A DNA stretch of 64,000 nt from a virus. A program made the position numbers and the translations under genes. The notes beneath the pieces are model-generated. The model was given only the letters and a program-made list of their open reading frames with translations. It searched no databases and was not told where the DNA came from. Shown here piece after piece: positions 1 to 64,000 of the stretch; position 1 is the first letter of the stretch; each line of letters begins with the position of its first letter. The stretch lies in IMG/VR virus record IMGVR_UViG_3300028045_000008, positions 50,372 to 114,371 of that record, one strand, 5' to 3'.

Positions 1-2
1 GC

Positions 3-176
3 AGGAGAGGAGACATTAGTTCTTTTGCGCGCACCCTTGGCAACGAGAAGAAGTACTTAGAGGCGTTCAAGAAAAATGGCCTAGACCATCCAGAAACTTA
101 TAGATCAAAGAGCGTATTAGATAAATCCATAAAGAATTTCGAGAAGAGCACGGGCTTAAAGTGGCCCTATAAATAA
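3..176 (+). CDS. C-terminal end of an upstream structural gene (partial)
   Basis: The reading frame is open from the window edge and stops at TAA 174-176, giving 57 residues that end in LKWPYK. The tail is basic and helical-looking. It ends 16 bp before the tape-measure-like gene in the same orientation, so it probably belongs to the same late tail operon. I do not recognise the family from this fragment. The true start lies outside the window. Confidence 0.55.
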   Translation, partial: RRGDISSFARTLGNEKKYLEAFKKNGLDHPETYRSKSVLDKSIKNFEKSTGLKWPYK

Positions 177-192
177 GGGGGTGTTTAGATAA

Positions 193-2424
193 GTGAGTAG
201 TGAATCCGACATACCCGATGCCGCCACGACGATGACCCTGCTGGAGTACATCGCCGCCCAAGAGCAGATAATACAAAACTCTAACGATATACGGAAGCGC
301 CAAGAAGCCTTTTATGCAGCCGAGGAGGCCCGCCTGAAGTTACAGGGCAAGTCAATTTCTATGGAGGCTGACGCGCTCAAGAACCGGCAGGCCGCGGCCG
401 ATGCCTGGGATCAGACCTTCGAGAACATGCTGGGTGTCAGCGATAAGTGGAAATCTTCCATGATAGGGAAGCTCATGCAACCCGGTGGTCTAAATGGTTT
501 CGTCGATAGTCTTCAACGGACATTCACCGCCAGCAATCTTGCCGTATCTTCTTTGACAAAAGCCGTTGAGATAACAGCCGCACTGGTCGGAGCGAGCTTC
601 GCTCTAGCAAAAATGCAAGACGATACTCTGGTGGCTTTCAATAAATCCACTGGCGCCGCCAGGCTTTATGGAGACGAGCTACTTAATCTAGAATCTAGTA
701 TGAATCACCATGGTGTGAGCCTAGAGATTGCTAGCGAATCTTATGGGTCCATGGTCAAGAATGTGAAAGGCCTCAAAAATATGTCAGCCGCTTCGCGAAC
801 AGACCTCGCAGAAACAACTGCTGTTCTAGATAAGTTTGGCGTGTCTGCCGACACTACAACCCAGAACTTTGAATTTCTAACCGCAGCCATGGGCTTTTCT
901 GCTTCAGAAGCAAATGACTTCTCAAGAGAAATGTTTTTACTTGCTCAAGAGATAGGTATGCCCCCCGCAGAAATGGCCCAGGGCCTTCAAGAGGCCGCAC
1001 CAGCCATGGCCAAATTTGGATCCCAGAGTGATGAAATGTACAAGAAGCTCGCAGTGAATGCACGCGCAGCAAACATGGAAGTTAGTCAGTTATTGGGTAT
1101 CGTTGAGAAATTCGATACTTTTGAGGGCGCAGCCCAATCAGTCGGGCAACTCAACGCAATACTTGGTGGTCCATTTTTGAACTCTATGGAGATGGTCCAG
1201 ACTACGGATCCGGTAGAGAGAATGAAGCTTCTTAGTGACGCCGCAAACCAGGCAGGCGCAAGTTTTGACGACATGGGATACTATGAGAGAATCGCACTCA
1301 CTGAGGCGATGGGCCTAAAAGATGTATCAGAACTGGCTTTAGTTATGGCAGGGGGATTTGACGAGACGGTTCCTGCCATAAAGCAATCACAAGCAGAATT
1401 GGCAGCAATCGCAAAGCAATCAGCCGACTTCAACACTTTGTCGGAAGAGATGACTCAACTGATGAGAATGTTTGCCACAAGCTTATTGACGTGGGTTATC
1501 CCGTCTATTAAGTGGCTAGCCCAGAAACTCCAGGATCTCAATCAATTTTTCGGTGGATATTTAATGCCAGCCCTAGGTCTCCTCGCCGCCGCATTTTTCC
1601 TCGTCGCCAGCGCCGTTTTCGCACTTATCGCTCTCGCCGGCCTCGCCTTACCCATCCTCGGCGGAATCGCCGCAACAACGGGCGCCACGGCACCTGCCGC
1701 CGGCGCCGCTGCCGCCGGCATAACAACATTCGCCACGGCACTTGCTGCAGCCACGCCGGTAATCGCGACCGCCGGCGCCGCCCTCGGGAGCTTTGTTCCG
1801 GTCATCTTGGCCATTGGGGCAAGTATTTTTATGGTGGGAGCCGGTATCATGGCCGTTGGAGCCGGCATCATGTTGGCCCTCGGCGGAGTCGCCGAGGTGA
1901 TAGGGGCAGTCCTTGGCGGAGTCGTCACGCTCCTAAGAAATTTGGATCCCACTACAATATTTCAAAAAGTCTCCGCGCTGAATAGCCTATCTGCCTCATT
2001 CTCTACTTTAGTGCTCTCTGCCGCCGCCACTCCGTCCGCTTTGTGGCCACTGATCAACGCCCTAAACGCTATCGAGGGTGATAACTTAATCCCGGTGGCA
2101 GATATGTTTAGTAGCATTAACTCAATTCTCGATAAAGACCTAGAAGGTCTGATGAAAGTGGAACAAGCAATCGCCAATATAGCCACTTCCATAAATTCAA
2201 TCGATAGCACGGAAAAAGTATTCGCAGTAAAACAACTGATTGATTCTGTCAACGCAGCTACATCCAGAGACACCACTCCAGGCCCCGCGTCAACATCACA
2301 GGATCTCCCACCCCACACGGCAGCAGCCCTCAATAGGCCGATTCAGATCTCTCTAAACGTTGCCGGCAGAGAGTGGATAAGCCTGCAGACAGAAACTTTA
2401 GATAAGCTGCTAAACCAATATTAA
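193..2424 (+). CDS. Tail tape-measure-like structural protein
   Basis: This 743-residue protein starts at GTG after a GGGGGTG ribosome site. Residues 1-120 are charged and helical, residues 130-430 are helix-rich, and residues 450-600 are dense in Ala, Gly, Ile and Val with several membrane-like stretches. The rest is a moderately polar C-terminal part. A helical protein with a central hydrophobic segment, placed just before baseplate genes, fits a tape-measure protein or a tail protein that helps cross the host membrane. It is shorter than many myovirus tape measures. The function is inferred from composition and position; no catalytic motif is visible. Confidence 0.6.
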   Translation: MSSESDIPDAATTMTLLEYIAAQEQIIQNSNDIRKRQEAFYAAEEARLKLQGKSISMEADALKNRQAAADAWDQTFENMLGVSDKWKSSMIGKLMQPGGLNGFVDSLQRTFTASNLAVSSLTKAVEITAALVGASFALAKMQDDTLVAFNKSTGAARLYGDELLNLESSMNHHGVSLEIASESYGSMVKNVKGLKNMSAASRTDLAETTAVLDKFGVSADTTTQNFEFLTAAMGFSASEANDFSREMFLLAQEIGMPPAEMAQGLQEAAPAMAKFGSQSDEMYKKLAVNARAANMEVSQLLGIVEKFDTFEGAAQSVGQLNAILGGPFLNSMEMVQTTDPVERMKLLSDAANQAGASFDDMGYYERIALTEAMGLKDVSELALVMAGGFDETVPAIKQSQAELAAIAKQSADFNTLSEEMTQLMRMFATSLLTWVIPSIKWLAQKLQDLNQFFGGYLMPALGLLAAAFFLVASAVFALIALAGLALPILGGIAATTGATAPAAGAAAAGITTFATALAAATPVIATAGAALGSFVPVILAIGASIFMVGAGIMAVGAGIMLALGGVAEVIGAVLGGVVTLLRNLDPTTIFQKVSALNSLSASFSTLVLSAAATPSALWPLINALNAIEGDNLIPVADMFSSINSILDKDLEGLMKVEQAIANIATSINSIDSTEKVFAVKQLIDSVNAATSRDTTPGPASTSQDLPPHTAAALNRPIQISLNVAGREWISLQTETLDKLLNQY

Positions 2425-2490
2425 GATATTTAATGGCTGCATCTTTTTAGTTGACACTCTATTTAATAAACAGAAGGAATACATTTTGTA

Positions 2491-3438
2491 ATGGCTAATT
2501 TTGGAAAAAATAGAAAAGATTTAACTTTTCAAGATCCGAGTGATTTATACGCAAATCAAAAAGAACTATTTATTGAGTTTGAATATATCTTTGGAAACCC
2601 AGAAACCAACAAGGTCGCCTTCAAAGCGTTTATAACAAACTATTCGGATGACTTTGTGTCCGAGTGGAATCCTGAAGCCGTATATGGGCGCCCCGACCCA
2701 ATTCAGACCTTCTCGCATACCACGAGAAAGATCCAGATCGATTGGAAAGTCCCATCTGCAGATCTTGTAGAGGCCAGAGAGAATATGGCCAAGGCATCTC
2801 AAATGATGAGATTTCTTTATCCCACATACACTGACGCCGGAAACGCCTCCACTATCCACAAGCCGCCTTTGTTGCGCTTTAAATTTGTCAATTTGGCAAA
2901 AAAGAATAATTCACAAGGGCTCTTGGGAAGGCCAGGTGGGTTCTCCTTTAAGCCGGATATGGAAGAGGGCTGGTGGGACGCAGATTTCAATTTGGGATCA
3001 TCTGGCATGACTAACCTGTTATATCCCAAGTTACTGACCTTTAGTTGCACCTTTGAAGTGCTTCACGAGCATCACCTAGGTTGGCACGATGGAAACTGGG
3101 AGGTTATCCCGGCCATACCATTCGTGTTGGATACGGAGAGGGATTCTTTTCCGTTTTTATCAACAGCTACCAGCGCAAACACCATCCTCGGCCTGAATAC
3201 AGCAGAGGAAAAATTGAAAGAGTTTACAGACAATTACGAAGATGCAGATGTTCTCGGCCTCCCTCCAGAAGATTCGACTGTTCGAGCCCAAGAAGAAGAC
3301 TCATCATCGATTTCTGATGAGGCAAAAGCGGCAAAAAGCGCAGGACCAGAGACTTTGCCGACCAACTTAACTCCTGAAATAACTGAAGAACAGATGGCCC
3401 TTGAAAACGAATTCTTTGACCCCCAATCTATCTCGTAG
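2491..3438 (+). CDS. Tail tube/baseplate structural protein
   Basis: The product has 315 residues. It carries a segment around residues 50-75 (EWNPEAVYGRPDPI followed by T-x-R-x-I) that I associate with tail-tube-initiator or baseplate proteins of marine myoviruses. It is rich in aromatic residues, and residues 255-315 form an acidic Ser/Glu tail. It lies 66 bp after the tape-measure-like gene and 11 bp before a LysM-like baseplate gene, consistent with a tail-assembly operon. The exact T4 counterpart cannot be assigned by eye. Confidence 0.55.
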   Translation: MANFGKNRKDLTFQDPSDLYANQKELFIEFEYIFGNPETNKVAFKAFITNYSDDFVSEWNPEAVYGRPDPIQTFSHTTRKIQIDWKVPSADLVEARENMAKASQMMRFLYPTYTDAGNASTIHKPPLLRFKFVNLAKKNNSQGLLGRPGGFSFKPDMEEGWWDADFNLGSSGMTNLLYPKLLTFSCTFEVLHEHHLGWHDGNWEVIPAIPFVLDTERDSFPFLSTATSANTILGLNTAEEKLKEFTDNYEDADVLGLPPEDSTVRAQEEDSSSISDEAKAAKSAGPETLPTNLTPEITEEQMALENEFFDPQSIS

Positions 3439-3449
3439 GAAAATATAGT

Positions 3450-3800
3450 ATGTCTAATAGAAATAACAACAGAGTAATCAGAACCAATGGCGCCCAGATT
3501 TATAAAGAGAAACTGAAAAAGAAGGGCTTAAAAAAAGTCCAACAATATACAACTCCAATTTTTAATGAACTGACAGCAAAGAAAAGAGGTTCTCTAGAAA
3601 GAGTGAGGCATATATGGACTCGCGGAGATCGCTTGTATAAGCTGGCTTCGAAACACTACGGAGATCCAGAATTGTGGTGGCTCATCGCCTGGTATAATCA
3701 AAAGCCAACTGAAAGTCATTTTAAGCTTGGTCAAACTGTCCTGATACCACTTCCCCTCGAAGATATTTTGGGATATTATTATCAAAGCGAAGTGAGATAG
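3450..3800 (+). CDS. LysM-like baseplate wedge protein (gp53-type)
   Basis: This 116-residue protein has a basic N-terminus and a LysM-like module at about residues 49-100. The pattern is RGDRLYKLASKHYGDPELWW, then an Asn and the closing GQTVLIPLP. Such modules occur in baseplate wedge or hub proteins of contractile-tailed phages, where they stabilise the baseplate or contact peptidoglycan. It sits between two tail genes with 3 bp before the next start, which supports a structural role over a lysin. Confidence 0.7.
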   Translation: MSNRNNNRVIRTNGAQIYKEKLKKKGLKKVQQYTTPIFNELTAKKRGSLERVRHIWTRGDRLYKLASKHYGDPELWWLIAWYNQKPTESHFKLGQTVLIPLPLEDILGYYYQSEVR

Positions 3801-3803
3801 GGA

Positions 3804-6800
3804 ATGGGACACTATCTTAATTTGCTGGATGAGCTACCTGCAGAATCGCCCAGCGGGTGGGCCGCTGGAGCAGTAGGTAAAGCTGCAATTAGATCTTTGA
3901 TAGAAGGCGATCTTTGGTATACATATGCCAAAGCCTCCCTAGGCTCTGTCGGTGGCATACAAACAGGTGGAGGCACGCACGGGGGGAGCACGAAAGAGAA
4001 CCAGGGCTTCTTAATAGACGTTGCGAAAGCTATAGCGAAAGATTTGATAATAACAAAGACCTCAGATCTTCAAGCAGAATGGGATATGTTTATGGCCGGC
4101 ACCCAAACTTTCAAGGAGTTCTATAGAAATACAAACATATCACTCGACGCCCTCACCGATGCCTCCAGCTTGGATGACTCTGATAAAATTCGGAGAAATA
4201 ATCCGGATACTTTGGCAGTAGATTTTTTAGCATACAATCTCATTAATAGCTCTACTTTCGCTAGCATAATATCCGCAGCAAAACTGGCTCGGAAACTCGG
4301 ATACTTCAGCGGCGCCGGCATCGACGAAGTCTTCTACGATGCCAAGGCCCGCGCCTCCGCCCTCCTTGAAATGATCGGCGTAAAAGATGAGCAAGACTTA
4401 CAAGCTTTAGAGGAAAGATTCAAGCAATCACAACAATCAGCATCAGAAGCTAAAGCAGCATCAAAAGAAGATATAGAGAAGACAGAACAAGATATCAAAA
4501 TTCACATGCAAGCCCTATTGGCTTCTTCTTTGGTAGAACTCTCAAAATTTAATAAAAATAATCGATCGTTAATGATGCCTCGATATTCAAAAACATATCT
4601 GCTCGACGGCCCTCCCTCTGAACTGGTGAACAAATTAACATATGTACCAGGCTCAGAGAGCTTTATTAACTTGACAGTACCGGAAGCCTCCTCTTTGGTT
4701 CCGATGATAAAGCTTTGGAAAGTTCGATATAACTCAAAAGGCGCTCTTGATCCTGATTTACCAGCAATCCCGTTAATCTTTAAAACTTTTACTGATACTG
4801 ATTCCGATTTTATATCCGGTCATGGCGCCGGAAGGTCCGGTGTTGGAATAAAGTCTTTTGATTGGCAATATAACGGGACAAACCCAGCAACCGTAAAAAA
4901 CGATATAACAGCCAAACTCGTATTATATTTTCAGAATTTCAATGATCTCTTGAAGGAACAAGAAGGCGGTTTTAAGTATGTTGATTTGCTGATTAGAAGC
5001 AGCCCAACAAGTGTAGAGGACAAAGAAAAGCCAATAGAGGACCAGAATGAAACAGACTGCCCAGAGAACGAGTCAACCACTGAAGGCGATTCTAAACATT
5101 ACGAAATAAAGGCTACAGTCGGCTGGGCCCCAAACGTGCAATACGTTGAAGAGCATGGCAATCCTGACCTGGCAACTAGCATAAGAAATCAACAAGTGAG
5201 CTTGTTCCTGACACTAGTCGAGCACGAGTTTAAGATTACTCAACAGGGCACTTTTGAACTCACAATTGATTATCGAGGAAGAATAGACGGTATTATGATG
5301 GATAAACGAGCAGATGTCATTTTGGACGGAGAAGTTCGAAAGCAAATGTCTAAGCTGACCAAAGATCTCAAAGAGGCAGAATCAAATTGTTTCAAAGACG
5401 AAATAGGAGAAATAAAGGAGAGGATAGAGGATGTGAAAACAAGGGCGAAATTTGAATCACATACTAAAATATTCCAAGACCTGTTAGTCACCGGCCGCCT
5501 TTATTATGCTAAAATTAGCACAGACGATTGGGACGCTGCAGGCCAAAAAATAATAAATCTTAAGAAAGTCGACATTGGAATTCCAGCCGACGGCTCGACT
5601 GATCTGAAAGTACTGTATAAGGCATCTGATGATATTCTGAACAAAGAGATGCAAATTGCTTTTGGCGACCGCCCAGATGTCATCGAGGGTGGTTGCGGTA
5701 CCTCATACCAGAGTACTGCCGCCCTTGCAGCCTGGTACCTTGGAAACGTTGCTACCGCAGCCCATGCTGACAACGCCCTTACTTGGTGGAACCCGGTCGC
5801 CCATCTCGCTTCCGAGGGATTCCAATTCGCCGGCATAATCAACGAGGAGCCTGCCGCCTGGGAGCTATCCCAAGAAGATTCCGATTGGTGGAAATGCTTC
5901 AAGTTACAATATAATACCACAACTGGTCAGGAGCAACCCGAAGAAAAACCACTAGCCATCAAGCCCGTAGAATTTAAGCTTGGTCAACTTGGCGAGACAT
6001 ATGGTCTCCGCGAAGAAGACGGCTCTAAGATTATCCCCTATTTCTTTCTTGGGGATTTGATAGACATTGCAGCCAGAAAGGCCCTCGGAGGCGAAAACTC
6101 GACAACAGATGAGAGTGAGGATGCCGCAGATTTTCACCCAAATCGAGTTCAGAATCTGCAGATAATATTGGGATGTTTGGAGATAGCCCCTTATAGCGAC
6201 CAAGATAGCTGGGAATATATTAATATTGGAGACATTCCAGTATGCCTCCCCTACTTCAGAGATTGGTGGGCGCGCCATACTACAAAGTCTTCAAAAAACA
6301 GTTACCCCCTAATTCAATTCATTCGAGATTGTCTCAAAGATTTCGCGATGGAAGCTTTGGGCGATGATCTTTTCGATGGCCAGCGCTCTCAAAAGCTCAT
6401 GATAAGGGACGCATCTATTAGTGTCCCGGCAAAACCAGGCGGAGGCAATCCGATAGAGGATCGGATCAACAAGGGGCTCGATAATGCAAACGAAAGGCGC
6501 CTGCTCAAAGCATCTAGGTTGGATCTAAACAAGATAGATAACACTAGTCCGATGCAGGCTGTTAACCCGACCAACTTAACTCCAAATGACATGTATTTCT
6601 ATAAGGTATTTTATTTGGTGAATGATTCCCCAGATTATCTAAATGGAAATAAACAAGAGGATTCAAAAAAGGGTATACAGCACATAGTCATGGGTTCTAG
6701 ATCTGGGCTTCTAAAGGAAGCTAGTTTTTCAAGGTCGACCTCTCCCGGCCTCCGAGAACAGAGAGTGATAGAAGAGTCAGAATTTAATCCGCTGTCTCAC

Positions 6801-7166
6801 CTGGCAGACGTTTATAATATAAGTGCCAGGATGATAGGAAATACTATGTTCTTTCCAGGCCAATATATTTACTTAAACCCAATCGGCTTCGGCACCAAAC
6901 TTGGCAACCCTGCGGACCCCGGCTCTCCATCTCGTGCGATGGGCCTGGGAGGTTATCACTTGGTAACGCAAGTTTCTAGCTTCATAGATGAGGGAAAATT
7001 CGAAACAACCGTCGAAGCTCTATGGGAGACAAGTGGTGGCCCTTGCGCCCGCAGAAACGACAGAGGGCAAAAGACAGAAAAAGGGAATTGTTCCAGCGAT
7101 GCTTCAAATACGGCTCTCTCTAGTCCGACACCCTCCCCCGAAAGCAATATAGAACTTCCAGAATAA
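3804..7166 (+). CDS. Large baseplate hub/structural protein
   Basis: The product has 1120 residues. Residues 190-245 are coiled-coil-like and rich in Gln, Glu and Lys. The middle is beta-rich with many aromatic residues, a second charged helical stretch lies near residues 505-560, and the C-terminus is rich in Ser and Pro. No enzymatic motif is visible. Its size and its place between a LysM-like baseplate protein and another structural gene suggest a baseplate hub or wedge component. It starts at ATG 3804 just after the previous stop. Assignment rests mostly on context. Confidence 0.5.
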   Translation: MGHYLNLLDELPAESPSGWAAGAVGKAAIRSLIEGDLWYTYAKASLGSVGGIQTGGGTHGGSTKENQGFLIDVAKAIAKDLIITKTSDLQAEWDMFMAGTQTFKEFYRNTNISLDALTDASSLDDSDKIRRNNPDTLAVDFLAYNLINSSTFASIISAAKLARKLGYFSGAGIDEVFYDAKARASALLEMIGVKDEQDLQALEERFKQSQQSASEAKAASKEDIEKTEQDIKIHMQALLASSLVELSKFNKNNRSLMMPRYSKTYLLDGPPSELVNKLTYVPGSESFINLTVPEASSLVPMIKLWKVRYNSKGALDPDLPAIPLIFKTFTDTDSDFISGHGAGRSGVGIKSFDWQYNGTNPATVKNDITAKLVLYFQNFNDLLKEQEGGFKYVDLLIRSSPTSVEDKEKPIEDQNETDCPENESTTEGDSKHYEIKATVGWAPNVQYVEEHGNPDLATSIRNQQVSLFLTLVEHEFKITQQGTFELTIDYRGRIDGIMMDKRADVILDGEVRKQMSKLTKDLKEAESNCFKDEIGEIKERIEDVKTRAKFESHTKIFQDLLVTGRLYYAKISTDDWDAAGQKIINLKKVDIGIPADGSTDLKVLYKASDDILNKEMQIAFGDRPDVIEGGCGTSYQSTAALAAWYLGNVATAAHADNALTWWNPVAHLASEGFQFAGIINEEPAAWELSQEDSDWWKCFKLQYNTTTGQEQPEEKPLAIKPVEFKLGQLGETYGLREEDGSKIIPYFFLGDLIDIAARKALGGENSTTDESEDAADFHPNRVQNLQIILGCLEIAPYSDQDSWEYINIGDIPVCLPYFRDWWARHTTKSSKNSYPLIQFIRDCLKDFAMEALGDDLFDGQRSQKLMIRDASISVPAKPGGGNPIEDRINKGLDNANERRLLKASRLDLNKIDNTSPMQAVNPTNLTPNDMYFYKVFYLVNDSPDYLNGNKQEDSKKGIQHIVMGSRSGLLKEASFSRSTSPGLREQRVIEESEFNPLSHLADVYNISARMIGNTMFFPGQYIYLNPIGFGTKLGNPADPGSPSRAMGLGGYHLVTQVSSFIDEGKFETTVEALWETSGGPCARRNDRGQKTEKGNCSSDASNTALSSPTPSPESNIELPE

Positions 7167-7181
7167 AGGGCAATAATAGAA

Positions 7182-8468
7182 ATGGCTAACAATTTTTTAA
7201 TCAATAATGATATTTTTTTCGGAAAGAATGATTTAGATTCACAAGATCACTTTTATTCTAGAATGGCTTATTCTGTTTATGCTTTCCGGGATCACGAAGA
7301 GATGAAGAAGAAGGGGGTGATTAGAGATTTCTGGTTTGCAGAGAATATGCTATATGGAAAGATAAACGCATCGTTTTTCGCTATTGAGCCTCGCCATGAG
7401 AGATTGGTACCCATTCCGGGAACTGATGATCAATTTACTTTCCCTTTTATTATCTCTGCGTATGGGGAGTTCGAAAAAGAGATCAGGAATGCCATTTTAT
7501 CTGGAAAAATCGGAAGCATGCCGTTTTTGAGAAAACTTAAAGTTCACAAATCAACAGAATCAATAAATCGACTATACTCTAACTTAGCTACCATCATAAC
7601 ATCCAGAATGGTCAGGTTCTTAACTCAAACTAGAAGGTCAGATAAAATATTTAGCTTTGAGGACTTTATGCTACATTTCGAAGACTTTGTTCTGGAATTC
7701 AGCCTAAATAATATCGTAACAAAATCTTCTTTTGTGATGTCTAATGACGTCGGCCTCCCACATACTGGCCTGTCACTTGAACTCGCCGACGCGGATTATG
7801 CATCTGATTTCGAAAAAATCGAGAACTTCATAGATGATCCAGAATATGCATATTACCTCAAGGTAGCCGAAAAATATGGATTTTATGTGGATAAGAACGT
7901 GCCCTGGCGCCTTGTTGCTAATCTATCATCACGACCCATGCAACTCTTCATAGAAGAGACTGGCGCGCCTAGCGACCTACAGTCGCTGCTTACCGCTAAC
8001 TTTAGAAAAGCCTATATGAATGACCTAGGACTTCTGAAATTCTCGGCATATAACGCTTATAGTACCATAGTTTCATCGCGCCCGAATGTCTCGAAGTCTT
8101 TTCAAGAAGGCGGAAAGCTCTTCACTTCATTTAAAAAAAGAATGCCTGTGACTCCTGATGAAGTCGACATTCTATATCCAGATGAGAAGTGGCTTCAACT
8201 ATACATCAAGGTCAAGAACAATGAAAAGAAATTAAATTTTAATGAGCCTGAGATCAAGAGAATAACAAAAAATTCAATTAGTTTAAAGAATTTGCTTGAC
8301 ACGAGGGAAGCAATGGGCTATATTAATAGAGTATTTCGAGATATTCCGTCACTAGAAGGATCCTTTAATGATTTGCAAAATAAGAATTTCTTTAAGGGAA
8401 TCAAGGACCGCCCATTCTCGGATTATAGAAATTTCCTAACTAAGACAGCTAAAATAAAAAAGAGGTAG
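7182..8468 (+). CDS. Putative virion structural protein
   Basis: This protein has 428 residues with a mixed alpha/beta, aromatic-rich composition and a strongly basic C-terminus ending in KIKKR. There is no signal peptide, membrane segment or known catalytic motif. It begins 15 bp after the baseplate hub gene and ends 2 bp before the family A polymerase, so it is the last gene of the tail block. I do not recognise the family; a baseplate or neck role is inferred from position only. Confidence 0.45.
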   Translation: MANNFLINNDIFFGKNDLDSQDHFYSRMAYSVYAFRDHEEMKKKGVIRDFWFAENMLYGKINASFFAIEPRHERLVPIPGTDDQFTFPFIISAYGEFEKEIRNAILSGKIGSMPFLRKLKVHKSTESINRLYSNLATIITSRMVRFLTQTRRSDKIFSFEDFMLHFEDFVLEFSLNNIVTKSSFVMSNDVGLPHTGLSLELADADYASDFEKIENFIDDPEYAYYLKVAEKYGFYVDKNVPWRLVANLSSRPMQLFIEETGAPSDLQSLLTANFRKAYMNDLGLLKFSAYNAYSTIVSSRPNVSKSFQEGGKLFTSFKKRMPVTPDEVDILYPDEKWLQLYIKVKNNEKKLNFNEPEIKRITKNSISLKNLLDTREAMGYINRVFRDIPSLEGSFNDLQNKNFFKGIKDRPFSDYRNFLTKTAKIKKR

Positions 8469-8470
8469 TA

Positions 8471-9661
8471 TTGCTTTTCCAGACGCTTGACGATAAAAGA
8501 GAGTGCGTTGGTATATATTGTGATGGCGCTCTTTCGTTTGATATTTCTATCTTGGCCGGCCTGACTCACACCTGGTCATACTCTAGTTTCCTCTCTGGCC
8601 ATGAAGTGGAATATGCCAAGATATACTGTGGGGGATTATCATTGCGAGAAGCGTGTCCAACCCACCTAACAGAGCGCTGGGAGCGTGTTGAGGAAAAGCT
8701 CAAAGCTTTGCTCAAATCTTTTCATACGGCCCGTGTATCGCTCAATGAGAACTGTTTTTTTGACTTAGTGCCTAAAAGGTTTCTTTTAGAAATGTGCTAT
8801 GTGAAGGATATGATCTGTAAGCATGTTTTTGAAAACTATGAGAAGCCAGCGAACTATGAGCATACACTCTCTCTGATCAAAAATATTGAAGACATTAAGT
8901 ACAGGAAATTGAATATAAATCCCAAAAACCTGTCATTCTATAAGTCAAAGCACAGGAAGTTCTCACGAAAACTGAGAGAGATAGGGCCTTATTGCAAATT
9001 CAATATTAATGGCACTAAGACAGGCCGCCTGACAACTACTGCAGCTAGCTTCCCAATCTTGACTCTGGATAAGGAGTTTCGCTGCGTAATCGAGCCCTCG
9101 AATGATTACTTTGTCGAACTTGACTTCAATGCAGCAGAGTTGAGAACACTCTTGGCGCTCCAGGGAAAACCCCAGCCAGTTGAAGATATCCACGAATGGA
9201 ATATTAGAAATGTCTTCCGCGGCGCCGGCACCAGGAATGAGGCCAAGAAGAGGATTTTTGCTTGGCTATATAATCCTAAGAGTCATGATCGTATGTGCGA
9301 GAAGATATACGATCGAAACACTGTGGTACAAAAGTACTTCACCCAGGGCCAAGTGAGAACCTTTTTTAACAAAGTAATTCCTTCGGAAGAGAGAACAGCC
9401 CTGAACTACATCATTCAGAGCACATGTGCCGAGAATGTTTTGAGACAAATGGCGAAAGTATCTAATTATTTAGTAGGGATGGACTCACACCTGGCTTTTC
9501 CAGTACACGATTCAGTGGTTTTAGACATGACAAAGGAAGATTTAAGAAGACTTCCTGAGATTATAGAGATATTTTCGAACACAGAGTTGGGAAAGTTTAA
9601 AGTTAATGTGAGTCATGGCCCAAATTTTGGCAAACTAGTAAACATGGAGGTTCAGCTTTGA
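8471..9661 (+). CDS. Short family A DNA polymerase without exonuclease domains
   Basis: This 396-residue protein reads as a bare polymerase domain. TGRLTT lies near residue 184. Motif A is LDFNAAELR near 217-225 and keeps the catalytic Asp and the Glu-Leu-Arg. Motif B is RNEAKKRIFAWLY near 254-266 and keeps Arg, Lys, Phe and Tyr. Motif C is VHDS at 345-348, so the Glu usually following the catalytic Asp is Ser. No 3'-5' or 5'-3' exonuclease domain is present; a separate 5'-3' exonuclease gene lies at 14109. The start is TTG after AGAGGTAG. Because a full DnaE is also encoded, this enzyme may act in repair, Okazaki processing or lesion bypass (inference). Confidence 0.85.
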   Translation: MLFQTLDDKRECVGIYCDGALSFDISILAGLTHTWSYSSFLSGHEVEYAKIYCGGLSLREACPTHLTERWERVEEKLKALLKSFHTARVSLNENCFFDLVPKRFLLEMCYVKDMICKHVFENYEKPANYEHTLSLIKNIEDIKYRKLNINPKNLSFYKSKHRKFSRKLREIGPYCKFNINGTKTGRLTTTAASFPILTLDKEFRCVIEPSNDYFVELDFNAAELRTLLALQGKPQPVEDIHEWNIRNVFRGAGTRNEAKKRIFAWLYNPKSHDRMCEKIYDRNTVVQKYFTQGQVRTFFNKVIPSEERTALNYIIQSTCAENVLRQMAKVSNYLVGMDSHLAFPVHDSVVLDMTKEDLRRLPEIIEIFSNTELGKFKVNVSHGPNFGKLVNMEVQL

Positions 9662-10497
9662 ATATTATAGGCCTGGGTTCCGCAGGAGTTAAGATTGCGG
9701 ATTGTTTTGGAAAATATCCTCAATATGATATCTATAAGATCGATGTGGGCCTGGAGGGAGAGCGCTGTTATGCACTTCCTGAGTGCGATTCAGCCGAAGA
9801 GTATGAAACCGTCAAACTCCCGAGGATAAAGACCTTCTTCAAGGGACTCAAGGGCGAGGCGCTTGTCATCATTGGCGGGTCTGGAAAGGTATCGTGTGCC
9901 TCACTTCGAATTCTTGAAAATATCAGGAGCCTGTCAATCTCGATTATGTATATAAAGCCAGACATGTCCCTGTTGGGTGGTACTCCGCTGCTCCGCGAGA
10001 AGGTTGTATTCGGGGTACTCCAGGAATACGCGAGATCCGGAGTTTTTGAGAAGATGTATCTTATATCAAACGAAGCACTGGATGAAATTATCGACGGCGC
10101 GCCAATTATCGGATATCACGATAAGCTGAACGAGGTATTGGTACCAGCATTCCATATGATAAAGGTCTTTGATAATACAGACCCCGTGATTGGAAAGATT
10201 GAGAAGTCAAAGATAACACATCGAATTACTACCATCGGCATATACGATGCAGCCAAGAATAAGGAAAAAAAGTTTTTTTCGCTTGACAATGTGAGAGAAA
10301 AATGCTATATTTATGGTATCAATGAAGAAAAACTTAAGAATGATGGTAAATTGTTTAAAAAAATAATGAGTCAAATAAAGTCAAAATCGGAAGAAAATGT
10401 TAAGGTATCTTATGCCATTTATTCTACTGATTATGATTACGATATCGCATATGTCATCGAAAGGACTCCATGCATTCAAAATAAAAATAACGAATAA
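9658..10497 (+). CDS. Putative FtsZ/tubulin-superfamily protein
   Basis: The product has 279 residues and overlaps the polymerase stop by 4 bp; TTG follows a GGAGG site. The N-terminus NIIGLGSAGVKIAD matches the first strand and glycine turn of FtsZ. At residues 71-79 it has IGGSGKVS, where FtsZ has the tubulin signature GGGTGTG. Next comes a strand ending in KP, a Gly-rich turn, a long helix with VLQEYARSG and a strand LISNEAL, in FtsZ order. FDNTD near 171-175 sits where the T7 catalytic loop would be. The degenerate G-box suggests weak or lost GTPase activity. This is recognition of fold order by eye. Other Rossmann-like ATP/NAD folds remain possible. Confidence 0.45.
   Translation: MNIIGLGSAGVKIADCFGKYPQYDIYKIDVGLEGERCYALPECDSAEEYETVKLPRIKTFFKGLKGEALVIIGGSGKVSCASLRILENIRSLSISIMYIKPDMSLLGGTPLLREKVVFGVLQEYARSGVFEKMYLISNEALDEIIDGAPIIGYHDKLNEVLVPAFHMIKVFDNTDPVIGKIEKSKITHRITTIGIYDAAKNKEKKFFSLDNVREKCYIYGINEEKLKNDGKLFKKIMSQIKSKSEENVKVSYAIYSTDYDYDIAYVIERTPCIQNKNNE
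10283..10311 (+). promoter_or_regulatory. Possible intragenic sigma70 promoter
   Basis: TTGACA at 10283-10288 and TATATT at 10306-10311 are separated by 17 bp, the same geometry as the intergenic promoters here. It lies inside the tubulin-like gene and would read toward the SSB gene. Confidence 0.4.
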
Positions 10498-10513
10498 AGT
10501 TTCAGAAAGTCCT

Positions 10514-10542
10514 TGACAATCTGGGGAGGTTATGTTATATTA
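10514..10542 (+). promoter_or_regulatory. Sigma70-type promoter for the SSB operon
   Basis: TTGACA at 10514-10519, a 17-bp spacer and TATATT at 10537-10542. The next start codon is at 10652, leaving a leader of about 100 nt. Confidence 0.8.
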
Positions 10543-10591
10543 GTATTACAATGATGGCAGTATTGCTGTCATTATCTTAAACAAAATTAGC

Positions 10592-10613
10592 AGAATAAGA
10601 GATTTGTTATTCT
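10592..10613 (+). promoter_or_regulatory. Hairpin in the SSB mRNA leader
   Basis: AGAATAA at 10592-10598 pairs exactly with TTATTCT at 10607-10613 across an 8-nt loop. It lies about 38 nt before the SSB start and its AGGAG site. T4 gp32 represses its own translation through a leader structure, so a similar role is possible but only inferred. Confidence 0.35.
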
Positions 10614-10651
10614 GACTTTAGCCAATCGGCAAACTACTAGGAGAAAAATAA

Positions 10652-11443
10652 ATGGGATTAGATTTAACAAAAATTCAAGCACGGCTTGATAACGTAAAGA
10701 GCAACGGCAAAGCCGGAGGTTCCTTCTGGCGCCCACAGGATGGTCAGCAGGTTATCCGTATCGTTCCGACTTCGGACGGTGACCCTTTCAAGGATTATTG
10801 GTTTCACTATAACCTCGGCCCAGAGCAACGCGGTGGATTGATATGTCCGAAGAAAAATCATGGAGATGATTGCCCTATCTGTGACTTCAAGGATCAGCTT
10901 TGGAAGGAATATAATAGCACGCAAGACACAGACACTCTTAAGTTGGCCAAGGATATGACACCTCGACAACGCTTCTTCTCTCCAGTAATGGTCCGAGGGG
11001 AAGAGTCTGGTGGAATTCGAATCTGGGGATATGGCAAAGAAGCTTACACCTCGTTGTTGAATCTGGTTCTAAATCCCGAATACGGAGATATCACTGACGT
11101 CGACGCAGGGACAGATCTGACTTTGACGTATGGCAAGCCTCCTGGCGCTAACTTCCCAAAGACAACTTTGACACCTCGGCGCCGCACTTCTCCGCTTTGT
11201 GATGAAGCTGTTGGCGGCGATGAAGAGTGCTCACGCCTGCTGGAGAATATTCCAAACTTCGACAATCTCTTTCCGACCAAGTCCTTAGAGGAGGTTCAAG
11301 AGGCCCTCGATTCCTTCATGGCTTCGCTTGGAGACTCCGCCGACCCTGTCGCCGGAATTGATCTAACAGACTCGGAAGCTTATAAACCAGCCTCTAGTTC
11401 AACTGAAGTTTTGTCAGCTTTCAACGAGCTAACAGGAAATTAA
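10652..11443 (+). CDS. gp32-like single-stranded DNA-binding protein
   Basis: This 263-residue protein coats ssDNA at the fork. After a basic N-terminus it has WRPQDGQQVIRIVP (about 25-38), the typical gp32-like core entry. A zinc site follows at residues 65-77: Cys65, His70, Cys74 and Cys77 in CPKKNHGDDCPIC. The C-terminal 60 residues are acidic and end in ELTGN, as expected of an SSB tail that recruits partners. Its own promoter and structured leader precede it. It lies next to FKBP and RecA, matching a recombination-replication operon. Confidence 0.85.
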   Translation: MGLDLTKIQARLDNVKSNGKAGGSFWRPQDGQQVIRIVPTSDGDPFKDYWFHYNLGPEQRGGLICPKKNHGDDCPICDFKDQLWKEYNSTQDTDTLKLAKDMTPRQRFFSPVMVRGEESGGIRIWGYGKEAYTSLLNLVLNPEYGDITDVDAGTDLTLTYGKPPGANFPKTTLTPRRRTSPLCDEAVGGDEECSRLLENIPNFDNLFPTKSLEEVQEALDSFMASLGDSADPVAGIDLTDSEAYKPASSSTEVLSAFNELTGN

Positions 11444-11505
11444 AAACATGCCGCAGGGAGGCACGGGTTTACAGGTGCCTCAAACTTAAAAAATAAAGGA
11501 TTATT

Positions 11506-11949
11506 ATGTCGACAGTAAAAAATGGTGATCACGTTTTGGTTAATTACCGCGGGACACTTGAAGATGGAGCAGAATTTGATAACTCATATACTCGCGGAGA
11601 GCCCTTGGCAGTCAAAGTGGGAGATGAAAGGTTGATCGCCGGCTTTAGCAACGCTATTGTAGGTATGTCAATCGGAGAGAAGAAAGAGGCGCTGCTAGCC
11701 CCAGAAGATGCCTATGGCCCACCCAACCCCGCCGCAGTGACACACATCGATCGTTCTGCGTTCCCGGAAGATTTGGAACTACAAGTTGGTATGCCAATCC
11801 CACTATCGAATGCAGAAGGCTCAACGGCAGTCGGACATGTAACTCAAATTAATGAGCAAGCTATTACGGTCGACTTGAACCACCCCCTTGCAGGAAAGAG
11901 CCTATTGTTTGAAATTGAACTGGTCGAGATCACAGAAGAAGGAACATAG
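11506..11949 (+). CDS. FKBP-type peptidyl-prolyl isomerase, SlyD-like
   Basis: This 147-residue protein is a prolyl cis-trans isomerase/chaperone. The core begins with VLVNYRGTLEDGAEFDNSY (about 10-28), continues with LIAGFSNAIVGMSIGEKKE, and has an inserted flap at about 70-125 as in SlyD, then closes with NHPLAGKSLLFEIELVEI. Unlike E. coli SlyD it has no histidine-rich metal-binding tail. It lies between the SSB and RecA genes, one base before the latter, so it is probably co-expressed with the replication proteins. A phage-encoded FKBP is uncommon. Confidence 0.88.
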   Translation: MSTVKNGDHVLVNYRGTLEDGAEFDNSYTRGEPLAVKVGDERLIAGFSNAIVGMSIGEKKEALLAPEDAYGPPNPAAVTHIDRSAFPEDLELQVGMPIPLSNAEGSTAVGHVTQINEQAITVDLNHPLAGKSLLFEIELVEITEEGT

Positions 11950-13068
11950 ATGGCTAAAAAAACAACATCACCTGGTAAGCTATCTCTGGGAGATATGCAG
12001 AAGATTATCAATAAAAAGGCGGGAATGAACGTTGCCCATAACCTGAAGGAAAAGAATCCGACAGAAGTTACGCAATGGATTCCGACGGGATCTCGTTGGC
12101 TTGATTCTATTATTTGTCGAGGAAAGCTTTCCGGAATTCCGGTGGGCAAGGTTACGGAAATCGCCGGCCTTGAAGCGACTGGGAAGTCATATATGGCCGC
12201 TCAGATCGCAGCAAACGCCCAAAAGATGGGAGTGGATGTTGTTTATTTTGATTCGGAATCGGCCATTGACCCAACCTTCCTTGAGAACACCGGATGCGAT
12301 CTCGACAAGTTACTTTATGTTCAAGCAACCTCTGTCGAGTTCGTTCTGGAAACCATGGAGGAGCTTCTTGGTTCAGACAACCAGATCCTCTTTATCTGGG
12401 ATTCTCTGGCATTGACTCCCGCAATTTCCGACGTCGAGGGGGATTTCAACCCTCAGTCATCTATGGCGATGAAAGCTCGTATTTTAGCGAAAGGTATGTC
12501 GAAGTTGACACTAGCAATCGCAAACACTAAATCGACTTTCCTAGTCCTAAATCAGCTAAAGACAAATATTACCCGCTCTCCCAGCGAGGCTATGACTACC
12601 CCGTATGTTACTCCCGGCGGAAAAGCCATGATTTATGCGTATTCTTTACGCATCTGGCTCACCGGTCGCAAGGCAAAAGCTAGTTTCGTCTTGGATGATA
12701 ATGGATTCCGCATTGGGTCAGAAGTCAAAGTAAAGCTTGAGAAGTCAAGGTTCGGAACACAGGGTCGACGCTGCAACTTTCGAATTTTATGGGGAGGAGA
12801 TCAGGTCAGCATCCAAGATGATGAGTCCCTTTTTGAGGCCGTCAAGGGCTCTGACAACATCAAGCAATCCGGCGCCTGGTTTACAATGGTTTTCGACGAC
12901 GGATCGACTGAAAAGTTCCAAGCCTCAAAGTGGGCCGACAAGATGCAGGACGATAAATTTCGACAAAGAGTATATCAGATCATCGATGAAGAGATCATTT
13001 ATAAATTTGATAATCGGCAAGGAAAAGCAGAAGATTTTTACGAAAATGAAGAGACTATAGAGATTTAA
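11950..13068 (+). CDS. RecA/UvsX-like recombinase
   Basis: This 372-residue ATPase forms filaments on ssDNA for recombination and recombination-dependent replication. Walker A is GLEATGKS near residues 73-80. The catalytic strand VVYFDSESA follows, then Walker B ILFIWDSLA near 140-150. The L1/L2 region includes FLVLNQLKTNI and a TPGG segment. The C-terminus is acidic. It is closer to RecA than to T4 UvsX in motif spelling. It starts immediately after the FKBP stop. Confidence 0.88.
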   Translation: MAKKTTSPGKLSLGDMQKIINKKAGMNVAHNLKEKNPTEVTQWIPTGSRWLDSIICRGKLSGIPVGKVTEIAGLEATGKSYMAAQIAANAQKMGVDVVYFDSESAIDPTFLENTGCDLDKLLYVQATSVEFVLETMEELLGSDNQILFIWDSLALTPAISDVEGDFNPQSSMAMKARILAKGMSKLTLAIANTKSTFLVLNQLKTNITRSPSEAMTTPYVTPGGKAMIYAYSLRIWLTGRKAKASFVLDDNGFRIGSEVKVKLEKSRFGTQGRRCNFRILWGGDQVSIQDDESLFEAVKGSDNIKQSGAWFTMVFDDGSTEKFQASKWADKMQDDKFRQRVYQIIDEEIIYKFDNRQGKAEDFYENEETIEI

Positions 13069-13093
13069 CATAACCTAAAAGTAGGAGAGAGAG

Positions 13094-13399
13094 ATGAAAC
13101 AATTATTTAAAATCGCCTTACTGGCAATGGCAATCGTTTTGCCACTCGATGAAGCAGCCGCCTGTGATAGGTGCGAATCGACTAAGGTGTGGGTAGACGC
13201 CTACCGAGATAGTCATGGTCACTATCATGAAGCTCACTGGAAGATCGTCGAACTATGCCGACCACCAGCACCGCCCGTTCGCCCCCGTGTAATCGTCCGA
13301 GTACCAGTGGTAACATTCCACACTAGCCGCTCTCATCATCGCCATGTCCAGACACGGTCGCACCACGCACCAACTCGCCATCATCACCACCGACGCTAG
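13094..13399 (+). CDS. Small secreted histidine-rich protein
   Basis: This 101-residue protein has a clear signal peptide at residues 1-24 (KQLFKIALLAMAIVLP then an Ala-rich cleavage region). A CDRC motif follows, then His-rich stretches including HGHYHEAH and a C-terminal run with more than ten His and several Arg. Export to the periplasm and metal binding are reasonable inferences. It sits 25 bp after RecA with a good GGAGAGAG ribosome site. I do not recognise a family. Confidence 0.65.
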   Translation: MKQLFKIALLAMAIVLPLDEAAACDRCESTKVWVDAYRDSHGHYHEAHWKIVELCRPPAPPVRPRVIVRVPVVTFHTSRSHHRHVQTRSHHAPTRHHHHRR

Positions 13400-13452
13400 C
13401 TAAACTTGCTCACCAATTTGTCCTTTGACTTGCCAGTTGACTATATTATAGT

Positions 13453-14112
13453 ATGGCAAGTCACAAGAACAAGTTAAAGCATCACAAGCTACTATTCGAA
13501 TTGAAGTTTCTTTATGCAGATTTGGAATACCATACTGCTGCCTTACAAGATGCGGGGAATAACTTCCAGAAGGAAGTGATGAGTAGGATGACAAATCCTT
13601 CACCAACCCCACCAGCTTCAAGTGCCCCAGCACAGCAAGAGTTCTCTCCTGAACAGGACGACGCACATGGGGCAGATGCCGAAAAGAGTGACATATTCCA
13701 AATAGATAAGAAGAACATCAATAAGGATGTTAAAGACTTATATAAGAGAATTGTTACAGTGACCCATCCGGATAAATTGACTTCTCTTTCGGAAGAGGAG
13801 AGAAAGCACAAAAGGGCGATCTTTCTAAAGGCCACATCTGCCGCCGAGGAAAATAGACTATTCGCCCTTCAGCAAATAGCCCTCGATCTTGGTATCGACA
13901 TCGGATTATTGAGCGATGAACAGGTTAAGATCCTTGAGCTAGAATCTGAAAAGATAAAGAAAGAAATAAAGCAAATGACGAATTCTTACGCCTGGGTATG
14001 GTACAACGAAGATTCGGAAGAAAGCAAAGAAGAGTTAATGTCAAGTTACTTTGATATATTAAAGACCTTGGCAGAGAAAGATAAAGAGAAAAATCCGGAG
14101 AGTGAAGAGTGA
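13453..14112 (+). CDS. J-domain (DnaJ-like) protein
   Basis: The product has 219 residues. Residues 1-45 are basic and helical, residues 45-80 form a Pro/Ala/Ser-rich linker, and residues 85-150 look like a J domain. The HPD motif is at 105-107 in RIVTVTHPDK, with a preceding helix KDLYKRI and a following helix rich in Ala and Glu. J domains stimulate DnaK-type ATPases, so the likely partner is host DnaK; no phage DnaK is visible here. There is no clear ribosome site before ATG 13453. It overlaps the exonuclease gene by 4 bp. Confidence 0.75.
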   Translation: MASHKNKLKHHKLLFELKFLYADLEYHTAALQDAGNNFQKEVMSRMTNPSPTPPASSAPAQQEFSPEQDDAHGADAEKSDIFQIDKKNINKDVKDLYKRIVTVTHPDKLTSLSEEERKHKRAIFLKATSAAEENRLFALQQIALDLGIDIGLLSDEQVKILELESEKIKKEIKQMTNSYAWVWYNEDSEESKEELMSSYFDILKTLAEKDKEKNPESEE

Positions 14113-15065
14113 AAAGACTGTTGGTTATAGATGCCCTTAACGCATATTTTAGAGCTTATATCGTAGACCCGAGCTTGTCTACCAATGGGCAACCCATCGG
14201 AGGATACAAGGGGTTCGTTAAGATCCTCCAGAAGTTATGTCGAGAAATGAAGCCTGATGAAATTATCATAGCTTGGGATGGCGCAGGTGGATCGCAGAGA
14301 AGGAAGGCGGTCAACAAGAACTATAAAGAAGGGCGTAAGCCAATTCGTTTGAATCGAGACATAAAGAATCTGACTGAAGACGAGGAGATGAAAAATAAGG
14401 TATGGCAGCAACATAGGCTAATGGAATTACTAAACGATATGCCGGTCATCCAACTGATGAACGATGGCGTCGAGGCAGATGATATTATCTCTTATGTGGT
14501 CCAGCTTCCACACTACAAAGGGTGGCAAAAGGTAATCGTTTCGAGCGATAAAGATTTTTTTCAACTCTGCGATAATGAGACGGTTATTTATCGCCCGATT
14601 CAGAAAAAGTTTGTAAACAAGCCGAGGATTCTGGAGGAGTTTTCGATCCACCCTGGCAACTTTGCCTTGGCACGCGCAATCGCAGGAGATAAATCAGACA
14701 ACCTTCCAGGCGCCAAGGGCGTCGGGTTAGCTACGATTTCAAAAAGGTTTCCGTTCTTTGCTGAAGAGTCCGACATCGCCTTCGATAAACTGTTTGATTT
14801 CTGTGAAAACGATAACACCAATCTGAGAGTCTTTTCTTCCATACTTGAGAGCAGAGAGACGATTGTAGAGAATTATAAGATTATGCAACTGTATTCTCCA
14901 TCTATCTCAATCGACGGTAAGAGGAGAATTAAACAAACTGTTGAAAATTACGAACCCCAGTTTAATAAGACTGGTGTGATAAAGAGGATGTCAAATGACG
15001 GATTTGGAGAGTGGAACACTACGGCTCTGTTCGCCACCTTCAAAAGAATCACAAGTAATGTTTGA
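14109..15065 (+). CDS. 5'-3' exonuclease / flap endonuclease
   Basis: This 318-residue enzyme resembles T4 RNase H and the PolA N-terminal nuclease, which removes RNA primers and flaps. Visible metal-ligand motifs are LLVIDALNAYFRAY (5-18), AWDGAGGSQRRK near 56-67, VEADDII near 120-126 and VSSDKDFFQL near 142-151, then IAGDKSDNLPGAKGVG near 193-208 as the helix-hairpin-helix entry. GTG start overlaps the J-protein stop. It supplies the activity missing from the short family A polymerase. Confidence 0.88.
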   Translation: MKRLLVIDALNAYFRAYIVDPSLSTNGQPIGGYKGFVKILQKLCREMKPDEIIIAWDGAGGSQRRKAVNKNYKEGRKPIRLNRDIKNLTEDEEMKNKVWQQHRLMELLNDMPVIQLMNDGVEADDIISYVVQLPHYKGWQKVIVSSDKDFFQLCDNETVIYRPIQKKFVNKPRILEEFSIHPGNFALARAIAGDKSDNLPGAKGVGLATISKRFPFFAEESDIAFDKLFDFCENDNTNLRVFSSILESRETIVENYKIMQLYSPSISIDGKRRIKQTVENYEPQFNKTGVIKRMSNDGFGEWNTTALFATFKRITSNV

Positions 15066-15090
15066 CAAATACAATATTTAATGTTATATT
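15062..15090 (+). promoter_or_regulatory. Sigma70-type promoter for the helicase-RNR operon
   Basis: TTGACA at 15062-15067 overlaps the exonuclease stop codon. A 17-bp spacer leads to TATATT at 15085-15090, 20 bp before the helicase ATG. Confidence 0.8.
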
Positions 15091-15110
15091 AACATTAGAT
15101 AGGGGGGCGA

Positions 15111-16466
15111 ATGTCCAAAGAAGATTTTAGTCAATATGGCAAAGACTTTCAAGAAATGCTGTGCCATTTGATACTGATCGATAGACCGTTTGCTGACCAG
15201 ATGTTCGAAGTCCTCGACGTTAATTTCCTAGAACTAAAATACCTTCAGGAATTTGTAAATTTAATTTCGAAATACCGCGAAAAGTTTGAAGTCCATCCCA
15301 CTGAAAAGATAATGACTTCAGTCTTGAGAACGGAAATAGAAAATCTAAATGAATCGGTTCAACAGCAAATTAGAAATTTCTTTGCTAGAATATCTAAATC
15401 CGATATAGAAGAATCGACATATATCAAGGAGACTAGTTTAGACTTCTGTCGAAAGCAAAAGCTCAAAGGAGCAATGTTAAGGTCTGTGAAGTTGCTTCAG
15501 AAGTCCTCGTTCGACGAAATTGCCGAAGTCATTAATGAGGCTTTGCGCCTGGGTTCTGATTCTGATTTTGGCCATGATTATTTAAAAGACTTCGAACAAA
15601 GATTCATCTTGAAGGCTAGAAATCCAGTTCCCACTGGCTGGTCTGAGATAGATAGTATAACTCACCAAGGCTTGGGCGCCGGAGAGTTGGGTGTCGTCAT
15701 CGCCCCTACTGGTGCAGGAAAGTCCATGGCTCTCGTCCACATCGGCGCCCAAGCCATAGCGGCCGGAAAGAATGTGGTCTATTATACTCTAGAGCTTTCG
15801 GACACCGTGGTTGGGTCACGGTTCGATTCTTGCCTGACCAAAGTCCCACTTGGCTCCCTCCACTCTTTTAAGGAAGAGATATACGAGAAAATTCAAGATC
15901 TCGAAGGAAACTTGATTGTCAAGGAATATCCAACAAAATCTTCGAGTGTCAATACACTAAAGCATCATTTGGAAAAAATGAAGAACCGGGACTTTACTCC
16001 GGATGTGATAATCGTCGATTATGCGGACCTTTTGAGGCCATCTTCAAATTTAAGAGAGAAAAGGCACGAATTGGAGACTATTTATGAGCAGTTGAGAGCC
16101 TTGGCGCAAGTACACAAATGCTGTGTATGGACTGCTTCCCAGACAAATCGTTCTGGGCTAAATGCCGAAGTTATCACTATGGAATCAATATCAGAGGCCT
16201 TTAACAAATGTTTTGTCGCAGACTTTATTTTTTCAATATCCAGGACCGCCGAGGACAAATTGAATAACGAGGGTCGTATCTTTATAGCCAAAAACAGAAA
16301 TGGAGTTGATGGAGTGGTGTTCCCAATCTATATGAACACATCTAACATCACCATTAAAGTCCATCCAAGTACCGGGGAGACTATCGGGGAAGTCAAGCTG
16401 GAGGCCAAGAAGCGCCAAGAAATAAAAATGAAAGAAAAGTATGCAAGATGGAAGGAGAAAAAATAG
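15111..16466 (+). CDS. DnaB/gp41-type replicative DNA helicase
   Basis: This 451-residue hexameric helicase unwinds DNA at the fork. An N-terminal helical domain spans about 1-150. The RecA-like motor starts with PTGWSEIDSITHQGLG and Walker A APTGAGKS at 198-205. VVYYTLELSD follows, then Walker B VIIVDYADLLRPS near 300-312 and WTASQTNRSG near 343-352. The C-terminus is very basic. ATG follows a GGGGGCG ribosome site. No primase gene is visible in this window. Confidence 0.9.
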   Translation: MSKEDFSQYGKDFQEMLCHLILIDRPFADQMFEVLDVNFLELKYLQEFVNLISKYREKFEVHPTEKIMTSVLRTEIENLNESVQQQIRNFFARISKSDIEESTYIKETSLDFCRKQKLKGAMLRSVKLLQKSSFDEIAEVINEALRLGSDSDFGHDYLKDFEQRFILKARNPVPTGWSEIDSITHQGLGAGELGVVIAPTGAGKSMALVHIGAQAIAAGKNVVYYTLELSDTVVGSRFDSCLTKVPLGSLHSFKEEIYEKIQDLEGNLIVKEYPTKSSSVNTLKHHLEKMKNRDFTPDVIIVDYADLLRPSSNLREKRHELETIYEQLRALAQVHKCCVWTASQTNRSGLNAEVITMESISEAFNKCFVADFIFSISRTAEDKLNNEGRIFIAKNRNGVDGVVFPIYMNTSNITIKVHPSTGETIGEVKLEAKKRQEIKMKEKYARWKEKK

Positions 16467-18704
16467 ATGTCAATAAATACACTTCAAGAATATACAAGAA
16501 TAGCAAAGTACGCCAAATACCTGCCAGATGAGAACCGTAGAGAAACCTGGAAGGAGCAAATTGGCCGCGTTTTTGATATGCACCGGGAGGTTTTCTGTGA
16601 TTTCCCCGAAGTCCTTCCTTATATTGACGAGGCCGAATCGGCCGTACTTCGAAAGGAGATTCTGGGTTCGCAGAGAATCCTTCAATTTGGTGGCACTCCG
16701 ATCATCAAGCACAACGCTAGGGTATATAATTGTGCATTCGGGCATATAAGCAGAGTGAAGGCGTTTTCAGAGTTAATGTACCTTCTGCTGTGTGGTTGCG
16801 GCGTGGGATTCTCAGTGCAGCGCCACCACGTCGCTCAACTGCCACCGATCGCCAGGCCAAGCCGCCGCCGCAAAAAAACATTTGTAATTCCTGATTCAAT
16901 TGAGGGCTGGGCAGATGCTATTGGAGTCCTGATGAGCAGTTATTTCGGCTCGGATAAGAGGTTTGATGAATATATCGGCACAACTGTAGAATTCGACTAT
17001 AGTCAGATCCGGCCAGAAGGATCTGAACTAAGCTCCGGCGCAAAAGCCCCAGGCCCCGCGGGCCTAAAGCGCTCTATAAATAAAATACGAGAGGTCTTCG
17101 AGGATAGGTTGGGCCCTGCTGATCGAGAAACCGCTCGCCCAATCGACGTATATGATATTATAATGCACTCTGCAGACGCAGTGATCTCTGGTGGTGTACG
17201 CCGATCGGCAACAATAGCTCTATTCTCCGCAGATGACGAGGAAATGGCAAAAGCGAAAACTGGCAACTGGTTCATGGAAAACCCGCAGCGCGGCCGCTCT
17301 AATAACAGTGCCCTTTTGCTGCGCAACGAAACATCGAAAGAGGATTTTGCTAATCTGATTAATTGGGTGAAAGAATTTGGAGAGCCTGGATTTGTGTGGG
17401 CAGACAATAAGGAGATGGGCTTCAATCCGTGTGTGGAGATAGGACTCTACCCAATTGACGAAACTACGGGTGAAGCCGGCTGGCAATTTTGCAACTTGGC
17501 CGAGATAAACGGCAAAAAAGCTTCTACTCCCGAAAAATTTTATAATGCTTGCCGATCTGCGGCGATTATCGGTACTTTGCAGGCAGCATATACTCATTTT
17601 CCATACTTGAGCGAAGCTACCGGTAGAATCACCCGCAGAGAGGCCCTCCTCGGAGTCTCTATAACCGGAATGATGGACAATCCAGAAGTTCTTTTTGATT
17701 CACAAGTTCAGAGAAAGGGCGCAAAGATTGTAAAAGAAACTAACAAGATTATCGCTGATATAATAGGGATCAATCAAGCTGCTAGAACCACATGTGTGAA
17801 GCCTGCTGGATCAACTTCTTGCATTCTGGGTACCGCCTCCGGCATTCACCCCCATCACGCCAAGAGATATTTCCGAAGAGTCCAGGCAAATGTGCAAGAA
17901 AATCCCGTGAGGCACTTCAAGAAATTCAACCCTAGAGCAGTAGAGCAGTCAGTGTGGGATCCGAATAAGGTTACAGAAGTTATTACATTTTTGTGCGAGG
18001 TACCACCAGGGGCAAAAACAAAAAATCAAATAGGCGCAAGCGATCTGTTGGAAAACGTAAAACTCACTCAGCAAAACTGGGTTAGATATGGCGCAAATAA
18101 GGATTTGTGTGTAAAACCATGGCTATCACACAACGTCTCCAATACGATCCACGTCAGGGACGAAGAATGGGAGGATATTACTGACTATATTTTTAAAAAT
18201 AGGAAATATTTTGCTGGAATCTCCTTGATTCCAAATTCAGGCGACAAGGATTACCCTCAAGCTCCTTTCTGTGCCGTTCCTTATCCAAACGATATCCTGA
18301 GAACCTACGGCGCCGGCTCCTTTTTTGCCTCCGGTATTATCGAGGGAGCCATCTATTCGTTCGACGGCGACCTGTGGGCAGCATGCGACTGTTTGCTGGG
18401 GGTCGGAGTTCCACTTCACGAGGTAGACCTCGTCAAACGAGATTGGGCCCAGTCTGCCATTAAATTTTCAGACAGTCATTTTTCTGGAGATGTAAGAAAG
18501 ATGACATATTGTCTAAAAGACATCTATAATCTTAAACTTTGGGAAAAGTTATCCCAGGAATACTGCGATGTAGACTGGACCCTTATGATAGAGAAAGATG
18601 ATAACGTAGATTTTCAGCAAGATTCTGCTTGTGCAGGCGGAGCTTGCGAAATGCCAGAAGAATATTTAGAGGCGATAAGAAGCCATACAAACACAGGAGA
18701 ATAA
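16467..18704 (+). CDS. nrdJ: Class II (adenosylcobalamin-dependent) ribonucleoside-triphosphate reductase
   Basis: This 745-residue enzyme makes dNTPs from NTPs. The radical-site motif NPCVEIGL is at about 320-327 with Cys322. The segment GGVRRSATIALFS and a Gly-rich segment TTCVKPAGSTSCILG near 443-457 bind substrate phosphates. The tail GACEMPEEYLE holds redox cysteines for thioredoxin-type reduction. The single-chain size without a separate small subunit fits the monomeric class II type, which needs host vitamin B12 cofactor. The gene starts on the base after the helicase stop. Confidence 0.87.
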   Translation: MSINTLQEYTRIAKYAKYLPDENRRETWKEQIGRVFDMHREVFCDFPEVLPYIDEAESAVLRKEILGSQRILQFGGTPIIKHNARVYNCAFGHISRVKAFSELMYLLLCGCGVGFSVQRHHVAQLPPIARPSRRRKKTFVIPDSIEGWADAIGVLMSSYFGSDKRFDEYIGTTVEFDYSQIRPEGSELSSGAKAPGPAGLKRSINKIREVFEDRLGPADRETARPIDVYDIIMHSADAVISGGVRRSATIALFSADDEEMAKAKTGNWFMENPQRGRSNNSALLLRNETSKEDFANLINWVKEFGEPGFVWADNKEMGFNPCVEIGLYPIDETTGEAGWQFCNLAEINGKKASTPEKFYNACRSAAIIGTLQAAYTHFPYLSEATGRITRREALLGVSITGMMDNPEVLFDSQVQRKGAKIVKETNKIIADIIGINQAARTTCVKPAGSTSCILGTASGIHPHHAKRYFRRVQANVQENPVRHFKKFNPRAVEQSVWDPNKVTEVITFLCEVPPGAKTKNQIGASDLLENVKLTQQNWVRYGANKDLCVKPWLSHNVSNTIHVRDEEWEDITDYIFKNRKYFAGISLIPNSGDKDYPQAPFCAVPYPNDILRTYGAGSFFASGIIEGAIYSFDGDLWAACDCLLGVGVPLHEVDLVKRDWAQSAIKFSDSHFSGDVRKMTYCLKDIYNLKLWEKLSQEYCDVDWTLMIEKDDNVDFQQDSACAGGACEMPEEYLEAIRSHTNTGE

Positions 18705-18707
18705 TAA

Positions 18708-18977
18708 ATGTTTAAGCCATGTAACCGTTATTTGATGATCGAGAGAACCCCCCAGCAGGAAAGCGAAAACCTAATAGCCCTCCCAGAGGGAGTTTTTAAG
18801 CCTGAGTCAGTTCACGAAAAAGTGAGAATTAAAGCCATTTCCTCTGACGTCCGACCGCCTTTGGCTGCTGATCAAGAAGCAGTAGTTTTGAGCAAAATGA
18901 TAGAAGAGGTGGAATTTGACAATAAAACTATCTATTTAGTATTAGAGAATTATGTATTAGGCATAATAGGAGGATAA
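18708..18977 (+). CDS. groES: GroES-like co-chaperonin
   Basis: This 89-residue protein matches GroES in length and layout: an initial RYLMIERTP strand, a mobile loop region around residues 15-32 (ENLIALPEG), and the closing strand YLVLENYVLGIIGG. It is diverged, like T4 gp31 or other phage co-chaperonins. Its partner is probably the phage GroEL at 36933 or host GroEL. It lies 3 bp after the RNR gene, about 18 kb from the chaperonin. Confidence 0.72.
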   Translation: MFKPCNRYLMIERTPQQESENLIALPEGVFKPESVHEKVRIKAISSDVRPPLAADQEAVVLSKMIEEVEFDNKTIYLVLENYVLGIIGG

Positions 18978-18982
18978 TACAG

Positions 18983-19144
18983 ATGACTACGAGTAATAAA
19001 GCTTTCCTTATTTTGATAAAAGATCTTATCAAAGAGGAAATGGAAAAGAAGCAGACTTTGCTTGAGGCTCCCTACTCAGGAAAGATGGACGAAATCTTGG
19101 TTGAGAAGCTGAATATTATTTTTAATAACAAGAAAAGCAAGTAA
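18983..19144 (+). CDS. Small hypothetical protein (53 aa)
   Basis: ATG 18983 follows AGGAGG with a short spacer and ends at TAA 19142-19144. The protein is charged and helical (KEEMEKKQ, ILVEKLNIIF) with no membrane segment. It fills the gap between GroES and the Rossmann-like protein in the same operon. No family recognised. Confidence 0.6.
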   Translation: MTTSNKAFLILIKDLIKEEMEKKQTLLEAPYSGKMDEILVEKLNIIFNNKKSK

Positions 19145-19162
19145 TCAAGGAGCGGGACCTCT

Positions 19163-20062
19163 GTGGTCACCTCATCAACATCCTCGAAAATAGACAAACA
19201 TGTCCACTATCATGAAAAGGTGGTAATCGGTTCAGGATTGAATTCTTTGCTGTATGCTTTTCTGGGTGGGCATTCCTGTATTTATGTTGGTGGAACCCCT
19301 CCATTTCGATTTGATTACGATGCGGAGTTCGGTAGAATGGGGCTCCTTGGCGTAAAGTCTGGAAATTTGCGTCAAATCTGGGAAAGGTTAATCTTGGCCC
19401 TATCTCTCGGCGGCCAACTCCCCATGGCAAATAAAACCTATTCGATAAATATACAAGATAACGTGATAAAAGCTTTCACCAACAATTCCAGACTAGGTAG
19501 GTTTCATTTTGATAAGCTTGTTATATTTGATGACAAGCTGCTCCGCGGCCTTCCCCCGATTACACGACGAGTGTCTGGAAAATCAAAGGTGATAGATTGG
19601 TACGACGTTCGTTCGGGCATGGAGCACGAGCATGACTTTTTCGAGACAGCAGAAGATTTTGTAAAAGAAATATACTTCTATCCATCCGATAGGTTTGGAA
19701 ATCAGAAATCCGATAGAGTCAGAAAAGACCTGGTAGCAGTATCTTATTTAGAAGAGGATCAAATAAAGAATTTCGAATTCTCAGACACAATGGCTAAATT
19801 TAAGATTCTGAAAATCATGAAAGAACTCGGAATAAAGGGCGCCCGAAACGGAAGGGACACATATAACCCAAATATATATCGATATTACTCTCCGAAAATC
19901 GAATCCGTCGAGAGACAAGTCATACCAAACGTAAGAAACTACTACCAGCAAGATGATAGATTTGAGTTTCGCTACGATACACCGAAAGAAATTTTAGAGA
20001 ACTTTGAAAACAATCCAAACACATATTCTTTTAAAATAAGTGAGTTTTTTGTTGACAAATAG
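19163..20062 (+). CDS. Rossmann-like NAD/FAD-binding protein of unknown role
   Basis: This 299-residue protein starts at GTG. Near residues 19-32 it has KVVIGSGLNSLLYAFL, a dinucleotide-binding turn as in FAD-dependent oxidoreductases, followed by CIYVGG. The rest lacks a recognisable catalytic motif and is shorter than most flavoproteins. It may be a phage-specific member of the oxidoreductase fold or a degenerate version. Its 3' end contains the promoter for the next operon. Confidence 0.5.
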   Translation: MVTSSTSSKIDKHVHYHEKVVIGSGLNSLLYAFLGGHSCIYVGGTPPFRFDYDAEFGRMGLLGVKSGNLRQIWERLILALSLGGQLPMANKTYSINIQDNVIKAFTNNSRLGRFHFDKLVIFDDKLLRGLPPITRRVSGKSKVIDWYDVRSGMEHEHDFFETAEDFVKEIYFYPSDRFGNQKSDRVRKDLVAVSYLEEDQIKNFEFSDTMAKFKILKIMKELGIKGARNGRDTYNPNIYRYYSPKIESVERQVIPNVRNYYQQDDRFEFRYDTPKEILENFENNPNTYSFKISEFFVDK

Positions 20063-20080
20063 ACGAGGCTGTGATATACT
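20052..20080 (+). promoter_or_regulatory. Sigma70-type promoter before the CPBP protease
   Basis: TTGACA at 20052-20057, a 17-bp spacer and TATACT at 20075-20080. The -35 overlaps the end of the preceding gene. Confidence 0.75.
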
Positions 20081-20102
20081 TTATTTGTAAGAGGAGGTAA
20101 AG

Positions 20103-20597
20103 TTGAGAAAATTTGCTAGATTTGTGGTTGACTTATTGGCCCTTCGGCCTATTCGAAAAATAGATATTCTACTTTCGATATTTCTCGCCATAATAGTGGG
20201 AACAGGCGCAACAAAGCTAGTAAATTTTATGATACGAAGAATGCCGGAGCATATTCCGGAGGGCTTAGAGAGGGCGAATGACATACTTAGAACTGCTGAT
20301 GGTCCTTTGCTATTATCGTTCTTATTCGGGGTCTGTGTTTTTGCCCCGATTCTGGAAGAAGTAATTTTTAGAGGAATTTTGTGGTGGCCCATTGAGAAAC
20401 TAGTTTCGAGCAATGTGGCACTCGTTGTTACTTCGGTGTTGTTTTCTTTAGCACACGTAGACCTTATTCATGTACTGGCTGTTTTCCCCCTGGGGGTCCT
20501 TTTTGGAATCTTAAGGAAGCGCTCAAAGAGTATTTGGCCAGCAATCATCGCTCACGCCGCAAATAATACGATGGCTTCTTTAAGTTTGATCTTTTGA
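20103..20597 (+). CDS. CPBP-family intramembrane metalloprotease
   Basis: This 164-residue membrane protein starts at TTG directly after AGAGGAGG. Hydrophobic segments lie at about 22-40, 72-95, 103-120, 122-140 and 148-164. The family signature EEVIFRG is at 85-91, followed by FSLAHV and HAANN, giving the Glu-Glu, Arg and two His/Asn sites of CAAX/Abi (CPBP) proteases. Bacterial members process peptides or confer immunity. In a phage the target is unknown; removal of a host envelope or defence peptide is one idea. Confidence 0.8.
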   Translation: MRKFARFVVDLLALRPIRKIDILLSIFLAIIVGTGATKLVNFMIRRMPEHIPEGLERANDILRTADGPLLLSFLFGVCVFAPILEEVIFRGILWWPIEKLVSSNVALVVTSVLFSLAHVDLIHVLAVFPLGVLFGILRKRSKSIWPAIIAHAANNTMASLSLIF

Positions 20598-20620
20598 GGC
20601 ACGGGTCACTACTTAGTGAC

Positions 20621-20821
20621 ATGGGACACTTGGAAGACATAGGTGAGACATACTTTGAACACTTGCGCCACGCATTTGAAATTGGTTCCGTTCTGCTTCT
20701 ATCTTCTTTCGCCCAGCTTTTTCACTCTTTTGTTCCTGACTTTCATCCTCCTTATGGATCGGATGTTGACTCACTAATCAAGTTTCTGGAGTCGAAAAAG
20801 GCAGGAAACCGCCATGATTAA
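20621..20821 (+). CDS. DUF6356-like small protein
   Basis: From ATG 20621 the 66-residue protein begins HLEDIGETYFEHLRHAF, which I recognise as the DUF6356-like pattern, then has one hydrophobic helix and ends at a short Gly/Asp segment. An in-frame TTG at 20594 would add nine residues but overlaps the CPBP stop. No strong ribosome site is visible for either start, suggesting translational coupling to the CPBP gene. Confidence 0.65.
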   Translation: MGHLEDIGETYFEHLRHAFEIGSVLLLSSFAQLFHSFVPDFHPPYGSDVDSLIKFLESKKAGNRHD

Positions 20822-21161
20822 AAAGCCAATTATAGTAAGAAATAGCAGAATCCCAGCTTTGTTGAGTTGGGTGATCAAAATATATGCAATCACATTGTTT
20901 CCATTTGTTTTTATTCGAGACCACGGAGATGAGGTTACGATTACTCACGAAACAATCCACCATCATCAATACTTGGAAACTCTCGTTATAGGCTTCCCAA
21001 TTATCTATCTTGCTGATTGGCTCGTGGGCCTCATAAAATACCGTGATTCAGAGAAAGCATATTATCAGATTCGATTTGAACAAGAAGCCTACAACAATGA
21101 TCTTTACGAAGATTACTTAGAAAAAAGAAAGTTGTTTTCTTGGTTGAAATATAAAATTTAA
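20814..21161 (+). CDS. Membrane-linked HExxH-type putative metallopeptidase
   Basis: The product has 115 residues with a hydrophobic segment near 14-33, then THETIHHHQYLE (about 43-54), a second hydrophobic segment and FEQEAY near 88-93. The His-Glu...His plus a downstream Glu resembles a small zinc peptidase family with a membrane anchor seen in bacteria. It overlaps the previous gene by 8 bp. Together with CPBP it makes a small group of membrane-protease candidates. Confidence 0.6.
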   Translation: MIKKPIIVRNSRIPALLSWVIKIYAITLFPFVFIRDHGDEVTITHETIHHHQYLETLVIGFPIIYLADWLVGLIKYRDSEKAYYQIRFEQEAYNNDLYEDYLEKRKLFSWLKYKI

Positions 21162-21240
21162 TTTATACAAGAGGTGAGAAATATCTGCTTATCATCTATC
21201 GGGAATAGTTCCAGTTTCAGGTCAGCCACTTGATTTCAGG

Positions 21241-22065
21241 ATGGATTGGCACGATTCGATGATGCCGATCGCCCCAGACTATCTGGCGGTCGAACGTGCT
21301 GTGTACGAGTGCGCCTGGGCTGGCTGCGAGACTATTTGGATTGTTTGTAACGATGATATGGCGCCGCTGATCCGCCACCGGCTGGGGGAGTGGATTCATG
21401 ATCCTGTTTGGATTGGGAGAAGGCTCGATCCATATCCCTCCCAGACAAGAAAGCAAATTCCAATATTTTACGTGCCAGTCCGTGCAAAAGATATTGGAAA
21501 GAGGGATTGCTTGGCTTGGAGTGTTTTGCACGGCGCTGTCACTGCTTTCGAAATCTCTGCTCGCTTGAGCAAATGGGTGATACCAACAAGAAACTATGTT
21601 GCTTTCCCTTACGGAGTTTATAATCCGGAGATCCTCCGAGAACACAGAAAAAATATCTCCAGTGCCAGACCGTTCATGCTAGCCCGCAATGGCAAGACCG
21701 TTCAGGATGGAGAATATCTCGGTTTTACCTTTGATAAAGACGATTTTGTGGCATCGCGCCGAAAGATTCGCGAGGGCACAGGGAAATATAATTCCAAAGT
21801 TCTAGAAGACGGCTTATATCCCAGGGAGAAGCTGCCAAAAGAAGAAAGATACTCTGCGCGCTATTTTTCCCTTGACAAAATCTTCAAATCTGTTATAATA
21901 GATATAGAAAACAAAGTAGAAGTCCCATGGTATCACAACATAGATTCTTGGGATGGTTATTGCAATTACTTGGGATCAGAAGAGCGAAAGCTGGTTGAAA
22001 GACCTCACCCAATCTTTATGAAATACCACGAATGGAATGAAATAGGAGTTGATGATGAAAGCTGA
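21241..22065 (+). CDS. Nucleotidyltransferase-like protein of unknown role
   Basis: From ATG 21241 the protein has 274 residues. The frame is open upstream to 21178, and the translated upstream part (LSGIVPVSGQPLDFRMDW) looks coding. A GAGGTG site sits just before an ATA codon at 21181, so initiation may be upstream and non-canonical. The N-terminal half, with AVYECAWAGCETIWIV and VPVRAKDIGKRD, has the alternating strand-helix layout of sugar-nucleotide transferases, but no metal-binding motif is certain. The gene overlaps the next one. Confidence 0.5.
   Translation: MDWHDSMMPIAPDYLAVERAVYECAWAGCETIWIVCNDDMAPLIRHRLGEWIHDPVWIGRRLDPYPSQTRKQIPIFYVPVRAKDIGKRDCLAWSVLHGAVTAFEISARLSKWVIPTRNYVAFPYGVYNPEILREHRKNISSARPFMLARNGKTVQDGEYLGFTFDKDDFVASRRKIREGTGKYNSKVLEDGLYPREKLPKEERYSARYFSLDKIFKSVIIDIENKVEVPWYHNIDSWDGYCNYLGSEERKLVERPHPIFMKYHEWNEIGVDDES
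21872..21899 (+). promoter_or_regulatory. Possible intragenic promoter
   Basis: TTGACA at 21872-21877 and TATAAT at 21894-21899 have a 16-bp spacer inside the coding region. It would drive the nuclease-like gene and DnaE downstream. Confidence 0.4.
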
Positions 22066-22630
22066 GAATTTGAGGGAAGCCAGGCAGATAGAGCAATATG
22101 GGCTCACTGGAGATCCAAAAGAGGGCCGCGGCGCCTGTTGGCTCCCAGACGCCGCATTCTTGGGTGGCGAACCCATAGAGCTTAAGACGGGCCAAAGAAG
22201 GCGCCGCAAGGATGGCTCATGGGGGTCAGGCCAATTCTCTACAACCAGAAATTATACCTTGAGGTGCCTCAATTCGAATGCATATGCCAAAAATGTACAT
22301 TGGGTGCTGACATATTATGATAAAAATAATGACAGCCAGTTCTATGAGCATTGGTATTGCGCACCAGGCTGGCTTGAGGGATGGCAAAAACAACAACAGT
22401 TCAAATTAATGTACGGTAAAGAGACTCGTCTGAAAGAACTGCTGCATGCTGCAGGCCCAACTGACCTACGCGACATTCTTATTAGGAAAATTCACCTGAA
22501 TGATCCAAAGATTTCCTCGACATACATCGAGAATAATCCCCTGTGCGTTCAATTCGATGGCACACCAGAGGGATTATTGGAAGCGAAAGAAAAACTAGAA
22601 ATAGGAGTAGATGATGAAACTAATGAGTAA
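22055..22630 (+). CDS. Putative PD-(D/E)XK-fold protein
   Basis: The product has 191 residues; ATG 22055 lies 6 nt after AGGAG and overlaps the preceding stop. Residues near 28-45 read WLPDAAFLGGEPIELKTGQ, an Asp followed by Glu-x-Lys as in PD-(D/E)XK nucleases, then a run of Arg/Lys and aromatic-rich strands. This could be a recombination or anti-host nuclease. The motif is short, so the call is tentative. It precedes the DnaE gene. Confidence 0.45.
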   Translation: MKAENLREARQIEQYGLTGDPKEGRGACWLPDAAFLGGEPIELKTGQRRRRKDGSWGSGQFSTTRNYTLRCLNSNAYAKNVHWVLTYYDKNNDSQFYEHWYCAPGWLEGWQKQQQFKLMYGKETRLKELLHAAGPTDLRDILIRKIHLNDPKISSTYIENNPLCVQFDGTPEGLLEAKEKLEIGVDDETNE

Positions 22631-22799
22631 CACAAAAAAGCAGTTGGTGATTTTGCTAGAGGGGCATCAGCACAAGCTGTCGACTATTCAGATGTCCGCA
22701 GGGCGCTTGCGAAAAGAGATTTTTGATTTGAATCTTGACGCGGAAACACGACAAAAAGTCATTGCCAAGATTGATAAACATATTGACAATTTAGCTTAG
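22614..22799 (+). CDS. Small helical protein (61 aa)
   Basis: The start ATG 22614 is 6 nt after AGGAG and overlaps the previous stop. The protein is helical and charged, with two amphipathic segments separated near LNLDAE. It precedes DnaE by 9 bp. No family recognised. Confidence 0.55.
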   Translation: MKLMSNTKKQLVILLEGHQHKLSTIQMSAGRLRKEIFDLNLDAETRQKVIAKIDKHIDNLA

Positions 22800-22808
22800 G
22801 GAATATCA

Positions 22809-25800
22809 ATGAAAAAAAAGAACACCACTATTCCGTTTGTGGGTCTTCATGCGCATTCCGTAGCTGGATCCATTTTCGATGCCCTGGGATATCCCCAAGA
22901 ACATATGGACTTTGCCTATGAAAATGGTATGGATGCCTTGGCCCTCACGGATCATGGAAATTTAAATGGCCTTCCCCACCAAGTGCTTCACGCCAAAAAG
23001 ATGAAGGACGCTGGAAAAGAATTCAAGCCTATTTTCGGAGTAGAGGCGTATTTCCTTCCTTCCCTGGATGAGTGGAGGGAGGATTACGAGAAGGCCAAAG
23101 AGGATAAGAAGAAGAGGAAGACACTGAGTAAAGATGTCACTGCTACGACAGTGGAAGACGAGGAAGCCTCAAAGAAGAGTGTAAGAAACATTCTTAATCG
23201 CCGCCGCCATCTCATTCTGTTGGCACAAGACCAGGAGGGCTTGAATAACCTTTTCGCAATGATCTCAGAATCCTTTGGTCCGGATAATTATTATCGCTAC
23301 CCTCGTGTCGATTACAAGACTCTAAAAAAGTATTCTAAGGGCGTCATAGGCGCATCTGCTTGTCTGGGTGGTGTGTATGCTGGTAACTACTGGGAAAACC
23401 GCGAGGAAGGCGAGTTAGCGGTCCTTAGCGCCATGCGTGAGACTACAAAACAAATGATTGATGTCTTCGGTGACCGCTGGTATGGCGAACTTCAATGGAA
23501 CAATATTCCAGAGCAGCACGAACTTAATAAATACATTATCAAAATGCATGAAGAGTTTGGGATTGAATTAGTCTCGACCTCCGACTCCCACTACCCAAAC
23601 CCAAATGCTTGGAGAGACCGGGAGCTTTATAAAAAACTTGGCTGGCTTGGCAAGCCCCGCCCAGGTTATGAGAGTTCTGAGCTTCCGTCAGGAGTCGAGG
23701 AGATTGGTTATGAGCTTTATCCCCGCAATGGCAATCAGATGTGGGAGGCATACAAGAAATATTCAGAATCCTGCGGCGTTGAATACGATGACGATTTGGT
23801 GATGAATTCAATTACCAATACATATCGTATCGCCCATGAAAGAATCGAAGACTTCCTCCCAGATAATACAGTTCGACTTCCAGACTTTGTTATTCCCGCG
23901 GGAGAGACAGCAGACTCAGCCCTCGAAAAATTCTGTATCGAGGGCCTCCGAGGCCTAGGACTACACATTAAAGAGGAATATACTGACCGCTTGCGCATGG
24001 AGCTTGAGGTCATCTCTGATAGGGGTTTCTCCAAATATTTCTTGACGATGAATCAGGTTAGCCAGAAGGCAAATGAAGTGATGCTCGCTGGCCCAGGCAG
24101 AGGTTCTGCTGCAGGCTCCCTTGTTGCGTATGCTCTGAATATTACGCAGGTCGACCCACTCAAATACGGCCTACAGTTCTCTCGATTCATGCGGTCAGAC
24201 GCGACCGACTATCCCGATATCGATTACGATGTGGCAGATAGTATGGGATTGAAGGAGATACTGATTAGAGAGTGGGGAGAGGATAAAGTTGCTCCAATCT
24301 CAAACTGGAACACTCTCCAGCTTAAGAGTCTTATCAAGGATATCTCCAAATTTTATGGGATATCTTTTAGCGAAGTAAATGATGTGACATCTGTCATGAT
24401 GACTGAGGCCATCGGCCCAGCTAAAATGAAACACGGCATCAAGACTGGGATTTACAATCCAACCTTCGAAGAGGTGATGGAATTCAGTAGCACGCTCAAG
24501 GGCTTCTTGAGCCGATATCCACACGTAAAGACCCACGTTGAGGTTCTTTATGGTCAGGTCCGATCCTGTTCCCGTCATGCAGGCGGCATCGTGATCGGGG
24601 AAGATCTGAATAGCAGGATGCCACTCATTAACTCTGGGGGTGTCCGACAAACCCCATGGTCTGAGGGGCAAAACGTTCGCCACTTGGAGCCCATGGGCTT
24701 CATCAAATTTGATGTTCTTGGGCTTTCTACTCTTAAGATGATTGACGGAGCGATCTATCATATTCTCCGACGCCATCATGGCATTGAGAATCCAACATTC
24801 GAGGACATTAAAAGCTTCTATGATAAGAACTTGCATCCGGACGTGATGGATTTCAGCGATCAGAAGGTGTATAAGAACATATTCCATGCTGGGAAGTGGG
24901 CAGGAGTCTTCCAGTTCACTGAAGCTGGAGCCCAGAGATTCTGCCAACAAGCGAAACCGACAAACTTGATTGACCTCGCAGCTATTACTTCCATCTACCG
25001 CCCCGGCCCACTAGGCGCCAATGTTCACAACGATTACGTTGAGGCTAGAAATAATCCACATCGAATAAATTTCTTCAATGACGAGCATCGCTCCGTGACG
25101 GAGGAGACATTCGGATTCCTAATCTTTCAAGAGCAGATTGCAGAATTGGCACATCGGCTTGGAAAAGATTTATCTCTCGATGAGGGGAATGCACTGCGCA
25201 AGGTCTTGACGAAGAAAGGGACAGGAAAGGAGGCTCAAGTTAAGAAGGTCTTGCGATCAAAATTCCTGGATGGGTGTGAAGAGCGAGGTTTACAGAGCGG
25301 GACTGGTGAGGGACTTTGGAAAACATTCGAATACTTTTCTGGCTATGGTTTCAATAAATCTCACGCCGTATCATATTGCATCATTTCATTCCAGTGTGCA
25401 TGGTTACTTAACTATTATCAGGTGGAGTGGCTCGCAGCTTTTCTGGATAAAGAGCCAGAGACTCGAAAAGAGAGGGCTATCAATGTGGCCAAGTCTTTCG
25501 GCCTTGAAATCAAGAGCCTCAATGTTAACTCATCCGGCCGGGTGTGGGAAATTTCCGATGATGGGAAAACCCTGATCCAGCCACTGTCCTCAATCAAGGG
25601 CCTGGGAGATGCTGCTATTGATCAGATAACCCTCAATCGCCCGTTTAATACCGTGGAAGAGTTCCTGTTCAATGAGAGCATTACTTATTCTAAATTGAAC
25701 AAAAAGAGTCTTGACGTGCTCTGTCGTAGTGGGGCCTTGGACTGCCTCGTCGACAAGAGGTTTACTGGCGCCAAACACTTTTGGACGGCAATCTGCATTG

Positions 25801-26246
25801 ATCGCCCACGAAAGGAAAAGAATCTGATAGAGAACATTGAGAATCCAGTCTATTCTGAAGAAGGTGATTTTTCTGACGAGGAGAAGATAGGATACTTGGT
25901 ACAGTTGACTGGGGTATTTCCTTTCAACAAAGTCATGAAACCAGAAATATACAAACAATTAAATGAAGCTTTTATTCCGCCCATCGCGAATTACGATCCA
26001 GAGCTTTGCGAAGTGGTGTGGTTTATTCCCCGAACAGTGACAACGAAGAGGACAAAAAATGGAAAGCCGTATTGGATCCTTGAAGTTGTCGATGACACGA
26101 ACACCCTAACTCGCATTCGATGTTGGGGAGTACAGCAGTATGATAGGATTCATATCAATAAGCCATACATGGCAAAATTAGAGTATAACGAGAAGTGGGG
26201 TTTCTCGACTCGAAGCCTTCGAAGAAATTTTAGAGTTTTAGCTTGA
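22809..26246 (+). CDS. dnaE: DNA polymerase III alpha subunit (DnaE, family C)
   Basis: This 1145-residue replicative polymerase starts with a PHP domain (GLHAHSVAGS at 12-21, then LALTDHGNLNG). Active-site Asp residues are in PDIDYDVAD (Asp470 and Asp472) and FDVLGLSTL (Asp635). The Gly-rich GPGRGSAAGSLVAY near 426-439 and GYGFNKSHAVSYC near 840-852 are family hallmarks. An OB-like domain is at the C-terminus. Full-length DnaE is unusual in phages and coexists here with a short family A polymerase. It is probably the main replicase. Confidence 0.92.
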   Translation: MKKKNTTIPFVGLHAHSVAGSIFDALGYPQEHMDFAYENGMDALALTDHGNLNGLPHQVLHAKKMKDAGKEFKPIFGVEAYFLPSLDEWREDYEKAKEDKKKRKTLSKDVTATTVEDEEASKKSVRNILNRRRHLILLAQDQEGLNNLFAMISESFGPDNYYRYPRVDYKTLKKYSKGVIGASACLGGVYAGNYWENREEGELAVLSAMRETTKQMIDVFGDRWYGELQWNNIPEQHELNKYIIKMHEEFGIELVSTSDSHYPNPNAWRDRELYKKLGWLGKPRPGYESSELPSGVEEIGYELYPRNGNQMWEAYKKYSESCGVEYDDDLVMNSITNTYRIAHERIEDFLPDNTVRLPDFVIPAGETADSALEKFCIEGLRGLGLHIKEEYTDRLRMELEVISDRGFSKYFLTMNQVSQKANEVMLAGPGRGSAAGSLVAYALNITQVDPLKYGLQFSRFMRSDATDYPDIDYDVADSMGLKEILIREWGEDKVAPISNWNTLQLKSLIKDISKFYGISFSEVNDVTSVMMTEAIGPAKMKHGIKTGIYNPTFEEVMEFSSTLKGFLSRYPHVKTHVEVLYGQVRSCSRHAGGIVIGEDLNSRMPLINSGGVRQTPWSEGQNVRHLEPMGFIKFDVLGLSTLKMIDGAIYHILRRHHGIENPTFEDIKSFYDKNLHPDVMDFSDQKVYKNIFHAGKWAGVFQFTEAGAQRFCQQAKPTNLIDLAAITSIYRPGPLGANVHNDYVEARNNPHRINFFNDEHRSVTEETFGFLIFQEQIAELAHRLGKDLSLDEGNALRKVLTKKGTGKEAQVKKVLRSKFLDGCEERGLQSGTGEGLWKTFEYFSGYGFNKSHAVSYCIISFQCAWLLNYYQVEWLAAFLDKEPETRKERAINVAKSFGLEIKSLNVNSSGRVWEISDDGKTLIQPLSSIKGLGDAAIDQITLNRPFNTVEEFLFNESITYSKLNKKSLDVLCRSGALDCLVDKRFTGAKHFWTAICIDRPRKEKNLIENIENPVYSEEGDFSDEEKIGYLVQLTGVFPFNKVMKPEIYKQLNEAFIPPIANYDPELCEVVWFIPRTVTTKRTKNGKPYWILEVVDDTNTLTRIRCWGVQQYDRIHINKPYMAKLEYNEKWGFSTRSLRRNFRVLA

Positions 26247-26271
26247 CACGATAAGGGATGTGTGATATATT
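26243..26271 (+). promoter_or_regulatory. Sigma70-type promoter
   Basis: TTGACA at 26243-26248, overlapping the dnaE stop, a 17-bp spacer and TATATT at 26266-26271. It drives the 26297 gene and purA. Confidence 0.78.
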
Positions 26272-26296
26272 AATAGAGTATACAGAGGAGAGTGTA

Positions 26297-26482
26297 ATGA
26301 AATTTACGAACGTAATTACTAAGATTGAGTTTAGTCAAGAAGACATCCGAACCGCGCTAGCCGATTATGTGGATTTGAACCATCATCGCCCTGGTTTGGC
26401 AGATAGTATTCGCAAGAATAAATTTAAAGTCACAGAGTCTCCAAACGGAAACTTTAGTATCAAAGTACTCTCTGTAAAATAA
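26297..26482 (+). CDS. Small hypothetical protein (61 aa)
   Basis: ATG 26297 is preceded by GAGGAG and the promoter TATATT lies 25 bp upstream. The protein is mixed alpha/beta with SQEDIRTALADYV and a closing beta hairpin (NGNFSIKVLSVK). An in-frame ATG at 26258 lies within the promoter and is unlikely. It resembles small phage early proteins; no family recognised. Confidence 0.6.
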   Translation: MKFTNVITKIEFSQEDIRTALADYVDLNHHRPGLADSIRKNKFKVTESPNGNFSIKVLSVK

Positions 26483-26502
26483 GTTTTTAATTTGGAGTTT
26501 AG

Positions 26503-27504
26503 ATGTTACAAATCGACATTATTTTGGGAGTGCAGCATGGTGACGAAGGAAAAGGAAAGGTCACCCATCACTTATTGAACGGGGGAGATTATACTCACTG
26601 TATTCGCTACAATGGAGGCTGCAACGCTGGTCACACAATCTATCATAACGGGAAAAAGTTCGTCACACACCATATTCCGGCCGGCGTCTTCTTTGGAGTA
26701 AAAAGTATAATTGGCCCAGGATGTATCGTTGATATTGATAAATTCTTTGAAGAGATCCAGATGCTGAGGGATGGCGGAATCGACGTCGATAGCAAAATAT
26801 TTATTGCTAAAAATGCACACGTCATACAGGGGAAGCACACCGACGCTGACGCGAATGAGATTCGCCTAGGCACCACCAGGACGGGCAATGGTCCGTGCTA
26901 TAGCGATAAGTATGCCAGGGTTGGTTCGCGCGCAGAATCGTTTGCTCGCCTTGTGCCTTACCTCGTCGATATGTACGAGGAATTTTATATTGCGAACAGT
27001 AACGCTACAGTTTTGTGCGAAGGGGCCCAGGGCTTCGCTCTCGACGTCGATTGGGGAGACTATCCGTATGTCACCAGCAGCCATTGTACTACAGCCGGAG
27101 CCCTCCTGAACGGTTTCCCTCCCAAGTCAATACGGAGTGTTTATGGTGTTGCAAAAGTATACGAAACTTATGTCGGTTCAAAGAATTTCCAGCCAAGCAG
27201 AGAGGTATTCGAAAAGATTCAGGCTGTCGGTAAAGAATATGGAGCCACTACTGGCCGAAGACGCCAATGTAACTGGATGAATTTGAGCACCCTAAACCGA
27301 GCCTTGAAGATAAACGGAGTGGATCACCTAATAATCAACAAACTTGATGTGTTAGAGGAGGTCGGAGAATGGGCCGTAGAAATCGGATATCCGGAAAACA
27401 GTTCTATGTTATCTTTCTGTAACAAAGATCAGTTCTGTGATTACATTACTCGATATTTTGACGGAGTGGATATTACTTTTTCCTCAAGTCCGGAGAGAAT
27501 CTGA
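26503..27504 (+). CDS. purA: Short (archaeal-type length) adenylosuccinate synthetase
   Basis: This 333-residue enzyme joins IMP and aspartate using GTP on the way to AMP. GDEGKGK is at 13-19 with the catalytic Asp14 kept. NAGHT is at 41-45, EGAQG plus YPYVTSS in the middle, TTGRRR near 249-254 and INKLDVL near 280. About 100 residues are missing compared with bacterial PurA (about 430), as in archaeal PurA and phage PurZ. As I recall, canonical PurZ replaces the catalytic Asp, so this looks like a true PurA or a PurZ0-like form. Its pairing with the 31359 enzyme suggests purine rerouting. Confidence 0.85.
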   Translation: MLQIDIILGVQHGDEGKGKVTHHLLNGGDYTHCIRYNGGCNAGHTIYHNGKKFVTHHIPAGVFFGVKSIIGPGCIVDIDKFFEEIQMLRDGGIDVDSKIFIAKNAHVIQGKHTDADANEIRLGTTRTGNGPCYSDKYARVGSRAESFARLVPYLVDMYEEFYIANSNATVLCEGAQGFALDVDWGDYPYVTSSHCTTAGALLNGFPPKSIRSVYGVAKVYETYVGSKNFQPSREVFEKIQAVGKEYGATTGRRRQCNWMNLSTLNRALKINGVDHLIINKLDVLEEVGEWAVEIGYPENSSMLSFCNKDQFCDYITRYFDGVDITFSSSPERI

Positions 27505-27744
27505 GTGAGGGTAAAATATCCGACACTCGATCTCCATGGCGAAGAACACGACCGTGCGGACTTCTTGATTGAAAAGTTTATCACAGACAATATCGATGAA
27601 CTTCCGCTGAAAGTCATCACTGGATATTCTGAGTTTTTTATCGATAAGACAAAAGAAATTGTCAAGAAGCTAAATCTTTTCTGCTACAAAGAGAATTATA
27701 CAAATGATGGTTGTTGGATTATTCTTCGTAGTCCATGGTTTTGA
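27505..27744 (+). CDS. Smr-domain protein
   Basis: This 79-residue protein starts at GTG after CGGAGAG. It has the Smr signature LDLHG at 8-12, a helix rich in Asp and Lys, then VITGYS near 38-43 and a final strand, matching a stand-alone Smr domain with nicking or RNA-cleaving activity. It begins on the base after the purA stop. The target is unknown. Confidence 0.75.
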   Translation: MRVKYPTLDLHGEEHDRADFLIEKFITDNIDELPLKVITGYSEFFIDKTKEIVKKLNLFCYKENYTNDGCWIILRSPWF

Positions 27745-27781
27745 GAGAGTGAGAAAATAATGATTATTGTTAATTTAAATC

Positions 27782-27810
27782 TTGACACATCATGCAGGGT
27801 ATGTTATATT
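27782..27810 (+). promoter_or_regulatory. Sigma70-type promoter of the DGQHR gene
   Basis: TTGACA at 27782-27787, a 17-bp spacer and TATATT at 27805-27810. A 130-nt leader follows. Confidence 0.8.
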
Positions 27811-27877
27811 ATAAGAACAAATGAGAGAGGTGACCAGAAACAGAGAAAACAAATGGGTAACAGTGTGATCCCAGGGT

Positions 27878-27894
27878 GAGTCCGATATCGGCTC
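27878..27894. promoter_or_regulatory. Near-perfect palindrome in the leader
   Basis: GAGTCCGATATCGGCTC is a 17-bp inverted repeat with one mismatched pair around the perfect core CCGATATCGG. It lies between promoter and start codon of a ParB-like gene, where an operator or partition-type site could sit. Confidence 0.4.
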
Positions 27895-27943
27895 CGAAAC
27901 AACACTAAAACAATATTAGTTATTTAAATAGGAGAAAGACAAT

Positions 27944-28882
27944 ATGTCTATTAAACTAAGTGGCCAGTTCGGCCAGCACCGCAAATCCAACTTGACATCG
28001 CAAATCTCTGGAGAACCTCCTGAGTATGGGATAGTATCTGTAGAAATTCAGGGGGATATCAATCGCGACACAAAAGCCAGCCTCATCAAGAAATATCTGA
28101 AGAATGGCTGGGACTGGAACAAGTTTGTCCCGATCAGTGTAGCTGTTTTCCCCGAAGAGCTAGATCTACCTGATCGCCTGCTTGACGGTGACCACCGAAG
28201 ACACATGTTTAAGCTATGTTTTCAGAATGCTATTGAAATTCCAGCCCTATTCTACAAGCTCGGAAGCTTGGAAGAATACCATAAGTTATTTACTGAAATC
28301 AATCACCACAATCGAAAATCAGCCACAAAGGAGGAGGTTTTCGTGCATGAGTGGTACGCTGGAGATCAAAAGGCTAAAGAAGTCGTCAAACACCTAATTG
28401 CGTGTGGCGTGTGCGTGTATGGATCTATGGACCCTGGTGGCGTCATTGGCCTGGCGGGCTCCCCGGTAGTGAAAGTCGGCGGATTCAAGCGAGCATTAAA
28501 GCGTGGCCCCAAAAACGTCAAAATGGCAGCGGCGCTCATCAAGAGAACTTGGTCCCAAGACCTGGATTACATTCCAGCCGAACTACTGGAGGGCTTGGCC
28601 CTCCTCTTTGAGTTATACCCGTCCCTCAGTAGTTCTCGATCGGTAATTTCGGCGGACTTTGAAAGGTGGTTTACATCGTCTCAGGCGTATTGCGACCATA
28701 AGACCTGCGCCACCGACATGAAGACTCTAGGTGGTAATGTGGTCAATAAGGCCTCCGCATCAATCGCTTTGGGAATCGCTAAAAGGTACCGAAATTCTTC
28801 TTCTCGTCACCCGCAGGCTGCCTCGGCCGTCAACAAGAAACGTGCCATGAAGCTGTGTCTTATTCAAGAACTCTTGGACTAA
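27944..28882 (+). CDS. DGQHR/ParB N-terminal-like domain protein
   Basis: The product has 312 residues. A motif LLDGDHRRHMF near 79-89 followed by IPALFY matches the DGQHR/ParB-like catalytic loop (a CTPase or nuclease-related fold). Residues 1-75 contain alternating strands and residues 130-312 are mostly helical with a Lys-rich end. Its own promoter, long leader and a terminator isolate it as a monocistronic unit. Related proteins act in segregation, nuclease systems or transcription control; the role here is open. Confidence 0.6.
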   Translation: MSIKLSGQFGQHRKSNLTSQISGEPPEYGIVSVEIQGDINRDTKASLIKKYLKNGWDWNKFVPISVAVFPEELDLPDRLLDGDHRRHMFKLCFQNAIEIPALFYKLGSLEEYHKLFTEINHHNRKSATKEEVFVHEWYAGDQKAKEVVKHLIACGVCVYGSMDPGGVIGLAGSPVVKVGGFKRALKRGPKNVKMAAALIKRTWSQDLDYIPAELLEGLALLFELYPSLSSSRSVISADFERWFTSSQAYCDHKTCATDMKTLGGNVVNKASASIALGIAKRYRNSSSRHPQAASAVNKKRAMKLCLIQELLD

Positions 28883-28908
28883 GGAGTGGCGCCTTTTTTG
28901 ACGCCTCC

Positions 28909-28942
28909 GACAGCGGGCTTTTAAGGCCCGCTGTCATTTTTT
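28909..28942 (+). terminator. Rho-independent terminator
   Basis: GACAGCGGGC at 28909-28918 pairs with GCCCGCTGTC at 28926-28935 (10 bp), followed by ATTTTTT. It ends the DGQHR transcript just before the next promoter. Confidence 0.9.
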
Positions 28943-28944
28943 GC

Positions 28945-28973
28945 TTGACAAATGTTAGCAATCATGCTATATT
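28945..28973 (+). promoter_or_regulatory. Sigma70-type promoter of the restriction-modification-like pair
   Basis: TTGACA at 28945-28950, a 17-bp spacer and TATATT at 28968-28973, 24 bp before ATG 28997. Confidence 0.8.
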
Positions 28974-28996
28974 AGTATTATAACTTAGGAGAAAGT

Positions 28997-29479
28997 ATGG
29001 CTTCACGACACTTATCTAACCGAGAAAATTGGCAAGCGCGCGCTAATGTGGTAGGCAGCACCGGCGAGACAGCCTTTGCGAATGCTTTGGCAGCATACTT
29101 GCCATCAAAATATTCTGTAGAACTCAAACCCCCGAAATTAAAGGTGTATCCGCAAGGAAAAGGCGTCATCCTGGACTGTCGAGTAGTCAATCGAGAGACT
29201 GGAAAGTGTCTATATGTCGAGAAGAAAACCGGAAACAAGGGCGGAAACGCCCATGAGCGTGTTTATAAATTTCTCTCTCCAGCCTTGAAGCGCCTGGTGC
29301 GATCTAAATATAATACTGTATCCAATCCATTTTATCTGGTTTTTTCTGGAGACACCTTTCAGGGAGAAAAATATCAAAATGAATTCAAGTTGCTCCTCGA
29401 AGGAGAAAACTACGCCGTCATGGATCGTGATTTTGGGAATATCGAGAAAGTAGCAAAAGACATTATGGAGATTGTCTAA
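28997..29479 (+). CDS. PD-(D/E)XK endonuclease, type II restriction-like
   Basis: This 160-residue protein carries GETAFAN near 22-28, then GVILDCRVV with Asp60 and YVEKKTGNKGGNAHERVYKF with Glu75 and Lys77. The Asp then Glu-x-Lys pattern and the Gly/Asn/His segment after it are typical of type II restriction endonucleases. The gene overlaps by one base with an adenine methyltransferase, the classic R-M arrangement. It could cut host or competitor DNA while phage DNA is protected. The recognised sequence is not visible. Confidence 0.7.
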   Translation: MASRHLSNRENWQARANVVGSTGETAFANALAAYLPSKYSVELKPPKLKVYPQGKGVILDCRVVNRETGKCLYVEKKTGNKGGNAHERVYKFLSPALKRLVRSKYNTVSNPFYLVFSGDTFQGEKYQNEFKLLLEGENYAVMDRDFGNIEKVAKDIMEIV

Positions 29480-30468
29480 TGAAGCCACTGTTTATGTGGG
29501 CTGGAGGCAAGAAAAAGCTTCTCAAGAAATACGAACCACACTTGCCTGACAATTTCGAATCCTATCACGAACCTTTCTTTGGTGGTGGCGCGATGTTTGT
29601 TTGGGCTTATGACAAGAATCCTAATGCAAACTTCTATATCAACGATATCAACGAGCACATTATCAGTATTTACAGGGCAGTACGAGACGATGTGGAAATA
29701 TTCTGTGCGCATTTAGACGAGCTTCAAGGGGAGTATCTTGAACTGCCTGGCCCAAAAGAGCAGGGCGGAGAGACGAACAAGGCCCTGCAGAAAAAGTACG
29801 CTCGCCCAGATAAGGGGCGAGGCCGTAGAGACTGGGAGTCAATTTACAAAGAGCAAAAGTCTCGAAGGCATTATTATTTCAAAGTTCGAGACGAGTATGC
29901 TTGGGATCACAAGAAATTAACTCCAGTCAACGAAGCTGCCATGCTGTATTTTCTAATGAAGACTGGGTTTAACGGCGTCTGGCAACTGAACAAGAACACT
30001 AACGGCAGATTCGGCACACCTTGCGGCCTAATGAAACATACTGATAAGGTATACGACAAAGAGAATGTTATGGAGTGGCATGAGGCCCTTCAGAAATGTG
30101 AAATAACTTCTGGCGACTACAAGCAAACCTTGAAAGATGTTGGTCCTGGCTCCTATATCTTCTTGGATCCTCCGTATCGCGGAGGGTTTGCGGACTATGG
30201 AACAGAGAAAGATGACAACTTCCAACAAGAAGTGGTGAATTATCTCAATGCTGCAGCGGCCCGCGGGGCATACTGCATGTTATCCAATCGTGACATGGGT
30301 GATGGATTTTTCGAGGATCGAAAAGGAAACAATCAAATTGAATACTTTGATGTAACCTATACAGTTGGGCGAAGAAAGAAAGTAGGCGTGGATGAGAATG
30401 GAAAAGATATATTCGAGGCTGTAAAAGCAAAAGAAATTTTAATGATTGGACTTGACAAAGAAAGCTAA
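29479..30468 (+). CDS. D12-class N6-adenine DNA methyltransferase (Dam-like)
   Basis: This 329-residue enzyme transfers methyl from S-adenosylmethionine to adenine. The motif FMWAGGKKKLL at 5-15 binds cofactor, FFGGGAMF follows, and the catalytic DPPY is at 230-233. Between them, residues 85-150 form the target recognition region. D12/Dam-type enzymes often recognise GATC, but GATC is frequent here, so no recognition site can be claimed from avoidance. It is the likely protecting partner of the upstream nuclease. Confidence 0.85.
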   Translation: MKPLFMWAGGKKKLLKKYEPHLPDNFESYHEPFFGGGAMFVWAYDKNPNANFYINDINEHIISIYRAVRDDVEIFCAHLDELQGEYLELPGPKEQGGETNKALQKKYARPDKGRGRRDWESIYKEQKSRRHYYFKVRDEYAWDHKKLTPVNEAAMLYFLMKTGFNGVWQLNKNTNGRFGTPCGLMKHTDKVYDKENVMEWHEALQKCEITSGDYKQTLKDVGPGSYIFLDPPYRGGFADYGTEKDDNFQQEVVNYLNAAAARGAYCMLSNRDMGDGFFEDRKGNNQIEYFDVTYTVGRRKKVGVDENGKDIFEAVKAKEILMIGLDKES

Positions 30469-30480
30469 ACGTGTTATATT
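30452..30480 (+). promoter_or_regulatory. Sigma70-type promoter
   Basis: TTGACA at 30452-30457 (inside the methyltransferase end), a 17-bp spacer and TATATT at 30475-30480, 28 bp before ATG 30509. Confidence 0.75.
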
Positions 30481-30508
30481 AATAATATAAACAAAACAGG
30501 AGTGTTAA

Positions 30509-30820
30509 ATGGGAACTGGATTTGAAATTTTTGAAAACGTAGTTGGTATTCATCAAGAAGTTGAGGATGTCGATATGTCAACAAAAGAAGAAAAGATGTT
30601 GGAGTATGTTCGAGAACTTCAGAAGATCGAAGATCAGATGGAGCCACTGAAGGAGATGAAGCGCCAACTAAAGACTGACTTTAAAGAAGCTGATTGGCTC
30701 ACTGGAGATGAAATTTCCATGACAGTTAAAGCGTATCGAATGCTCAAGACAAAAGACTTTGACTTTGATGAGTTTAGTAACGTCTATGAATCACTTGCGA
30801 AGATTGCCGGGAAGGTATAA
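30509..30820 (+). CDS. Hypothetical protein (103 aa)
   Basis: The protein is acidic and helical with a probable coiled coil at about 25-60 (KMLEYVRELQKIEDQ then EMKRQLKT). It has no membrane segment or catalytic motif. It is first in the dUTPase-IMPDH operon and overlaps dut by one base. No family recognised. Confidence 0.6.
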   Translation: MGTGFEIFENVVGIHQEVEDVDMSTKEEKMLEYVRELQKIEDQMEPLKEMKRQLKTDFKEADWLTGDEISMTVKAYRMLKTKDFDFDEFSNVYESLAKIAGKV

Positions 30821-31362
30821 TGATTTTAGAATATTACCGAACACGGCCGAATGCTATTCCCCCAACCCGCGCAAATCCATCAGACGCGGGATTGGATGTG
30901 TATTATAATCCAGAACAGCCCCAGGAATTGGGGTTGAATCTGCGCCCAGGCGAGAGTAAACTGTTTCCCACTGGTCTTAAATTCGGAGTGCCTCATGGCT
31001 ATATGCTGGAGGTGAAGAACCGCAGCGGCAATGCTTCAAAGCGTAGCTTGCTTGTCGGCGCCTGTGTTATCGATTCTGGGTACGATGGCGAGGTTTTCGT
31101 CAACTTGCACAATGTGGGTACTGAAACACAAATGATCGAGCGAGGGACGAAGATTGCCCAAATCGTCATGGTGCCGGTCGTACATTTCCGAGCACTGGAG
31201 ACATCAACTGATAATCTTTATGAGTGGTACCCGATCACGATGAGCAATCGCGGGGATGGCGCTCTGGGGTCTACTGATAATACGCCATCGCAAGATTTGA
31301 CAACAAAGGATGTCGACCCATTTACTATCCCAAAAAGCTGGGAGCTAGGAGATCCCACATGA
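30820..31362 (+). CDS. dut: dUTPase
   Basis: This 180-residue trimeric enzyme converts dUTP to dUMP, limiting uracil in DNA and feeding dTMP synthesis. Motifs appear in order: DAGLDVYY near 22-29, KNRSGNA near 66-72, VIDSGYDGEVFVNLHN near 82-97, RGTKIAQIVMVPV near 108-120 and RGDGALGSTD near 145-154. The ATG overlaps the previous stop and the gene overlaps the IMPDH-family gene by 4 bp. Confidence 0.93.
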   Translation: MILEYYRTRPNAIPPTRANPSDAGLDVYYNPEQPQELGLNLRPGESKLFPTGLKFGVPHGYMLEVKNRSGNASKRSLLVGACVIDSGYDGEVFVNLHNVGTETQMIERGTKIAQIVMVPVVHFRALETSTDNLYEWYPITMSNRGDGALGSTDNTPSQDLTTKDVDPFTIPKSWELGDPT

Positions 31363-32399
31363 GAATCAAAGAGTGTCTATCATATGACGATGTGCTGCTC
31401 GTACCGAAGTATTCTGATATCGTATCTCGATCTGAAGTTGATACTTCTGCGTGTCTATCTCCTGACCTGATTTTTAAATTGCCGATCATCTCTTCTCCGA
31501 TGGACACTGTCACGGAGGAGGAGATGGCAACAGCTATGGGTTCTGTTGGCGGTCTGGGGATCATTCACAGATATAATTCCATCGATGATCAGTGTGGTAT
31601 GGTAATACGCGCCAAGTTCCACGACAACGCCGCTCCTGTGGCAGCAGCCATCGGCATCAGCGGTGACTACCAGGAGCGCGCCCACGAACTAGTACGCGCC
31701 GGCGCTTCGATTTTATGTCTGGATGTTGCCCATGGGCATCATATTCTCATGAAGGACGCTCTTACTAGTATTAAATCAATGTTCAATGACAGCGTCCATA
31801 TTATGGCTGGAAATGTCGCAACCAAATCCGGATTCGAAGATCTGGCTCATTGGGGCGCCGATTCTGTCAGGTGCAATATCGGAGGGGGTTCCATATGTTC
31901 CACTAGAATTCAAACAGGCCACGGAGTTCCCGGCTTACAAACACTGCTTGACTGCTTCGATTCTGCCACTGACCGCGATGTTAAGATTATTGCTGACGGA
32001 GGTATCAGAAACAGCGGAGATATAGTGAAGGCCCTAGCAGCAGGAGCAGATTTCGTCATGGTAGGCTCACTCTTATCTGGAACAGAAGAGACGCCAGGCC
32101 CGGTCATTCGAGGAAAAGACGGAAGAAACTTTAAGACATATCGGGGGATGGCCTCGCCAGAGGCACAGGTTAAGTGGCGAGGAAAGGCTAGTTCGCTTGA
32201 GGGAATCTCGACAATGGTTCCTCACCGCGGCTCAGTCATCCCAATCGTTGAGGAACTTGCTGTCGGTATTCGCAGCGGTCTATCCTACTCCGGATCTAGG
32301 AGTATTCTGGAATTGCAATCGAAAGCCGAGTTTATAAAGCAAACGTCATCTGGAATTGTCGAAAGCAATACCCATATTGATAGAAAGTTTAATGGCTGA
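31359..32399 (+). CDS. IMP dehydrogenase/GMP reductase family enzyme
   Basis: This 346-residue barrel has [12 protein letters not shown] at 8-19, [11 protein letters not shown], and the catalytic [15 protein letters not shown] with its cysteine. It lacks the CBS pair of most IMPDHs and has the length of E. coli GuaC. The segment between YRGMAS and LEG is about 10 residues shorter than in IMPDH and lacks the flap Arg-Tyr pair needed for XMP hydrolysis, which favours GMP reductase (GMP to IMP). However [15 protein letters not shown] and the ESNTHI end look IMPDH-like. Reaction direction is therefore unsettled. Confidence 0.8.
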
Positions 32400-32721
32400 T
32401 TACGGAAAAAGAGAGAAGCGGATAAGCTTCATGGATACTGATAAGCGAAATGCAGATCTGAGAATCAGGCTCAAGAACGATGGCCTGACAAAGACAAAAT
32501 TCTTCAGAGCTATCTTATCGGGGTATTTGGAGAGAGATCACTTGATTATATCCTTCGTTGACAAAATAAAAGATACCCAGTCGATTCAGAGTTCGTCAAA
32601 AGCTTCGGTAGTCAAGACTCTGGAGGAGAAGGGGAAAGAAAATAAGAGAAAATTTGGACTAGGAGATGAAGAGATTCAGAGCATCTTCGATATCCTGGAA
32701 AAAGAACATCCGGAATTATAA
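32392..32721 (+). CDS. Small basic protein, possible DNA-binding regulator
   Basis: From ATG 32392, overlapping the preceding stop, the protein has 109 residues. It contains DLRIRLKNDGLTKTKFFRAI, which could be a ribbon-helix-helix or similar strand-helix DNA-binding unit, followed by charged helices. A structure search would be needed to call the fold. Confidence 0.5.
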   Translation: MADYGKREKRISFMDTDKRNADLRIRLKNDGLTKTKFFRAILSGYLERDHLIISFVDKIKDTQSIQSSSKASVVKTLEEKGKENKRKFGLGDEEIQSIFDILEKEHPEL

Positions 32722-32801
32722 ACTTTTGGGTTTTTTAAAAAACAAAATACTATTTATTAGTGATTATATACTGCTCTTGGTATATCTAAGGAGATCTTAA
32801 A

Positions 32802-33461
32802 ATGAGCAAAAAACTTTTGAACGAGTCAACTATTCGTCGTTTTGGACAGTTGGCCAATGTGGACTCTTCCCTTGTTTCCAATTTCATTCATGAAATGGTA
32901 GGAGAGGTTGAAGTTGAAGAAGAACTACCCGGCGAAGAAGAACTACCCGGCGAAGAAGAACTACCCATGGACCTCGGCGATGACCTCGGCGATGACCTCG
33001 GCGATGACCTCGGCGGTGACCTCGGCGGCGACCTCGGCGGTGAGCCAGCAGACCTCGCTTCCAAAGTGATTCAAGCTGTGGCAGATGCCCTGGATATTCA
33101 AGTCGACATCGTTGGCGGCGCTGAAGGCGATGACCTTGAAGTGGCCGATGACGAACTAGGTGACCTTGAAGTGGCCGATGACGAACTAGGTGACCTTGAA
33201 GTGGCCGATGACGAACTAGGTGACCTTGAAGCAGGAGACGACCTCGAAGAGAACGCTGCTTCGCAGCAGTCTTTCGACGCTCTCGTGTCGGCCGTCTTGC
33301 AGGAAATCGAAGCAGCCAAGACCGCTGATAGTGCCGAGATCACAGAGGCCGCCGACACCGACGACACCGACGACACCGCCGATGCAAATGAGGCAGTAGT
33401 CCAAGAGGTTCTGCGCCGAGTCAAGTCGAGAATTTCGAGTCTTCGTAACAAAAAAGCTTAA
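32802..33461 (+). CDS. Acidic, repeat-rich putative virion/head-associated protein
   Basis: The 219-residue product starts LLNESTIRRFGQLANV, an N-terminal style I associate with phage head or core proteins. It then carries three repeat blocks: EELPGE repeats near 40-55, GDDL/GGDL units near 57-80 and the ten-residue unit DLEVADDELG three times near 111-140. It ends with a basic RRVKSRISSLRNKKA tail. The acidic middle with a basic end fits a scaffold or core protein, or a histone-like packing aid. Confidence 0.5.
   Translation: MSKKLLNESTIRRFGQLANVDSSLVSNFIHEMVGEVEVEEELPGEEELPGEEELPMDLGDDLGDDLGDDLGGDLGGDLGGEPADLASKVIQAVADALDIQVDIVGGAEGDDLEVADDELGDLEVADDELGDLEVADDELGDLEAGDDLEENAASQQSFDALVSAVLQEIEAAKTADSAEITEAADTDDTDDTADANEAVVQEVLRRVKSRISSLRNKKA
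32970..33041 (+). repeat. Tandem 12-bp coding repeat
   Basis: Six units of GACCTCGGCGAT or GACCTCGGCGGT encode the DLGD/DLGG run. Repeat length is a multiple of three, so copy number can change without frameshift. Confidence 0.85.
33132..33231 (+). repeat. Tandem 30-bp coding repeat (3 full copies)
   Basis: Identical 30-bp units starting at 33132, 33162 and 33192, then a partial fourth. They encode DLEVADDELG. Identity at the DNA level points to recent expansion. Confidence 0.9.
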
Positions 33462-33484
33462 AAACACCTTGTGTTTTAAAATGG

Positions 33485-33530
33485 TGCCACGATCTTAAAT
33501 TTCCTCACAGGTGATAATCGTGGCATTTTT
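33485..33530 (+). terminator. Rho-independent terminator
   Basis: TGCCACGAT at 33485-33493 pairs with ATCGTGGCA at 33517-33525, followed by TTTTT. The loop is long (23 nt) but the position right after the repeat-rich gene fits termination. Confidence 0.75.
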
Positions 33531-33548
33531 GTATCTTGGGGGTGGTGA

Positions 33549-33941
33549 GTGGAAAATATTCTGATCTTTGCTTTTGGCCTAGTAGCAGGCGTAATCTTTT
33601 ACAGGGCTGCAGTAATCCTCGGCGCCGCATGGATGGGCGCCCTGATGTTTCGAATGGTGGAGTTGCAGTGCCTACAATTGTTGGCCCTGTCTCTTGAGGA
33701 CGCTGCCTTTATGAAACAGGCGCGCCGCCAAATGATGGAGAAGACACGAATCTACGACAATAACCAAATAAGAATAATAAAGAATGAGGACCACTACAAT
33801 CTTCAAAGCTGGAAGAGCAATTCTATTCGACGACTCATCGATAGGTACCCAGAGGCTTACCAGCGTTCTTTGAAGTATAGTAACTGGGATACTGCAATGA
33901 AATATTTGGATTCCCATATGGAAAAAGTACTTGACAGATAA
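33549..33941 (+). CDS. Membrane-anchored phage protein (130 aa)
   Basis: The product starts at GTG. Residues 4-35 form one or two transmembrane helices (ILIFAFGLVAGVIFYRAAVIL), and the rest is soluble, basic and aromatic-rich. This layout is common among small conserved proteins of T4-like marine phages, whose role is unknown. The 3' end contains the promoter for the next operon. Confidence 0.6.
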   Translation: MENILIFAFGLVAGVIFYRAAVILGAAWMGALMFRMVELQCLQLLALSLEDAAFMKQARRQMMEKTRIYDNNQIRIIKNEDHYNLQSWKSNSIRRLIDRYPEAYQRSLKYSNWDTAMKYLDSHMEKVLDR

Positions 33942-33959
33942 AATAAATTATGATATACT
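33931..33959 (+). promoter_or_regulatory. Sigma70-type promoter
   Basis: TTGACA at 33931-33936, a 17-bp spacer and TATACT at 33954-33959, 27 bp before ATG 33987. Confidence 0.75.
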
Positions 33960-33986
33960 TATTTATAGATAACAAAGGAGAGGAAC

Positions 33987-34313
33987 ATGGAAGCGGTCGC
34001 GTGGAAACACTTCAGAAGTGGTAAAGATTATTTTTATGTTATTCAACTAAACGGTATAAAAGGTACCCGACAAAAGAAGGAGATCGAAAAGTTTTTAAAA
34101 GATTGGAACCTACATGGCGAAGGATTTAATCCAAAGGATAAAAGGATGACGCTCCTCTTCCAGAAGAGTTTTGACAGCGACGAAAGTTGGAAAAGTTGGG
34201 CACAGCTATTTCCCTATACTCTCGTGGAACTCGGAAAGAGTGGGAAAAAGAAACCATATAAATTAGGTCTGGATTACATCAATTCACCCAGGAGAAGAAA
34301 AAATGTCCGTTGA
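33987..34313 (+). CDS. Hypothetical basic protein (108 aa)
   Basis: A 108-residue basic protein with several Trp and a final RRRKNVR. No membrane segment or recognised motif. It overlaps the ClpP-like gene by 11 bp, so the two are probably co-translated, and it might assist the protease. Confidence 0.55.
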   Translation: MEAVAWKHFRSGKDYFYVIQLNGIKGTRQKKEIEKFLKDWNLHGEGFNPKDKRMTLLFQKSFDSDESWKSWAQLFPYTLVELGKSGKKKPYKLGLDYINSPRRRKNVR

Positions 34314-34887
34314 AGAAGAAGAAGAAGAGCTTAGCCCAGAGGTTTCCGAAGAAGAAGAGCCTGTACCGCAACCACCGTCCGAACTTCGAGTTCTTGGCTT
34401 ATTCGGTGATATTTCTGAGAAAAAAGCAGAAGAAGTTATTTACGCTTTGATGTTATTACTCCACGAGGAAAGCGAGGGTATTGATATGCTCATCTCCTCA
34501 GCCGGCGGCTCAGCAACCGATATGTTTGCTATTTATGACGTCATGCGAGGAATTCGTGACGTCGTAGACGTTAGCACTATCGGTCTGGGAAAGATAATGT
34601 CTGCAGCAGTCTTATTGTTGGCAGCAGGCACCAAAGGGAAGAGGAAGATAGGCAAATACTGTCGAGTCATGCTTCATTCAGTAATCTCTGGGACTTCCGG
34701 CAGCTTGCATGACTTGGATAACGAGATGAAAGAAGTGAGATATACTCAGGATCAATACATTGAAGTTCTGTGCAAGGAAACCAAGCTCTCCGAAGAACAG
34801 ATTAGGGAGATGTTTTCTAGAAACGTCAACGTGTACCTGACAGCAGAAGAGGCAGTCGAATATGGAATTGCCGATGAGATAGTGTAA
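34303..34887 (+). CDS. ClpP-like serine protease with Asn in the triad
   Basis: This 194-residue S14-type protease has a 28-residue acidic N-terminal extension. The nucleophile is Ser100 in GLGKIMSAAVLLL and the base is His125 in VMLHSVISG. The third position, by alignment to ERDRFLSAPEAVEYG of E. coli, is Asn176 in NVNVYLTAEEAVEYG rather than Asp. Listeria ClpP1 also has Asn there, so activity may be low or need a partner. It may act in proteolysis of host proteins or as a diverged maturation protease. Confidence 0.85.
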   Translation: MSVEEEEEELSPEVSEEEEPVPQPPSELRVLGLFGDISEKKAEEVIYALMLLLHEESEGIDMLISSAGGSATDMFAIYDVMRGIRDVVDVSTIGLGKIMSAAVLLLAAGTKGKRKIGKYCRVMLHSVISGTSGSLHDLDNEMKEVRYTQDQYIEVLCKETKLSEEQIREMFSRNVNVYLTAEEAVEYGIADEIV

Positions 34888-34900
34888 GGAGACAAAAACT

Positions 34901-35542
34901 ATGGCGGTAATTAAAGGACTACATGCAAGACTGATAGCCGAAAGATTAAGCGTAATCATGAAAAAGAAAGGATATGTTTTTTTTGACAAGGGATCTTTTA
35001 ACGTGAACATCGTTGGCGTGAGGTCAGGAGAGAGCAAGGCTAACAAATTCGATGACATGATCTTGCTGGTGTACCGAAACAAGAAGGGCACCTGGGAGGT
35101 AGTTTCATCGACCGCCACTACGGACCCTGGGAAACATTACCTAGTAGACAGCCCAGTCAACGACCGAGGGACTGCCATTTTGGTGCCGAACCAATACAGG
35201 GGAGTGTATCGCGTGGATATTCATGCGAAAAGCAATAAGAATTTCGCCCACGAGGCTTTGTGTCAGAGGGGCGGAGTACTTTCTGTATGGCGCGACAATA
35301 ACCGGGATGATATTCTTGACCACAATCCAGAATCAATCGAGGAAGGCTGGTTTGGTGTGAATATTCATCGCAGCAAGTCTTCTGGCGCGGCTAACTATGT
35401 GGGAGCTTACTCAGCCGGATGCCAGGTTTTTAAAAATAGTACAGACTTTGACACCTTCATGGATGTCGTTAACAAGTCTAAAGATAAATATGGCAACAGT
35501 TTTACTTACACTCTTTTGGAAGAAGAGGATTTTGAGGACTAA
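34901..35542 (+). CDS. Putative endolysin with YkuD-like active-site pattern
   Basis: This 213-residue protein has VNIHRSKSSGAANYVG and AYSAGCQVF near 150-172. The His-Arg then Ser-x-Gly-Cys order resembles the L,D-transpeptidase/YkuD site and related phage peptidoglycan hydrolases. No signal peptide is present, so release would need a holin. A small membrane peptide at 38539 is a candidate. It is an inferred lysis gene. Confidence 0.55.
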   Translation: MAVIKGLHARLIAERLSVIMKKKGYVFFDKGSFNVNIVGVRSGESKANKFDDMILLVYRNKKGTWEVVSSTATTDPGKHYLVDSPVNDRGTAILVPNQYRGVYRVDIHAKSNKNFAHEALCQRGGVLSVWRDNNRDDILDHNPESIEEGWFGVNIHRSKSSGAANYVGAYSAGCQVFKNSTDFDTFMDVVNKSKDKYGNSFTYTLLEEEDFED

Positions 35543-35550
35543 TTAGTAGT

Positions 35551-36870
35551 ATGGACGAACTAGATATATTAATTGAAAACCAACGCAACAAGAAAAATTC
35601 TATGGAGTCTGAAGAGTTCATCAGGTTTGTCGAAGAGACACTTGATAAATTCTATGACGATTTGCCCCGCACTAAAACATTGACGGAGGGCGCCCTCCAT
35701 GAGGACTTCGAGAAGGGAAAAGAATTTCTATTGACTCTCCCGAAATTCGCACCCAATGAAAACTGGGGAAAGCCAGGGTCTGCCGACCGAGAAGCGGTCA
35801 ATAGAATCTTTAATGCTATCGGCGGTGGAGCTACTCTCGAAGAGAAGTTGAATTTTTTAGCAGCTATTGGAAAAGAAGAATCTGGAATAACATCTCCACG
35901 TCGAATAATATCGAGCCTGATAATCCTAGAATCTCTATCATCTATATTGACAAGTTTCCAGCCATCACCAGCGGGTTTTGTATTTGAGGCTTTCCTTGCA
36001 GCACTTCTGAGGGGAGCACAAATCCCCGCAGCCTCCGCCGACACGATCGCCGACTTGGAGGCGTTCACCCATATCCCCTCTTCAGGCAATGCCCCGGCGA
36101 AAGAGCGAAAAGGATTATCGATAAGCCTTAAGTTACTTGCTCCTGGGACGGCAATCGAGGGAAGTTACACCGACCTCATAGATTCCCTGAATAAGTCGGG
36201 CTCAATGACATATGTGATCGCGAGGAAGATAGGGGGAGTTCTTAAAATTGAATCTTTCGTATTCACTAGGGATAATTTCCTTAAAGCCATCAGCACGATG
36301 CAGAAGGGCGAGAGACTTAAAACAACTGCTAAACTCTTTACTCTTCCTGGGAAAACCGGCGAAGAATCTCTCAAATATCTCAACAGTCTTGAAAACTGGG
36401 GTGAGAAATACGCAGAGCTTCAAAAAACACCAGGCTATCGTGGCAAGGTTGCTCCAGCAAAGGAGGAGCCAGATAGGGATCTCGCGCTCGAACCAACAGG
36501 CAAACCCGACACCCAGTCTGTCACTACAGAATCGCAAGAGCTTTTAGCCGAGTCATTGACCCAGTGGAACGTTACCGGTGATCAGCTTAAGACGCTCGGT
36601 GACGCCGTGGTCCGCACCGAACTGGCCGAACTACCATATGCACCAGAAAAGATTTATAAAATTGCTGAAATGAGAATGAAGGCTCTCGATGCTACGTTAC
36701 TAGATCTCTTTGCCGCAACAAAAAGTTTGTCCGATAACGTAAATTTATATTTCTCTGAAGAGCAGCGCAATAATGCAATCAACGCTGGACAATCCGCCAT
36801 ATCGGACACTACCAGAATTGCTGAGAATTTGAAATCTGGAATTGCAAAAGATAAAAAAGAAGTAAATTAG
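35551..36870 (+). CDS. Hypothetical protein, possible nuclease-like fold
   Basis: The product has 439 residues. GFVFEAFLAALLRG near 150-163, TIADLEA and ISLKLLAPG near 198-206 give a spaced Glu, Asp and Lys pattern seen in some restriction-like folds, but catalytic residues are not convincing. The C-terminal third is helical with coiled-coil propensity. It may instead be a virion protein, as similar helical acidic tails are common there. It ends 4 bp before the GroEL promoter. Confidence 0.4.
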   Translation: MDELDILIENQRNKKNSMESEEFIRFVEETLDKFYDDLPRTKTLTEGALHEDFEKGKEFLLTLPKFAPNENWGKPGSADREAVNRIFNAIGGGATLEEKLNFLAAIGKEESGITSPRRIISSLIILESLSSILTSFQPSPAGFVFEAFLAALLRGAQIPAASADTIADLEAFTHIPSSGNAPAKERKGLSISLKLLAPGTAIEGSYTDLIDSLNKSGSMTYVIARKIGGVLKIESFVFTRDNFLKAISTMQKGERLKTTAKLFTLPGKTGEESLKYLNSLENWGEKYAELQKTPGYRGKVAPAKEEPDRDLALEPTGKPDTQSVTTESQELLAESLTQWNVTGDQLKTLGDAVVRTELAELPYAPEKIYKIAEMRMKALDATLLDLFAATKSLSDNVNLYFSEEQRNNAINAGQSAISDTTRIAENLKSGIAKDKKEVN

Positions 36871-36873
36871 TTC

Positions 36874-36902
36874 TTGACATTTAGTTCAAATGTGTTTATA
36901 AT
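36874..36902 (+). promoter_or_regulatory. Sigma70-type promoter of groEL
   Basis: TTGACA at 36874-36879, a 17-bp spacer and TATAAT at 36897-36902, 31 bp before the TTG start. Confidence 0.85.
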
Positions 36903-36932
36903 ATAATATACAAAACTTTTACGAGGTGTGAT

Positions 36933-38501
36933 TTGACAAAACATTATGATTCTGGTTCGGCCATGGCCCAGAGAATCCTTGCTGGCGTTAACAAGCTAGC
37001 AGACAACGTAGCTTCCACGTTGGGCCCGCGAGGAAGGAATGTTATCCTGCAAGAGAAGAACAAAAGACCCATCATTACCAAAGACGGCGTTACTGTCGCC
37101 AACTTTGTGGATCTAGACGACCCCGTCGAGAACGCCGCCGCTCAAATAATTAAGCAGGCTGCAGAGCAAACTAACTCTGATGCTGGCGACGGTACCACTA
37201 CTGCGACAGTCCTCTCCAGGGCGATTTTGAGCGCGGCACAGAAGTATATTTCATCTGGAGTACCACCGATCGAACTCCAGCGTGGAATTGAGCGAGCCGT
37301 CACAGAACTGGCCGTCGTCCTCGACGCTGCCAGCCGCCCAATTATGTCAGAGGAGGACATCGCTCATGTGGCTTCGATTTCTGCCAACAACGACAAACAG
37401 ATTGGCCGACTTATAGCCCAGGCTGTATCTGCAGCGGGAAAGGATGGGGCAATAACTGTCGAAGAAGCTAGATCATTCCAGACCAGCCTGGATCTGGTTG
37501 AAGGGTTCAGGATGGATGCTGGCTACGCAGCAAGTGCTTTCATCACTGATGAGCGCCGCCGCGCCGTCTTATATGAAGATCCTATGATCCTGGTTACAGA
37601 CGAGAAGCTAGATAATGTCCACGATATTCTGCCAATTTTAGAACTCGCCGCGCGCGAGGCGCGCCCACTAATCTTTGTCGCCAGCGATGTCGAAGGTCAG
37701 GCCCTCGCCGCGATGATCGTCAATGCCTTAAAGGGTGTCCTTAAGGTCGCAGCAATCAAAGCGCCAAGGTACGGCGAAGAGCGCAAAAATATCTTAAAGG
37801 ATCTCGCTCTTTCGACGGGCGCAACTTTGATCACTCGTTCAAGTGGTAAGAGATTAAAAGACGTCAAACTCATAGATTTTGGAAGCGCCTCTAGGGTAGA
37901 CATCACAAGGGCCCAGACCACCATCGTCGGCGGCAATGGTAATCCAGATGCAGTATCAGCAAGAATTGATAGTCTAAGGGAAGAGTTAGTCAAGGAGGAT
38001 AACCTGCACGAGTGCGAAAAGCTTCAGGATAGGGTATCTCGGCTGGCGAGCGGTATCGCTATAATAAGAGTCGGCGCCTCTACAGAGATTGAGATGATAG
38101 AGAAGAAGCATCGGATCGAAGACGCACTAGAAGCAGTTCGCTCCGCCCAAATGGAGGGAATTGTCGAGGGTGGTGGAATCGCGCTCTTACGCGCCTCCTC
38201 TACTTTGGTGGTGGAAGTTGACAACGCAGATCAGTTGTTAGGGGTAGAAATAATTAAACAAGCCTCACAGGCTCCCCTGCGACAAATGGCGATTAATGCG
38301 GGTATTTCTCCGGATATTGTCTGCAAGCTTGTTCTGGAGTCCGAAACGGGCCACGGTTACGACTTTATGACCGATTCTATCGTGAATATGATGGACTCTG
38401 GTATTATCGATCCGGTGAGGGTGACCAAGACGGCGCTCCAGAATGCTGCTTCTGTGTCTGGCACGTTAATAACTACAAATTGTGCTGTGATTGAGAGTTA
38501 G
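36933..38501 (+). CDS. groEL: GroEL-like chaperonin
   Basis: This 522-residue chaperonin starts at TTG after [21 protein letters not shown] near 30-41, [10 protein letters not shown] near 85-94 (ATP site) and [10 protein letters not shown] near 412-421 are conserved. It lacks the C-terminal GGM repeat. It forms the folding chamber for phage proteins, probably with the GroES-like protein encoded at 18708. It has a strong own promoter, so it can be expressed strongly and separately from the co-chaperonin. A complete phage GroEL is uncommon. Confidence 0.93.
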
Positions 38502-38538
38502 CTCGCTACTTAGTATAACTAAAAAGCGGAGAAATATT

Positions 38539-38811
38539 ATGTCAGAAGAAGAAATTAAAATAGATATTGTCGAGTTGGGTGGCAAGATAGACAGGATGAT
38601 AGACAACCTACATGCCGTCCGCGAAAGATGTGATGAGATAGCGGTGTGCGTCAACAAGGTAAAGAAGGCAGTGTATGAGCCAGACCAGGGCTTGTATGCT
38701 AGATTAAGAGAACTGGAGCAGTGGAAAGAGCAAGCATCCAGGTTTCTCTGGGTCATAACGACTTCCGTAGTTGGACTAATCACTGCGACACTTTATAAAG
38801 CGCTTTTTTAA
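38539..38811 (+). CDS. XhlA-like helical protein with C-terminal membrane anchor
   Basis: From ATG 38539 the protein has 90 residues. A long amphipathic helix (LGGKIDRMIDNLHAVRERCDE) precedes a transmembrane segment near residues 70-88 (FLWVITTSVVGLITATLY). This layout resembles XhlA-type or other tail-anchored small phage proteins sometimes linked to lysis. The role is inferred only. Confidence 0.5.
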   Translation: MSEEEIKIDIVELGGKIDRMIDNLHAVRERCDEIAVCVNKVKKAVYEPDQGLYARLRELEQWKEQASRFLWVITTSVVGLITATLYKALF

Positions 38812-38830
38812 AATATAACGAGAGGTTAGA

Positions 38831-39136
38831 ATGAGGGTTAATATAACTTATTCGGTAGATTTAAATGATATTCCACTTGAGATAGACAAGCTGCTTCGAG
38901 AGAATAAGGAATTGTTGGATAAAATAATGCAAGATTTGGAGTCGGTTTCGAAGAAGAACCCACTTGAGATTATAGAAGTAATAAACTCTTCAAGAGAATC
39001 TCTGGCAGTTTTTGATATGAGGCTGACAGAATGTAATAACATTCTTTCTGGCTTCATCGATATTCGGGCCAAGGGCTCCACTCACCAGTTTATCGAAGTC
39101 GACGAGACGGGAGGCCCCGATGACGAGGGTGTTTAA
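38831..39136 (+). CDS. Hypothetical acidic helical protein (101 aa)
   Basis: The product has 101 residues, acidic and mostly helical with a Glu/Asp-rich C-terminus. No membrane segment. It overlaps the next gene by 17 bp and belongs to a run of small genes between GroEL and the lipoprotein island. No family recognised. Confidence 0.55.
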   Translation: MRVNITYSVDLNDIPLEIDKLLRENKELLDKIMQDLESVSKKNPLEIIEVINSSRESLAVFDMRLTECNNILSGFIDIRAKGSTHQFIEVDETGGPDDEGV

Positions 39137-39365
39137 AGAAGGTGAGTATGTACATATCCCTGCTGGATCTGTTGCCTACAGACTCAGCGATACAGGCGCT
39201 GTGACATCTTTTTTCAAAGCTCGCGAGCCACTTGCCTTGATGTATTTAGGCCATCGCCGCGTCCCAGGATTCGCTGACTCAAATATCTGCGATGTCTTTT
39301 ACGAGGGGAAAGTTTATTCAGTCATTGAGGAGAATGTTTATGAAATGGGAGGCAGAGATGAGTAG
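39120..39365 (+). CDS. Small beta-rich protein, possible SH3-like barrel
   Basis: The 81-residue product begins TRVFKEGEYVHIPAGSVAYRL and has successive strands ending with KVYSVIEENVYEMGG. The start FKEGEYV resembles the F-x-x-G-D opening of the small-protein family that dominates 50.7-60.4 kb, so it may be a distant member. It overlaps its neighbours by 17 and 8 bp. Confidence 0.45.
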   Translation: MTRVFKEGEYVHIPAGSVAYRLSDTGAVTSFFKAREPLALMYLGHRRVPGFADSNICDVFYEGKVYSVIEENVYEMGGRDE

Positions 39366-39657
39366 TACAATTGAGTTTGTTGAACTTTATAATCGATCGA
39401 GCGGCGGCACTATCAGGGACTATGGACTAAGAACCATATATATCAACCCAGACCATGTGGTATCACTAGTGGAGGATATGAGGTCGTCACAACTTCTACA
39501 AGAAGGGTCACTGCCAGAGAATCTTGATTCAAGGCAGCAATTTACAAGTATATCTCTCGACGTTGGCGCCGCCGGAAACTCTATTGTGGTAGTCGGCCCA
39601 GTCCGAGAGATTCACAGCAAACTTTATGAAAATAGAAAGAAACTTCTGAGAGGGTAG
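39358..39657 (+). CDS. Hypothetical protein (99 aa)
   Basis: The start is ATG 39358 after GGGAGGC. The protein is beta-rich with HVVSLVEDM near 34-42 and ISLDVGAAGNSIVVVG near 65-80. It overlaps the previous gene by 8 bp. No family recognised. Confidence 0.55.
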   Translation: MSSTIEFVELYNRSSGGTIRDYGLRTIYINPDHVVSLVEDMRSSQLLQEGSLPENLDSRQQFTSISLDVGAAGNSIVVVGPVREIHSKLYENRKKLLRG

Positions 39658-39659
39658 AG

Positions 39660-40085
39660 ATGGAAATTCCATGTAGTTTTGAAGCTGTCACACAATGGTA
39701 CGGCATTTTCGAAGAGGGGGAGACTAAGTTGGGCCGTTACGACGGAACAAATATGAACATTAAGGGCCTTGGGTATGACAAGTGGGCGCTCGTAGCAAAT
39801 ATTCTGTTGAATGACCCGGTCCAAAAATACCTAGAAGAAGGTTTGACCGAGGAACAGATCTTAGCTGGATGCTTGGAATTTTTGAATAAGCCTCCAACGA
39901 AGCGATCCCGAAAACCAAAGTATGGACATCTTGAGCATCGCTATTTCAAGCTGCTCGATGGCGAGAAAATTACCGTATCTTTGACTACTACTGATAGAAA
40001 TAACAAGCACTTTTGGGGGCGAGGCTCGAAAGCTCGCGAGGTAAGAAAAATTTCTAAGCGCGGTCGACCACGGAAAAGAAAATGA
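39660..40085 (+). CDS. Hypothetical basic protein (141 aa)
   Basis: An acidic N-terminal half is followed by a strongly basic C-terminus (RKISKRGRPRKRK), suggesting nucleic-acid contact. It starts 2 bp after the previous stop and overlaps the zincin gene by 4 bp. The GRPRK segment resembles an AT-hook core. No family recognised. Confidence 0.55.
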   Translation: MEIPCSFEAVTQWYGIFEEGETKLGRYDGTNMNIKGLGYDKWALVANILLNDPVQKYLEEGLTEEQILAGCLEFLNKPPTKRSRKPKYGHLEHRYFKLLDGEKITVSLTTTDRNNKHFWGRGSKAREVRKISKRGRPRKRK

Positions 40086-40531
40086 CCCCTACCCGATGGC
40101 CAGATATTCGGCATCTTGAGTGGCATCTGATCGACGAATATGGCGTCTATGTCTCTTTTGATGATAATGGTACTGACGAATACTGGTTTGACCCAGATAA
40201 TTTTGAGGAAGATCCCGGCGTCATTTCAATCAATTCATCGAATGACGCCGAACACCAGCTACTCGTTTTGTTGCACGAAGCCGGCCATGTCATTCTTCGA
40301 TCAGATTCGGCGATGTTTGAGAGGAGGTTTCCAGGCTCTCACAGAGGTACTCTTCATGGCCGCATAGAGATATTGAGAGAGGAGGTATTGGCCTGGGAAG
40401 AAGCCCACCAGGTCGCCGATAGGCTTGGAATCAAGATAGAAGAGGAAAGATGGAAAGAGAATTATCGAGACGCACTAGAGAAATATGTGAGATGGACGCT
40501 GATTGGAGACGAGAATGAACAGACTAACTAA
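40082..40531 (+). CDS. Zinc metallopeptidase-like protein (HEAGH)
   Basis: This 149-residue protein has VLLHEAGHVIL near 62-72, the HExxH zinc site, and a later Glu-rich helix (REEVLAWEEA) that can give the third ligand, as in IrrE/ImmA-type small zincins. It overlaps the first lipoprotein gene by 17 bp. ImmA/IrrE proteins cleave repressors; cleavage of a host regulator is a hypothesis. Confidence 0.7.
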   Translation: MTPTRWPDIRHLEWHLIDEYGVYVSFDDNGTDEYWFDPDNFEEDPGVISINSSNDAEHQLLVLLHEAGHVILRSDSAMFERRFPGSHRGTLHGRIEILREEVLAWEEAHQVADRLGIKIEEERWKENYRDALEKYVRWTLIGDENEQTN

Positions 40532-43169
40532 AATGCTAATCCCGATGGCGGCCATGTTATTCACCGGCTGCATTGAATATGAGGTAGAAGCTATCAAGCC
40601 AGAAGTAACACCTGGCCCAACCTACTTTACTGATCTTCCAGATGGGAAGTGGTTACCACCACAAAAAGATATGTCAACACCAGATGGACCCGTAGACTTA
40701 GGAGATCCACTCCTCCCAGATATCGAGGTGAGTTTTATACAGTATGACTTCGGGACTCGCGAACTGACTGACCCGCCACTTGATGTAATCCTTGAGATAC
40801 GGAATGTTGGCGACTATCCTCTTCGTATTAATCAGGTAGCGCAAACCTCTGTATCGAACTCTTTCATTCTAGGTCCCCTGGTGAGCAATGAGCTATTACC
40901 AGGAGGAGTAGAAAGTCTTATAATTAGTTATAAGCCGACAATCCATGGCCCAGATGCTAGCATGATAAAGGTGGAGTCGAACGATCCCGATGAACCTTCT
41001 GTTATCATTTTTCTTGCGGCGAATGGGGCCACTCCCAAATTAGAAATCGATCCCTTAGTAATCGATTTTGGTTCAGTAGACCCCATAAACACTCCTGTTA
41101 GTATGTCAGTTGATCTGACTAACGTAGGCGATGGCTTGGTGGAAATAAGCAAAATACAAGAGATTAAATCAAACCTGGACATCAATATTAGCGTTTTTCC
41201 CTCAACAAAGTTGACTCCTGGTCAAAAGACCACGATGCAATTATCTTATCTTCCGACTGATTCTGGAAAAGATGTAGAGAAGATTGAGATCGTAAGCAAC
41301 GACCCGGCCAACTCTGTACAGAAAGTTACCGCAAAAGCAAAAACCGCTGACCCAGACCTAGAAGCCCCGCCCCTGCTGGACTTCGGCACTATAGAGGTTG
41401 GTAGTTCCTTGACCAAGACATTCGATATCGAGAATGTGGGCACCGGAAAACTACAAATAACTGGCGTATCATTTCCACAGAGCACGGGCACATTCAATAT
41501 CAAGAAGACCTTCATTGGTGACATTTCGCCAGGAAACTCAGAGACTTTGGAAGTTGAATATGCCCCTGATGACTACCTCCCAGACATGTCCAGTCTCCAG
41601 ATAACATCCAATGATCCAGCAGACCCAACGTACACTGTCTCTCTTCATGGTGTCGCCGGAATTCCAGAGATAGAAGTAGATCCCCTTGCGGTAGATTTTG
41701 GAAACGTCGATGTCCATGGCGCGCCACCAATGGAAAAGGTGAAGGTATCTAATGTTGGGACAGGTAACTTGGTTATAGCCCCAGTATCGCTCAAACACAA
41801 TACCGTCTTCTCTTGGGTTTTACCAACGAATTCGTTGCCCCCTGGAGCCTCCGCAAATATAGAAATCTCATATAGTCCGATCGCGTACGCGCTCGACTCT
41901 GATGAACTATCGATCGGCTCAAACGACCCAAACAACTCCCTTGTTCTAGTCCCTGTTATTGGCGCAGGCTCCGCTCCAAAGCTGGAGATTTCTCCAGACC
42001 CGTATGATTACGGAACAGAATATCTAGAGTGCGATCAAGAACAGACAATAGACTTAAAGAATGTCGGTGATGTCGATCTTGAGATCTCTAAAATAGAATA
42101 CTTTACGTCTTTTCCGAGCCACTTTTCGATCGATTATGATCTCGTGCTAAACGGACAATTTCCCTGGACAATACCTCCAGGTTCTCAAAACTCGGTATTC
42201 ATCGAATATATGCCCTTGTCAGCCACGACAGACTCTTCCTTTATCAAGGTCACGTCCGACGATCCGCTTTCTCCAACTAAGATGTCCTATCAATATGGCG
42301 AAGGTATTTATTATTCTTCAGTTATGGACACGCATATCCAAGATACGGTCATGATGTCTGACATCCTCTTTGTGATTGATAACTCCTGCTCTATGGGATC
42401 CTGGCAATCACATGTAGCAACAAACTTTGACTCGTTCATTACGGTGTTTCAGAACTCTGGAGTGGACTATCACATTGCAATTATAACTACGGATAATCCC
42501 TCTTTCGTTGGGAGTATTATCGACAACTCGACTATCGACCCGATCACCGAATTTACAACGCAGGCCCAAGTAGGGACGTGGGGCTCTGGCCAGGAGCGCG
42601 GCCTAGATATGGCCTACGAGGCACTAAGCCCTGGTGGTTCCGCGGCCCCTGGTTCAGCCTTCGAGCGAACTGACGCCAAGATGTCCATCATTTTTGTATC
42701 GGATGAACCTGATTACTCATACGAATTGGTGCAGCCACTTGACTATTCATCATTCTTTAAGGGAGTTAAGATCAGTTCGTCGAGGATTGTTTCTCATTCT
42801 GTAAGCGGGGATTGCCCTAGTGGTTGCACAATGCCATACATCTCAAATGGGTACACGTATAGCAAAAGCGCCTGGTGCAACTACGACTACATTGATGTGG
42901 TCACTGACATGGGCGGCTCACAGTTATCTTTGTGCGACACCGATTGGGGCCTCAAGATGGAGACTTTGGCCAAAGACTCGATTGTAAAGTCTTCCTTTGA
43001 ATTATCTGATACCCCCATTGCACCCACAATCGAGGTGCTCGTAGATGGGGCAATAACAGGAAATTGGACTTATGACCCTGCTATAAACAGCGTCGTATTC
43101 GATCCAGCCAGTATTCCACTGGCAGGAAGCATCATAGATATCAGTTATAATATTCTAGGAGGTTGCTGA
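40515..43169 (+). CDS. Large lipoprotein with five ASH-like repeats and a vWA domain
   Basis: From ATG 40515 the protein has 884 residues. The signal peptide ends in lipobox LFTGC near 16-20. Five repeats of about 100 residues each contain the pattern DFG then NVG then SNDP, the ASH/choice-of-anchor D type. A vWA domain follows with MIDAS DNSCS at 622-626, and a short beta domain closes it. It is a predicted outer-surface or periplasmic lipoprotein. The architecture is typical of Myxococcota and relatives. A phage copy suggests envelope remodelling or superinfection control. Confidence 0.8.
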   Translation: MNRLTKMLIPMAAMLFTGCIEYEVEAIKPEVTPGPTYFTDLPDGKWLPPQKDMSTPDGPVDLGDPLLPDIEVSFIQYDFGTRELTDPPLDVILEIRNVGDYPLRINQVAQTSVSNSFILGPLVSNELLPGGVESLIISYKPTIHGPDASMIKVESNDPDEPSVIIFLAANGATPKLEIDPLVIDFGSVDPINTPVSMSVDLTNVGDGLVEISKIQEIKSNLDINISVFPSTKLTPGQKTTMQLSYLPTDSGKDVEKIEIVSNDPANSVQKVTAKAKTADPDLEAPPLLDFGTIEVGSSLTKTFDIENVGTGKLQITGVSFPQSTGTFNIKKTFIGDISPGNSETLEVEYAPDDYLPDMSSLQITSNDPADPTYTVSLHGVAGIPEIEVDPLAVDFGNVDVHGAPPMEKVKVSNVGTGNLVIAPVSLKHNTVFSWVLPTNSLPPGASANIEISYSPIAYALDSDELSIGSNDPNNSLVLVPVIGAGSAPKLEISPDPYDYGTEYLECDQEQTIDLKNVGDVDLEISKIEYFTSFPSHFSIDYDLVLNGQFPWTIPPGSQNSVFIEYMPLSATTDSSFIKVTSDDPLSPTKMSYQYGEGIYYSSVMDTHIQDTVMMSDILFVIDNSCSMGSWQSHVATNFDSFITVFQNSGVDYHIAIITTDNPSFVGSIIDNSTIDPITEFTTQAQVGTWGSGQERGLDMAYEALSPGGSAAPGSAFERTDAKMSIIFVSDEPDYSYELVQPLDYSSFFKGVKISSSRIVSHSVSGDCPSGCTMPYISNGYTYSKSAWCNYDYIDVVTDMGGSQLSLCDTDWGLKMETLAKDSIVKSSFELSDTPIAPTIEVLVDGAITGNWTYDPAINSVVFDPASIPLAGSIIDISYNILGGC

Positions 43170-43504
43170 TGAATGAGAGAATAGAAAAACCATGGGGATT
43201 TGAGATTATTTGGGCCAAAACTGACGATTACGTGGGAAAACTCCTACACATCACCTCCGGTAATCGTTTGTCGAGACAGTATCATGTTAAGAAAGAGGAA
43301 ACAGTCTATGTTCTAAAGGGGATTCTCTATAACTACGATGAAGCCGGAAACGTACAGAGGATACTTCCAGGTCACTCCTTCCACGTCGAACCGGGCCAGA
43401 TTCACAGATTCGCTGCCATGGAATCGAATGTTGAATTGATCGAAGTGAGTACCAACCATCTCGATGATGTGGTCCGCTTAGCTGATGATTACAGGAGGGA
43501 TTGA
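43169..43504 (+). CDS. Mannose-6-phosphate isomerase-type cupin
   Basis: This 111-residue cupin has KPWGFEIIWAKTDDY near 6-20, LSRQYHVKKEETVYVLKG with the metal His/Glu pattern, and HVEPGQIHRFAA near 75-86. These match the C-terminal domain of type II mannose-6-phosphate isomerases and GDP-mannose enzymes. ATG follows AGGAGG by 6 nt and overlaps the lipoprotein stop. With the phosphomannomutase at 46486 it points to sugar-phosphate handling. Confidence 0.8.
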   Translation: MNERIEKPWGFEIIWAKTDDYVGKLLHITSGNRLSRQYHVKKEETVYVLKGILYNYDEAGNVQRILPGHSFHVEPGQIHRFAAMESNVELIEVSTNHLDDVVRLADDYRRD

Positions 43505-43851
43505 TGACATCCAAATTCTTGCTCGCTTGTTTCTTAATCCTTTTAGGTCATGTGGTATCTTGGTATGCGACATACTCGCAGTTCATATGGGGTTGGTGCA
43601 AGGATAATGTAATCTTGCTGCCGCTGATATTCTCTATCCCTACTGGGTACTTATTCACTTATGGAATGAGGTTTGCAGTTCAGGAGATGGGTGAAGCTTG
43701 GGGCCCCAGGCTTGTTGGTTTCGGAATTTCTTATTTGGTTTTTCCGCTGTTGACTTATTATTATTTTAATGAAAGCATGTTCACACCCAAGACCATGGTG
43801 TGTGTCCTGTTGTCGTTTCTCATAGTCGCAATTCAAGTGTTTTGGAAATGA
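43504..43851 (+). CDS. Four-helix membrane protein
   Basis: The product has 115 residues with hydrophobic segments at about 3-23, 35-52, 66-85 and 94-113. It is conserved-looking with a WG pattern and ends in FWK. No enzyme motif is visible. It directly follows the cupin gene. Similar tiny membrane proteins occur in marine phage genomes but their role is unknown. Confidence 0.55.
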   Translation: MTSKFLLACFLILLGHVVSWYATYSQFIWGWCKDNVILLPLIFSIPTGYLFTYGMRFAVQEMGEAWGPRLVGFGISYLVFPLLTYYYFNESMFTPKTMVCVLLSFLIVAIQVFWK

Positions 43852-43889
43852 TTTGGACTATTTATTTTATATGACAGGAGTTATAAAAC

Positions 43890-44246
43890 ATGTCCTCGCT
43901 AGATAAGAAGATAGAAGAAGCCCTGAATACCCTAAGAGAAGAAAAGTATAGATTAAGAACTTTCCAGGTTATCTTGAGACTGGAGATTGACTCCGACAAG
44001 GGTGTCGAAGAAAGCATGCAGGCAATTCGAGCAATCGAAGGGGTTACAGTGGTTACGGCCCTGGATTCAAACTACGATGAATCCAGGGGAGTCTATACAA
44101 GCAAAGTTAAAGTTAAATTTCACCCCAACAGGGACACCACGCCGCCAACGAAATATATAAATCAGACGCTATTACCGTCCATACGCTCTCGAAAACTATC
44201 TGGCGTAAAATATATCACGAGATCGGAGCCAGAAAGAACGTCTTGA
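43890..44246 (+). CDS. Hypothetical protein, ferredoxin-like beta-alpha-beta pattern
   Basis: A 118-residue protein with a coiled helix at the start (KKIEEALNTLREEK), then strand-helix-strand units (FQVILRLEI, VEESMQAIRAIEGV, TVVTALDS), and a closing basic end. The fold resembles ACT or ferredoxin-like units. No catalytic motif. Confidence 0.5.
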   Translation: MSSLDKKIEEALNTLREEKYRLRTFQVILRLEIDSDKGVEESMQAIRAIEGVTVVTALDSNYDESRGVYTSKVKVKFHPNRDTTPPTKYINQTLLPSIRSRKLSGVKYITRSEPERTS

Positions 44247-44363
44247 GTGAAATACCGCCAGAAAAGTGGCACTATAATGCGTAATAACGCCAAATAAATC
44301 TTCTTTTATATTTTATCCTGATAGTTATTTACAGAGGTTATCCTCTAGGGGGGGGAAATATGT

Positions 44364-45170
44364 ATGCGCGCCACAGAGAGATTTTATAGAGTTTTGACAG
44401 GGATGATGATGTCTGCCATCTTAATTTTGGCAGGATGTCAATCGCCGGAGGGTTTGATCGATCAAGTACCAAATCCAGCGCGCAACACGAGCACTGACTT
44501 CGCCAGCTATTTATACCAGGACGTCGCTCGCTACGATTACGAGACTTATGTTCATCGGATATCGAGAACTTCGGCCGTAAGGGTACAGATAAAATATCCT
44601 TTCGGAACAATTCAGGGATCTGGCACTTATTTCAAGTGGAAAGGCCACACTATGGTTGTGACTGCAGCCCACCTATTCGCATTTGGTGGTGCTTCCGTTC
44701 TTTCATCCGAGGCACTAATATCCAGTCCAGACGAAAGGGTTCTTGGTAGGCTCGTTTATGTAGATAACTACGTCGATGTAGCAATCTTCGCAGTTCCCAC
44801 ACTGGACTCTAGACGTCCAGCTAGGTTCGATAGAGCGACGAACTACCCAATTGGCGAAAAAGTTGTGTATTCCGGATTTCCGGGCGCTAACAAACTCCTA
44901 ACATTCGAAGGCACCCTCACTGGTGATGGGTTTGATACTGACATCTCTATGCAGTCATTTGCTTGGGGAGGGTCATCTGGCTCTGGAGTCTTTGATTCTA
45001 ACGGAGACTATGTTGGGATACTGGTTTCCATCATGGTCGGGCCTGGACCACAAGGCCCGCAACTCATAGGCTCCGTGGTTTACGTCGCTCCTGCTACTCT
45101 GATCGATACGGCACTCTTGCGTCAAAGATTAGACAAGCTAGCAAGGATGAAGAACGATGGTTTTCAGTAG
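44364..45170 (+). CDS. Trypsin-like (S1) serine protease lipoprotein
   Basis: This 268-residue protein has a signal peptide with lipobox ILAGC near 22-26. The catalytic triad is visible: His103 in VVTAAHLF, Asp138 in DVAIFAVP and Ser205 in WGGSSGSGVF. It lacks PDZ domains, unlike DegP. It is the second lipoprotein in the island and overlaps the third by 14 bp. It could process surface proteins during infection or guard against rival phages. Target unknown. Confidence 0.82.
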   Translation: MRATERFYRVLTGMMMSAILILAGCQSPEGLIDQVPNPARNTSTDFASYLYQDVARYDYETYVHRISRTSAVRVQIKYPFGTIQGSGTYFKWKGHTMVVTAAHLFAFGGASVLSSEALISSPDERVLGRLVYVDNYVDVAIFAVPTLDSRRPARFDRATNYPIGEKVVYSGFPGANKLLTFEGTLTGDGFDTDISMQSFAWGGSSGSGVFDSNGDYVGILVSIMVGPGPQGPQLIGSVVYVAPATLIDTALLRQRLDKLARMKNDGFQ

Positions 45171-46119
45171 ACTTTCGTTTATTGCGTTGCTCTTATTGGC
45201 GCTGGCTTCTTGCACCACCAATATAGATTATACTTTCGATATATCTGACGAACCAGGGGATCTAGAGACAGACATATGGGTGGATTCTTTTACTCAAGTT
45301 GGGTCTTACGAGAACATCGATATCCTCTGGGTTATTGACAGGTCTTGTTCTATGAACGATAATGATGCGGAATTGTTATCTGGAGTAGAATCCATGATGA
45401 ACTCTCTTTCTTCGGACATAAATTGGCGCCTCAAAATAATCACTGCAGGAGATCGCGCTGTTGTACAATCGGATTCGTTTCCATTAACCCGCGGTGCCAC
45501 CTACTCTGATGCTCTAGATATGCTAAATACTCTGCCCAATGATGGGGGAGAAACAGGCTTTGCAGCCCTTTACGACTATATTATGCATGATCCCTATGCT
45601 CAAACTTGGCTGCGCCACAATGCGGCCTTATTAGTGGTTTTTGTGTCAGACGAAGAGGAGCAGAGCAATATGCTCGTTAGCGATTTCACTTCCTGGTATA
45701 GGGACTTGAGGGCTAGTGTATATGTGTCTTCGATAGTAAACGTAGACGCAGCAGAATCCGTTTGTATCTATCCACCCTTCTCCTCGAATATCGGGTATAA
45801 ATACATTGAAGCCACAGATTACTTTAAGGGGAACGTGATAGATATCTGCTCGACCGACTGGTCATCCGGTGTAGCGGAGGCAACTTCTCGCATAGAACCT
45901 TATGAATTCTACACGCTGACTCACATACCTTACGATGATACAATTGTGATTTTCCAAGACGGCACTCCATACAACGCATGGTACTATAGTCCACTAGACA
46001 ATACTGTGTATTTCGATGAAACTCCAGCAGAAGGCCACTTGATAGAGATAGGATATTCCATTAAAGAATACTCATCATTGGACTCCGAGTCATCAACCTT
46101 ATTAACTTCCAATAAATAA
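45157..46119 (+). CDS. vWA-domain lipoprotein
   Basis: The 320-residue product has a signal peptide with lipobox LALASC near 14-19. A vWA domain begins at ILWVIDRSCSM with MIDAS DRSCS at 61-65 and VFVSDEEEQ near 162-170. The C-terminal 70 residues (EFYTLTHIPYDDTIV and later beta strands) resemble the end of the large vWA lipoprotein at 40515, suggesting shared origin. It probably binds a surface partner. Confidence 0.8.
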   Translation: MVFSRLSFIALLLLALASCTTNIDYTFDISDEPGDLETDIWVDSFTQVGSYENIDILWVIDRSCSMNDNDAELLSGVESMMNSLSSDINWRLKIITAGDRAVVQSDSFPLTRGATYSDALDMLNTLPNDGGETGFAALYDYIMHDPYAQTWLRHNAALLVVFVSDEEEQSNMLVSDFTSWYRDLRASVYVSSIVNVDAAESVCIYPPFSSNIGYKYIEATDYFKGNVIDICSTDWSSGVAEATSRIEPYEFYTLTHIPYDDTIVIFQDGTPYNAWYYSPLDNTVYFDETPAEGHLIEIGYSIKEYSSLDSESSTLLTSNK

Positions 46120-46129
46120 TATAAAATGC

Positions 46130-46158
46130 TTGACATTCTTATATTAAGTTGCTATAAT
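46130..46158 (+). promoter_or_regulatory. Sigma70-type promoter
   Basis: TTGACA at 46130-46135, a 17-bp spacer and TATAAT at 46153-46158. It starts the phosphomannomutase operon. Confidence 0.83.
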
Positions 46159-46196
46159 GTATAAGTAAACTAATTACTTTTGTGTGAGGGTGTGCT

Positions 46197-46484
46197 ATGA
46201 TTAAACGTTTGTTCCATCGTGTTTTGAGGTTGTTTGGCCTGTCGCCAATGTCCTTGGTTGATCCATTGGTGGAGAAGATATTGAGAATCGAACTTAGGAA
46301 TGAGGAGCTTGAAACCTTAGTGCTTGAGCTTACAGACGAAAATAAATCGCTATGGCTCATGCTGGACGAAAATAAAAATTCTTCAAAGCTAGATCGACAA
46401 ACCGTCGATGATTTCATCGAAGAGGTTAGAGAAACCCTGATGGACGAAATGCTCAAGGACTTTGATCCTGTTGGGGAAGCATAG
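46197..46484 (+). CDS. Hypothetical coiled-coil protein (95 aa)
   Basis: A basic N-terminus (KRLFHRVLRLFG) is followed by a long Leu/Glu-rich helix (LRIEIRNEELETLVLEL type) typical of a coiled coil. No membrane segment. It is first in its operon; ATG overlaps nothing and sits 38 bp after the promoter. No family recognised. Confidence 0.55.
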   Translation: MIKRLFHRVLRLFGLSPMSLVDPLVEKILRIELRNEELETLVLELTDENKSLWLMLDENKNSSKLDRQTVDDFIEEVRETLMDEMLKDFDPVGEA

Positions 46485-46485
46485 G

Positions 46486-47208
46486 ATGACCAGTATCTTT
46501 CTCTTTGATGTCGATGGTACTCTTACGTTGCCACGCACGAGGATGTCTATCGAGTTTGCAGAAATGTTTGACTTGTTAGTAGATAGAGAACTAGTGTATC
46601 TGGTTTCTGGCAGTGACATAGAGAAATTGAGAGAACAAGTCCCGGCCAGTATTTTAAAAAGGTGTGCTGGAATATTTGCTAGCTCGGCTAACGAATTCTG
46701 GATTGGTGATAAACTGCAATATGAAAACACCTATGAACCTTCCACGATGATTATGAAATTCTTAAATGACTCCTTGTCGCATTCAAAATATGAAATCAGG
46801 ACCGGCAAACATATCGAACGCCGCCCCGGCATGTTGAATTTTAGTGTCGTTGGTAGGAACGCGACCAACAAACAGCGCACCGAATATAATGAATGGGATG
46901 AAGAGCACAACGAGAGAGCAACCCTCGCAGCGAATTTGATGGAAGAACATCCAGAACTAGATGTTAAAGTTGGCGGAGAAATATCGATAGATATATATCC
47001 TGTTGGCCTAGATAAGTCGCAGGCCGTTCACTATTTGAGAGAAGAATATGGGAAATGTCAAATTGTGTTTTTTGGAGATAGGACCGATGAGAGTGGGAAT
47101 GATTACAGCGTAGCGGTGGAGATGACGCAGGGGGATATCGTTCATGCTGTTGAGACTTGTGATGATACTTACGAAATTTTAAAAAACTACTTGGGTTATG
47201 AAAAATGA
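46486..47208 (+). CDS. Phosphomannomutase (HAD-type PMM)
   Basis: This 240-residue HAD-fold enzyme interconverts mannose-6- and mannose-1-phosphate. The motif FLFDVDGTLTLPR near 4-16 has the nucleophile Asp, VSGSD follows in the second motif, GEISIDIYPVGLDKSQA near 158-174 matches the PMM cap, and FFGDRTDESGNDY near 188-200 binds Mg. This is the eukaryote-like PMM family, not the bacterial AlgC type. It fits with the cupin at 43169 for GDP-mannose or capsule-type sugars. Confidence 0.82.
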   Translation: MTSIFLFDVDGTLTLPRTRMSIEFAEMFDLLVDRELVYLVSGSDIEKLREQVPASILKRCAGIFASSANEFWIGDKLQYENTYEPSTMIMKFLNDSLSHSKYEIRTGKHIERRPGMLNFSVVGRNATNKQRTEYNEWDEEHNERATLAANLMEEHPELDVKVGGEISIDIYPVGLDKSQAVHYLREEYGKCQIVFFGDRTDESGNDYSVAVEMTQGDIVHAVETCDDTYEILKNYLGYEK

Positions 47209-47558
47209 ATAGTGAAGAAAACGAATCAGGTGAAGAGGGCAAACTTTCAATCGAGGAGGTTGAGGCAGAGGATTTAAAGCCTAAGCCCCGACCAAAGCTG
47301 GCGCCCCGCGGGATCGAGACATTTACAGTATGTCGTCAATACGATGAAACTGGAGTTTCCGGCGAAGGAGTTATCATTGAGGGCGTTGTCCTGGGAACTG
47401 GTCAGTGTATAGTTCACTGGCTTTATCCGCCACCCCGCGGTGGTATCGCAATTTTTGACTCGATGACAGATTTTATTAAAGTTCACATTGAGCCTCACCC
47501 TGGAAATAAAACGATTATTACCTATCAAGAAGGGGAACAAGAGGTTTACGGTGACTAA
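47205..47558 (+). CDS. Hypothetical protein (117 aa)
   Basis: An acidic N-terminus (EENESGEEG) and a Pro/Lys-rich linker precede a beta-rich domain at about 35-115 with YDETGVSGEGVIIEG and WLYPPPRGGIAIFD. It overlaps the PMM gene by 4 bp. No family recognised. Confidence 0.55.
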   Translation: MNSEENESGEEGKLSIEEVEAEDLKPKPRPKLAPRGIETFTVCRQYDETGVSGEGVIIEGVVLGTGQCIVHWLYPPPRGGIAIFDSMTDFIKVHIEPHPGNKTIITYQEGEQEVYGD

Positions 47559-47578
47559 TTACAATAGGAGAAGAGACT

Positions 47579-47956
47579 ATGAAAATCACAAAATCTAGGC
47601 TTATTGATTTGATCAAGGAGGAAGCCGAAAGGTTAGCTACACCAGAAGAAAAGGTTGTCGAGGAAGGTATTTTTGATTTCCTTACAGGCACCAAGTCTGG
47701 CCCCTCGCATGGTGAGAAGCTGAATAAAGCATTTGGAGTCCTGGTCGCACAAGATCAGCGCTTGAAGGCCATGATTCAGGATTCGACGAGGGAAATGAAG
47801 CGTCTGTTTACCAGTTTGGAGGCAAAGATTGATAAATTGACACCACCTGAAGAAACGCCACCCGACGACCCCAAGAGCGCGTATCTCCCTCCGACCGTAA
47901 CCGATCCCAGGCTGCGCGGCGACCCCCTGGCCGAGTCCGAGAAAGAGAGCGAGTAA
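47579..47956 (+). CDS. Putative virion-associated protein
   Basis: The 125-residue product starts MKITKSRLIDLIKEEAERL, an N-terminal signature I associate with phage structural or internal proteins. A helical middle and a Pro-rich, acidic tail follow. It overlaps the nucleotidyltransferase gene by one base. Structural role is inferred. Confidence 0.45.
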   Translation: MKITKSRLIDLIKEEAERLATPEEKVVEEGIFDFLTGTKSGPSHGEKLNKAFGVLVAQDQRLKAMIQDSTREMKRLFTSLEAKIDKLTPPEETPPDDPKSAYLPPTVTDPRLRGDPLAESEKESE

Positions 47957-48858
47957 TGACTAAAGAATGGAACGAGTATCTTGAAATTCTATCAGAGATG
48001 AAAACCACAGACGATGTGCAGGGGGCTTATGAGAAGCAAGGCGCCGAGTTCATGAAAGTATTGTCTATGGGTGGCAATAAAAACACCGCTCCATACACTC
48101 GACCACGCCCCCCAAGAGGAAAATCGGGCCTTGGGCCACTCGAAGAGGACGTGCCACTCATTCCAGAGATTAAAGAAGATTTAAACCGAGATATCTGGGA
48201 CGAGAATGATAAACTCAAGTCAGAGATCGCTCAAAAGTTATTAAAGATTGCACGAGATTTTTATGAAGGGTTGGATTTAGCAGCCCCAATCTTGGATATC
48301 ACTATAACCGGATCTATCGCAAACTACAACTGGACTGAAAAGTCAGATATAGACTTACATATCCTCATTGATTACACCGCAGTTAACGAAGATGCTGAAC
48401 TGGTCAAGAAATACTTATCCGAGGCAAAAACTAACTGGAATAAGAACCACGAGATAATGATTAAGGATCACGAGGTCGAGGTGTATGTTCAGGATAGCAA
48501 CGAACCACACCACTCGACTGGTGTGTATTCTGTCCTGAATGATGACTGGATCATTAAACCAGAGAGGGCAGAATTTCAAGTTAGCGAAGATGACGTCAAA
48601 AAGAAGAATCAATATTTCATCGACGCAATAGAATTGATAAATAAGATTAAAGAAGATGGAAGGCACGAAGAGGCGTATGGGGATTCCGACAGACTTGCGG
48701 CCAAGTTGCGGAATTATCGCCAGTCTGGCCTGGAAACAGGGGGGGAGTATTCGGTCGAGAACCTAGTGTTTAAAGGGTTGAGGAACTCTGATTATATAGG
48801 AAAGCTATATGATATCAAGAAAGACTCTTATGACGCTATCATGTCAATAGAACAATAA
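47956..48858 (+). CDS. Pol-beta-type nucleotidyltransferase
   Basis: This 300-residue protein contains TGSIANYNWTEKSDIDLHIL near 115-134, the GS then DxD layout of the nucleotidyltransferase fold (minimal NTase, MNT or CCA-adding related). The C-terminal half is helical and acidic. Substrate unknown; modification of tRNA, protein or small molecules are all possible. Confidence 0.7.
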   Translation: MTKEWNEYLEILSEMKTTDDVQGAYEKQGAEFMKVLSMGGNKNTAPYTRPRPPRGKSGLGPLEEDVPLIPEIKEDLNRDIWDENDKLKSEIAQKLLKIARDFYEGLDLAAPILDITITGSIANYNWTEKSDIDLHILIDYTAVNEDAELVKKYLSEAKTNWNKNHEIMIKDHEVEVYVQDSNEPHHSTGVYSVLNDDWIIKPERAEFQVSEDDVKKKNQYFIDAIELINKIKEDGRHEEAYGDSDRLAAKLRNYRQSGLETGGEYSVENLVFKGLRNSDYIGKLYDIKKDSYDAIMSIEQ

Positions 48859-48875
48859 CAAGGAAACACCAATGA

Positions 48876-49181
48876 ATGAATCATTTTTCGTTCAAACTCG
48901 GAGATATAATAAAGTGGGGCCCAACTTTCATGGTGGAAAACGAGCCCCCGGTAATTTCCTATGGCATGGTTATAAAAGATATGGAGACTGTGAGGGGAGG
49001 TAAATACTCCTACGGACCCCTTGTTGACTCCGATGGCGAGGTCAAGATGACGTTTATTGAGCCCATGTCAGCTATAACGGTCTTTTCATTCAAGGACCAA
49101 AAAGTGATAGTCTTGTACCAGAATCCAGATGACATCCCGCTGAACATAGAAAGAGTTTGTTTTAATAATAAAAATCCTTGA
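48876..49181 (+). CDS. Putative SH3-like small protein (KPGD-type)
   Basis: The product has 101 residues and begins NHFSFKLGDIIKWGPTF. The FKLGDIIK opening matches the family found in tandem from 50.7 kb, followed by a strand V-I-S-Y-G-M-V-I-K. It is the first recognisable member before that array. A second ATG at 48872 is in another frame. Fold is inferred. Confidence 0.5.
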   Translation: MNHFSFKLGDIIKWGPTFMVENEPPVISYGMVIKDMETVRGGKYSYGPLVDSDGEVKMTFIEPMSAITVFSFKDQKVIVLYQNPDDIPLNIERVCFNNKNP

Positions 49182-49206
49182 CAATCTGCTACTTTTGGTG
49201 TATAAT
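49178..49206 (+). promoter_or_regulatory. Sigma70-type promoter
   Basis: TTGACA at 49178-49183, a 17-bp spacer and TATAAT at 49201-49206, 22 bp before ATG 49229. Confidence 0.82.
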
Positions 49207-49228
49207 TTATAATATACACGGAGAAAAT

Positions 49229-49636
49229 ATGCGAGTAGATATTGAGTCTAGCGAACTAGAGGTGGAGCACTGCCTGGAGATGCTAATACCAAGGCTACAA
49301 AAAAAAGTGGACGACCGCCACAATCTTATCTGTGAAAAGAGTCCTTCCTCAACGATAGTCGGCAAGTCATTCTTGACCGAAAGTAGACCACCAGTCCTAA
49401 CAAAGAAGAAGGGAAGAGTTTATTGGAAATTGGCTCTTGAGAGCAGAAATGACTTCGGAGGACACTCCAGCACAGTATATGGATTTATCAGAAAGTCCGA
49501 TGGCGCCATATTTCGCCCTGCAACCTGGAGAAAACCGGAGACAAGAACAAGGAATGCCATTAAGGGCTTTGTAACAGAAGAATTCCCAGAAGATTACTTC
49601 ACTGCCTTCGGCGTGATATACGATATGGAGTGTTGA
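49229..49636 (+). CDS. Hypothetical protein (135 aa)
   Basis: ATG 49229 follows GGAGAAA. The protein is basic and beta-rich, with KKKGRVYWKLALESR and VYGFIRKSDGAIFRPATW in sequence. This resembles small phage DNA-mimic or ssDNA-interacting proteins only superficially. No family recognised. It overlaps the next gene by one base. Confidence 0.55.
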   Translation: MRVDIESSELEVEHCLEMLIPRLQKKVDDRHNLICEKSPSSTIVGKSFLTESRPPVLTKKKGRVYWKLALESRNDFGGHSSTVYGFIRKSDGAIFRPATWRKPETRTRNAIKGFVTEEFPEDYFTAFGVIYDMEC

Positions 49637-49791
49637 TGCAATACAATACTTACAAATTGATCATCGAACTTTTGAATCAAGAGCTTAAAAAGTCAGATAG
49701 AATCCCAACTTTGTTTTATCACGAAGAGATTAGAGAGGCAAAGAAAGATTTTATAAGTCACATAAATCGGAAAGCAGGGGAAAAGAAATGA
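49636..49791 (+). CDS. Small hypothetical protein (51 aa)
   Basis: The reading frame runs ATG 49636 to TGA 49789-49791. The protein is helical and charged (LIIELLNQELKKSDR). It overlaps both neighbours by 1-4 bp, which supports it being real. No family recognised. Confidence 0.55.
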   Translation: MQYNTYKLIIELLNQELKKSDRIPTLFYHEEIREAKKDFISHINRKAGEKK

Positions 49792-49985
49792 GTTATGACA
49801 CACTCGGTGAAGGCAATATGATGTGGACAGTCATCTTTAGAACACTATGTGGAAAGCCGGATAGCTGTATCACATCGGGCCCACACTCAAAGGTGAAATG
49901 CTGGAACCTCGCAAATCAAAAATATAATCAATTGCTCGCTATCATACCGGGGAATCACCAAGTTTATACTAAAAAGGACTCTTGA
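49788..49985 (+). CDS. Hypothetical protein (65 aa)
   Basis: A 65-residue protein with three cysteines (LCGKPDSC and KVKCW) that could bind a metal. Its last codons overlap the next promoter module, so it ends the previous unit. No family recognised. Confidence 0.5.
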   Translation: MSYDTLGEGNMMWTVIFRTLCGKPDSCITSGPHSKVKCWNLANQKYNQLLAIIPGNHQVYTKKDS

Positions 49986-50036
49986 CATTCTCTTGACAAT
50001 TAAACACTAGACAAGACTAGAAATATCGTGTATAAT
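49982..50036 (+). promoter_or_regulatory. Triple-hexamer promoter module, copy 1
   Basis: TTGACA at 49982 and 49993, TAGACA at 50008 and TATAAT at 50031. The spacings (11, 15, 23 bp between starts) are the same in all nine good copies. It drives the tRNA gene. Confidence 0.8.
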
Positions 50037-50049
50037 GTATATACATAAT

Positions 50050-50125
50050 ACGCTAGTAGCTCAGGGGTGAGAGCAGTCGTCTTATATGCGATTGGTCGGT
50101 GGTTCAAATCCACCCTAGCGTACCA
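50050..50125 (+). tRNA. tRNA-Ile (anticodon UAU), CCA encoded
   Basis: A full cloverleaf: acceptor ACGCTAG pairs with CTAGCGT, D stem GCTC/GAGC, anticodon stem GTCGT/GCGAT with two wobble pairs around loop CTTATAT (anticodon TAT at 50083-50085), T stem GGTGG/CCACC with loop TTCAAAT, discriminator A and an encoded CCA at 50123-50125. It would read AUA codons, which are common in these genes. The promoter TATAAT ends 13 bp upstream. Confidence 0.93.
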
Positions 50126-50152
50126 TTTAACCCAGAACCATAAAGGTAAATC

Positions 50153-50407
50153 ATGATTAAAACTTGTAAACACTGTGAAATAGAATTCAATGTCAACTCG
50201 CGCCAGAAGCGCCTCGTCGGAGGATACATCAATGAGTGTCCAGATTGCGTCGAGGAGCGAGGTGGTGATAACTCGGAGCCCAAACACTTCGGAGTGACCG
50301 GCTCACTCGGTGACGATGTTTCGGTAGTTCGCTTTGATAGTCAAAAGAAGCGAGATCAATTCCAGAAAGAGTATGGAGAAATTAAAACCCTCAAAGACTT
50401 TTTCTAG
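50153..50407 (+). CDS. Small zinc-ribbon protein
   Basis: This 84-residue protein has CKHC at 5-8 and CPDC near 29-32, a four-cysteine zinc ribbon, followed by a basic/acidic tail. Small zinc ribbons often contact RNA polymerase or nucleic acid. It is cotranscribed with tRNA-Ile. The role is inferred. Confidence 0.65.
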   Translation: MIKTCKHCEIEFNVNSRQKRLVGGYINECPDCVEERGGDNSEPKHFGVTGSLGDDVSVVRFDSQKKRDQFQKEYGEIKTLKDFF

Positions 50408-50409
50408 TC

Positions 50410-50464
50410 TTGACATTCTCTTGACAATTTAACCATTGACTTTAACTTAAATAACGTGTATAAT
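50410..50464 (+). promoter_or_regulatory. Triple-hexamer promoter module, copy 2
   Basis: TTGACA at 50410 and 50421, TTGACT at 50436 and TATAAT at 50459. Predicted transcription starts near 50470, directly at the tRNA-like RNA. Confidence 0.82.
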
Positions 50465-50470
50465 GTATGT

Positions 50471-50561
50471 ATAAATAGGGAGAGAGGCGCAGGTTCAAAT
50501 CCTGTCACGACCAAGGGACCAGTTGTGAAGTGTTGCTAGGTGGCACACTCGCCCTATTTAT
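50471..50561 (+). ncRNA. tRNA-like RNA with circularly permuted arm order
   Basis: Outer helix ATAAATAGGG/CCCTATTTAT (50471-50480 with 50552-50561). Inside, in order: a T-arm-like hairpin GCAGG-TTCAAAT-CCTGT, a hairpin CACGAC/GTTGTG (loop ending ACCA) and a D-arm-like hairpin GTGT/ACAC with GG in an 11-nt loop. Going round the junction this is T, acceptor, D, anticodon: the tRNA order opened at the anticodon side. It follows the T arm with no gap and has two bases before the D stem, as tRNAs do. No anticodon loop is seen. It could be a tRNA mimic, a split tRNA or a regulatory leader. Confidence 0.45.
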
Positions 50562-50587
50562 ATCACCAATCAATCCAGGAGCTTAAA

Positions 50588-50749
50588 ATGAACGACCCAA
50601 TACTAAATGACCTTATCCAAGTAGCTATTGAAGAATATTATAAGGAAGAACCTATTTATGGAGTAGATTATGATGAAATGCCAGAAGATTTAGAGGGCGA
50701 GTGCCCCGAGTGGATTAAGGAACAACTTGATGACGACATCCCATTTTAA
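50588..50749 (+). CDS. Small acidic protein (53 aa)
   Basis: ATG 50588 follows AGGAGC. The protein is very acidic (DEMPEDLEGECPEW, EQLDDDIPF). Acidic small phage proteins sometimes mimic DNA or bind host enzymes; no specific family is recognised. It overlaps the next gene by 20 bp. Confidence 0.55.
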   Translation: MNDPILNDLIQVAIEEYYKEEPIYGVDYDEMPEDLEGECPEWIKEQLDDDIPF

Positions 50750-50975
50750 ACAAGGAACACAAACAATACTGAAGCCTAGCAAAAGGGCATCACAGCGGAC
50801 CCGAAATCGTATTCACGAAAAGGGTCCGTCTTTTATTGTCGAGCTTGAAGCGACAATGCTAACCAACACAGCCTCCTCAATTGATGGGAAAATTTGTATT
50901 TGCTTCCGAGGCGTTGACAACGACTGGTCTGGGTGGCTCCCTGTCGACGAGATCCACGTAATAACTTCACTATGA
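50730..50975 (+). CDS. SH3-like array member 1 (81 aa)
   Basis: It opens HFKQGTQTILKPSKR and continues with strands around FIVELEA and ICICFRG, then closes with WSGWLPVDEIHVI. The opening FKQG plus a later hydrophobic strand places it with the tandem small-protein family. The N-terminal extension is basic. Function unknown. Confidence 0.5.
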   Translation: MTTSHFKQGTQTILKPSKRASQRTRNRIHEKGPSFIVELEATMLTNTASSIDGKICICFRGVDNDWSGWLPVDEIHVITSL

Positions 50976-50984
50976 GAAAGCAGC

Positions 50985-51206
50985 ATGAAAAGACAATACT
51001 TCCAGCCAGGGCAAATTGTTCAGCTAGACCGCCCAGAGTTGGGTGAGCGCGATACATGGAGATTTATTGTCCTATCTTCAACTCATCCACCTCGCCACCC
51101 TGGACGATATTCTCTTTATTGTATCCGAGCCCCATCTTATCGCAAAACAGACCTCAATACTGTCCAGTATATATCCGGTTGCAGCCTGCGAATAATGGAG
51201 GACTAA
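50985..51206 (+). CDS. SH3-like array member 2 (73 aa)
   Basis: The product begins KRQYFQPGQIVQLDRPELG, then WRFIVLSSTH. The order G-Q-I-V, about 15 residues, R-x-I-V-L-S resembles MazF/PemK-type SH3-like barrels, but the catalytic signature is not convincing. It is followed by a gene starting 4 bp later. Function unknown. Confidence 0.55.
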   Translation: MKRQYFQPGQIVQLDRPELGERDTWRFIVLSSTHPPRHPGRYSLYCIRAPSYRKTDLNTVQYISGCSLRIMED

Positions 51207-51209
51207 TAA

Positions 51210-51431
51210 ATGAAGTTTAAATCATCAGATTTCGATAGGGGCCAATTTTATAAGTTGAAAACTCAATCCTTTATTGTATTGGATAAGAAATCAATAAATG
51301 GGTGGTTCGACCGCATCTCTGTATATTTTGTCACTAACCGAAATAAACAGTTAAAAGGAAAGAAAAAAGATTTTACTACCGGCGGTTTTGAAATTTACTT
51401 AAACAAGCTCTCCCCCGGCGAACATAAATAA
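51210..51431 (+). CDS. SH3-like array member 3 (73 aa)
   Basis: The protein starts KFKSSDFDRGQFYKLKTQSFIVLD, a strand opening and then a basic region with KKKD. Like its neighbours it is small and beta-rich. The family motif is degenerate here (DRGQF in place of KPGDL). Ends before promoter module 3. Confidence 0.45.
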   Translation: MKFKSSDFDRGQFYKLKTQSFIVLDKKSINGWFDRISVYFVTNRNKQLKGKKKDFTTGGFEIYLNKLSPGEHK

Positions 51432-51437
51432 AACCTC

Positions 51438-51492
51438 TTGACATTCTCTTGACAATTTAGTTCTTTACTTTCTCTTGAAAAGCGTGTATAAT
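51438..51492 (+). promoter_or_regulatory. Triple-hexamer promoter module, copy 3
   Basis: TTGACA at 51438 and 51449, TTTACT at 51464 and TATAAT at 51487, same spacings as copy 1. Confidence 0.82.
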
Positions 51493-51518
51493 GTAGGTAT
51501 ACAAAAGAGAGTTGTGCC

Positions 51519-51791
51519 ATGCTAGATATCAATAGCTTAAAGTCAGGGCAAATGTTAAGATATTCCGTAAAATTGTATTCAACGCAGGAGCGCGTTGAAT
51601 CTTTGTGGATATTGTTGGAGGAAATGCCCGGCGCCGAATCGTGCTCGGCAAGATGGCAGGGCGCCCGAGCGTTTAAGATGTATCAAATATATGATAGCCA
51701 CAATGCACTGCGCCGCTTTCGGCAAAACCGACCGGTCGAATTCGTTTTTAATTTAAAGAGCATTCAGGATTTCGCATTGGAGGTGGTATGA
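51519..51791 (+). CDS. SH3-like array member 4 (90 aa)
   Basis: It begins NSLKSGQMLRYSV, then LWILLEEM, matching the opening strand and second strand of the family. The middle carries an extra segment with SARWQGARAF. It overlaps the next gene by 4 bp, as is typical in the array. Confidence 0.5.
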   Translation: MLDINSLKSGQMLRYSVKLYSTQERVESLWILLEEMPGAESCSARWQGARAFKMYQIYDSHNALRRFRQNRPVEFVFNLKSIQDFALEVV

Positions 51792-52000
51792 AAGACGAGC
51801 TTAAAGCAGGACAATTAAGAACAGTCGCTCGCGGCGGTCTTGAGGGCACAGTGGTTATTCTTTTGGATATACAGGACCACGCAAGGATGTTGACCCCTAA
51901 AAATCAGATTTGGGACTCGATTATCGTCTTTTCGCCCATCCCATACTGGGAGCCTGGCGAGAAAATTGGTCTGCGTGGCGTAGACTTAATGAATTGGTGA
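51788..52000 (+). CDS. SH3-like array member 5 (70 aa)
   Basis: The product starts KDELKAGQLRTVARGG, then VVILLDIQD, and ends LMNW. It keeps the L-K-x-G opening. It overlaps the previous gene by 4 bp. Function unknown. Confidence 0.5.
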   Translation: MKDELKAGQLRTVARGGLEGTVVILLDIQDHARMLTPKNQIWDSIIVFSPIPYWEPGEKIGLRGVDLMNW

Positions 52001-52025
52001 GCTAAGAATAGAAAGTTAATTCTTC

Positions 52026-52080
52026 TTGACATTCTCTTGACAATTTAGCCATTGACTTCAACTAAAAAAACGTGTATAAT
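52026..52080 (+). promoter_or_regulatory. Triple-hexamer promoter module, copy 4
   Basis: TTGACA at 52026 and 52037, TTGACT at 52052 and TATAAT at 52075. Confidence 0.83.
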
Positions 52081-52106
52081 ATAGATATAAAAACAGGAGC
52101 TATCAC

Positions 52107-52706
52107 ATGTCCGAACAAGCCAAAAGACTCGACGCCTTCTTGCTCGAAAACCAAATCTCTAAGAGTGAGCGCTCCTTTGGTGAATCTCTCAAACAGAGTA
52201 TTTCCAAGTGGGGAAAATTAACAGATAACCAGTGGAACGCCTTCCAGCGGATGGAAGCGCGCCACAGTCCGGAAGTAAAAGCAGCGCGGGAGGGGTGGCA
52301 TAAGAGTTGGGATGAAGAAAAAGCTAGAAAATTACGAATTGCTGTTGAATATTATTCCTATACTGAATATTATTCGAGAACGGTAAATGCTGTTCTTGCC
52401 GATTCCTCATTTGTACCTTCCGAAAAGGATTATCGAAAGATAGTCGAAAATAAATATGCCCAGAAAGTCATAGAAATTCTGGCAGAAGACCCACTTTATC
52501 CGGTTGGCAGTCTTGTTCAAGTCCGCAAAACTGCTCGCAAGCACGCCTATTCTTTGCGTGATAGGTGTGCCCTGGTTGTGGTGAATGATGGCCCAGTCAG
52601 ATCCGCCGCAAAAGGTTCTCGGACTTATACGATTCTGCCTTTCGGTGAATCTAACACCGTAACCGTCGAGGAGCGATGGCTCAAGAAGGCCAGGAAGGCG
52701 AAATGA
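52107..52706 (+). CDS. Helical N-domain plus SH3-like C-domain protein (199 aa)
   Basis: Residues 1-125 are helical and charged (KSERSFGESLKQS, YEYTEYYSR type). Residues 130-199 begin YPVGSLVQVRKTARK and have CALVVVND, the same small beta-domain order as the array proteins. It appears to be a two-domain fusion, which may show how the family domain is tethered to another function. It overlaps the next gene by 4 bp. Confidence 0.5.
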   Translation: MSEQAKRLDAFLLENQISKSERSFGESLKQSISKWGKLTDNQWNAFQRMEARHSPEVKAAREGWHKSWDEEKARKLRIAVEYYSYTEYYSRTVNAVLADSSFVPSEKDYRKIVENKYAQKVIEILAEDPLYPVGSLVQVRKTARKHAYSLRDRCALVVVNDGPVRSAAKGSRTYTILPFGESNTVTVEERWLKKARKAK

Positions 52707-52957
52707 CCGCCGACATCACGCCAAAACTAGGCGATATACTCGAAGAGAACTGCTCAAGAACTGACTTCAAAGCAAGATATATTGTTTTATCTATCATATC
52801 AGGCGACAGTGAGTCAAGGCACGGAAATTCATATGAACTATACACCCTATATGTCGAATCTTCATCTGCAGCAGACCGGTCGTTACAAGGGACGATTGAC
52901 GTTGCATATAATCTGGAAATAAACAACCATCGCGACACATGGCGTATTATCTCTTGA
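52703..52957 (+). CDS. SH3-like array member 6 (84 aa)
   Basis: Starts TADITPKLGDILEENC, followed by RYIVLSIISGD, and ends DTWRIIS. These are the family opening, the second strand and the closing Trp strand. Its final bases overlap promoter module 5. Confidence 0.55.
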   Translation: MTADITPKLGDILEENCSRTDFKARYIVLSIISGDSESRHGNSYELYTLYVESSSAADRSLQGTIDVAYNLEINNHRDTWRIIS

Positions 52958-53008
52958 CATTCTCTTGACAACTTTTCTCTTTACTTTCTTTTAAAAAGCG
53001 TGTATAAT
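52954..53008 (+). promoter_or_regulatory. Triple-hexamer promoter module, copy 5
   Basis: TTGACA at 52954 and 52965, TTTACT at 52980 and TATAAT at 53003. Its transcribed leader shares GTAAGTTAGAGAA with copy 6. Confidence 0.83.
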
Positions 53009-53056
53009 GTATATGTAAGTTAGAGAAACAACCACAAACTTTTAGAGGCTATCACA

Positions 53057-53851
53057 ATGGCATACTCAAGAAATAAACACAAAAGAACCGTCCGCTGCTC
53101 ATACTGCCATAAATCGGGACACAATAAATCCTCTTGTTCTAGTAAGAGAGAAAGAATTGAGGAACTACGCGCCGTACATGGAGATGATTTTTACACTGTG
53201 CGCATGTACGACTTAAAAGAGGAGCGCCGAAAGGAAGGCGGGTCGTCAAGAACATGCTCCTATTGTTCCCAGGGTGGACACAACCGCGCGACCTGCACAG
53301 CCCTGAAGGGCCACATGGCTGAAACCAAAGTTAAAAACTCCGAATTCAGGAAGGCTGTTTATGAGCGTCTGTGCGCCAATGGCATTGGCATCGGAGCATT
53401 AGTTTCAAGTGACAATTTCCAGTGCAACGTCATCGCAGGCGATTATTCGTCAGGGGTCTATCGCGTTCCGCAAATCATAACAGATATAAACTGGCTCGGG
53501 ATAAATGTCTGGCATAAGGAACTATGGTATTTCGACTCGACTACCAATATCGATGGCGGTCAGCCTGCACCCATCTTTACGATTCCATTTGGGAAGATGG
53601 ACGATATTCGATGGAAGAACCCAATGGGATATCCATTTGACTCCAAACTTGTGCCGTTGTTCATAGGCGAGAAATATTTCAACGAATTGTGTGAGGGCAC
53701 TCACTGGCGCGCCGATAAAATTGGAGGTCATTTCATGACTGTTGAATCGCCAGTACCACCAACCGCCCCACCTGCTGGCTGGCTTGAGTCCGAGGACAAC
53801 AAAATTAAAGAGGTTTACAAGAACCGTAAGGACTGGCAAGGGGCTTTATAA
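53057..53851 (+). CDS. Double CCHC zinc-knuckle protein
   Basis: This 264-residue protein has two retroviral-type zinc knuckles: CSYCHKSGHNKSSC at 14-27 and CSYCSQGGHNRATC at 67-80, each C-x2-C-x4-H-x4-C. The remaining 180 residues are beta-rich with many aromatic residues. Zinc knuckles bind RNA or ssDNA; they are rare in phages. It is placed just before the MoxR-vWA pair and has the same promoter type and leader, so the three may act together. Confidence 0.75.
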   Translation: MAYSRNKHKRTVRCSYCHKSGHNKSSCSSKRERIEELRAVHGDDFYTVRMYDLKEERRKEGGSSRTCSYCSQGGHNRATCTALKGHMAETKVKNSEFRKAVYERLCANGIGIGALVSSDNFQCNVIAGDYSSGVYRVPQIITDINWLGINVWHKELWYFDSTTNIDGGQPAPIFTIPFGKMDDIRWKNPMGYPFDSKLVPLFIGEKYFNELCEGTHWRADKIGGHFMTVESPVPPTAPPAGWLESEDNKIKEVYKNRKDWQGAL

Positions 53852-53865
53852 GCCCTTTATCGCCC

Positions 53866-53920
53866 TTGACATTCTCTTTACAATTAAAGTATTGATTTAT
53901 GTCTAAAAAACGTGTATAAT
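53866..53920 (+). promoter_or_regulatory. Triple-hexamer promoter module, copy 6
   Basis: TTGACA at 53866, TTTACA at 53877, TTGATT at 53892 and TATAAT at 53915. Confidence 0.8.
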
Positions 53921-53967
53921 GTATATGTAAGTTAGAGAAGCAACCAACACAACCCAGGAGACTTAAT

Positions 53968-55122
53968 ATGTCCATCGCTATCACATTCGCAAACCTCAAT
54001 TCAATGATTCCAACCCTTCTTTCAGGCGACGAAAACGACCTTTATTCGGTTCTTATTCGTGGTCGCCATGGCATCGGCAAATCTTGGATTGCCTATCAAA
54101 CCGCCCAGGGATTATCCTGGGACAAGGGCGCTAATAAGACGCGCCCAATTCAAGACGGTGAAGTTTCGCTTCCTGTAGTTGAGATTCGAGCCTCCCAGAT
54201 GACAGAGGGCGACCTTCTTGGATTACCATCTCCTCATGAAGTCAACATCAATGGCGAAAAGGCAGCTTCGCTGCGCCCTTTCACTTGGCTCGTAAAGGCT
54301 TGCACCGAGCCCGTCGTCCTCTTTCTCGATGAAGTTGACCGCGCGACAACCGAGGTTCGACAAGGCTTTTTCCAGCTTGGCGACAGTCGTCAAATCAACG
54401 GGTGGAAACTCCATCCAGGCACCGTCGTCTTCGGCGCTGTAAACGGCGGCGTTCATGCTGCACAATACCAAGTCGCCGACATGGACCCTGCAGAACTTGA
54501 CCGCTGGGTAACTTTCGACGTCGAACCATCGGTCGAAGATTGGCTTAACTGGGGCAAAACCGAGGTTCACTCCATCATCTGGGACTTCATTAATCAGAAC
54601 AAGGACCATCTGGAGCACAAGGGCGAATTTGAGCCAGGAACCGTTTATCCTTCTCGCCGCTCTTGGCACCGCTTGAGCAATACGCTTGCAAAGGTGAATA
54701 TGCTTGACAACGAAAAAGCAGATTTAGGGCTTCTCTTTAATCTATCCCACGGATTTGTAGGCTTCGAAGCAGCCGTGTCACTTCGCGACTTCGTGGAGAA
54801 TTACGAGCGTCAGGTTACTGTCGAGGATATCCTGGTCCATGGTAATGTGGATAAAACCTCTGGATTCGGTTTGGTCGACCACGTTGCCCTCATCGAAAAA
54901 ATGAATGCTGCTGAAGTATTCACTTCTTCGATTGAAGGCGATAAGATTGTGAATCTGGTAACCTATTTTGACGTGCTCCCATCCGAAGCACGCATGAAGT
55001 TGTTCACAACCCTGACCGCGGCCAACAGCCAGGTTTCCGCCGAGAATGGCGCTAATTTTCATCGCGAGCTAGCCAAGCAAGGCAAGGTCGAGGCGTTTAT
55101 TAAGCTTCTTGGTGGAAAATAA
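53968..55122 (+). CDS. MoxR-like AAA+ ATPase
   Basis: This 384-residue protein has Walker A GRHGIGKS at 32-39, Walker B VVLFLDEVDRA near 113-123, sensor-like FGAVNGG, and the MoxR-style GDLLGLP loop. MoxR proteins remodel or load partners for vWA proteins. Its gene is followed by a vWA/metallopeptidase gene, as in known MoxR-vWA pairs. It probably acts as the motor on that partner or on its client. Confidence 0.88.
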   Translation: MSIAITFANLNSMIPTLLSGDENDLYSVLIRGRHGIGKSWIAYQTAQGLSWDKGANKTRPIQDGEVSLPVVEIRASQMTEGDLLGLPSPHEVNINGEKAASLRPFTWLVKACTEPVVLFLDEVDRATTEVRQGFFQLGDSRQINGWKLHPGTVVFGAVNGGVHAAQYQVADMDPAELDRWVTFDVEPSVEDWLNWGKTEVHSIIWDFINQNKDHLEHKGEFEPGTVYPSRRSWHRLSNTLAKVNMLDNEKADLGLLFNLSHGFVGFEAAVSLRDFVENYERQVTVEDILVHGNVDKTSGFGLVDHVALIEKMNAAEVFTSSIEGDKIVNLVTYFDVLPSEARMKLFTTLTAANSQVSAENGANFHRELAKQGKVEAFIKLLGGK

Positions 55123-55143
55123 GAGTGTGATAGCAAAGGTCGA

Positions 55144-55188
55144 AGCGCTAGCATCGGTTGGTTGTCCGATGCTAGCGCTCCCTTTCTC
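55144..55188 (+). terminator. Strong hairpin terminator after MoxR
   Basis: AGCGCTAGCATCGG pairs perfectly with CCGATGCTAGCGCT (14 bp, loop of 8), followed by CCCTTTCTCTT. It separates the MoxR gene from promoter copy 7 for the vWA gene. The U tract is mixed, so termination may be partial. Confidence 0.75.
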
Positions 55189-55243
55189 TTGACATTCTCT
55201 TGACATTTTAATCCTTTACTTATTCCCAAAAATCTGGTATAAT
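55189..55243 (+). promoter_or_regulatory. Triple-hexamer promoter module, copy 7
   Basis: TTGACA at 55189 and 55200, TTTACT at 55215 and TATAAT at 55238. Confidence 0.82.
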
Positions 55244-55268
55244 TCATATATAGAATGGAGTTTACCCT

Positions 55269-56633
55269 ATGACATCGACACCCTTTAATCTTGACGAACA
55301 TATTGTTGACCTGCTCCGAGATGAGCCTTTCTTCGCCGCTTTGTCGCGCCGTATGGAGAAAGTGGCCTCCAGGTCAGTTCCTACCGCTGGTGTAGCCTTC
55401 AACAAGGACCGATGCCGCTTTGAACTTTATTACAATCCCGAATTCATGGCAGATATGCTAGCCCAGGATAAGAAATATGTTAAAGGCATTCTGTTGCACG
55501 AATTTTATCACATCATGCTCCTGCACGTAACCTCGCGCATGCCAGACGGAGCCATGACTAAGAAATGGAATATCGCCACAGATTTAGCTATAAATTCCGA
55601 GCTAACCGTCTTTTCGCACGATTCTGACTCCCCCACTGGATACTCTGTGGAAAGCTCCATTCTGCCACTTGATAAGGCGTGTATCCCTACGGTCGGTCCC
55701 TTCGCAGAGTTCGCCCCGCATTTATCTGCCGAGCAATACCTATCCATCCTGCCGGATAGTCCAGAACCAGATGATAGTCAGTCTGGCCAAGGAGGCGGAC
55801 AGGAAGGCGGACAGGAAGACGGCCAAGGCGACGGACAGGAAGACGGCCAAGGCCAAGGCCAAGGCGACGGACAGGAAGACGGCCAAGGCCAAGGCCAAGG
55901 CGACGGACAGGAAGACGGCCAAGGCCAAGGCCAAGGCGACGGTAACGGCTTCGATGACCATACTGACTGGGGCTCATCGGATGGCGCAGACGAGGGAAGA
56001 AAAATTGCAGAAGAGCGCCTAAAGGAAGCAATCAAAGAGGCGTATGTCGAGGCCCAATCGCGGGGTTTTGGTTCCATCTCTTCTGGAATGAAGCGGACGA
56101 TTAAGGAGGTTATAACTCCTAAAGTCAACTGGCGTTCAATCCTACGCTCTTTCGTCAAGGCTTCGCAGAGAGCAGATAGAACCTCAACTATCAAACGCCT
56201 GAATCGCCGATACGCATACATCCACCCTGGTCGCAAGGCAAAGCGTCAAGCTAAAATCGCGGTTTCGATTGACCAATCGGGCAGTGTTTCCGATGGCATG
56301 CTCGTTGCATTTTACTCCGAACTTGAAAAGCTGGCAACCATCGCTGACTTCACGATTGTTCCCTTTGATACTGAGGTTGCAGAAGAACATATTCATGTTT
56401 GGAAGAAGGGTGAGCGACACGAGAAGACTCGATATAAGCATGGTGGAACCTGCTTTAACGCCCCAACCAAGTGGGTAAACGAGAACAAGTTTGATGGTCA
56501 CATTGTCCTGACTGATATGGAGGCTCCGAAGCCTATTCCCAGCAATTGCCAGCGTATGTGGATGACAACCAAGGCCCACGCAGAACGCCCTTACTTCCAG
56601 ACCAATGAACGAGTGATTGCAATCAATGACTAA
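55269..56633 (+). CDS. vWA domain plus HExxH metallopeptidase-like protein
   Basis: The 454-residue product has HEFYH at 77-81 in an N-terminal metallopeptidase-like domain, a Gln/Gly/Asp repeat linker at about 172-226, and a vWA-like C-terminal domain with MIDAS DQSGS at 335-339. This combination matches the DUF2201-type family that pairs with MoxR ATPases. Starts at ATG after GGAG. Client unknown. Overlaps the next gene by 8 bp. Confidence 0.82.
   Translation: MTSTPFNLDEHIVDLLRDEPFFAALSRRMEKVASRSVPTAGVAFNKDRCRFELYYNPEFMADMLAQDKKYVKGILLHEFYHIMLLHVTSRMPDGAMTKKWNIATDLAINSELTVFSHDSDSPTGYSVESSILPLDKACIPTVGPFAEFAPHLSAEQYLSILPDSPEPDDSQSGQGGGQEGGQEDGQGDGQEDGQGQGQGDGQEDGQGQGQGDGQEDGQGQGQGDGNGFDDHTDWGSSDGADEGRKIAEERLKEAIKEAYVEAQSRGFGSISSGMKRTIKEVITPKVNWRSILRSFVKASQRADRTSTIKRLNRRYAYIHPGRKAKRQAKIAVSIDQSGSVSDGMLVAFYSELEKLATIADFTIVPFDTEVAEEHIHVWKKGERHEKTRYKHGGTCFNAPTKWVNENKFDGHIVLTDMEAPKPIPSNCQRMWMTTKAHAERPYFQTNERVIAIND
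55786..55944 (+). repeat. Gln/Gly/Asp-coding tandem repeats (36-bp units)
   Basis: Units containing GACGGACAGGAAGACGGCCA, with GGCCAAGGCCAAGGC between them, repeat three times at high identity, flanked by shorter variants. They encode GDGQEDGQGQGQ, a flexible linker between the two domains of the vWA protein. Confidence 0.85.
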
Positions 56634-56859
56634 CTCTCACCTCAAAATCGATGATGTCGAAGATTTAAAAGCTGGGGATATAATCTGTATCCCCAGCCTT
56701 CATCGTGGCGAGTGGTCGAGACTTGTTATATACGAGGTCACGAAAAGACTGTTTAAAACTTATGTATTACTTGATGAAACTCGTGCGTGGAAGCCAGGAG
56801 ATTTATATAGTTTTCAGATAATCGACCTGGACCCTACGAAATGGAGGTTGGTTGCTTGA
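56626..56859 (+). CDS. SH3-like array member 7 (77 aa)
   Basis: Starts TNSHLKIDDVEDLKAGDIICI, with LVIYEVT as second strand and KWRLVA at the end. The KAGDIICI and closing Trp strand fit the family. It overlaps the vWA gene by 8 bp. Function unknown. Confidence 0.55.
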   Translation: MTNSHLKIDDVEDLKAGDIICIPSLHRGEWSRLVIYEVTKRLFKTYVLLDETRAWKPGDLYSFQIIDLDPTKWRLVA

Positions 56860-56910
56860 CATTCTCTTGACAAACTTTTCCTTTACTTTTCCTCCAAAAT
56901 TTGGTATAAT
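56856..56910 (+). promoter_or_regulatory. Triple-hexamer promoter module, copy 8
   Basis: TTGACA at 56856 and 56867, TTTACT at 56882 and TATAAT at 56905. It drives the densest stretch of the array (56934 onward). Confidence 0.82.
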
Positions 56911-56933
56911 ATGTATATAGGATGGAGGTTAAC

Positions 56934-57185
56934 ATGAAGTTTAAGCCGGGAAATTTATTAAAGCATAAGAAAAACGGCGGGCTCTGGATTGTTATTGAAA
57001 CTCGCCAGATAAATAAAAAAGGTCCACGCAGGCGCCCGACTGTTTTCAGGATGCAATTGGATGCTGTTTGTATCCAGCCTGGACTAAGTAAGTGCAATCA
57101 TGCAGGGCTAGCCGATACCTGGTACTGTAAAGAAGAAGATGGAAGCGACCACGATGATAATTGGACGGTGATAAATGAAGTTTGA
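56934..57185 (+). CDS. SH3-like array member 8 (83 aa)
   Basis: ATG 56934 follows GGAGG. Opening KFKPGNLLKHKKNGGLWIV is a clear family motif with the second strand VIETR; it ends DNWTVINEV. An in-frame ATG at 56922 is less likely because it precedes the ribosome site. It overlaps the next gene by 11 bp. Confidence 0.65.
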   Translation: MKFKPGNLLKHKKNGGLWIVIETRQINKKGPRRRPTVFRMQLDAVCIQPGLSKCNHAGLADTWYCKEEDGSDHDDNWTVINEV

Positions 57186-57408
57186 ACCAGGAGATTTAAT
57201 CGAAGAAGTCGTCGACGGTCAAGCCGATGCCCGATGCATTGTGGTAAAGCTTGAGAATCATCCGGTGGTTCCTGGGTTATCAGATTATACCCTTTATCTA
57301 GTGTGGGCGGCACCCCAGGCCTGGGGACATCCACCATGGAAAACCTTGATTTTAACGAATGCCGTGGTTGAGTCTTCTGATGACGATTATTACTGGAGGA
57401 AAGCATGA
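57175..57408 (+). CDS. SH3-like array member 9 (77 aa)
   Basis: Starts KFEPGDLIEEVVDGQ, a consensus opening, with IVVKLENH as next strand and a closing YYWRKA. Basic/acidic linker between. Overlaps both neighbours. Confidence 0.65.
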   Translation: MKFEPGDLIEEVVDGQADARCIVVKLENHPVVPGLSDYTLYLVWAAPQAWGHPPWKTLILTNAVVESSDDDYYWRKA

Positions 57409-57638
57409 AATTTAAAGTCGGAGATTTAATAGCTCATAAGCCGATGCAGGGTTTAGGTTCGCTCGTTGAAGCGATTATCCTGGAGCACTGGCAAACTGAG
57501 AATTACTGGACAAAAGATGTCGTTGATAATGTACATTTATTCATAACTTTCGACGAGGATGACCCGACAGCAGTTAGCGATATTGACACAATGACCAGCT
57601 TCAAAGACCAGCATTGGAGCTTGAAAAGTGAGGTTTAA
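57405..57638 (+). CDS. SH3-like array member 10 (77 aa)
   Basis: Starts KFKVGDLIAHKPMQG. A segment VHLFITFDEDDP matches VDLFITFDASWP of the next gene, showing they are close paralogs. It ends HWSLKSEV. Overlaps the next gene by 11 bp. Confidence 0.68.
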   Translation: MKFKVGDLIAHKPMQGLGSLVEAIILEHWQTENYWTKDVVDNVHLFITFDEDDPTAVSDIDTMTSFKDQHWSLKSEV

Positions 57639-57858
57639 ATCCGGAGATATTGTCGCTTACGGCATGAATAATAAGCCAGAGATACAGGGCGTTATCGTCA
57701 ATCTCAGTAAAGAGCCAAACCCGTGGAAAGCGGGAACCATTGCTAATGTGGATCTATTCATCACTTTCGACGCCTCGTGGCCTTCTAAACTACACAAAAT
57801 TGAGACGTTTTGCAACTTTAACCCCGATGTCTGGGAGTTGAAAAATGAAAAAGGGTGA
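57628..57858 (+). CDS. SH3-like array member 11 (76 aa)
   Basis: GTG start. Opening RFKSGDIVAYGMNNK, second strand GVIVNLS, VDLFITFD in common with the previous gene, and closing VWELKNEKG. A clear duplicate of member 10. Overlaps the next gene by 14 bp. Confidence 0.68.
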   Translation: MRFKSGDIVAYGMNNKPEIQGVIVNLSKEPNPWKAGTIANVDLFITFDASWPSKLHKIETFCNFNPDVWELKNEKG

Positions 57859-58078
57859 TTTGATTCAGTTTGTATCTGCACATGAAAAACATCGATGCAG
57901 GGGGATTATTTTGGAGAACGTTCCAGAAGATGATAATCAATTACCTCGAATCCGCATCGCTGTATATATGTATTATGTCCCAGCATGGAATAATCTTAAA
58001 TCAGGGGAAATCTGGGATATCAAGTTGAGCAAATTGAATAAGCTTTACCGGGTTTTAAATAAAGCTAAGACTAACTAA
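57845..58078 (+). CDS. SH3-like array member 12 (77 aa)
   Basis: Opening KKGDLIQFVSAHEKH, second strand RGIILENV, and closing LYRVLNK. It is slightly shorter at the N-terminus than its neighbours. Function unknown. Confidence 0.63.
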   Translation: MKKGDLIQFVSAHEKHRCRGIILENVPEDDNQLPRIRIAVYMYYVPAWNNLKSGEIWDIKLSKLNKLYRVLNKAKTN

Positions 58079-58081
58079 GGT

Positions 58082-58339
58082 GTGAAGAAATACCACCCAG
58101 GCCAAATTGTACGATATGAAAGAACGGGAGCTATATATTTGCTAATGGAGGAGATAGAAATATCAATGCTTTCGCCTCATTTTTTCAAAGGGACAGGCCA
58201 GGGATTTAGGGCCCTCATCCTTTATGCTGGTCGCAGTTGGTCAAAGGGTGGCACCGAGATAGAGATTTTTATATTGCGAAAGTCGGCATATTACGAGGTT
58301 TTATCGGACGTCCCCAGCGCCGCCGCCGACCCCAGATAG
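58082..58339 (+). CDS. SH3-like array member 13 (85 aa)
   Basis: GTG start. Opening KKYHPGQIVRYERTG, second strand IYLLMEE and closing YYEVLSDV. A Gly/Phe-rich loop (FFKGTGQGFRA) is inserted. It is followed by a T-rich hairpin at 58347. Confidence 0.6.
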   Translation: MKKYHPGQIVRYERTGAIYLLMEEIEISMLSPHFFKGTGQGFRALILYAGRSWSKGGTEIEIFILRKSAYYEVLSDVPSAAADPR

Positions 58340-58346
58340 TTGGTGA

Positions 58347-58387
58347 TTAGCGCGCCTAGCGCGATTTTTTTTCGCTAAATTTTTTTT
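58347..58387 (+). terminator. Nested hairpin with two T tracts
   Basis: Outer stem TTAGCG (58347-58352) with CGCTAA (58373-58378), an inner GC-rich hairpin, then a T8 run inside and another T run (58380-58387) after it. It lies between array members 13 and 14 and could stop or attenuate transcription. Confidence 0.55.
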
Positions 58388-58402
58388 CAATAGGATTACA
58401 TT

Positions 58403-58660
58403 ATGAAGTTTAAACCAGGCAATATCTTGGAACACTGCCCCACTAAGACAAGATGGATTGTATTATCCGCAGAGAATATCGAGAAAAGAACAGGAATAAA
58501 CAGCGCTTACAAGCTAGAGGTAGAAGCATTTTGTGTTTATGTAGGGGAGCATGATAGGGCAAACAGATATTGGGATGTTAATCAGCGTGACATCTTTGTT
58601 TTGACGCAGCAAGATTTAAACCCGAGTGATATAGTGTGGGAGGTCAAGAATGAAATTTAA
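58403..58660 (+). CDS. SH3-like array member 14 (85 aa)
   Basis: Opening KFKPGNILEHCPTKTRWIVL is a close match to member 8. Continues with YKLEVEAFCVYVG and closes VWEVKNEI. Overlaps the next gene by 11 bp. Confidence 0.66.
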   Translation: MKFKPGNILEHCPTKTRWIVLSAENIEKRTGINSAYKLEVEAFCVYVGEHDRANRYWDVNQRDIFVLTQQDLNPSDIVWEVKNEI

Positions 58661-58841
58661 ACCAGGACAATTAGTTAGGAAGAAGGCCAGAAAAGGAGAT
58701 CCCGACGCAATTTATTATGTGCTTGATGCGAGTTATCCCAAAATGCTGATTCATTGTGTGGAATCACTCTTCGATTTTATGCAGGGGAAAAGCTATGAAG
58801 TCGGGGTAGGTGAATGTGAGTTAATAACGGATTACCGATGA
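58650..58841 (+). CDS. SH3-like array member 15 (63 aa)
   Basis: Opening KFKPGQLVRKKARKGD, second strand IYYVLDA. Short and basic. It overlaps the next gene by 4 bp. Function unknown. Confidence 0.65.
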   Translation: MKFKPGQLVRKKARKGDPDAIYYVLDASYPKMLIHCVESLFDFMQGKSYEVGVGECELITDYR

Positions 58842-59074
58842 GGTTGAAGTCAGTCAGAATTAAAGCAGGCGATATCGTAACGCTAGATTATGCGCGTGAA
58901 AGTCCGAAAGGAGAGGCACCACTATTCATAGCGCTAGAAAATCCGACGTCGATACATTATTCAATGAATGTCTATTGCTTCTATAGCCCAGGGGGTATAC
59001 AGCATACCGCTTGGCTTCATGCAACTTTCGACATATCCCAAAGCAGGTTAATAAAGTTCAATTATACAGGATGA
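58838..59074 (+). CDS. SH3-like array member 16 (78 aa)
   Basis: Opening VRIKAGDIVTLDYARES, then LFIALEN and FDISQSRLIKF at the end. The usual KPG becomes KAG. Overlaps the previous gene. Confidence 0.6.
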   Translation: MRLKSVRIKAGDIVTLDYARESPKGEAPLFIALENPTSIHYSMNVYCFYSPGGIQHTAWLHATFDISQSRLIKFNYTG

Positions 59075-59089
59075 ACCCCTACTTAGGAT

Positions 59090-59359
59090 GTGAGAGAATT
59101 CTTACCAGGTGATTTAGTAGTAGAAACCATGGATAACCGAGTGTTGGCCTATTACATAATATTAACCAGGCATTATTTAGATGGAAACAGGGACAGCTTA
59201 ATCTTGGGATATTATTCACTAATCGTTTATAGTACGGGTCACGCGTTGCCAACTCACTCGCCAGGTTCGAATTGGTTCATCAAGCATTCTGATTTACAAA
59301 AGTCAAATTTTCGCTTGTTAGTTGGCGCCAGGATAGAAGACCTAGAAACCATGGAATAA
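59090..59359 (+). CDS. SH3-like array member 17 (89 aa)
   Basis: GTG start after AGGA. Opening REFLPGDLVVETMDN, second strand YYIILTRHY, a Tyr-rich middle and closing SNFRLLVGA. The PGDLV and I-x-x-R-H segments are shared with the next members. Confidence 0.63.
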   Translation: MREFLPGDLVVETMDNRVLAYYIILTRHYLDGNRDSLILGYYSLIVYSTGHALPTHSPGSNWFIKHSDLQKSNFRLLVGARIEDLETME

Positions 59360-59361
59360 GC

Positions 59362-59715
59362 ATGAAAACTAAGAAAGAGTGTTCAAACGTGAGAGCTTTG
59401 AGAGAATCCATCTGCCCAGGTGATATCCTAGTTGAAAAGTCATTTGTCAAAGAATCCGGTGATAGAGATGTAGTAAGCATATTCCTAGTATTAAACAGGC
59501 ATATGGAGAGGGATGGCTTGGGCCTTGATAGTTTCACGAGGACAATTTATTATAAAACATTCCTATTATACGTTGAACCTAATGATTGGGCAGATGTCGA
59601 CTTTAGAGTTAACTCCACATATTATCTATCAGAGCATGAAATCACAGATCACCACATGTGGGAAAAACTGTTTGAATCTGACTTGTCATGGAAAGATAGT
59701 TATCCGAGGACATAA
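59362..59715 (+). CDS. SH3-like array member 18 (117 aa)
   Basis: Opening ICPGDILVEKSFVKE near 20-34 follows a basic N-terminus; then FLVLNRHM. The end KLFESDLSWKDSY matches the tails of members 19 and 20, indicating a recent triplication. Starts 2 bp after the previous stop. Confidence 0.63.
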   Translation: MKTKKECSNVRALRESICPGDILVEKSFVKESGDRDVVSIFLVLNRHMERDGLGLDSFTRTIYYKTFLLYVEPNDWADVDFRVNSTYYLSEHEITDHHMWEKLFESDLSWKDSYPRT

Positions 59716-59723
59716 AAGATAAT

Positions 59724-60026
59724 ATGTTAGAGTTATTTCCAGGTGATTTAATAAGTGAGAAAGAGAACAATCAAGAGATCGCTCGCTATCTAGTAATAAG
59801 CAGAGTTATCCAGAATCAAAATGCACAGTATTGTACCTTCGATTATGTAGAGTATAACTGCATTATCACGTACTTCAATGGAAAGGTATATCATCGCCCC
59901 GAAAAGGTAGGAACATGGTGGATAATCGACACAATCAATTTGAACAGCAACAGGGAGGATTGGGAAGTGGTGGTAAGAAGCGGACTATCATGGAGTGACG
60001 AGTATGAAAAAGAAAATAGAGCTTAA
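59724..60026 (+). CDS. SH3-like array member 19 (100 aa)
   Basis: Opening LELFPGDLISEKENN, second strand YLVISRVI, closing DWEVVVRSGLSWSDEY. The tail is nearly the same as in member 20. Overlaps the next gene by 23 bp. Confidence 0.65.
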   Translation: MLELFPGDLISEKENNQEIARYLVISRVIQNQNAQYCTFDYVEYNCIITYFNGKVYHRPEKVGTWWIIDTINLNSNREDWEVVVRSGLSWSDEYEKENRA

Positions 60027-60360
60027 ACCTGACAAATCAGACCGCTTCTTGGAGCCAGCCCCTGGAGATATCATAAGGGAATACTACTATACCGAGACAT
60101 GGCCTAAAAAAGAGATTGAAATAGGACAATGGTTAGTATTAGGAAGAAGACATGTAATAAATGAAGAATTATTTCAATCAATAGGAAGAGCGAGATTATA
60201 CTACTGCCTCGTTATAAAGGTTAATACTGACATATCGTGGGTTAACTCAAGAGTAGGACAAACCAGAGGAATCATCTCTCAAAAGTTTAATTCTAATAAA
60301 TGGGAAGTAGTGGTAGAAAGTGGGTTATCGTGGGAAGAAGATAAGTATGACATTGAGTAG
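60004..60360 (+). CDS. SH3-like array member 20 (118 aa)
   Basis: ATG 60004 lies within the previous gene. Opening EPAPGDIIREYYYTE near 17-31, QWLVLGRRH as second strand and closing KWEVVVESGLSWEED. It is the last member before a gene-free stretch. Confidence 0.62.
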   Translation: MKKKIELKPDKSDRFLEPAPGDIIREYYYTETWPKKEIEIGQWLVLGRRHVINEELFQSIGRARLYYCLVIKVNTDISWVNSRVGQTRGIISQKFNSNKWEVVVESGLSWEEDKYDIE

Positions 60361-60644
60361 ATCTAAACACGGGAATTAAAGAATCACAATAGGTATGGAG
60401 GAAATAGGGGAATCACGGTGTCGATATAGTACGTTGTAACTAGAATGTCAAGCGCCATTGTTGTAAAGATTCTGTCAATTCTTCATATATTTACTTGACA
60501 AACATAAACACGCTTATATACCCCTTTATCGCAATCACACTGCCAATATCACGTGATTAATCATATGTCACTATCAAACACACTAATCGCGTGTCAAGTA
60601 TTTAATTGTCAAAAGAATGTCAAGCAAGATATACTAGATTCCCC
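60361..60644. other. Gene-free stretch rich in TTGACA/TGTCAA words
   Basis: No supported coding frame is present. The hexamer TTGACA or its complement TGTCAA occurs at about six places, on both strands, and a palindrome ATCACGTGAT lies at 60548-60557. It ends at a promoter. It may hold regulator binding sites, decayed promoters or part of an origin; nothing more specific is visible. Confidence 0.5.
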
Positions 60645-60673
60645 TTGACTTATCCCCTGCTTTATGATATATT
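60645..60673 (+). promoter_or_regulatory. Sigma70-type promoter
   Basis: TTGACT at 60645-60650, a 17-bp spacer and TATATT at 60668-60673. It drives the small-peptide cluster. Confidence 0.75.
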
Positions 60674-60692
60674 AGTATTATAGGAGAGAATG

Positions 60693-60830
60693 ATGGAAGC
60701 ACTATTACGCAATATACTCCTGCTCTTTGGAGTATTGTTCATAATCGACTTTGTAACTGAGTATCCTCAGACCTTTGATAATGTCGGTGAAACCGTTGAT
60801 AACATTAAAGCCAAATTAGGCACTAAGTAA
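60693..60830 (+). CDS. Small membrane peptide (45 aa)
   Basis: The second of two adjacent ATGs (60690, 60693) follows AGGAGAG. Residues 5-20 are hydrophobic (LLRNILLLFGVLFIIDF), the rest is polar and acidic. Probably a tail-anchored inner-membrane peptide. No family recognised. Confidence 0.5.
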   Translation: MEALLRNILLLFGVLFIIDFVTEYPQTFDNVGETVDNIKAKLGTK

Positions 60831-60840
60831 GGAGAGAATC

Positions 60841-60927
60841 ATGACAGCACGATTACCAGAGATTATTATTACGATATCGTTCGCTTATCTGACAGCATTC
60901 GCATTGTATGCTTTCATACTAGCTTAA
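60841..60927 (+). CDS. Tiny membrane peptide (28 aa)
   Basis: ATG 60841 follows GGAGAGAA. The product is nearly all one transmembrane helix (IIITISFAYLTAFALYAF). The strong ribosome site supports it being translated. Function unknown. Confidence 0.5.
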   Translation: MTARLPEIIITISFAYLTAFALYAFILA

Positions 60928-61035
60928 TCTAAAAACACGTCATTCGCACCGATTTGACAGAAAAGTGATGGAGAGCCTATAAATAAATTATAATTATCCT
61001 CAGCCATATAGGGGGTTGCAAGTAGTATGTCGTCC

Positions 61036-61090
61036 TTGACATTTCTTTGACATTCATTATGTGTACTTCGGGCCCAATTCGCGGTATAAT
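61036..61090 (+). promoter_or_regulatory. Triple-hexamer promoter module, copy 9
   Basis: TTGACA at 61036 and 61047, TGTACT at 61062 and TATAAT at 61085, with the same spacings as the other copies. Confidence 0.78.
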
Positions 61091-61114
61091 ATGATTACAA
61101 AGAGGGGAGAACAC

Positions 61115-61306
61115 ATGAATAAAAAACGCCGTTCATATCGACCACGCAAGCCAGCGCGCCCGCCTTGGATTGTCTGTTGGATTCATAACACAACAGGATT
61201 CGCAGATGCATCAACTGTATATGCGAAAGACGAGGAACAAGCTAAGTTATTGGCGTCTAACGGTTACACTTCAAACATCACAATTACCGGCGTTTATCGC
61301 GCTTAA
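61115..61306 (+). CDS. Small basic protein (63 aa)
   Basis: ATG 61115 follows GGGGAG. The N-terminus is very basic (NKKRRSYRPRKPARPPW), then WIVCWIHN and a helix EEQAKLLASNGY. It resembles small nucleic-acid-binding phage peptides. No family recognised. Confidence 0.55.
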   Translation: MNKKRRSYRPRKPARPPWIVCWIHNTTGFADASTVYAKDEEQAKLLASNGYTSNITITGVYRA

Positions 61307-61328
61307 TCACCCAGCAGAGGATAATAAT

Positions 61329-61736
61329 ATGAAAGATATCAGATTAATGATTGCAGAAAAAATGGAAGACATGCTTGACGAGCTTTTGGTCGATGTCGCC
61401 GATGAGCTTGGTTTGGATGACGTCGATTTAGATTGGGACGTTCGGCAAGCTTTGGACGCCAATTGTCAAGATAAATGGGGTACTATGGCCGACAATATTG
61501 CAGAAGCAACCGAGAATCACGTCCAGGAGTGTGCTGCAGCAGAATCGAATCGCATGCTTGAAGAGTGGAAAACTTGGTGCTTGCCCATTATCAAGGAAGA
61601 ATGCGAACAAGATGGCCATATCGATGGTCCCGCTCGCCGTGAGGATTGGTGCAATTTTCTTGATGCCAAGTCGAAGAACGGCGAACTATCTCAGTTTCTC
61701 GTTGATATCATTGATGCTGACGTTGAGGCTGTATAA
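61329..61736 (+). CDS. Acidic helical protein (135 aa)
   Basis: From ATG 61329 the protein is very acidic and helical with several Cys and Trp (EWKTWCLPIIKEEC). Its charge could mimic DNA. It overlaps the next tiny gene by one base. No family recognised. Confidence 0.55.
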   Translation: MKDIRLMIAEKMEDMLDELLVDVADELGLDDVDLDWDVRQALDANCQDKWGTMADNIAEATENHVQECAAAESNRMLEEWKTWCLPIIKEECEQDGHIDGPARREDWCNFLDAKSKNGELSQFLVDIIDADVEAV

Positions 61737-61828
61737 TGAACGACTCAATATTGGACTTCCTTGGCCTATTATCAATCTTCGCAACTTGCTATTTCCTGTT
61801 AATCGCTTCACAACTCATCGGAGCTTAA
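61736..61828 (+). CDS. Tiny membrane peptide (30 aa)
   Basis: ATG 61736 overlaps the preceding stop. The product is a single hydrophobic helix (FLGLLSIFATCYFLLIASQ). It lies 3 bp before the next gene. Function unknown. Confidence 0.5.
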   Translation: MNDSILDFLGLLSIFATCYFLLIASQLIGA

Positions 61829-61831
61829 AAA

Positions 61832-62101
61832 ATGTTTGACCCACACGCTATCGGACCTTTCGCCGAGTCCCAAACCAAGGCTTTGAACTTCATTACGAGC
61901 CTTATCGTTAATACTGCAGTCACTGAAACTCTCAAAGTTATGGATGATATGCAGTTGGAAGGTAAACAATTGCTTAAAGAACTCCGAAGTTCCGAGGGCA
62001 ATAAAAAAGAAGAAGTAAAAGCAGCTTTGAAACTGCATATTAAAGACTCTAAACTCTTGCTTGAAACCATTATGATGAACCCAATCGAAAAGGATGCTTA
62101 A
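61832..62101 (+). CDS. Hypothetical helical protein (89 aa)
   Basis: A helical, charged protein with two amphipathic segments (MQLEGKQLLKELRSSEG then EVKAALKLHIKDSKLLL). No membrane segment. Same cluster of small early genes. Confidence 0.55.
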   Translation: MFDPHAIGPFAESQTKALNFITSLIVNTAVTETLKVMDDMQLEGKQLLKELRSSEGNKKEEVKAALKLHIKDSKLLLETIMMNPIEKDA

Positions 62102-62104
62102 ACC

Positions 62105-62374
62105 ATGCGTATTGTAAACTATAAATCAAATCAAACTATCGTTCACACTGACACCTACACCGCTCTTTTGAGCTATGGAGTCCCTCAAGTTGTTGTTTGC
62201 AACCCAGATATGCCCACCCTTGGGAATACCGTGCTTGTGAATAGTAAGAAATACTCAAATACTACTTCAAAGCACCGCAATGCTTATGTGCGTCAGTTGT
62301 GTGATCGCTCATATACTATCATCGAAGCAACCCCTGCAGAGATTCAAGAAGTAACCGGCCTAGAAACCCGATAA
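62105..62374 (+). CDS. Hypothetical protein (89 aa)
   Basis: A mixed alpha/beta protein with MRIVNYKSNQTIVHTDTY at the start and a Cys-rich middle (VVVCNPDMP). No family recognised. ATG is 3 bp after the previous stop. Confidence 0.55.
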   Translation: MRIVNYKSNQTIVHTDTYTALLSYGVPQVVVCNPDMPTLGNTVLVNSKKYSNTTSKHRNAYVRQLCDRSYTIIEATPAEIQEVTGLETR

Positions 62375-62385
62375 TGGAGAACACT

Positions 62386-62535
62386 ATGAATATTGAGTTA
62401 ACACCTGAAGAATTGGACGTTCTGCGTCACGCACTCAAAGTCGAGATATCATCCTTTAAAGCTGAACAATTGGATGATCCCGATCTAAAAGCTTTATGCT
62501 CACTCGTACGCAAACTGGAGGCAAATAATGACTAG
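62386..62535 (+). CDS. Small acidic protein (49 aa)
   Basis: ATG 62386 to TAG 62533-62535. Helical and acidic (NIELTPEELDVLRHALKVE). Overlaps the next peptide gene by 8 bp, which supports both. Function unknown. Confidence 0.5.
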   Translation: MNIELTPEELDVLRHALKVEISSFKAEQLDDPDLKALCSLVRKLEANND

Positions 62536-62623
62536 CACCTTTAACACTCTATTGGGCGCGGCAATCGTCGACGCTCTATGTTGGATCAGTGTATTCTATA
62601 TTGGGTGGAGGTTATTAAGCTGA
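62528..62623 (+). CDS. Tiny membrane peptide (31 aa)
   Basis: ATG 62528 overlaps the previous gene. The product is one hydrophobic helix (LLGAAIVDALCWISVFYIGW). The last gene before the terminator. Function unknown. Confidence 0.48.
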   Translation: MTSTFNTLLGAAIVDALCWISVFYIGWRLLS

Positions 62624-62655
62624 GGCCCTAACAAATAAATAAACATATATCAGAT

Positions 62656-62683
62656 TAAGCCAGGTAACCCCTGGCTTTTCTTT
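62656..62683 (+). terminator. Rho-independent terminator at the end of the early region
   Basis: AAGCCAGG at 62656-62663 pairs with CCTGGCTT at 62669-62676, followed by a T-rich tract. It closes the small-peptide cluster. Confidence 0.85.
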
Positions 62684-63075
62684 TGTCAAGGATTATTATC
62701 AGGCTTTACATTCTCTTGACAACTAAATGCTTGACACCCTATAGAGCAGTAACAAACTTATATAATACGAATTGACACAAAGTTTACATATGTCATAGTA
62801 ATAAAAGAGTTTACAAGTATTTGACATATCACAATAACAAAGGAACAAACTGATTTGTCACAGCAAGCAAACGATTTGTCAGGATAAAGCACGCTAATGA
62901 GGGGTACCCCCCCTCCCCCCTCACTCCCCGGAAAGTAGCCTCTAACCTGGGATATGGGCCGATCGCGGCCTGCTACATCCGTGAGATACACCCAGAAAAT
63001 TTCCCAGAATTAATTTGACAGATTTTTAAAAAAATAGAAACTAATTACAGGAGTAGAAAACAGGATACTGAAATC
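62684..63075. other. Gene-free region between early and structural blocks
   Basis: No coding frame is supported. A degenerate triple-hexamer copy has TTTACA at 62705, TTGACA at 62716 and 62731, but its TATAAT at 62761 is 7 bp too far. Further TTGACA-like words follow, then a G/C-rich tract with C7 and C6 runs near 62902-62922 and CGATCGCGG. It could hold a promoter, an origin or a replication/packaging landmark; none can be shown by sequence alone. Confidence 0.5.
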
Positions 63076-64000
63076 ATGAAAACCAAACTAACAGTAACAA
63101 TCAGAGAGAATAAGGGTAAAGAACCGCAGCGAGTCGACGAGTTGTGGGGCAACGTCCTTCATTCCTATAAATGGCTCGGACCTCTCCATGACATATTAAA
63201 TATGACGGATCCGGAAGATAAGGGGCTGTTCACAGGGCTCTTGGAGTGGTATCAAAACAACGAGACAACCCAGACGTTGGGTAACATGGTGGCCAGCTTT
63301 GAAAAACAGATGAATGACGCGTGGGATAGCGGGGCCACTGGGAAGACGATGGCCACTATTGTCCAGGGCATTCTATCCGGCGGCGATGTTGTTACTAGCC
63401 ATCTATCCACAGGAGTTGGGTATATACTCCGCAAGCAGCGGGATGAAATGGTAGAGGAGAAGCTTGCTATAGCAGAAAAGGCTGCTGCTGATATCCAAGC
63501 TGCAAAGGAAAAAGCCGAAAAAGAATCACAAGGAGCTATAGCAATCGCTAAAGTTCCGGAGCTTGAGGCGATTATCAATCAGCTAAAGGCAGATCTCAGG
63601 CAAAAGGATATTGAGAGGGCAAAACAATTGTTTGCCGCGTCCGAAGATTTAAAAGAAAAAACAAAATTACTGCCGCCGAGCCAATTGACCCGCGGCAGTC
63701 AGGAAAAGATGTATACTTCATCACTTAACGAGGACAAAAAAATGACCAAAAAATATTCAAGCTTTAAACAGCAACAAACGATAACAGAGAACTTCCGGAG
63801 ATTCATAAATGAGACATTAAGTGAAGAAGAGACGGCGCCGGGGTTAATGGATATTGCACCAGATCAACGAGCCTTTTGGATTTTTGATATGTGGATTCCG
63901 AAATCAGTCGAAGAGATGCAAAGGATCGTGGAAAGGCGCGCGCGTGGGGCAAGATTCCGTGGTACCACGGATACGCTGCCCGATGTCATACGCTCGGATT
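63076..64000 (+). CDS. Putative structural protein (partial, runs off window)
   Basis: ATG 63076 opens a frame with no stop to 64000 (308 codons). Residues 1-130 are mixed, residues 130-200 are a coiled-coil-like Ala/Lys/Glu-rich helix (EEKLAIAEKAAADIQ). At residue 223 an internal ATG (63742) begins KKYSSFKQQQTITENFRRFI, a start style seen in phage head proteins. It may be one long protein or a fused pair. Likely virion gene; 3' end not seen. Confidence 0.5.
   Translation, partial: MKTKLTVTIRENKGKEPQRVDELWGNVLHSYKWLGPLHDILNMTDPEDKGLFTGLLEWYQNNETTQTLGNMVASFEKQMNDAWDSGATGKTMATIVQGILSGGDVVTSHLSTGVGYILRKQRDEMVEEKLAIAEKAAADIQAAKEKAEKESQGAIAIAKVPELEAIINQLKADLRQKDIERAKQLFAASEDLKEKTKLLPPSQLTRGSQEKMYTSSLNEDKKMTKKYSSFKQQQTITENFRRFINETLSEEETAPGLMDIAPDQRAFWIFDMWIPKSVEEMQRIVERRARGARFRGTTDTLPDVIRSD

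What the first reader, a model, noticed from the sequence alone, without database searches (positions are those of the whole stretch)
50730..60360. Tandem array of about twenty small paralogs with an F-x-P-G-D opening
Seen: about 20 adjacent small genes (63-118 aa) share an opening such as KFKPGDLI, a hydrophobic second strand with W/Y-x-V-L, and often a closing Trp strand (DNWTV, VWELK, DWEVV). Neighbours overlap by 4-23 bp, and some pairs (57405/57628; 59362-60004) are close duplicates. Such expansions in phages often arise from an arms race. A diverged SH3-like barrel, perhaps related to MazF/PemK or KOW-like folds, is inferred.
Basis: partly seen in the sequence, partly recalled or inferred. 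Interest (0 to 1): 0.87.

Follow-up and report, generated by a model that had tools for sequence, protein, structure and literature searches.

The report
Tandem phage SH3-like barrel gene array
A large uncultured virus of bacteria carries about twenty neighbouring copies of one small barrel-shaped protein gene, all strongly diverged, and relatives of this array with up to about 35 copies turn out to be common in related uncultured phages, so this looks like an exchangeable toolkit of small binding proteins whose targets are unknown.

Summary
Seventeen window genes belong to one family by iterated HMM. With each member's whole BLAST cluster left out, 16 of 17 score E<=0.025 and one 0.18; the best reverse-strand false match is 0.51. 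Two more genes (48876, 51788) and the C-terminal domain of 52107 join by profile-profile comparison. AlphaFold gives an SH3-like (KOW/EF-P-like) beta barrel, pLDDT 91. No conserved polar catalytic residue is seen, so MazF/PemK is not supported.

The array is not isolated. Five close relatives carry it with gene gain and loss. Seventy-five more loci from uncultured phages hold 1125 related '+' strand small genes and none on the reverse strand, up to 36 per 20 kb, around a MoxR AAA+ / vWA-metallopeptidase pair. There, neighbours typically overlap by 14 nt, and one conserved ~32-nt junction encodes the tail of one protein, the ribosome-binding site, and the head of the next.

dN/dS is below 1 but higher than in flanking genes. 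Synonymous divergence shows recent block exchange. The "close duplicates" are only 34-37% identical. An arms race is plausible, not shown. Best reading: a modular repertoire of small, probably early, target-binding barrels for host takeover or counter-defence. Function is untested.

The parts
48876..49181 (+). Outlying relative (101 aa, FKLGDIIKW opening)
   Evidence: hhalign of its ortholog set against the family 93.3%, controls <=1.6%; HMM E 0.027
50985..51206 (+). SH3-like family member (FQPGQIV)
   Evidence: leave-out HMM E 3.8e-8
51519..51791 (+). SH3-like family member (LKSGQML)
   Evidence: leave-out HMM E 4.6e-4; dS 0.026 to L015 against 1.2-1.3 in MoxR/vWA genes
51788..52000 (+). Probable member (LKAGQLR)
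   Evidence: hhalign 95.5%
52107..52706 (+). 199 aa protein with a C-terminal domain of the family
   Evidence: hhalign of residues ~136-203 to A4 85.8%
52676..52957 (+). SH3-like family member (KLGDILEE)
   Evidence: leave-out E 4.5e-5
53057..53851 (+). Zinc-knuckle protein inside the array
   Evidence: Pfam zf-C2H2_10 E 1e-7, two stretches; conserved next to MoxR in relatives
53968..55122 (+). MoxR-type AAA+ ATPase
   Evidence: Pfam AAA_5 above cut-off, phrog_1297 E 3e-42
55269..56633 (+). vWA + putative metallopeptidase protein, MoxR partner
   Evidence: Pfam DUF2201_N E 1e-24 and DUF2201 E 3e-13
56617..56859 (+). SH3-like family member (LKAGDII)
   Evidence: leave-out E 5.1e-4
56922..57185 (+). 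SH3-like family member (FKPGNLL); likely true start 56934 after GGAGG
   Evidence: leave-out E 0.018; sequence at start
57175..57408 (+). SH3-like family member (FEPGDLI), 11-nt overlap with previous gene
   Evidence: leave-out E 7e-6; overlap
57405..57638 (+). SH3-like family member (FKVGDLI), ATGA overlap, GGAGG in previous gene tail
   Evidence: leave-out E 1.6e-4
57628..57858 (+). SH3-like family member (FKSGDIV), 11-nt overlap
   Evidence: leave-out E 0.025
57845..58078 (+). SH3-like family member (MKKGDLI), 14-nt overlap; the window gene closest to the wider family
   Evidence: leave-out E 6e-9; second profile E 1.2e-5
58082..58339 (+). SH3-like family member (YHPGQIV)
   Evidence: leave-out E 0.18, weakest; iterated E 5e-13
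58403..58660 (+). SH3-like family member; AlphaFold target
   Evidence: model pLDDT 90.7, pTM 0.78; leave-out E 6.8e-4
58650..58841 (+). SH3-like family member (FKPGQLV, 63 aa), 11-nt overlap
   Evidence: leave-out E 0.0094
58838..59074 (+). SH3-like family member (IKAGDIV), ATGA overlap
   Evidence: leave-out E 3e-4; hhalign 96.2%
59090..59359 (+). SH3-like family member (FLPGDLV)
   Evidence: leave-out E 8e-5
59362..59715 (+). SH3-like family member (ICPGDIL, 117 aa)
   Evidence: leave-out E 3e-4; dN/dS 0.61 to L012, highest in that set
59724..60026 (+). SH3-like family member (LFPGDLI)
   Evidence: leave-out E 8e-6
59995..60360 (+). SH3-like family member (PAPGDII), 37% identical to 59724
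   Evidence: leave-out E 3.4e-7; pair identity
50410..50464 (+). Promoter repeat (TTGACATTCTCTTGACA ... TTGACT-17-TATAAT)
   Evidence: exact 17-mer; 13 matches in window against 0.23 expected; -35/-10
51438..51492 (+). Promoter repeat
   Evidence: an L015 exchange tract begins at 51437
52026..52080 (+). Promoter repeat
52954..53008 (+). Promoter repeat
53866..53920 (+). Promoter repeat before MoxR
55189..55243 (+). Promoter repeat before vWA gene, preceded by a 14-bp hairpin (55144-55179)
56856..56910 (+). Promoter repeat before the main run 56922-60360

Best explanation
The region is a tandem set of about nineteen strongly diverged paralogs, plus one fused domain, of a single SH3-like beta-barrel family. 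It belongs to a much larger class of such arrays beside a MoxR/vWA pair in related uncultured phages. Shown by computation: homology, fold type, purifying selection on the genes tested, gene gain and loss, block exchange between close relatives, and (in the wider family) a conserved ~32-nt junction in which one gene's tail carries the ribosome-binding site and start of the next. Inferred: the genes are expressed early and together from repeated sigma-70-type promoters and translated in a coupled way; each barrel binds a different partner, most likely a host protein or nucleic-acid complex; and the set acts as an exchangeable repertoire for host takeover or counter-defence.
For: Leave-cluster-out homology. 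Barrel model at pLDDT 90.7 and a five-stranded barrel for a wider-family member at 87.0, with KOW, PWWP, Tudor and CAP-Gly neighbours. Conservation limited to glycine, hydrophobic positions and an aromatic, as expected of binding scaffolds with different surfaces. No sequence match among 50,697 phage records for three members and a consensus. 1125 '+' and 0 '-' strand relatives in 75 loci. Junction: 14-nt overlap at 323 of 526 junctions; information confined to -12..+19; SD-like word at 69% against 2% mid-gene; tail Glu codon GAG in 292/313 overlapping cases against 111/174 without and 44% inside genes. Exchange: dS 0.03-0.10 at 51519 and 56617-57405 to L015 while MoxR/vWA dS is 1.2-1.3. Purifying selection relaxed relative to flanks. 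Strong promoter-like repeats at operon starts.
Against: No partner, phenotype or expression data. dN/dS never exceeds 1, so direct diversifying selection is not shown. The promoter class and 'early' timing are inferred from consensus only. Neighbours in the wider arrays are no more alike than random pairs, and across distant phages only 1 of 952 matched pairs is >=85% identical, so fast recent expansion and long-range exchange are not seen there. The host is unknown. No defence-model (padloc) search was run on the array genes.
Confidence: 0.5

Rival explanations
1. The barrels are adaptors or clients of the neighbouring MoxR/vWA-metallopeptidase machine: each one brings a different substrate to the ATPase, much as HspQ does for Lon.
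For: All 17 long records found by the junction DNA pattern alone also carry MoxR with array genes usually within ~15 kb, including a 267-kb phage whose MoxR is only 40% identical. HspQ (5ycq) is among the Foldseek hits. The array brackets the MoxR/vWA genes in the window and relatives.
Against: MoxR/vWA pairs of phiKT1024, N4 and AR9 have no array beside them. A 189.7-kb record has 13 array genes and no MoxR match, though its array runs to the contig ends. Linkage within a clade can be plain synteny.
Confidence: 0.2
2. The barrels mainly bind nucleic acid or the transcription/translation machinery, like MotB or KOW proteins, and act as a set of nucleoid-, RNA polymerase- or ribosome-associated factors.
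For: Fold neighbours are EF-P domain I, Spt5 KOW, PWWP. T4 MotB, with a predicted KOW domain, is an early DNA-binding protein that alters H-NS repression (PMC7827196).
Against: Isoelectric points vary widely, 4.5-9.7 in the window, so a common DNA-binding surface is unlikely; no conserved basic residue stands out apart from a lysine in the opening motif.
Confidence: 0.2
3. The array grows because its junctions and promoters recombine easily, and the individual genes matter little (near-neutral accumulation).
For: Repeated promoters and, in the wider family, junctions with shared runs of up to 35 nt; strong gene turnover.
Against: Every ortholog pair tested has dN/dS below 1, most below 0.35; reading frames are kept through arrays of more than 30 genes.
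Confidence: 0.07
4. MazF/PemK-like RNases or toxin-antitoxin pieces.
For: SH3-like barrel fold type only.
Against: No MazF/PemK match in Pfam or in the structure hits listed; no conserved catalytic-type polar residue.
Confidence: 0.03

Closest known systems
KOW/Tudor/PWWP-type SH3-like barrels (EF-P domain I, Spt5 KOW, HspQ, CAP-Gly)
   Same: Predicted barrel topology; Foldseek prob up to 1.00, target TM up to 0.80 to Spt5 KOW5
   Different: No Foldseek E below 1e-3; no curated Pfam cut-off seen to be reached; single-domain phage proteins in long tandem arrays
T4 MotB
   Same: Small phage protein with a predicted KOW domain, early gene (PMC7827196)
   Different: MotB has KOW plus OB-fold domains; array members are single barrels in many copies
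Phage MoxR-vWA(metallopeptidase) pair of jumbo phages
   Same: The window pair 53968/55269 has the same two components as described in PMC7824862
   Different: That paper proposes virion assembly and, in the passages read, mentions no array of small barrels
Lineage-specific expansion of a zinc ribbon in Bacillus phage G (~35 copies)
   Same: Large expansion of one small domain in a large phage (PMC7824862)
   Different: Different fold; tandem coupling not described in the passage read
PeSL promoter-stem-loop cassettes of T4-like phages
   Same: Repeated promoters linked to shuffled gene blocks (concept cited in PMC4503421)
   Different: Only one of the eight promoter repeats here has a clear hairpin beside it
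S-PM2 'ORFanage'
   Same: Run of small orphan genes in a marine phage (PMC4503421)
   Different: Its proteins do not match either family profile
MoxR-vWA ternary conflict systems (VMAP)
   Same: MoxR and vWA components beside variable proteins (PMC7159879)
   Different: No VMAP or effector fusions in Pfam results; phage-borne

Membership tests
SH3-like (KOW-type) barrel superfamily | Five-stranded barrel in SH3 order | tested here: met
   AlphaFold models, pLDDT 90.7 and 87.0; Foldseek top hits are SH3-like barrels, though none at E<1e-3
Pfam KOW (PF00467) or EFP_N | Clear match to the curated model | tested here: not met
   Best EFP_N E 0.0043, KOW E 0.018, one member each
MazF/PemK toxins | Family match and conserved catalytic residues | tested here: not met
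   No match; conserved columns are glycine, hydrophobic and aromatic
T4 MotB | N-terminal KOW plus C-terminal OB-fold | tested here: not met
   63-121 aa, one barrel domain in the model; no second domain seen
PeSL cassettes | Early promoter overlapping a stem-loop terminator at cassette borders | tested here: not met
   Promoter at all eight sites, clear hairpin at one
Phage MoxR-vWA pair | MoxR AAA+ next to vWA fused to a metallopeptidase domain | tested here: met
   Pfam AAA_5, DUF2201_N, DUF2201 above cut-offs
VMAP ternary system | MoxR, vWA with effector, and VMAP | tested here: not met
   No VMAP or effector domain in the neighbours scanned
Anti-defence or host-takeover genes | Early expression and inhibition of a host target | not testable with these tools
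   Only promoter consensus and location available
Known anti-phage defence families | Match to PADLOC models | not tested
   padloc library not searched

The most novel reading that the evidence does not exclude
An undescribed class of phage gene array: dozens of tandem, very diverged SH3-like barrels joined by a ~32-nt dual-coding junction (tail of one protein, ribosome-binding site, head of the next). The junction keeps any order of genes translatable, so the phage can gather and reorder a repertoire of target-binding proteins beside a MoxR/vWA machine.
Probability: 0.35. Interest if true: 0.82.

Novelty: new variant of a known kind. Interest (0 to 1): 0.63.

Why it matters
Large uncultured phages are full of small orphan genes. 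Here one fold appears to account for about twenty in the window and more than a thousand in related loci, which turns orphans into one testable family. The junction suggests how a phage can keep long runs of small genes translated and reorderable, and the arrays offer a ready panel of natural binders for finding host targets.

Tried and rejected
Pfam and PHROGs on members: no confident family, best PHROG hits unknown function. tblastn of three members and a consensus against 50,697 phage records: none. S-PM2 ORFanage as the same thing: rejected. Recent tandem duplication as the general source: not supported in the wider arrays. Recent long-range exchange between distant phages: 1 of 952 pairs. 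Host: one relative lies in a contig binned to a Bacteroidetes MAG, too weak to use.
Full report
The finding. The window is the last 64,000 bases of a 114,371-base virus record.

One family. A profile built from fifteen window genes and iterated over 1096 ORFs of this genome and five relatives gathered 87 genes, none on the reverse strand. Because iteration favours its own members, I left out each gene's whole BLAST cluster and rebuilt the profile: the 17 window genes scored between 6e-9 and 0.025, except 58082 at 0.18, and the best reverse-strand ORF over all runs scored 0.51. Profile-profile comparison added 51788, 48876 and the C-terminal part of 52107, with seven unrelated neighbours at 1.6% or less. 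50727 and 51210 remain unassigned. Identity between members is low, median 18%.

Fold. With a 76-sequence alignment, member 58403 is predicted as an all-beta barrel at pLDDT 90.7. A member of the wider family gives a five-stranded barrel at 87.0. Foldseek finds EF-P domain I, CAP-Gly, HspQ, PWWP, Tudor and Spt5-KOW domains, all SH3-like, none at E below 1e-3; against viral models it finds uncharacterised phage proteins, several named DUF1653. Conserved positions are a glycine, hydrophobic residues and a late aromatic. Pfam and PHROGs give no confident family.

The arrays elsewhere. Searching IMG/VR with the neighbouring MoxR protein found five close relatives (83-89% identical MoxR) and then 75 further loci. 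In those 75 loci, a second profile gathers 1125 small genes, all on the '+' strand, up to 36 in 20 kb. The iterated profile may have drawn in some unrelated small genes, since the reverse-strand control only guards against chance; 807 have E<1e-6. The two profiles match at 90.7%. In 12 long records of this set (185-205 kb) the listed matches lie close together. A search with junction DNA alone found 85 stretches, and all 17 long records tested among them carry MoxR. A looser start-motif search gave 13 further records that were tested, of which 8 carry MoxR. In three cultured phages with MoxR/vWA there is no array.

The junction. In the wider family 323 of 526 junctions overlap by exactly 14 nt. 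Over 338 non-redundant junctions, information is confined to about -12 to +19 around the start, reading roughly TGGAGGTNATCA(A/G)TGAAAGTCGGTGATTTGGT. The same bases encode the tail ...EVI(S/N)(E/A)SR of one protein, a Shine-Dalgarno-like word, and the head MKVGDLV of the next. That the DNA and not only the protein is selected is suggested by the glutamate codon: GAG in 93% where the next gene overlaps, 64% where it does not, 44% inside genes. The window genes show a looser form, with overlaps of 4, 11 or 14 nt at some neighbours. In the window family the closing aromatic is kept in non-overlapping genes too, so it is probably structural.

Evolution. Against relative L012, array genes have dN/dS 0.09-0.61 (median 0.19), four flanking genes 0.02-0.11; none exceeds 1. 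Against L015, synonymous divergence is 1.2-1.3 in MoxR and vWA but 0.03-0.10 in 51519 and 56617-57405, which means recent exchange of blocks; one tract starts at a promoter repeat. That repeat, TTGACATTCTCTTGACA followed by a sigma-70-type promoter, stands at operon starts from 49.98 to 56.9 kb: seven exact copies and one with a single mismatch; the window holds 13 matches with up to three mismatches where 0.23 are expected.

Mechanism. I read the array as a repertoire of small binding barrels, made in coordinated, coupled fashion, probably early, with different partners for different members. Host takeover or counter-defence is the most likely use, since these genes turn over quickly, are under relaxed but real constraint, and sit behind strong host-like promoters; this last step is inference. 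The main rivals are adaptors of the MoxR/vWA machine and a nucleic-acid-binding set like MotB.

Literature. Searches of the held library found no description of such arrays. Related precedents are the MoxR-vWA pair of jumbo phages and the zinc-ribbon expansion of phage G (PMC7824862), MotB (PMC7827196), and PeSL shuffling as cited in PMC4503421. The library holds only open-licence papers, so absence there is weak evidence.

Noticed in passing
49982-56910: Two TTGACA words 11 nt apart stand about 26 nt upstream of each -35 in the promoter repeat; on the other strand this reads TGTCAAGAGAATGTCAA, somewhat like a PHO box. The motif is also frequent in many distant loci.
   Followed up: partly
55144-55179: A 14-bp hairpin between the MoxR and vWA genes, the only clear terminator-like stem beside a promoter repeat.
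   Followed up: no
55780-55960: Low-complexity repeat of the GQEDGQGQGD kind inside the vWA protein gene, variable between relatives.
   Followed up: no
36933-38501: Phage-encoded GroEL-type chaperonin (phrog_5725 E 1.5e-137).
   Followed up: no
22809-26246: DnaE-type DNA polymerase III alpha, about 27-31% identical to the nearest listed phage records.
   Followed up: no
40503-43169: 888 aa protein with HYDIN/ASH/DUF1573 Ig-like repeats.
   Followed up: no
50050-50125: tRNA-Ile with anticodon TAT, the only tRNA in the window.
   Followed up: no
L049:6525-6941: Two family domains fused in one reading frame.
   Followed up: no
L181:1-3657: A contig binned in Bacteroidetes MAG UBA12012 carries MoxR, vWA and five array genes; possible host hint or mis-binning.
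   Followed up: no
L123 and L242 records (267 and 293 kb): Two larger phages with only 39-40% identical MoxR also carry 22 and 30 family genes.
   Followed up: no
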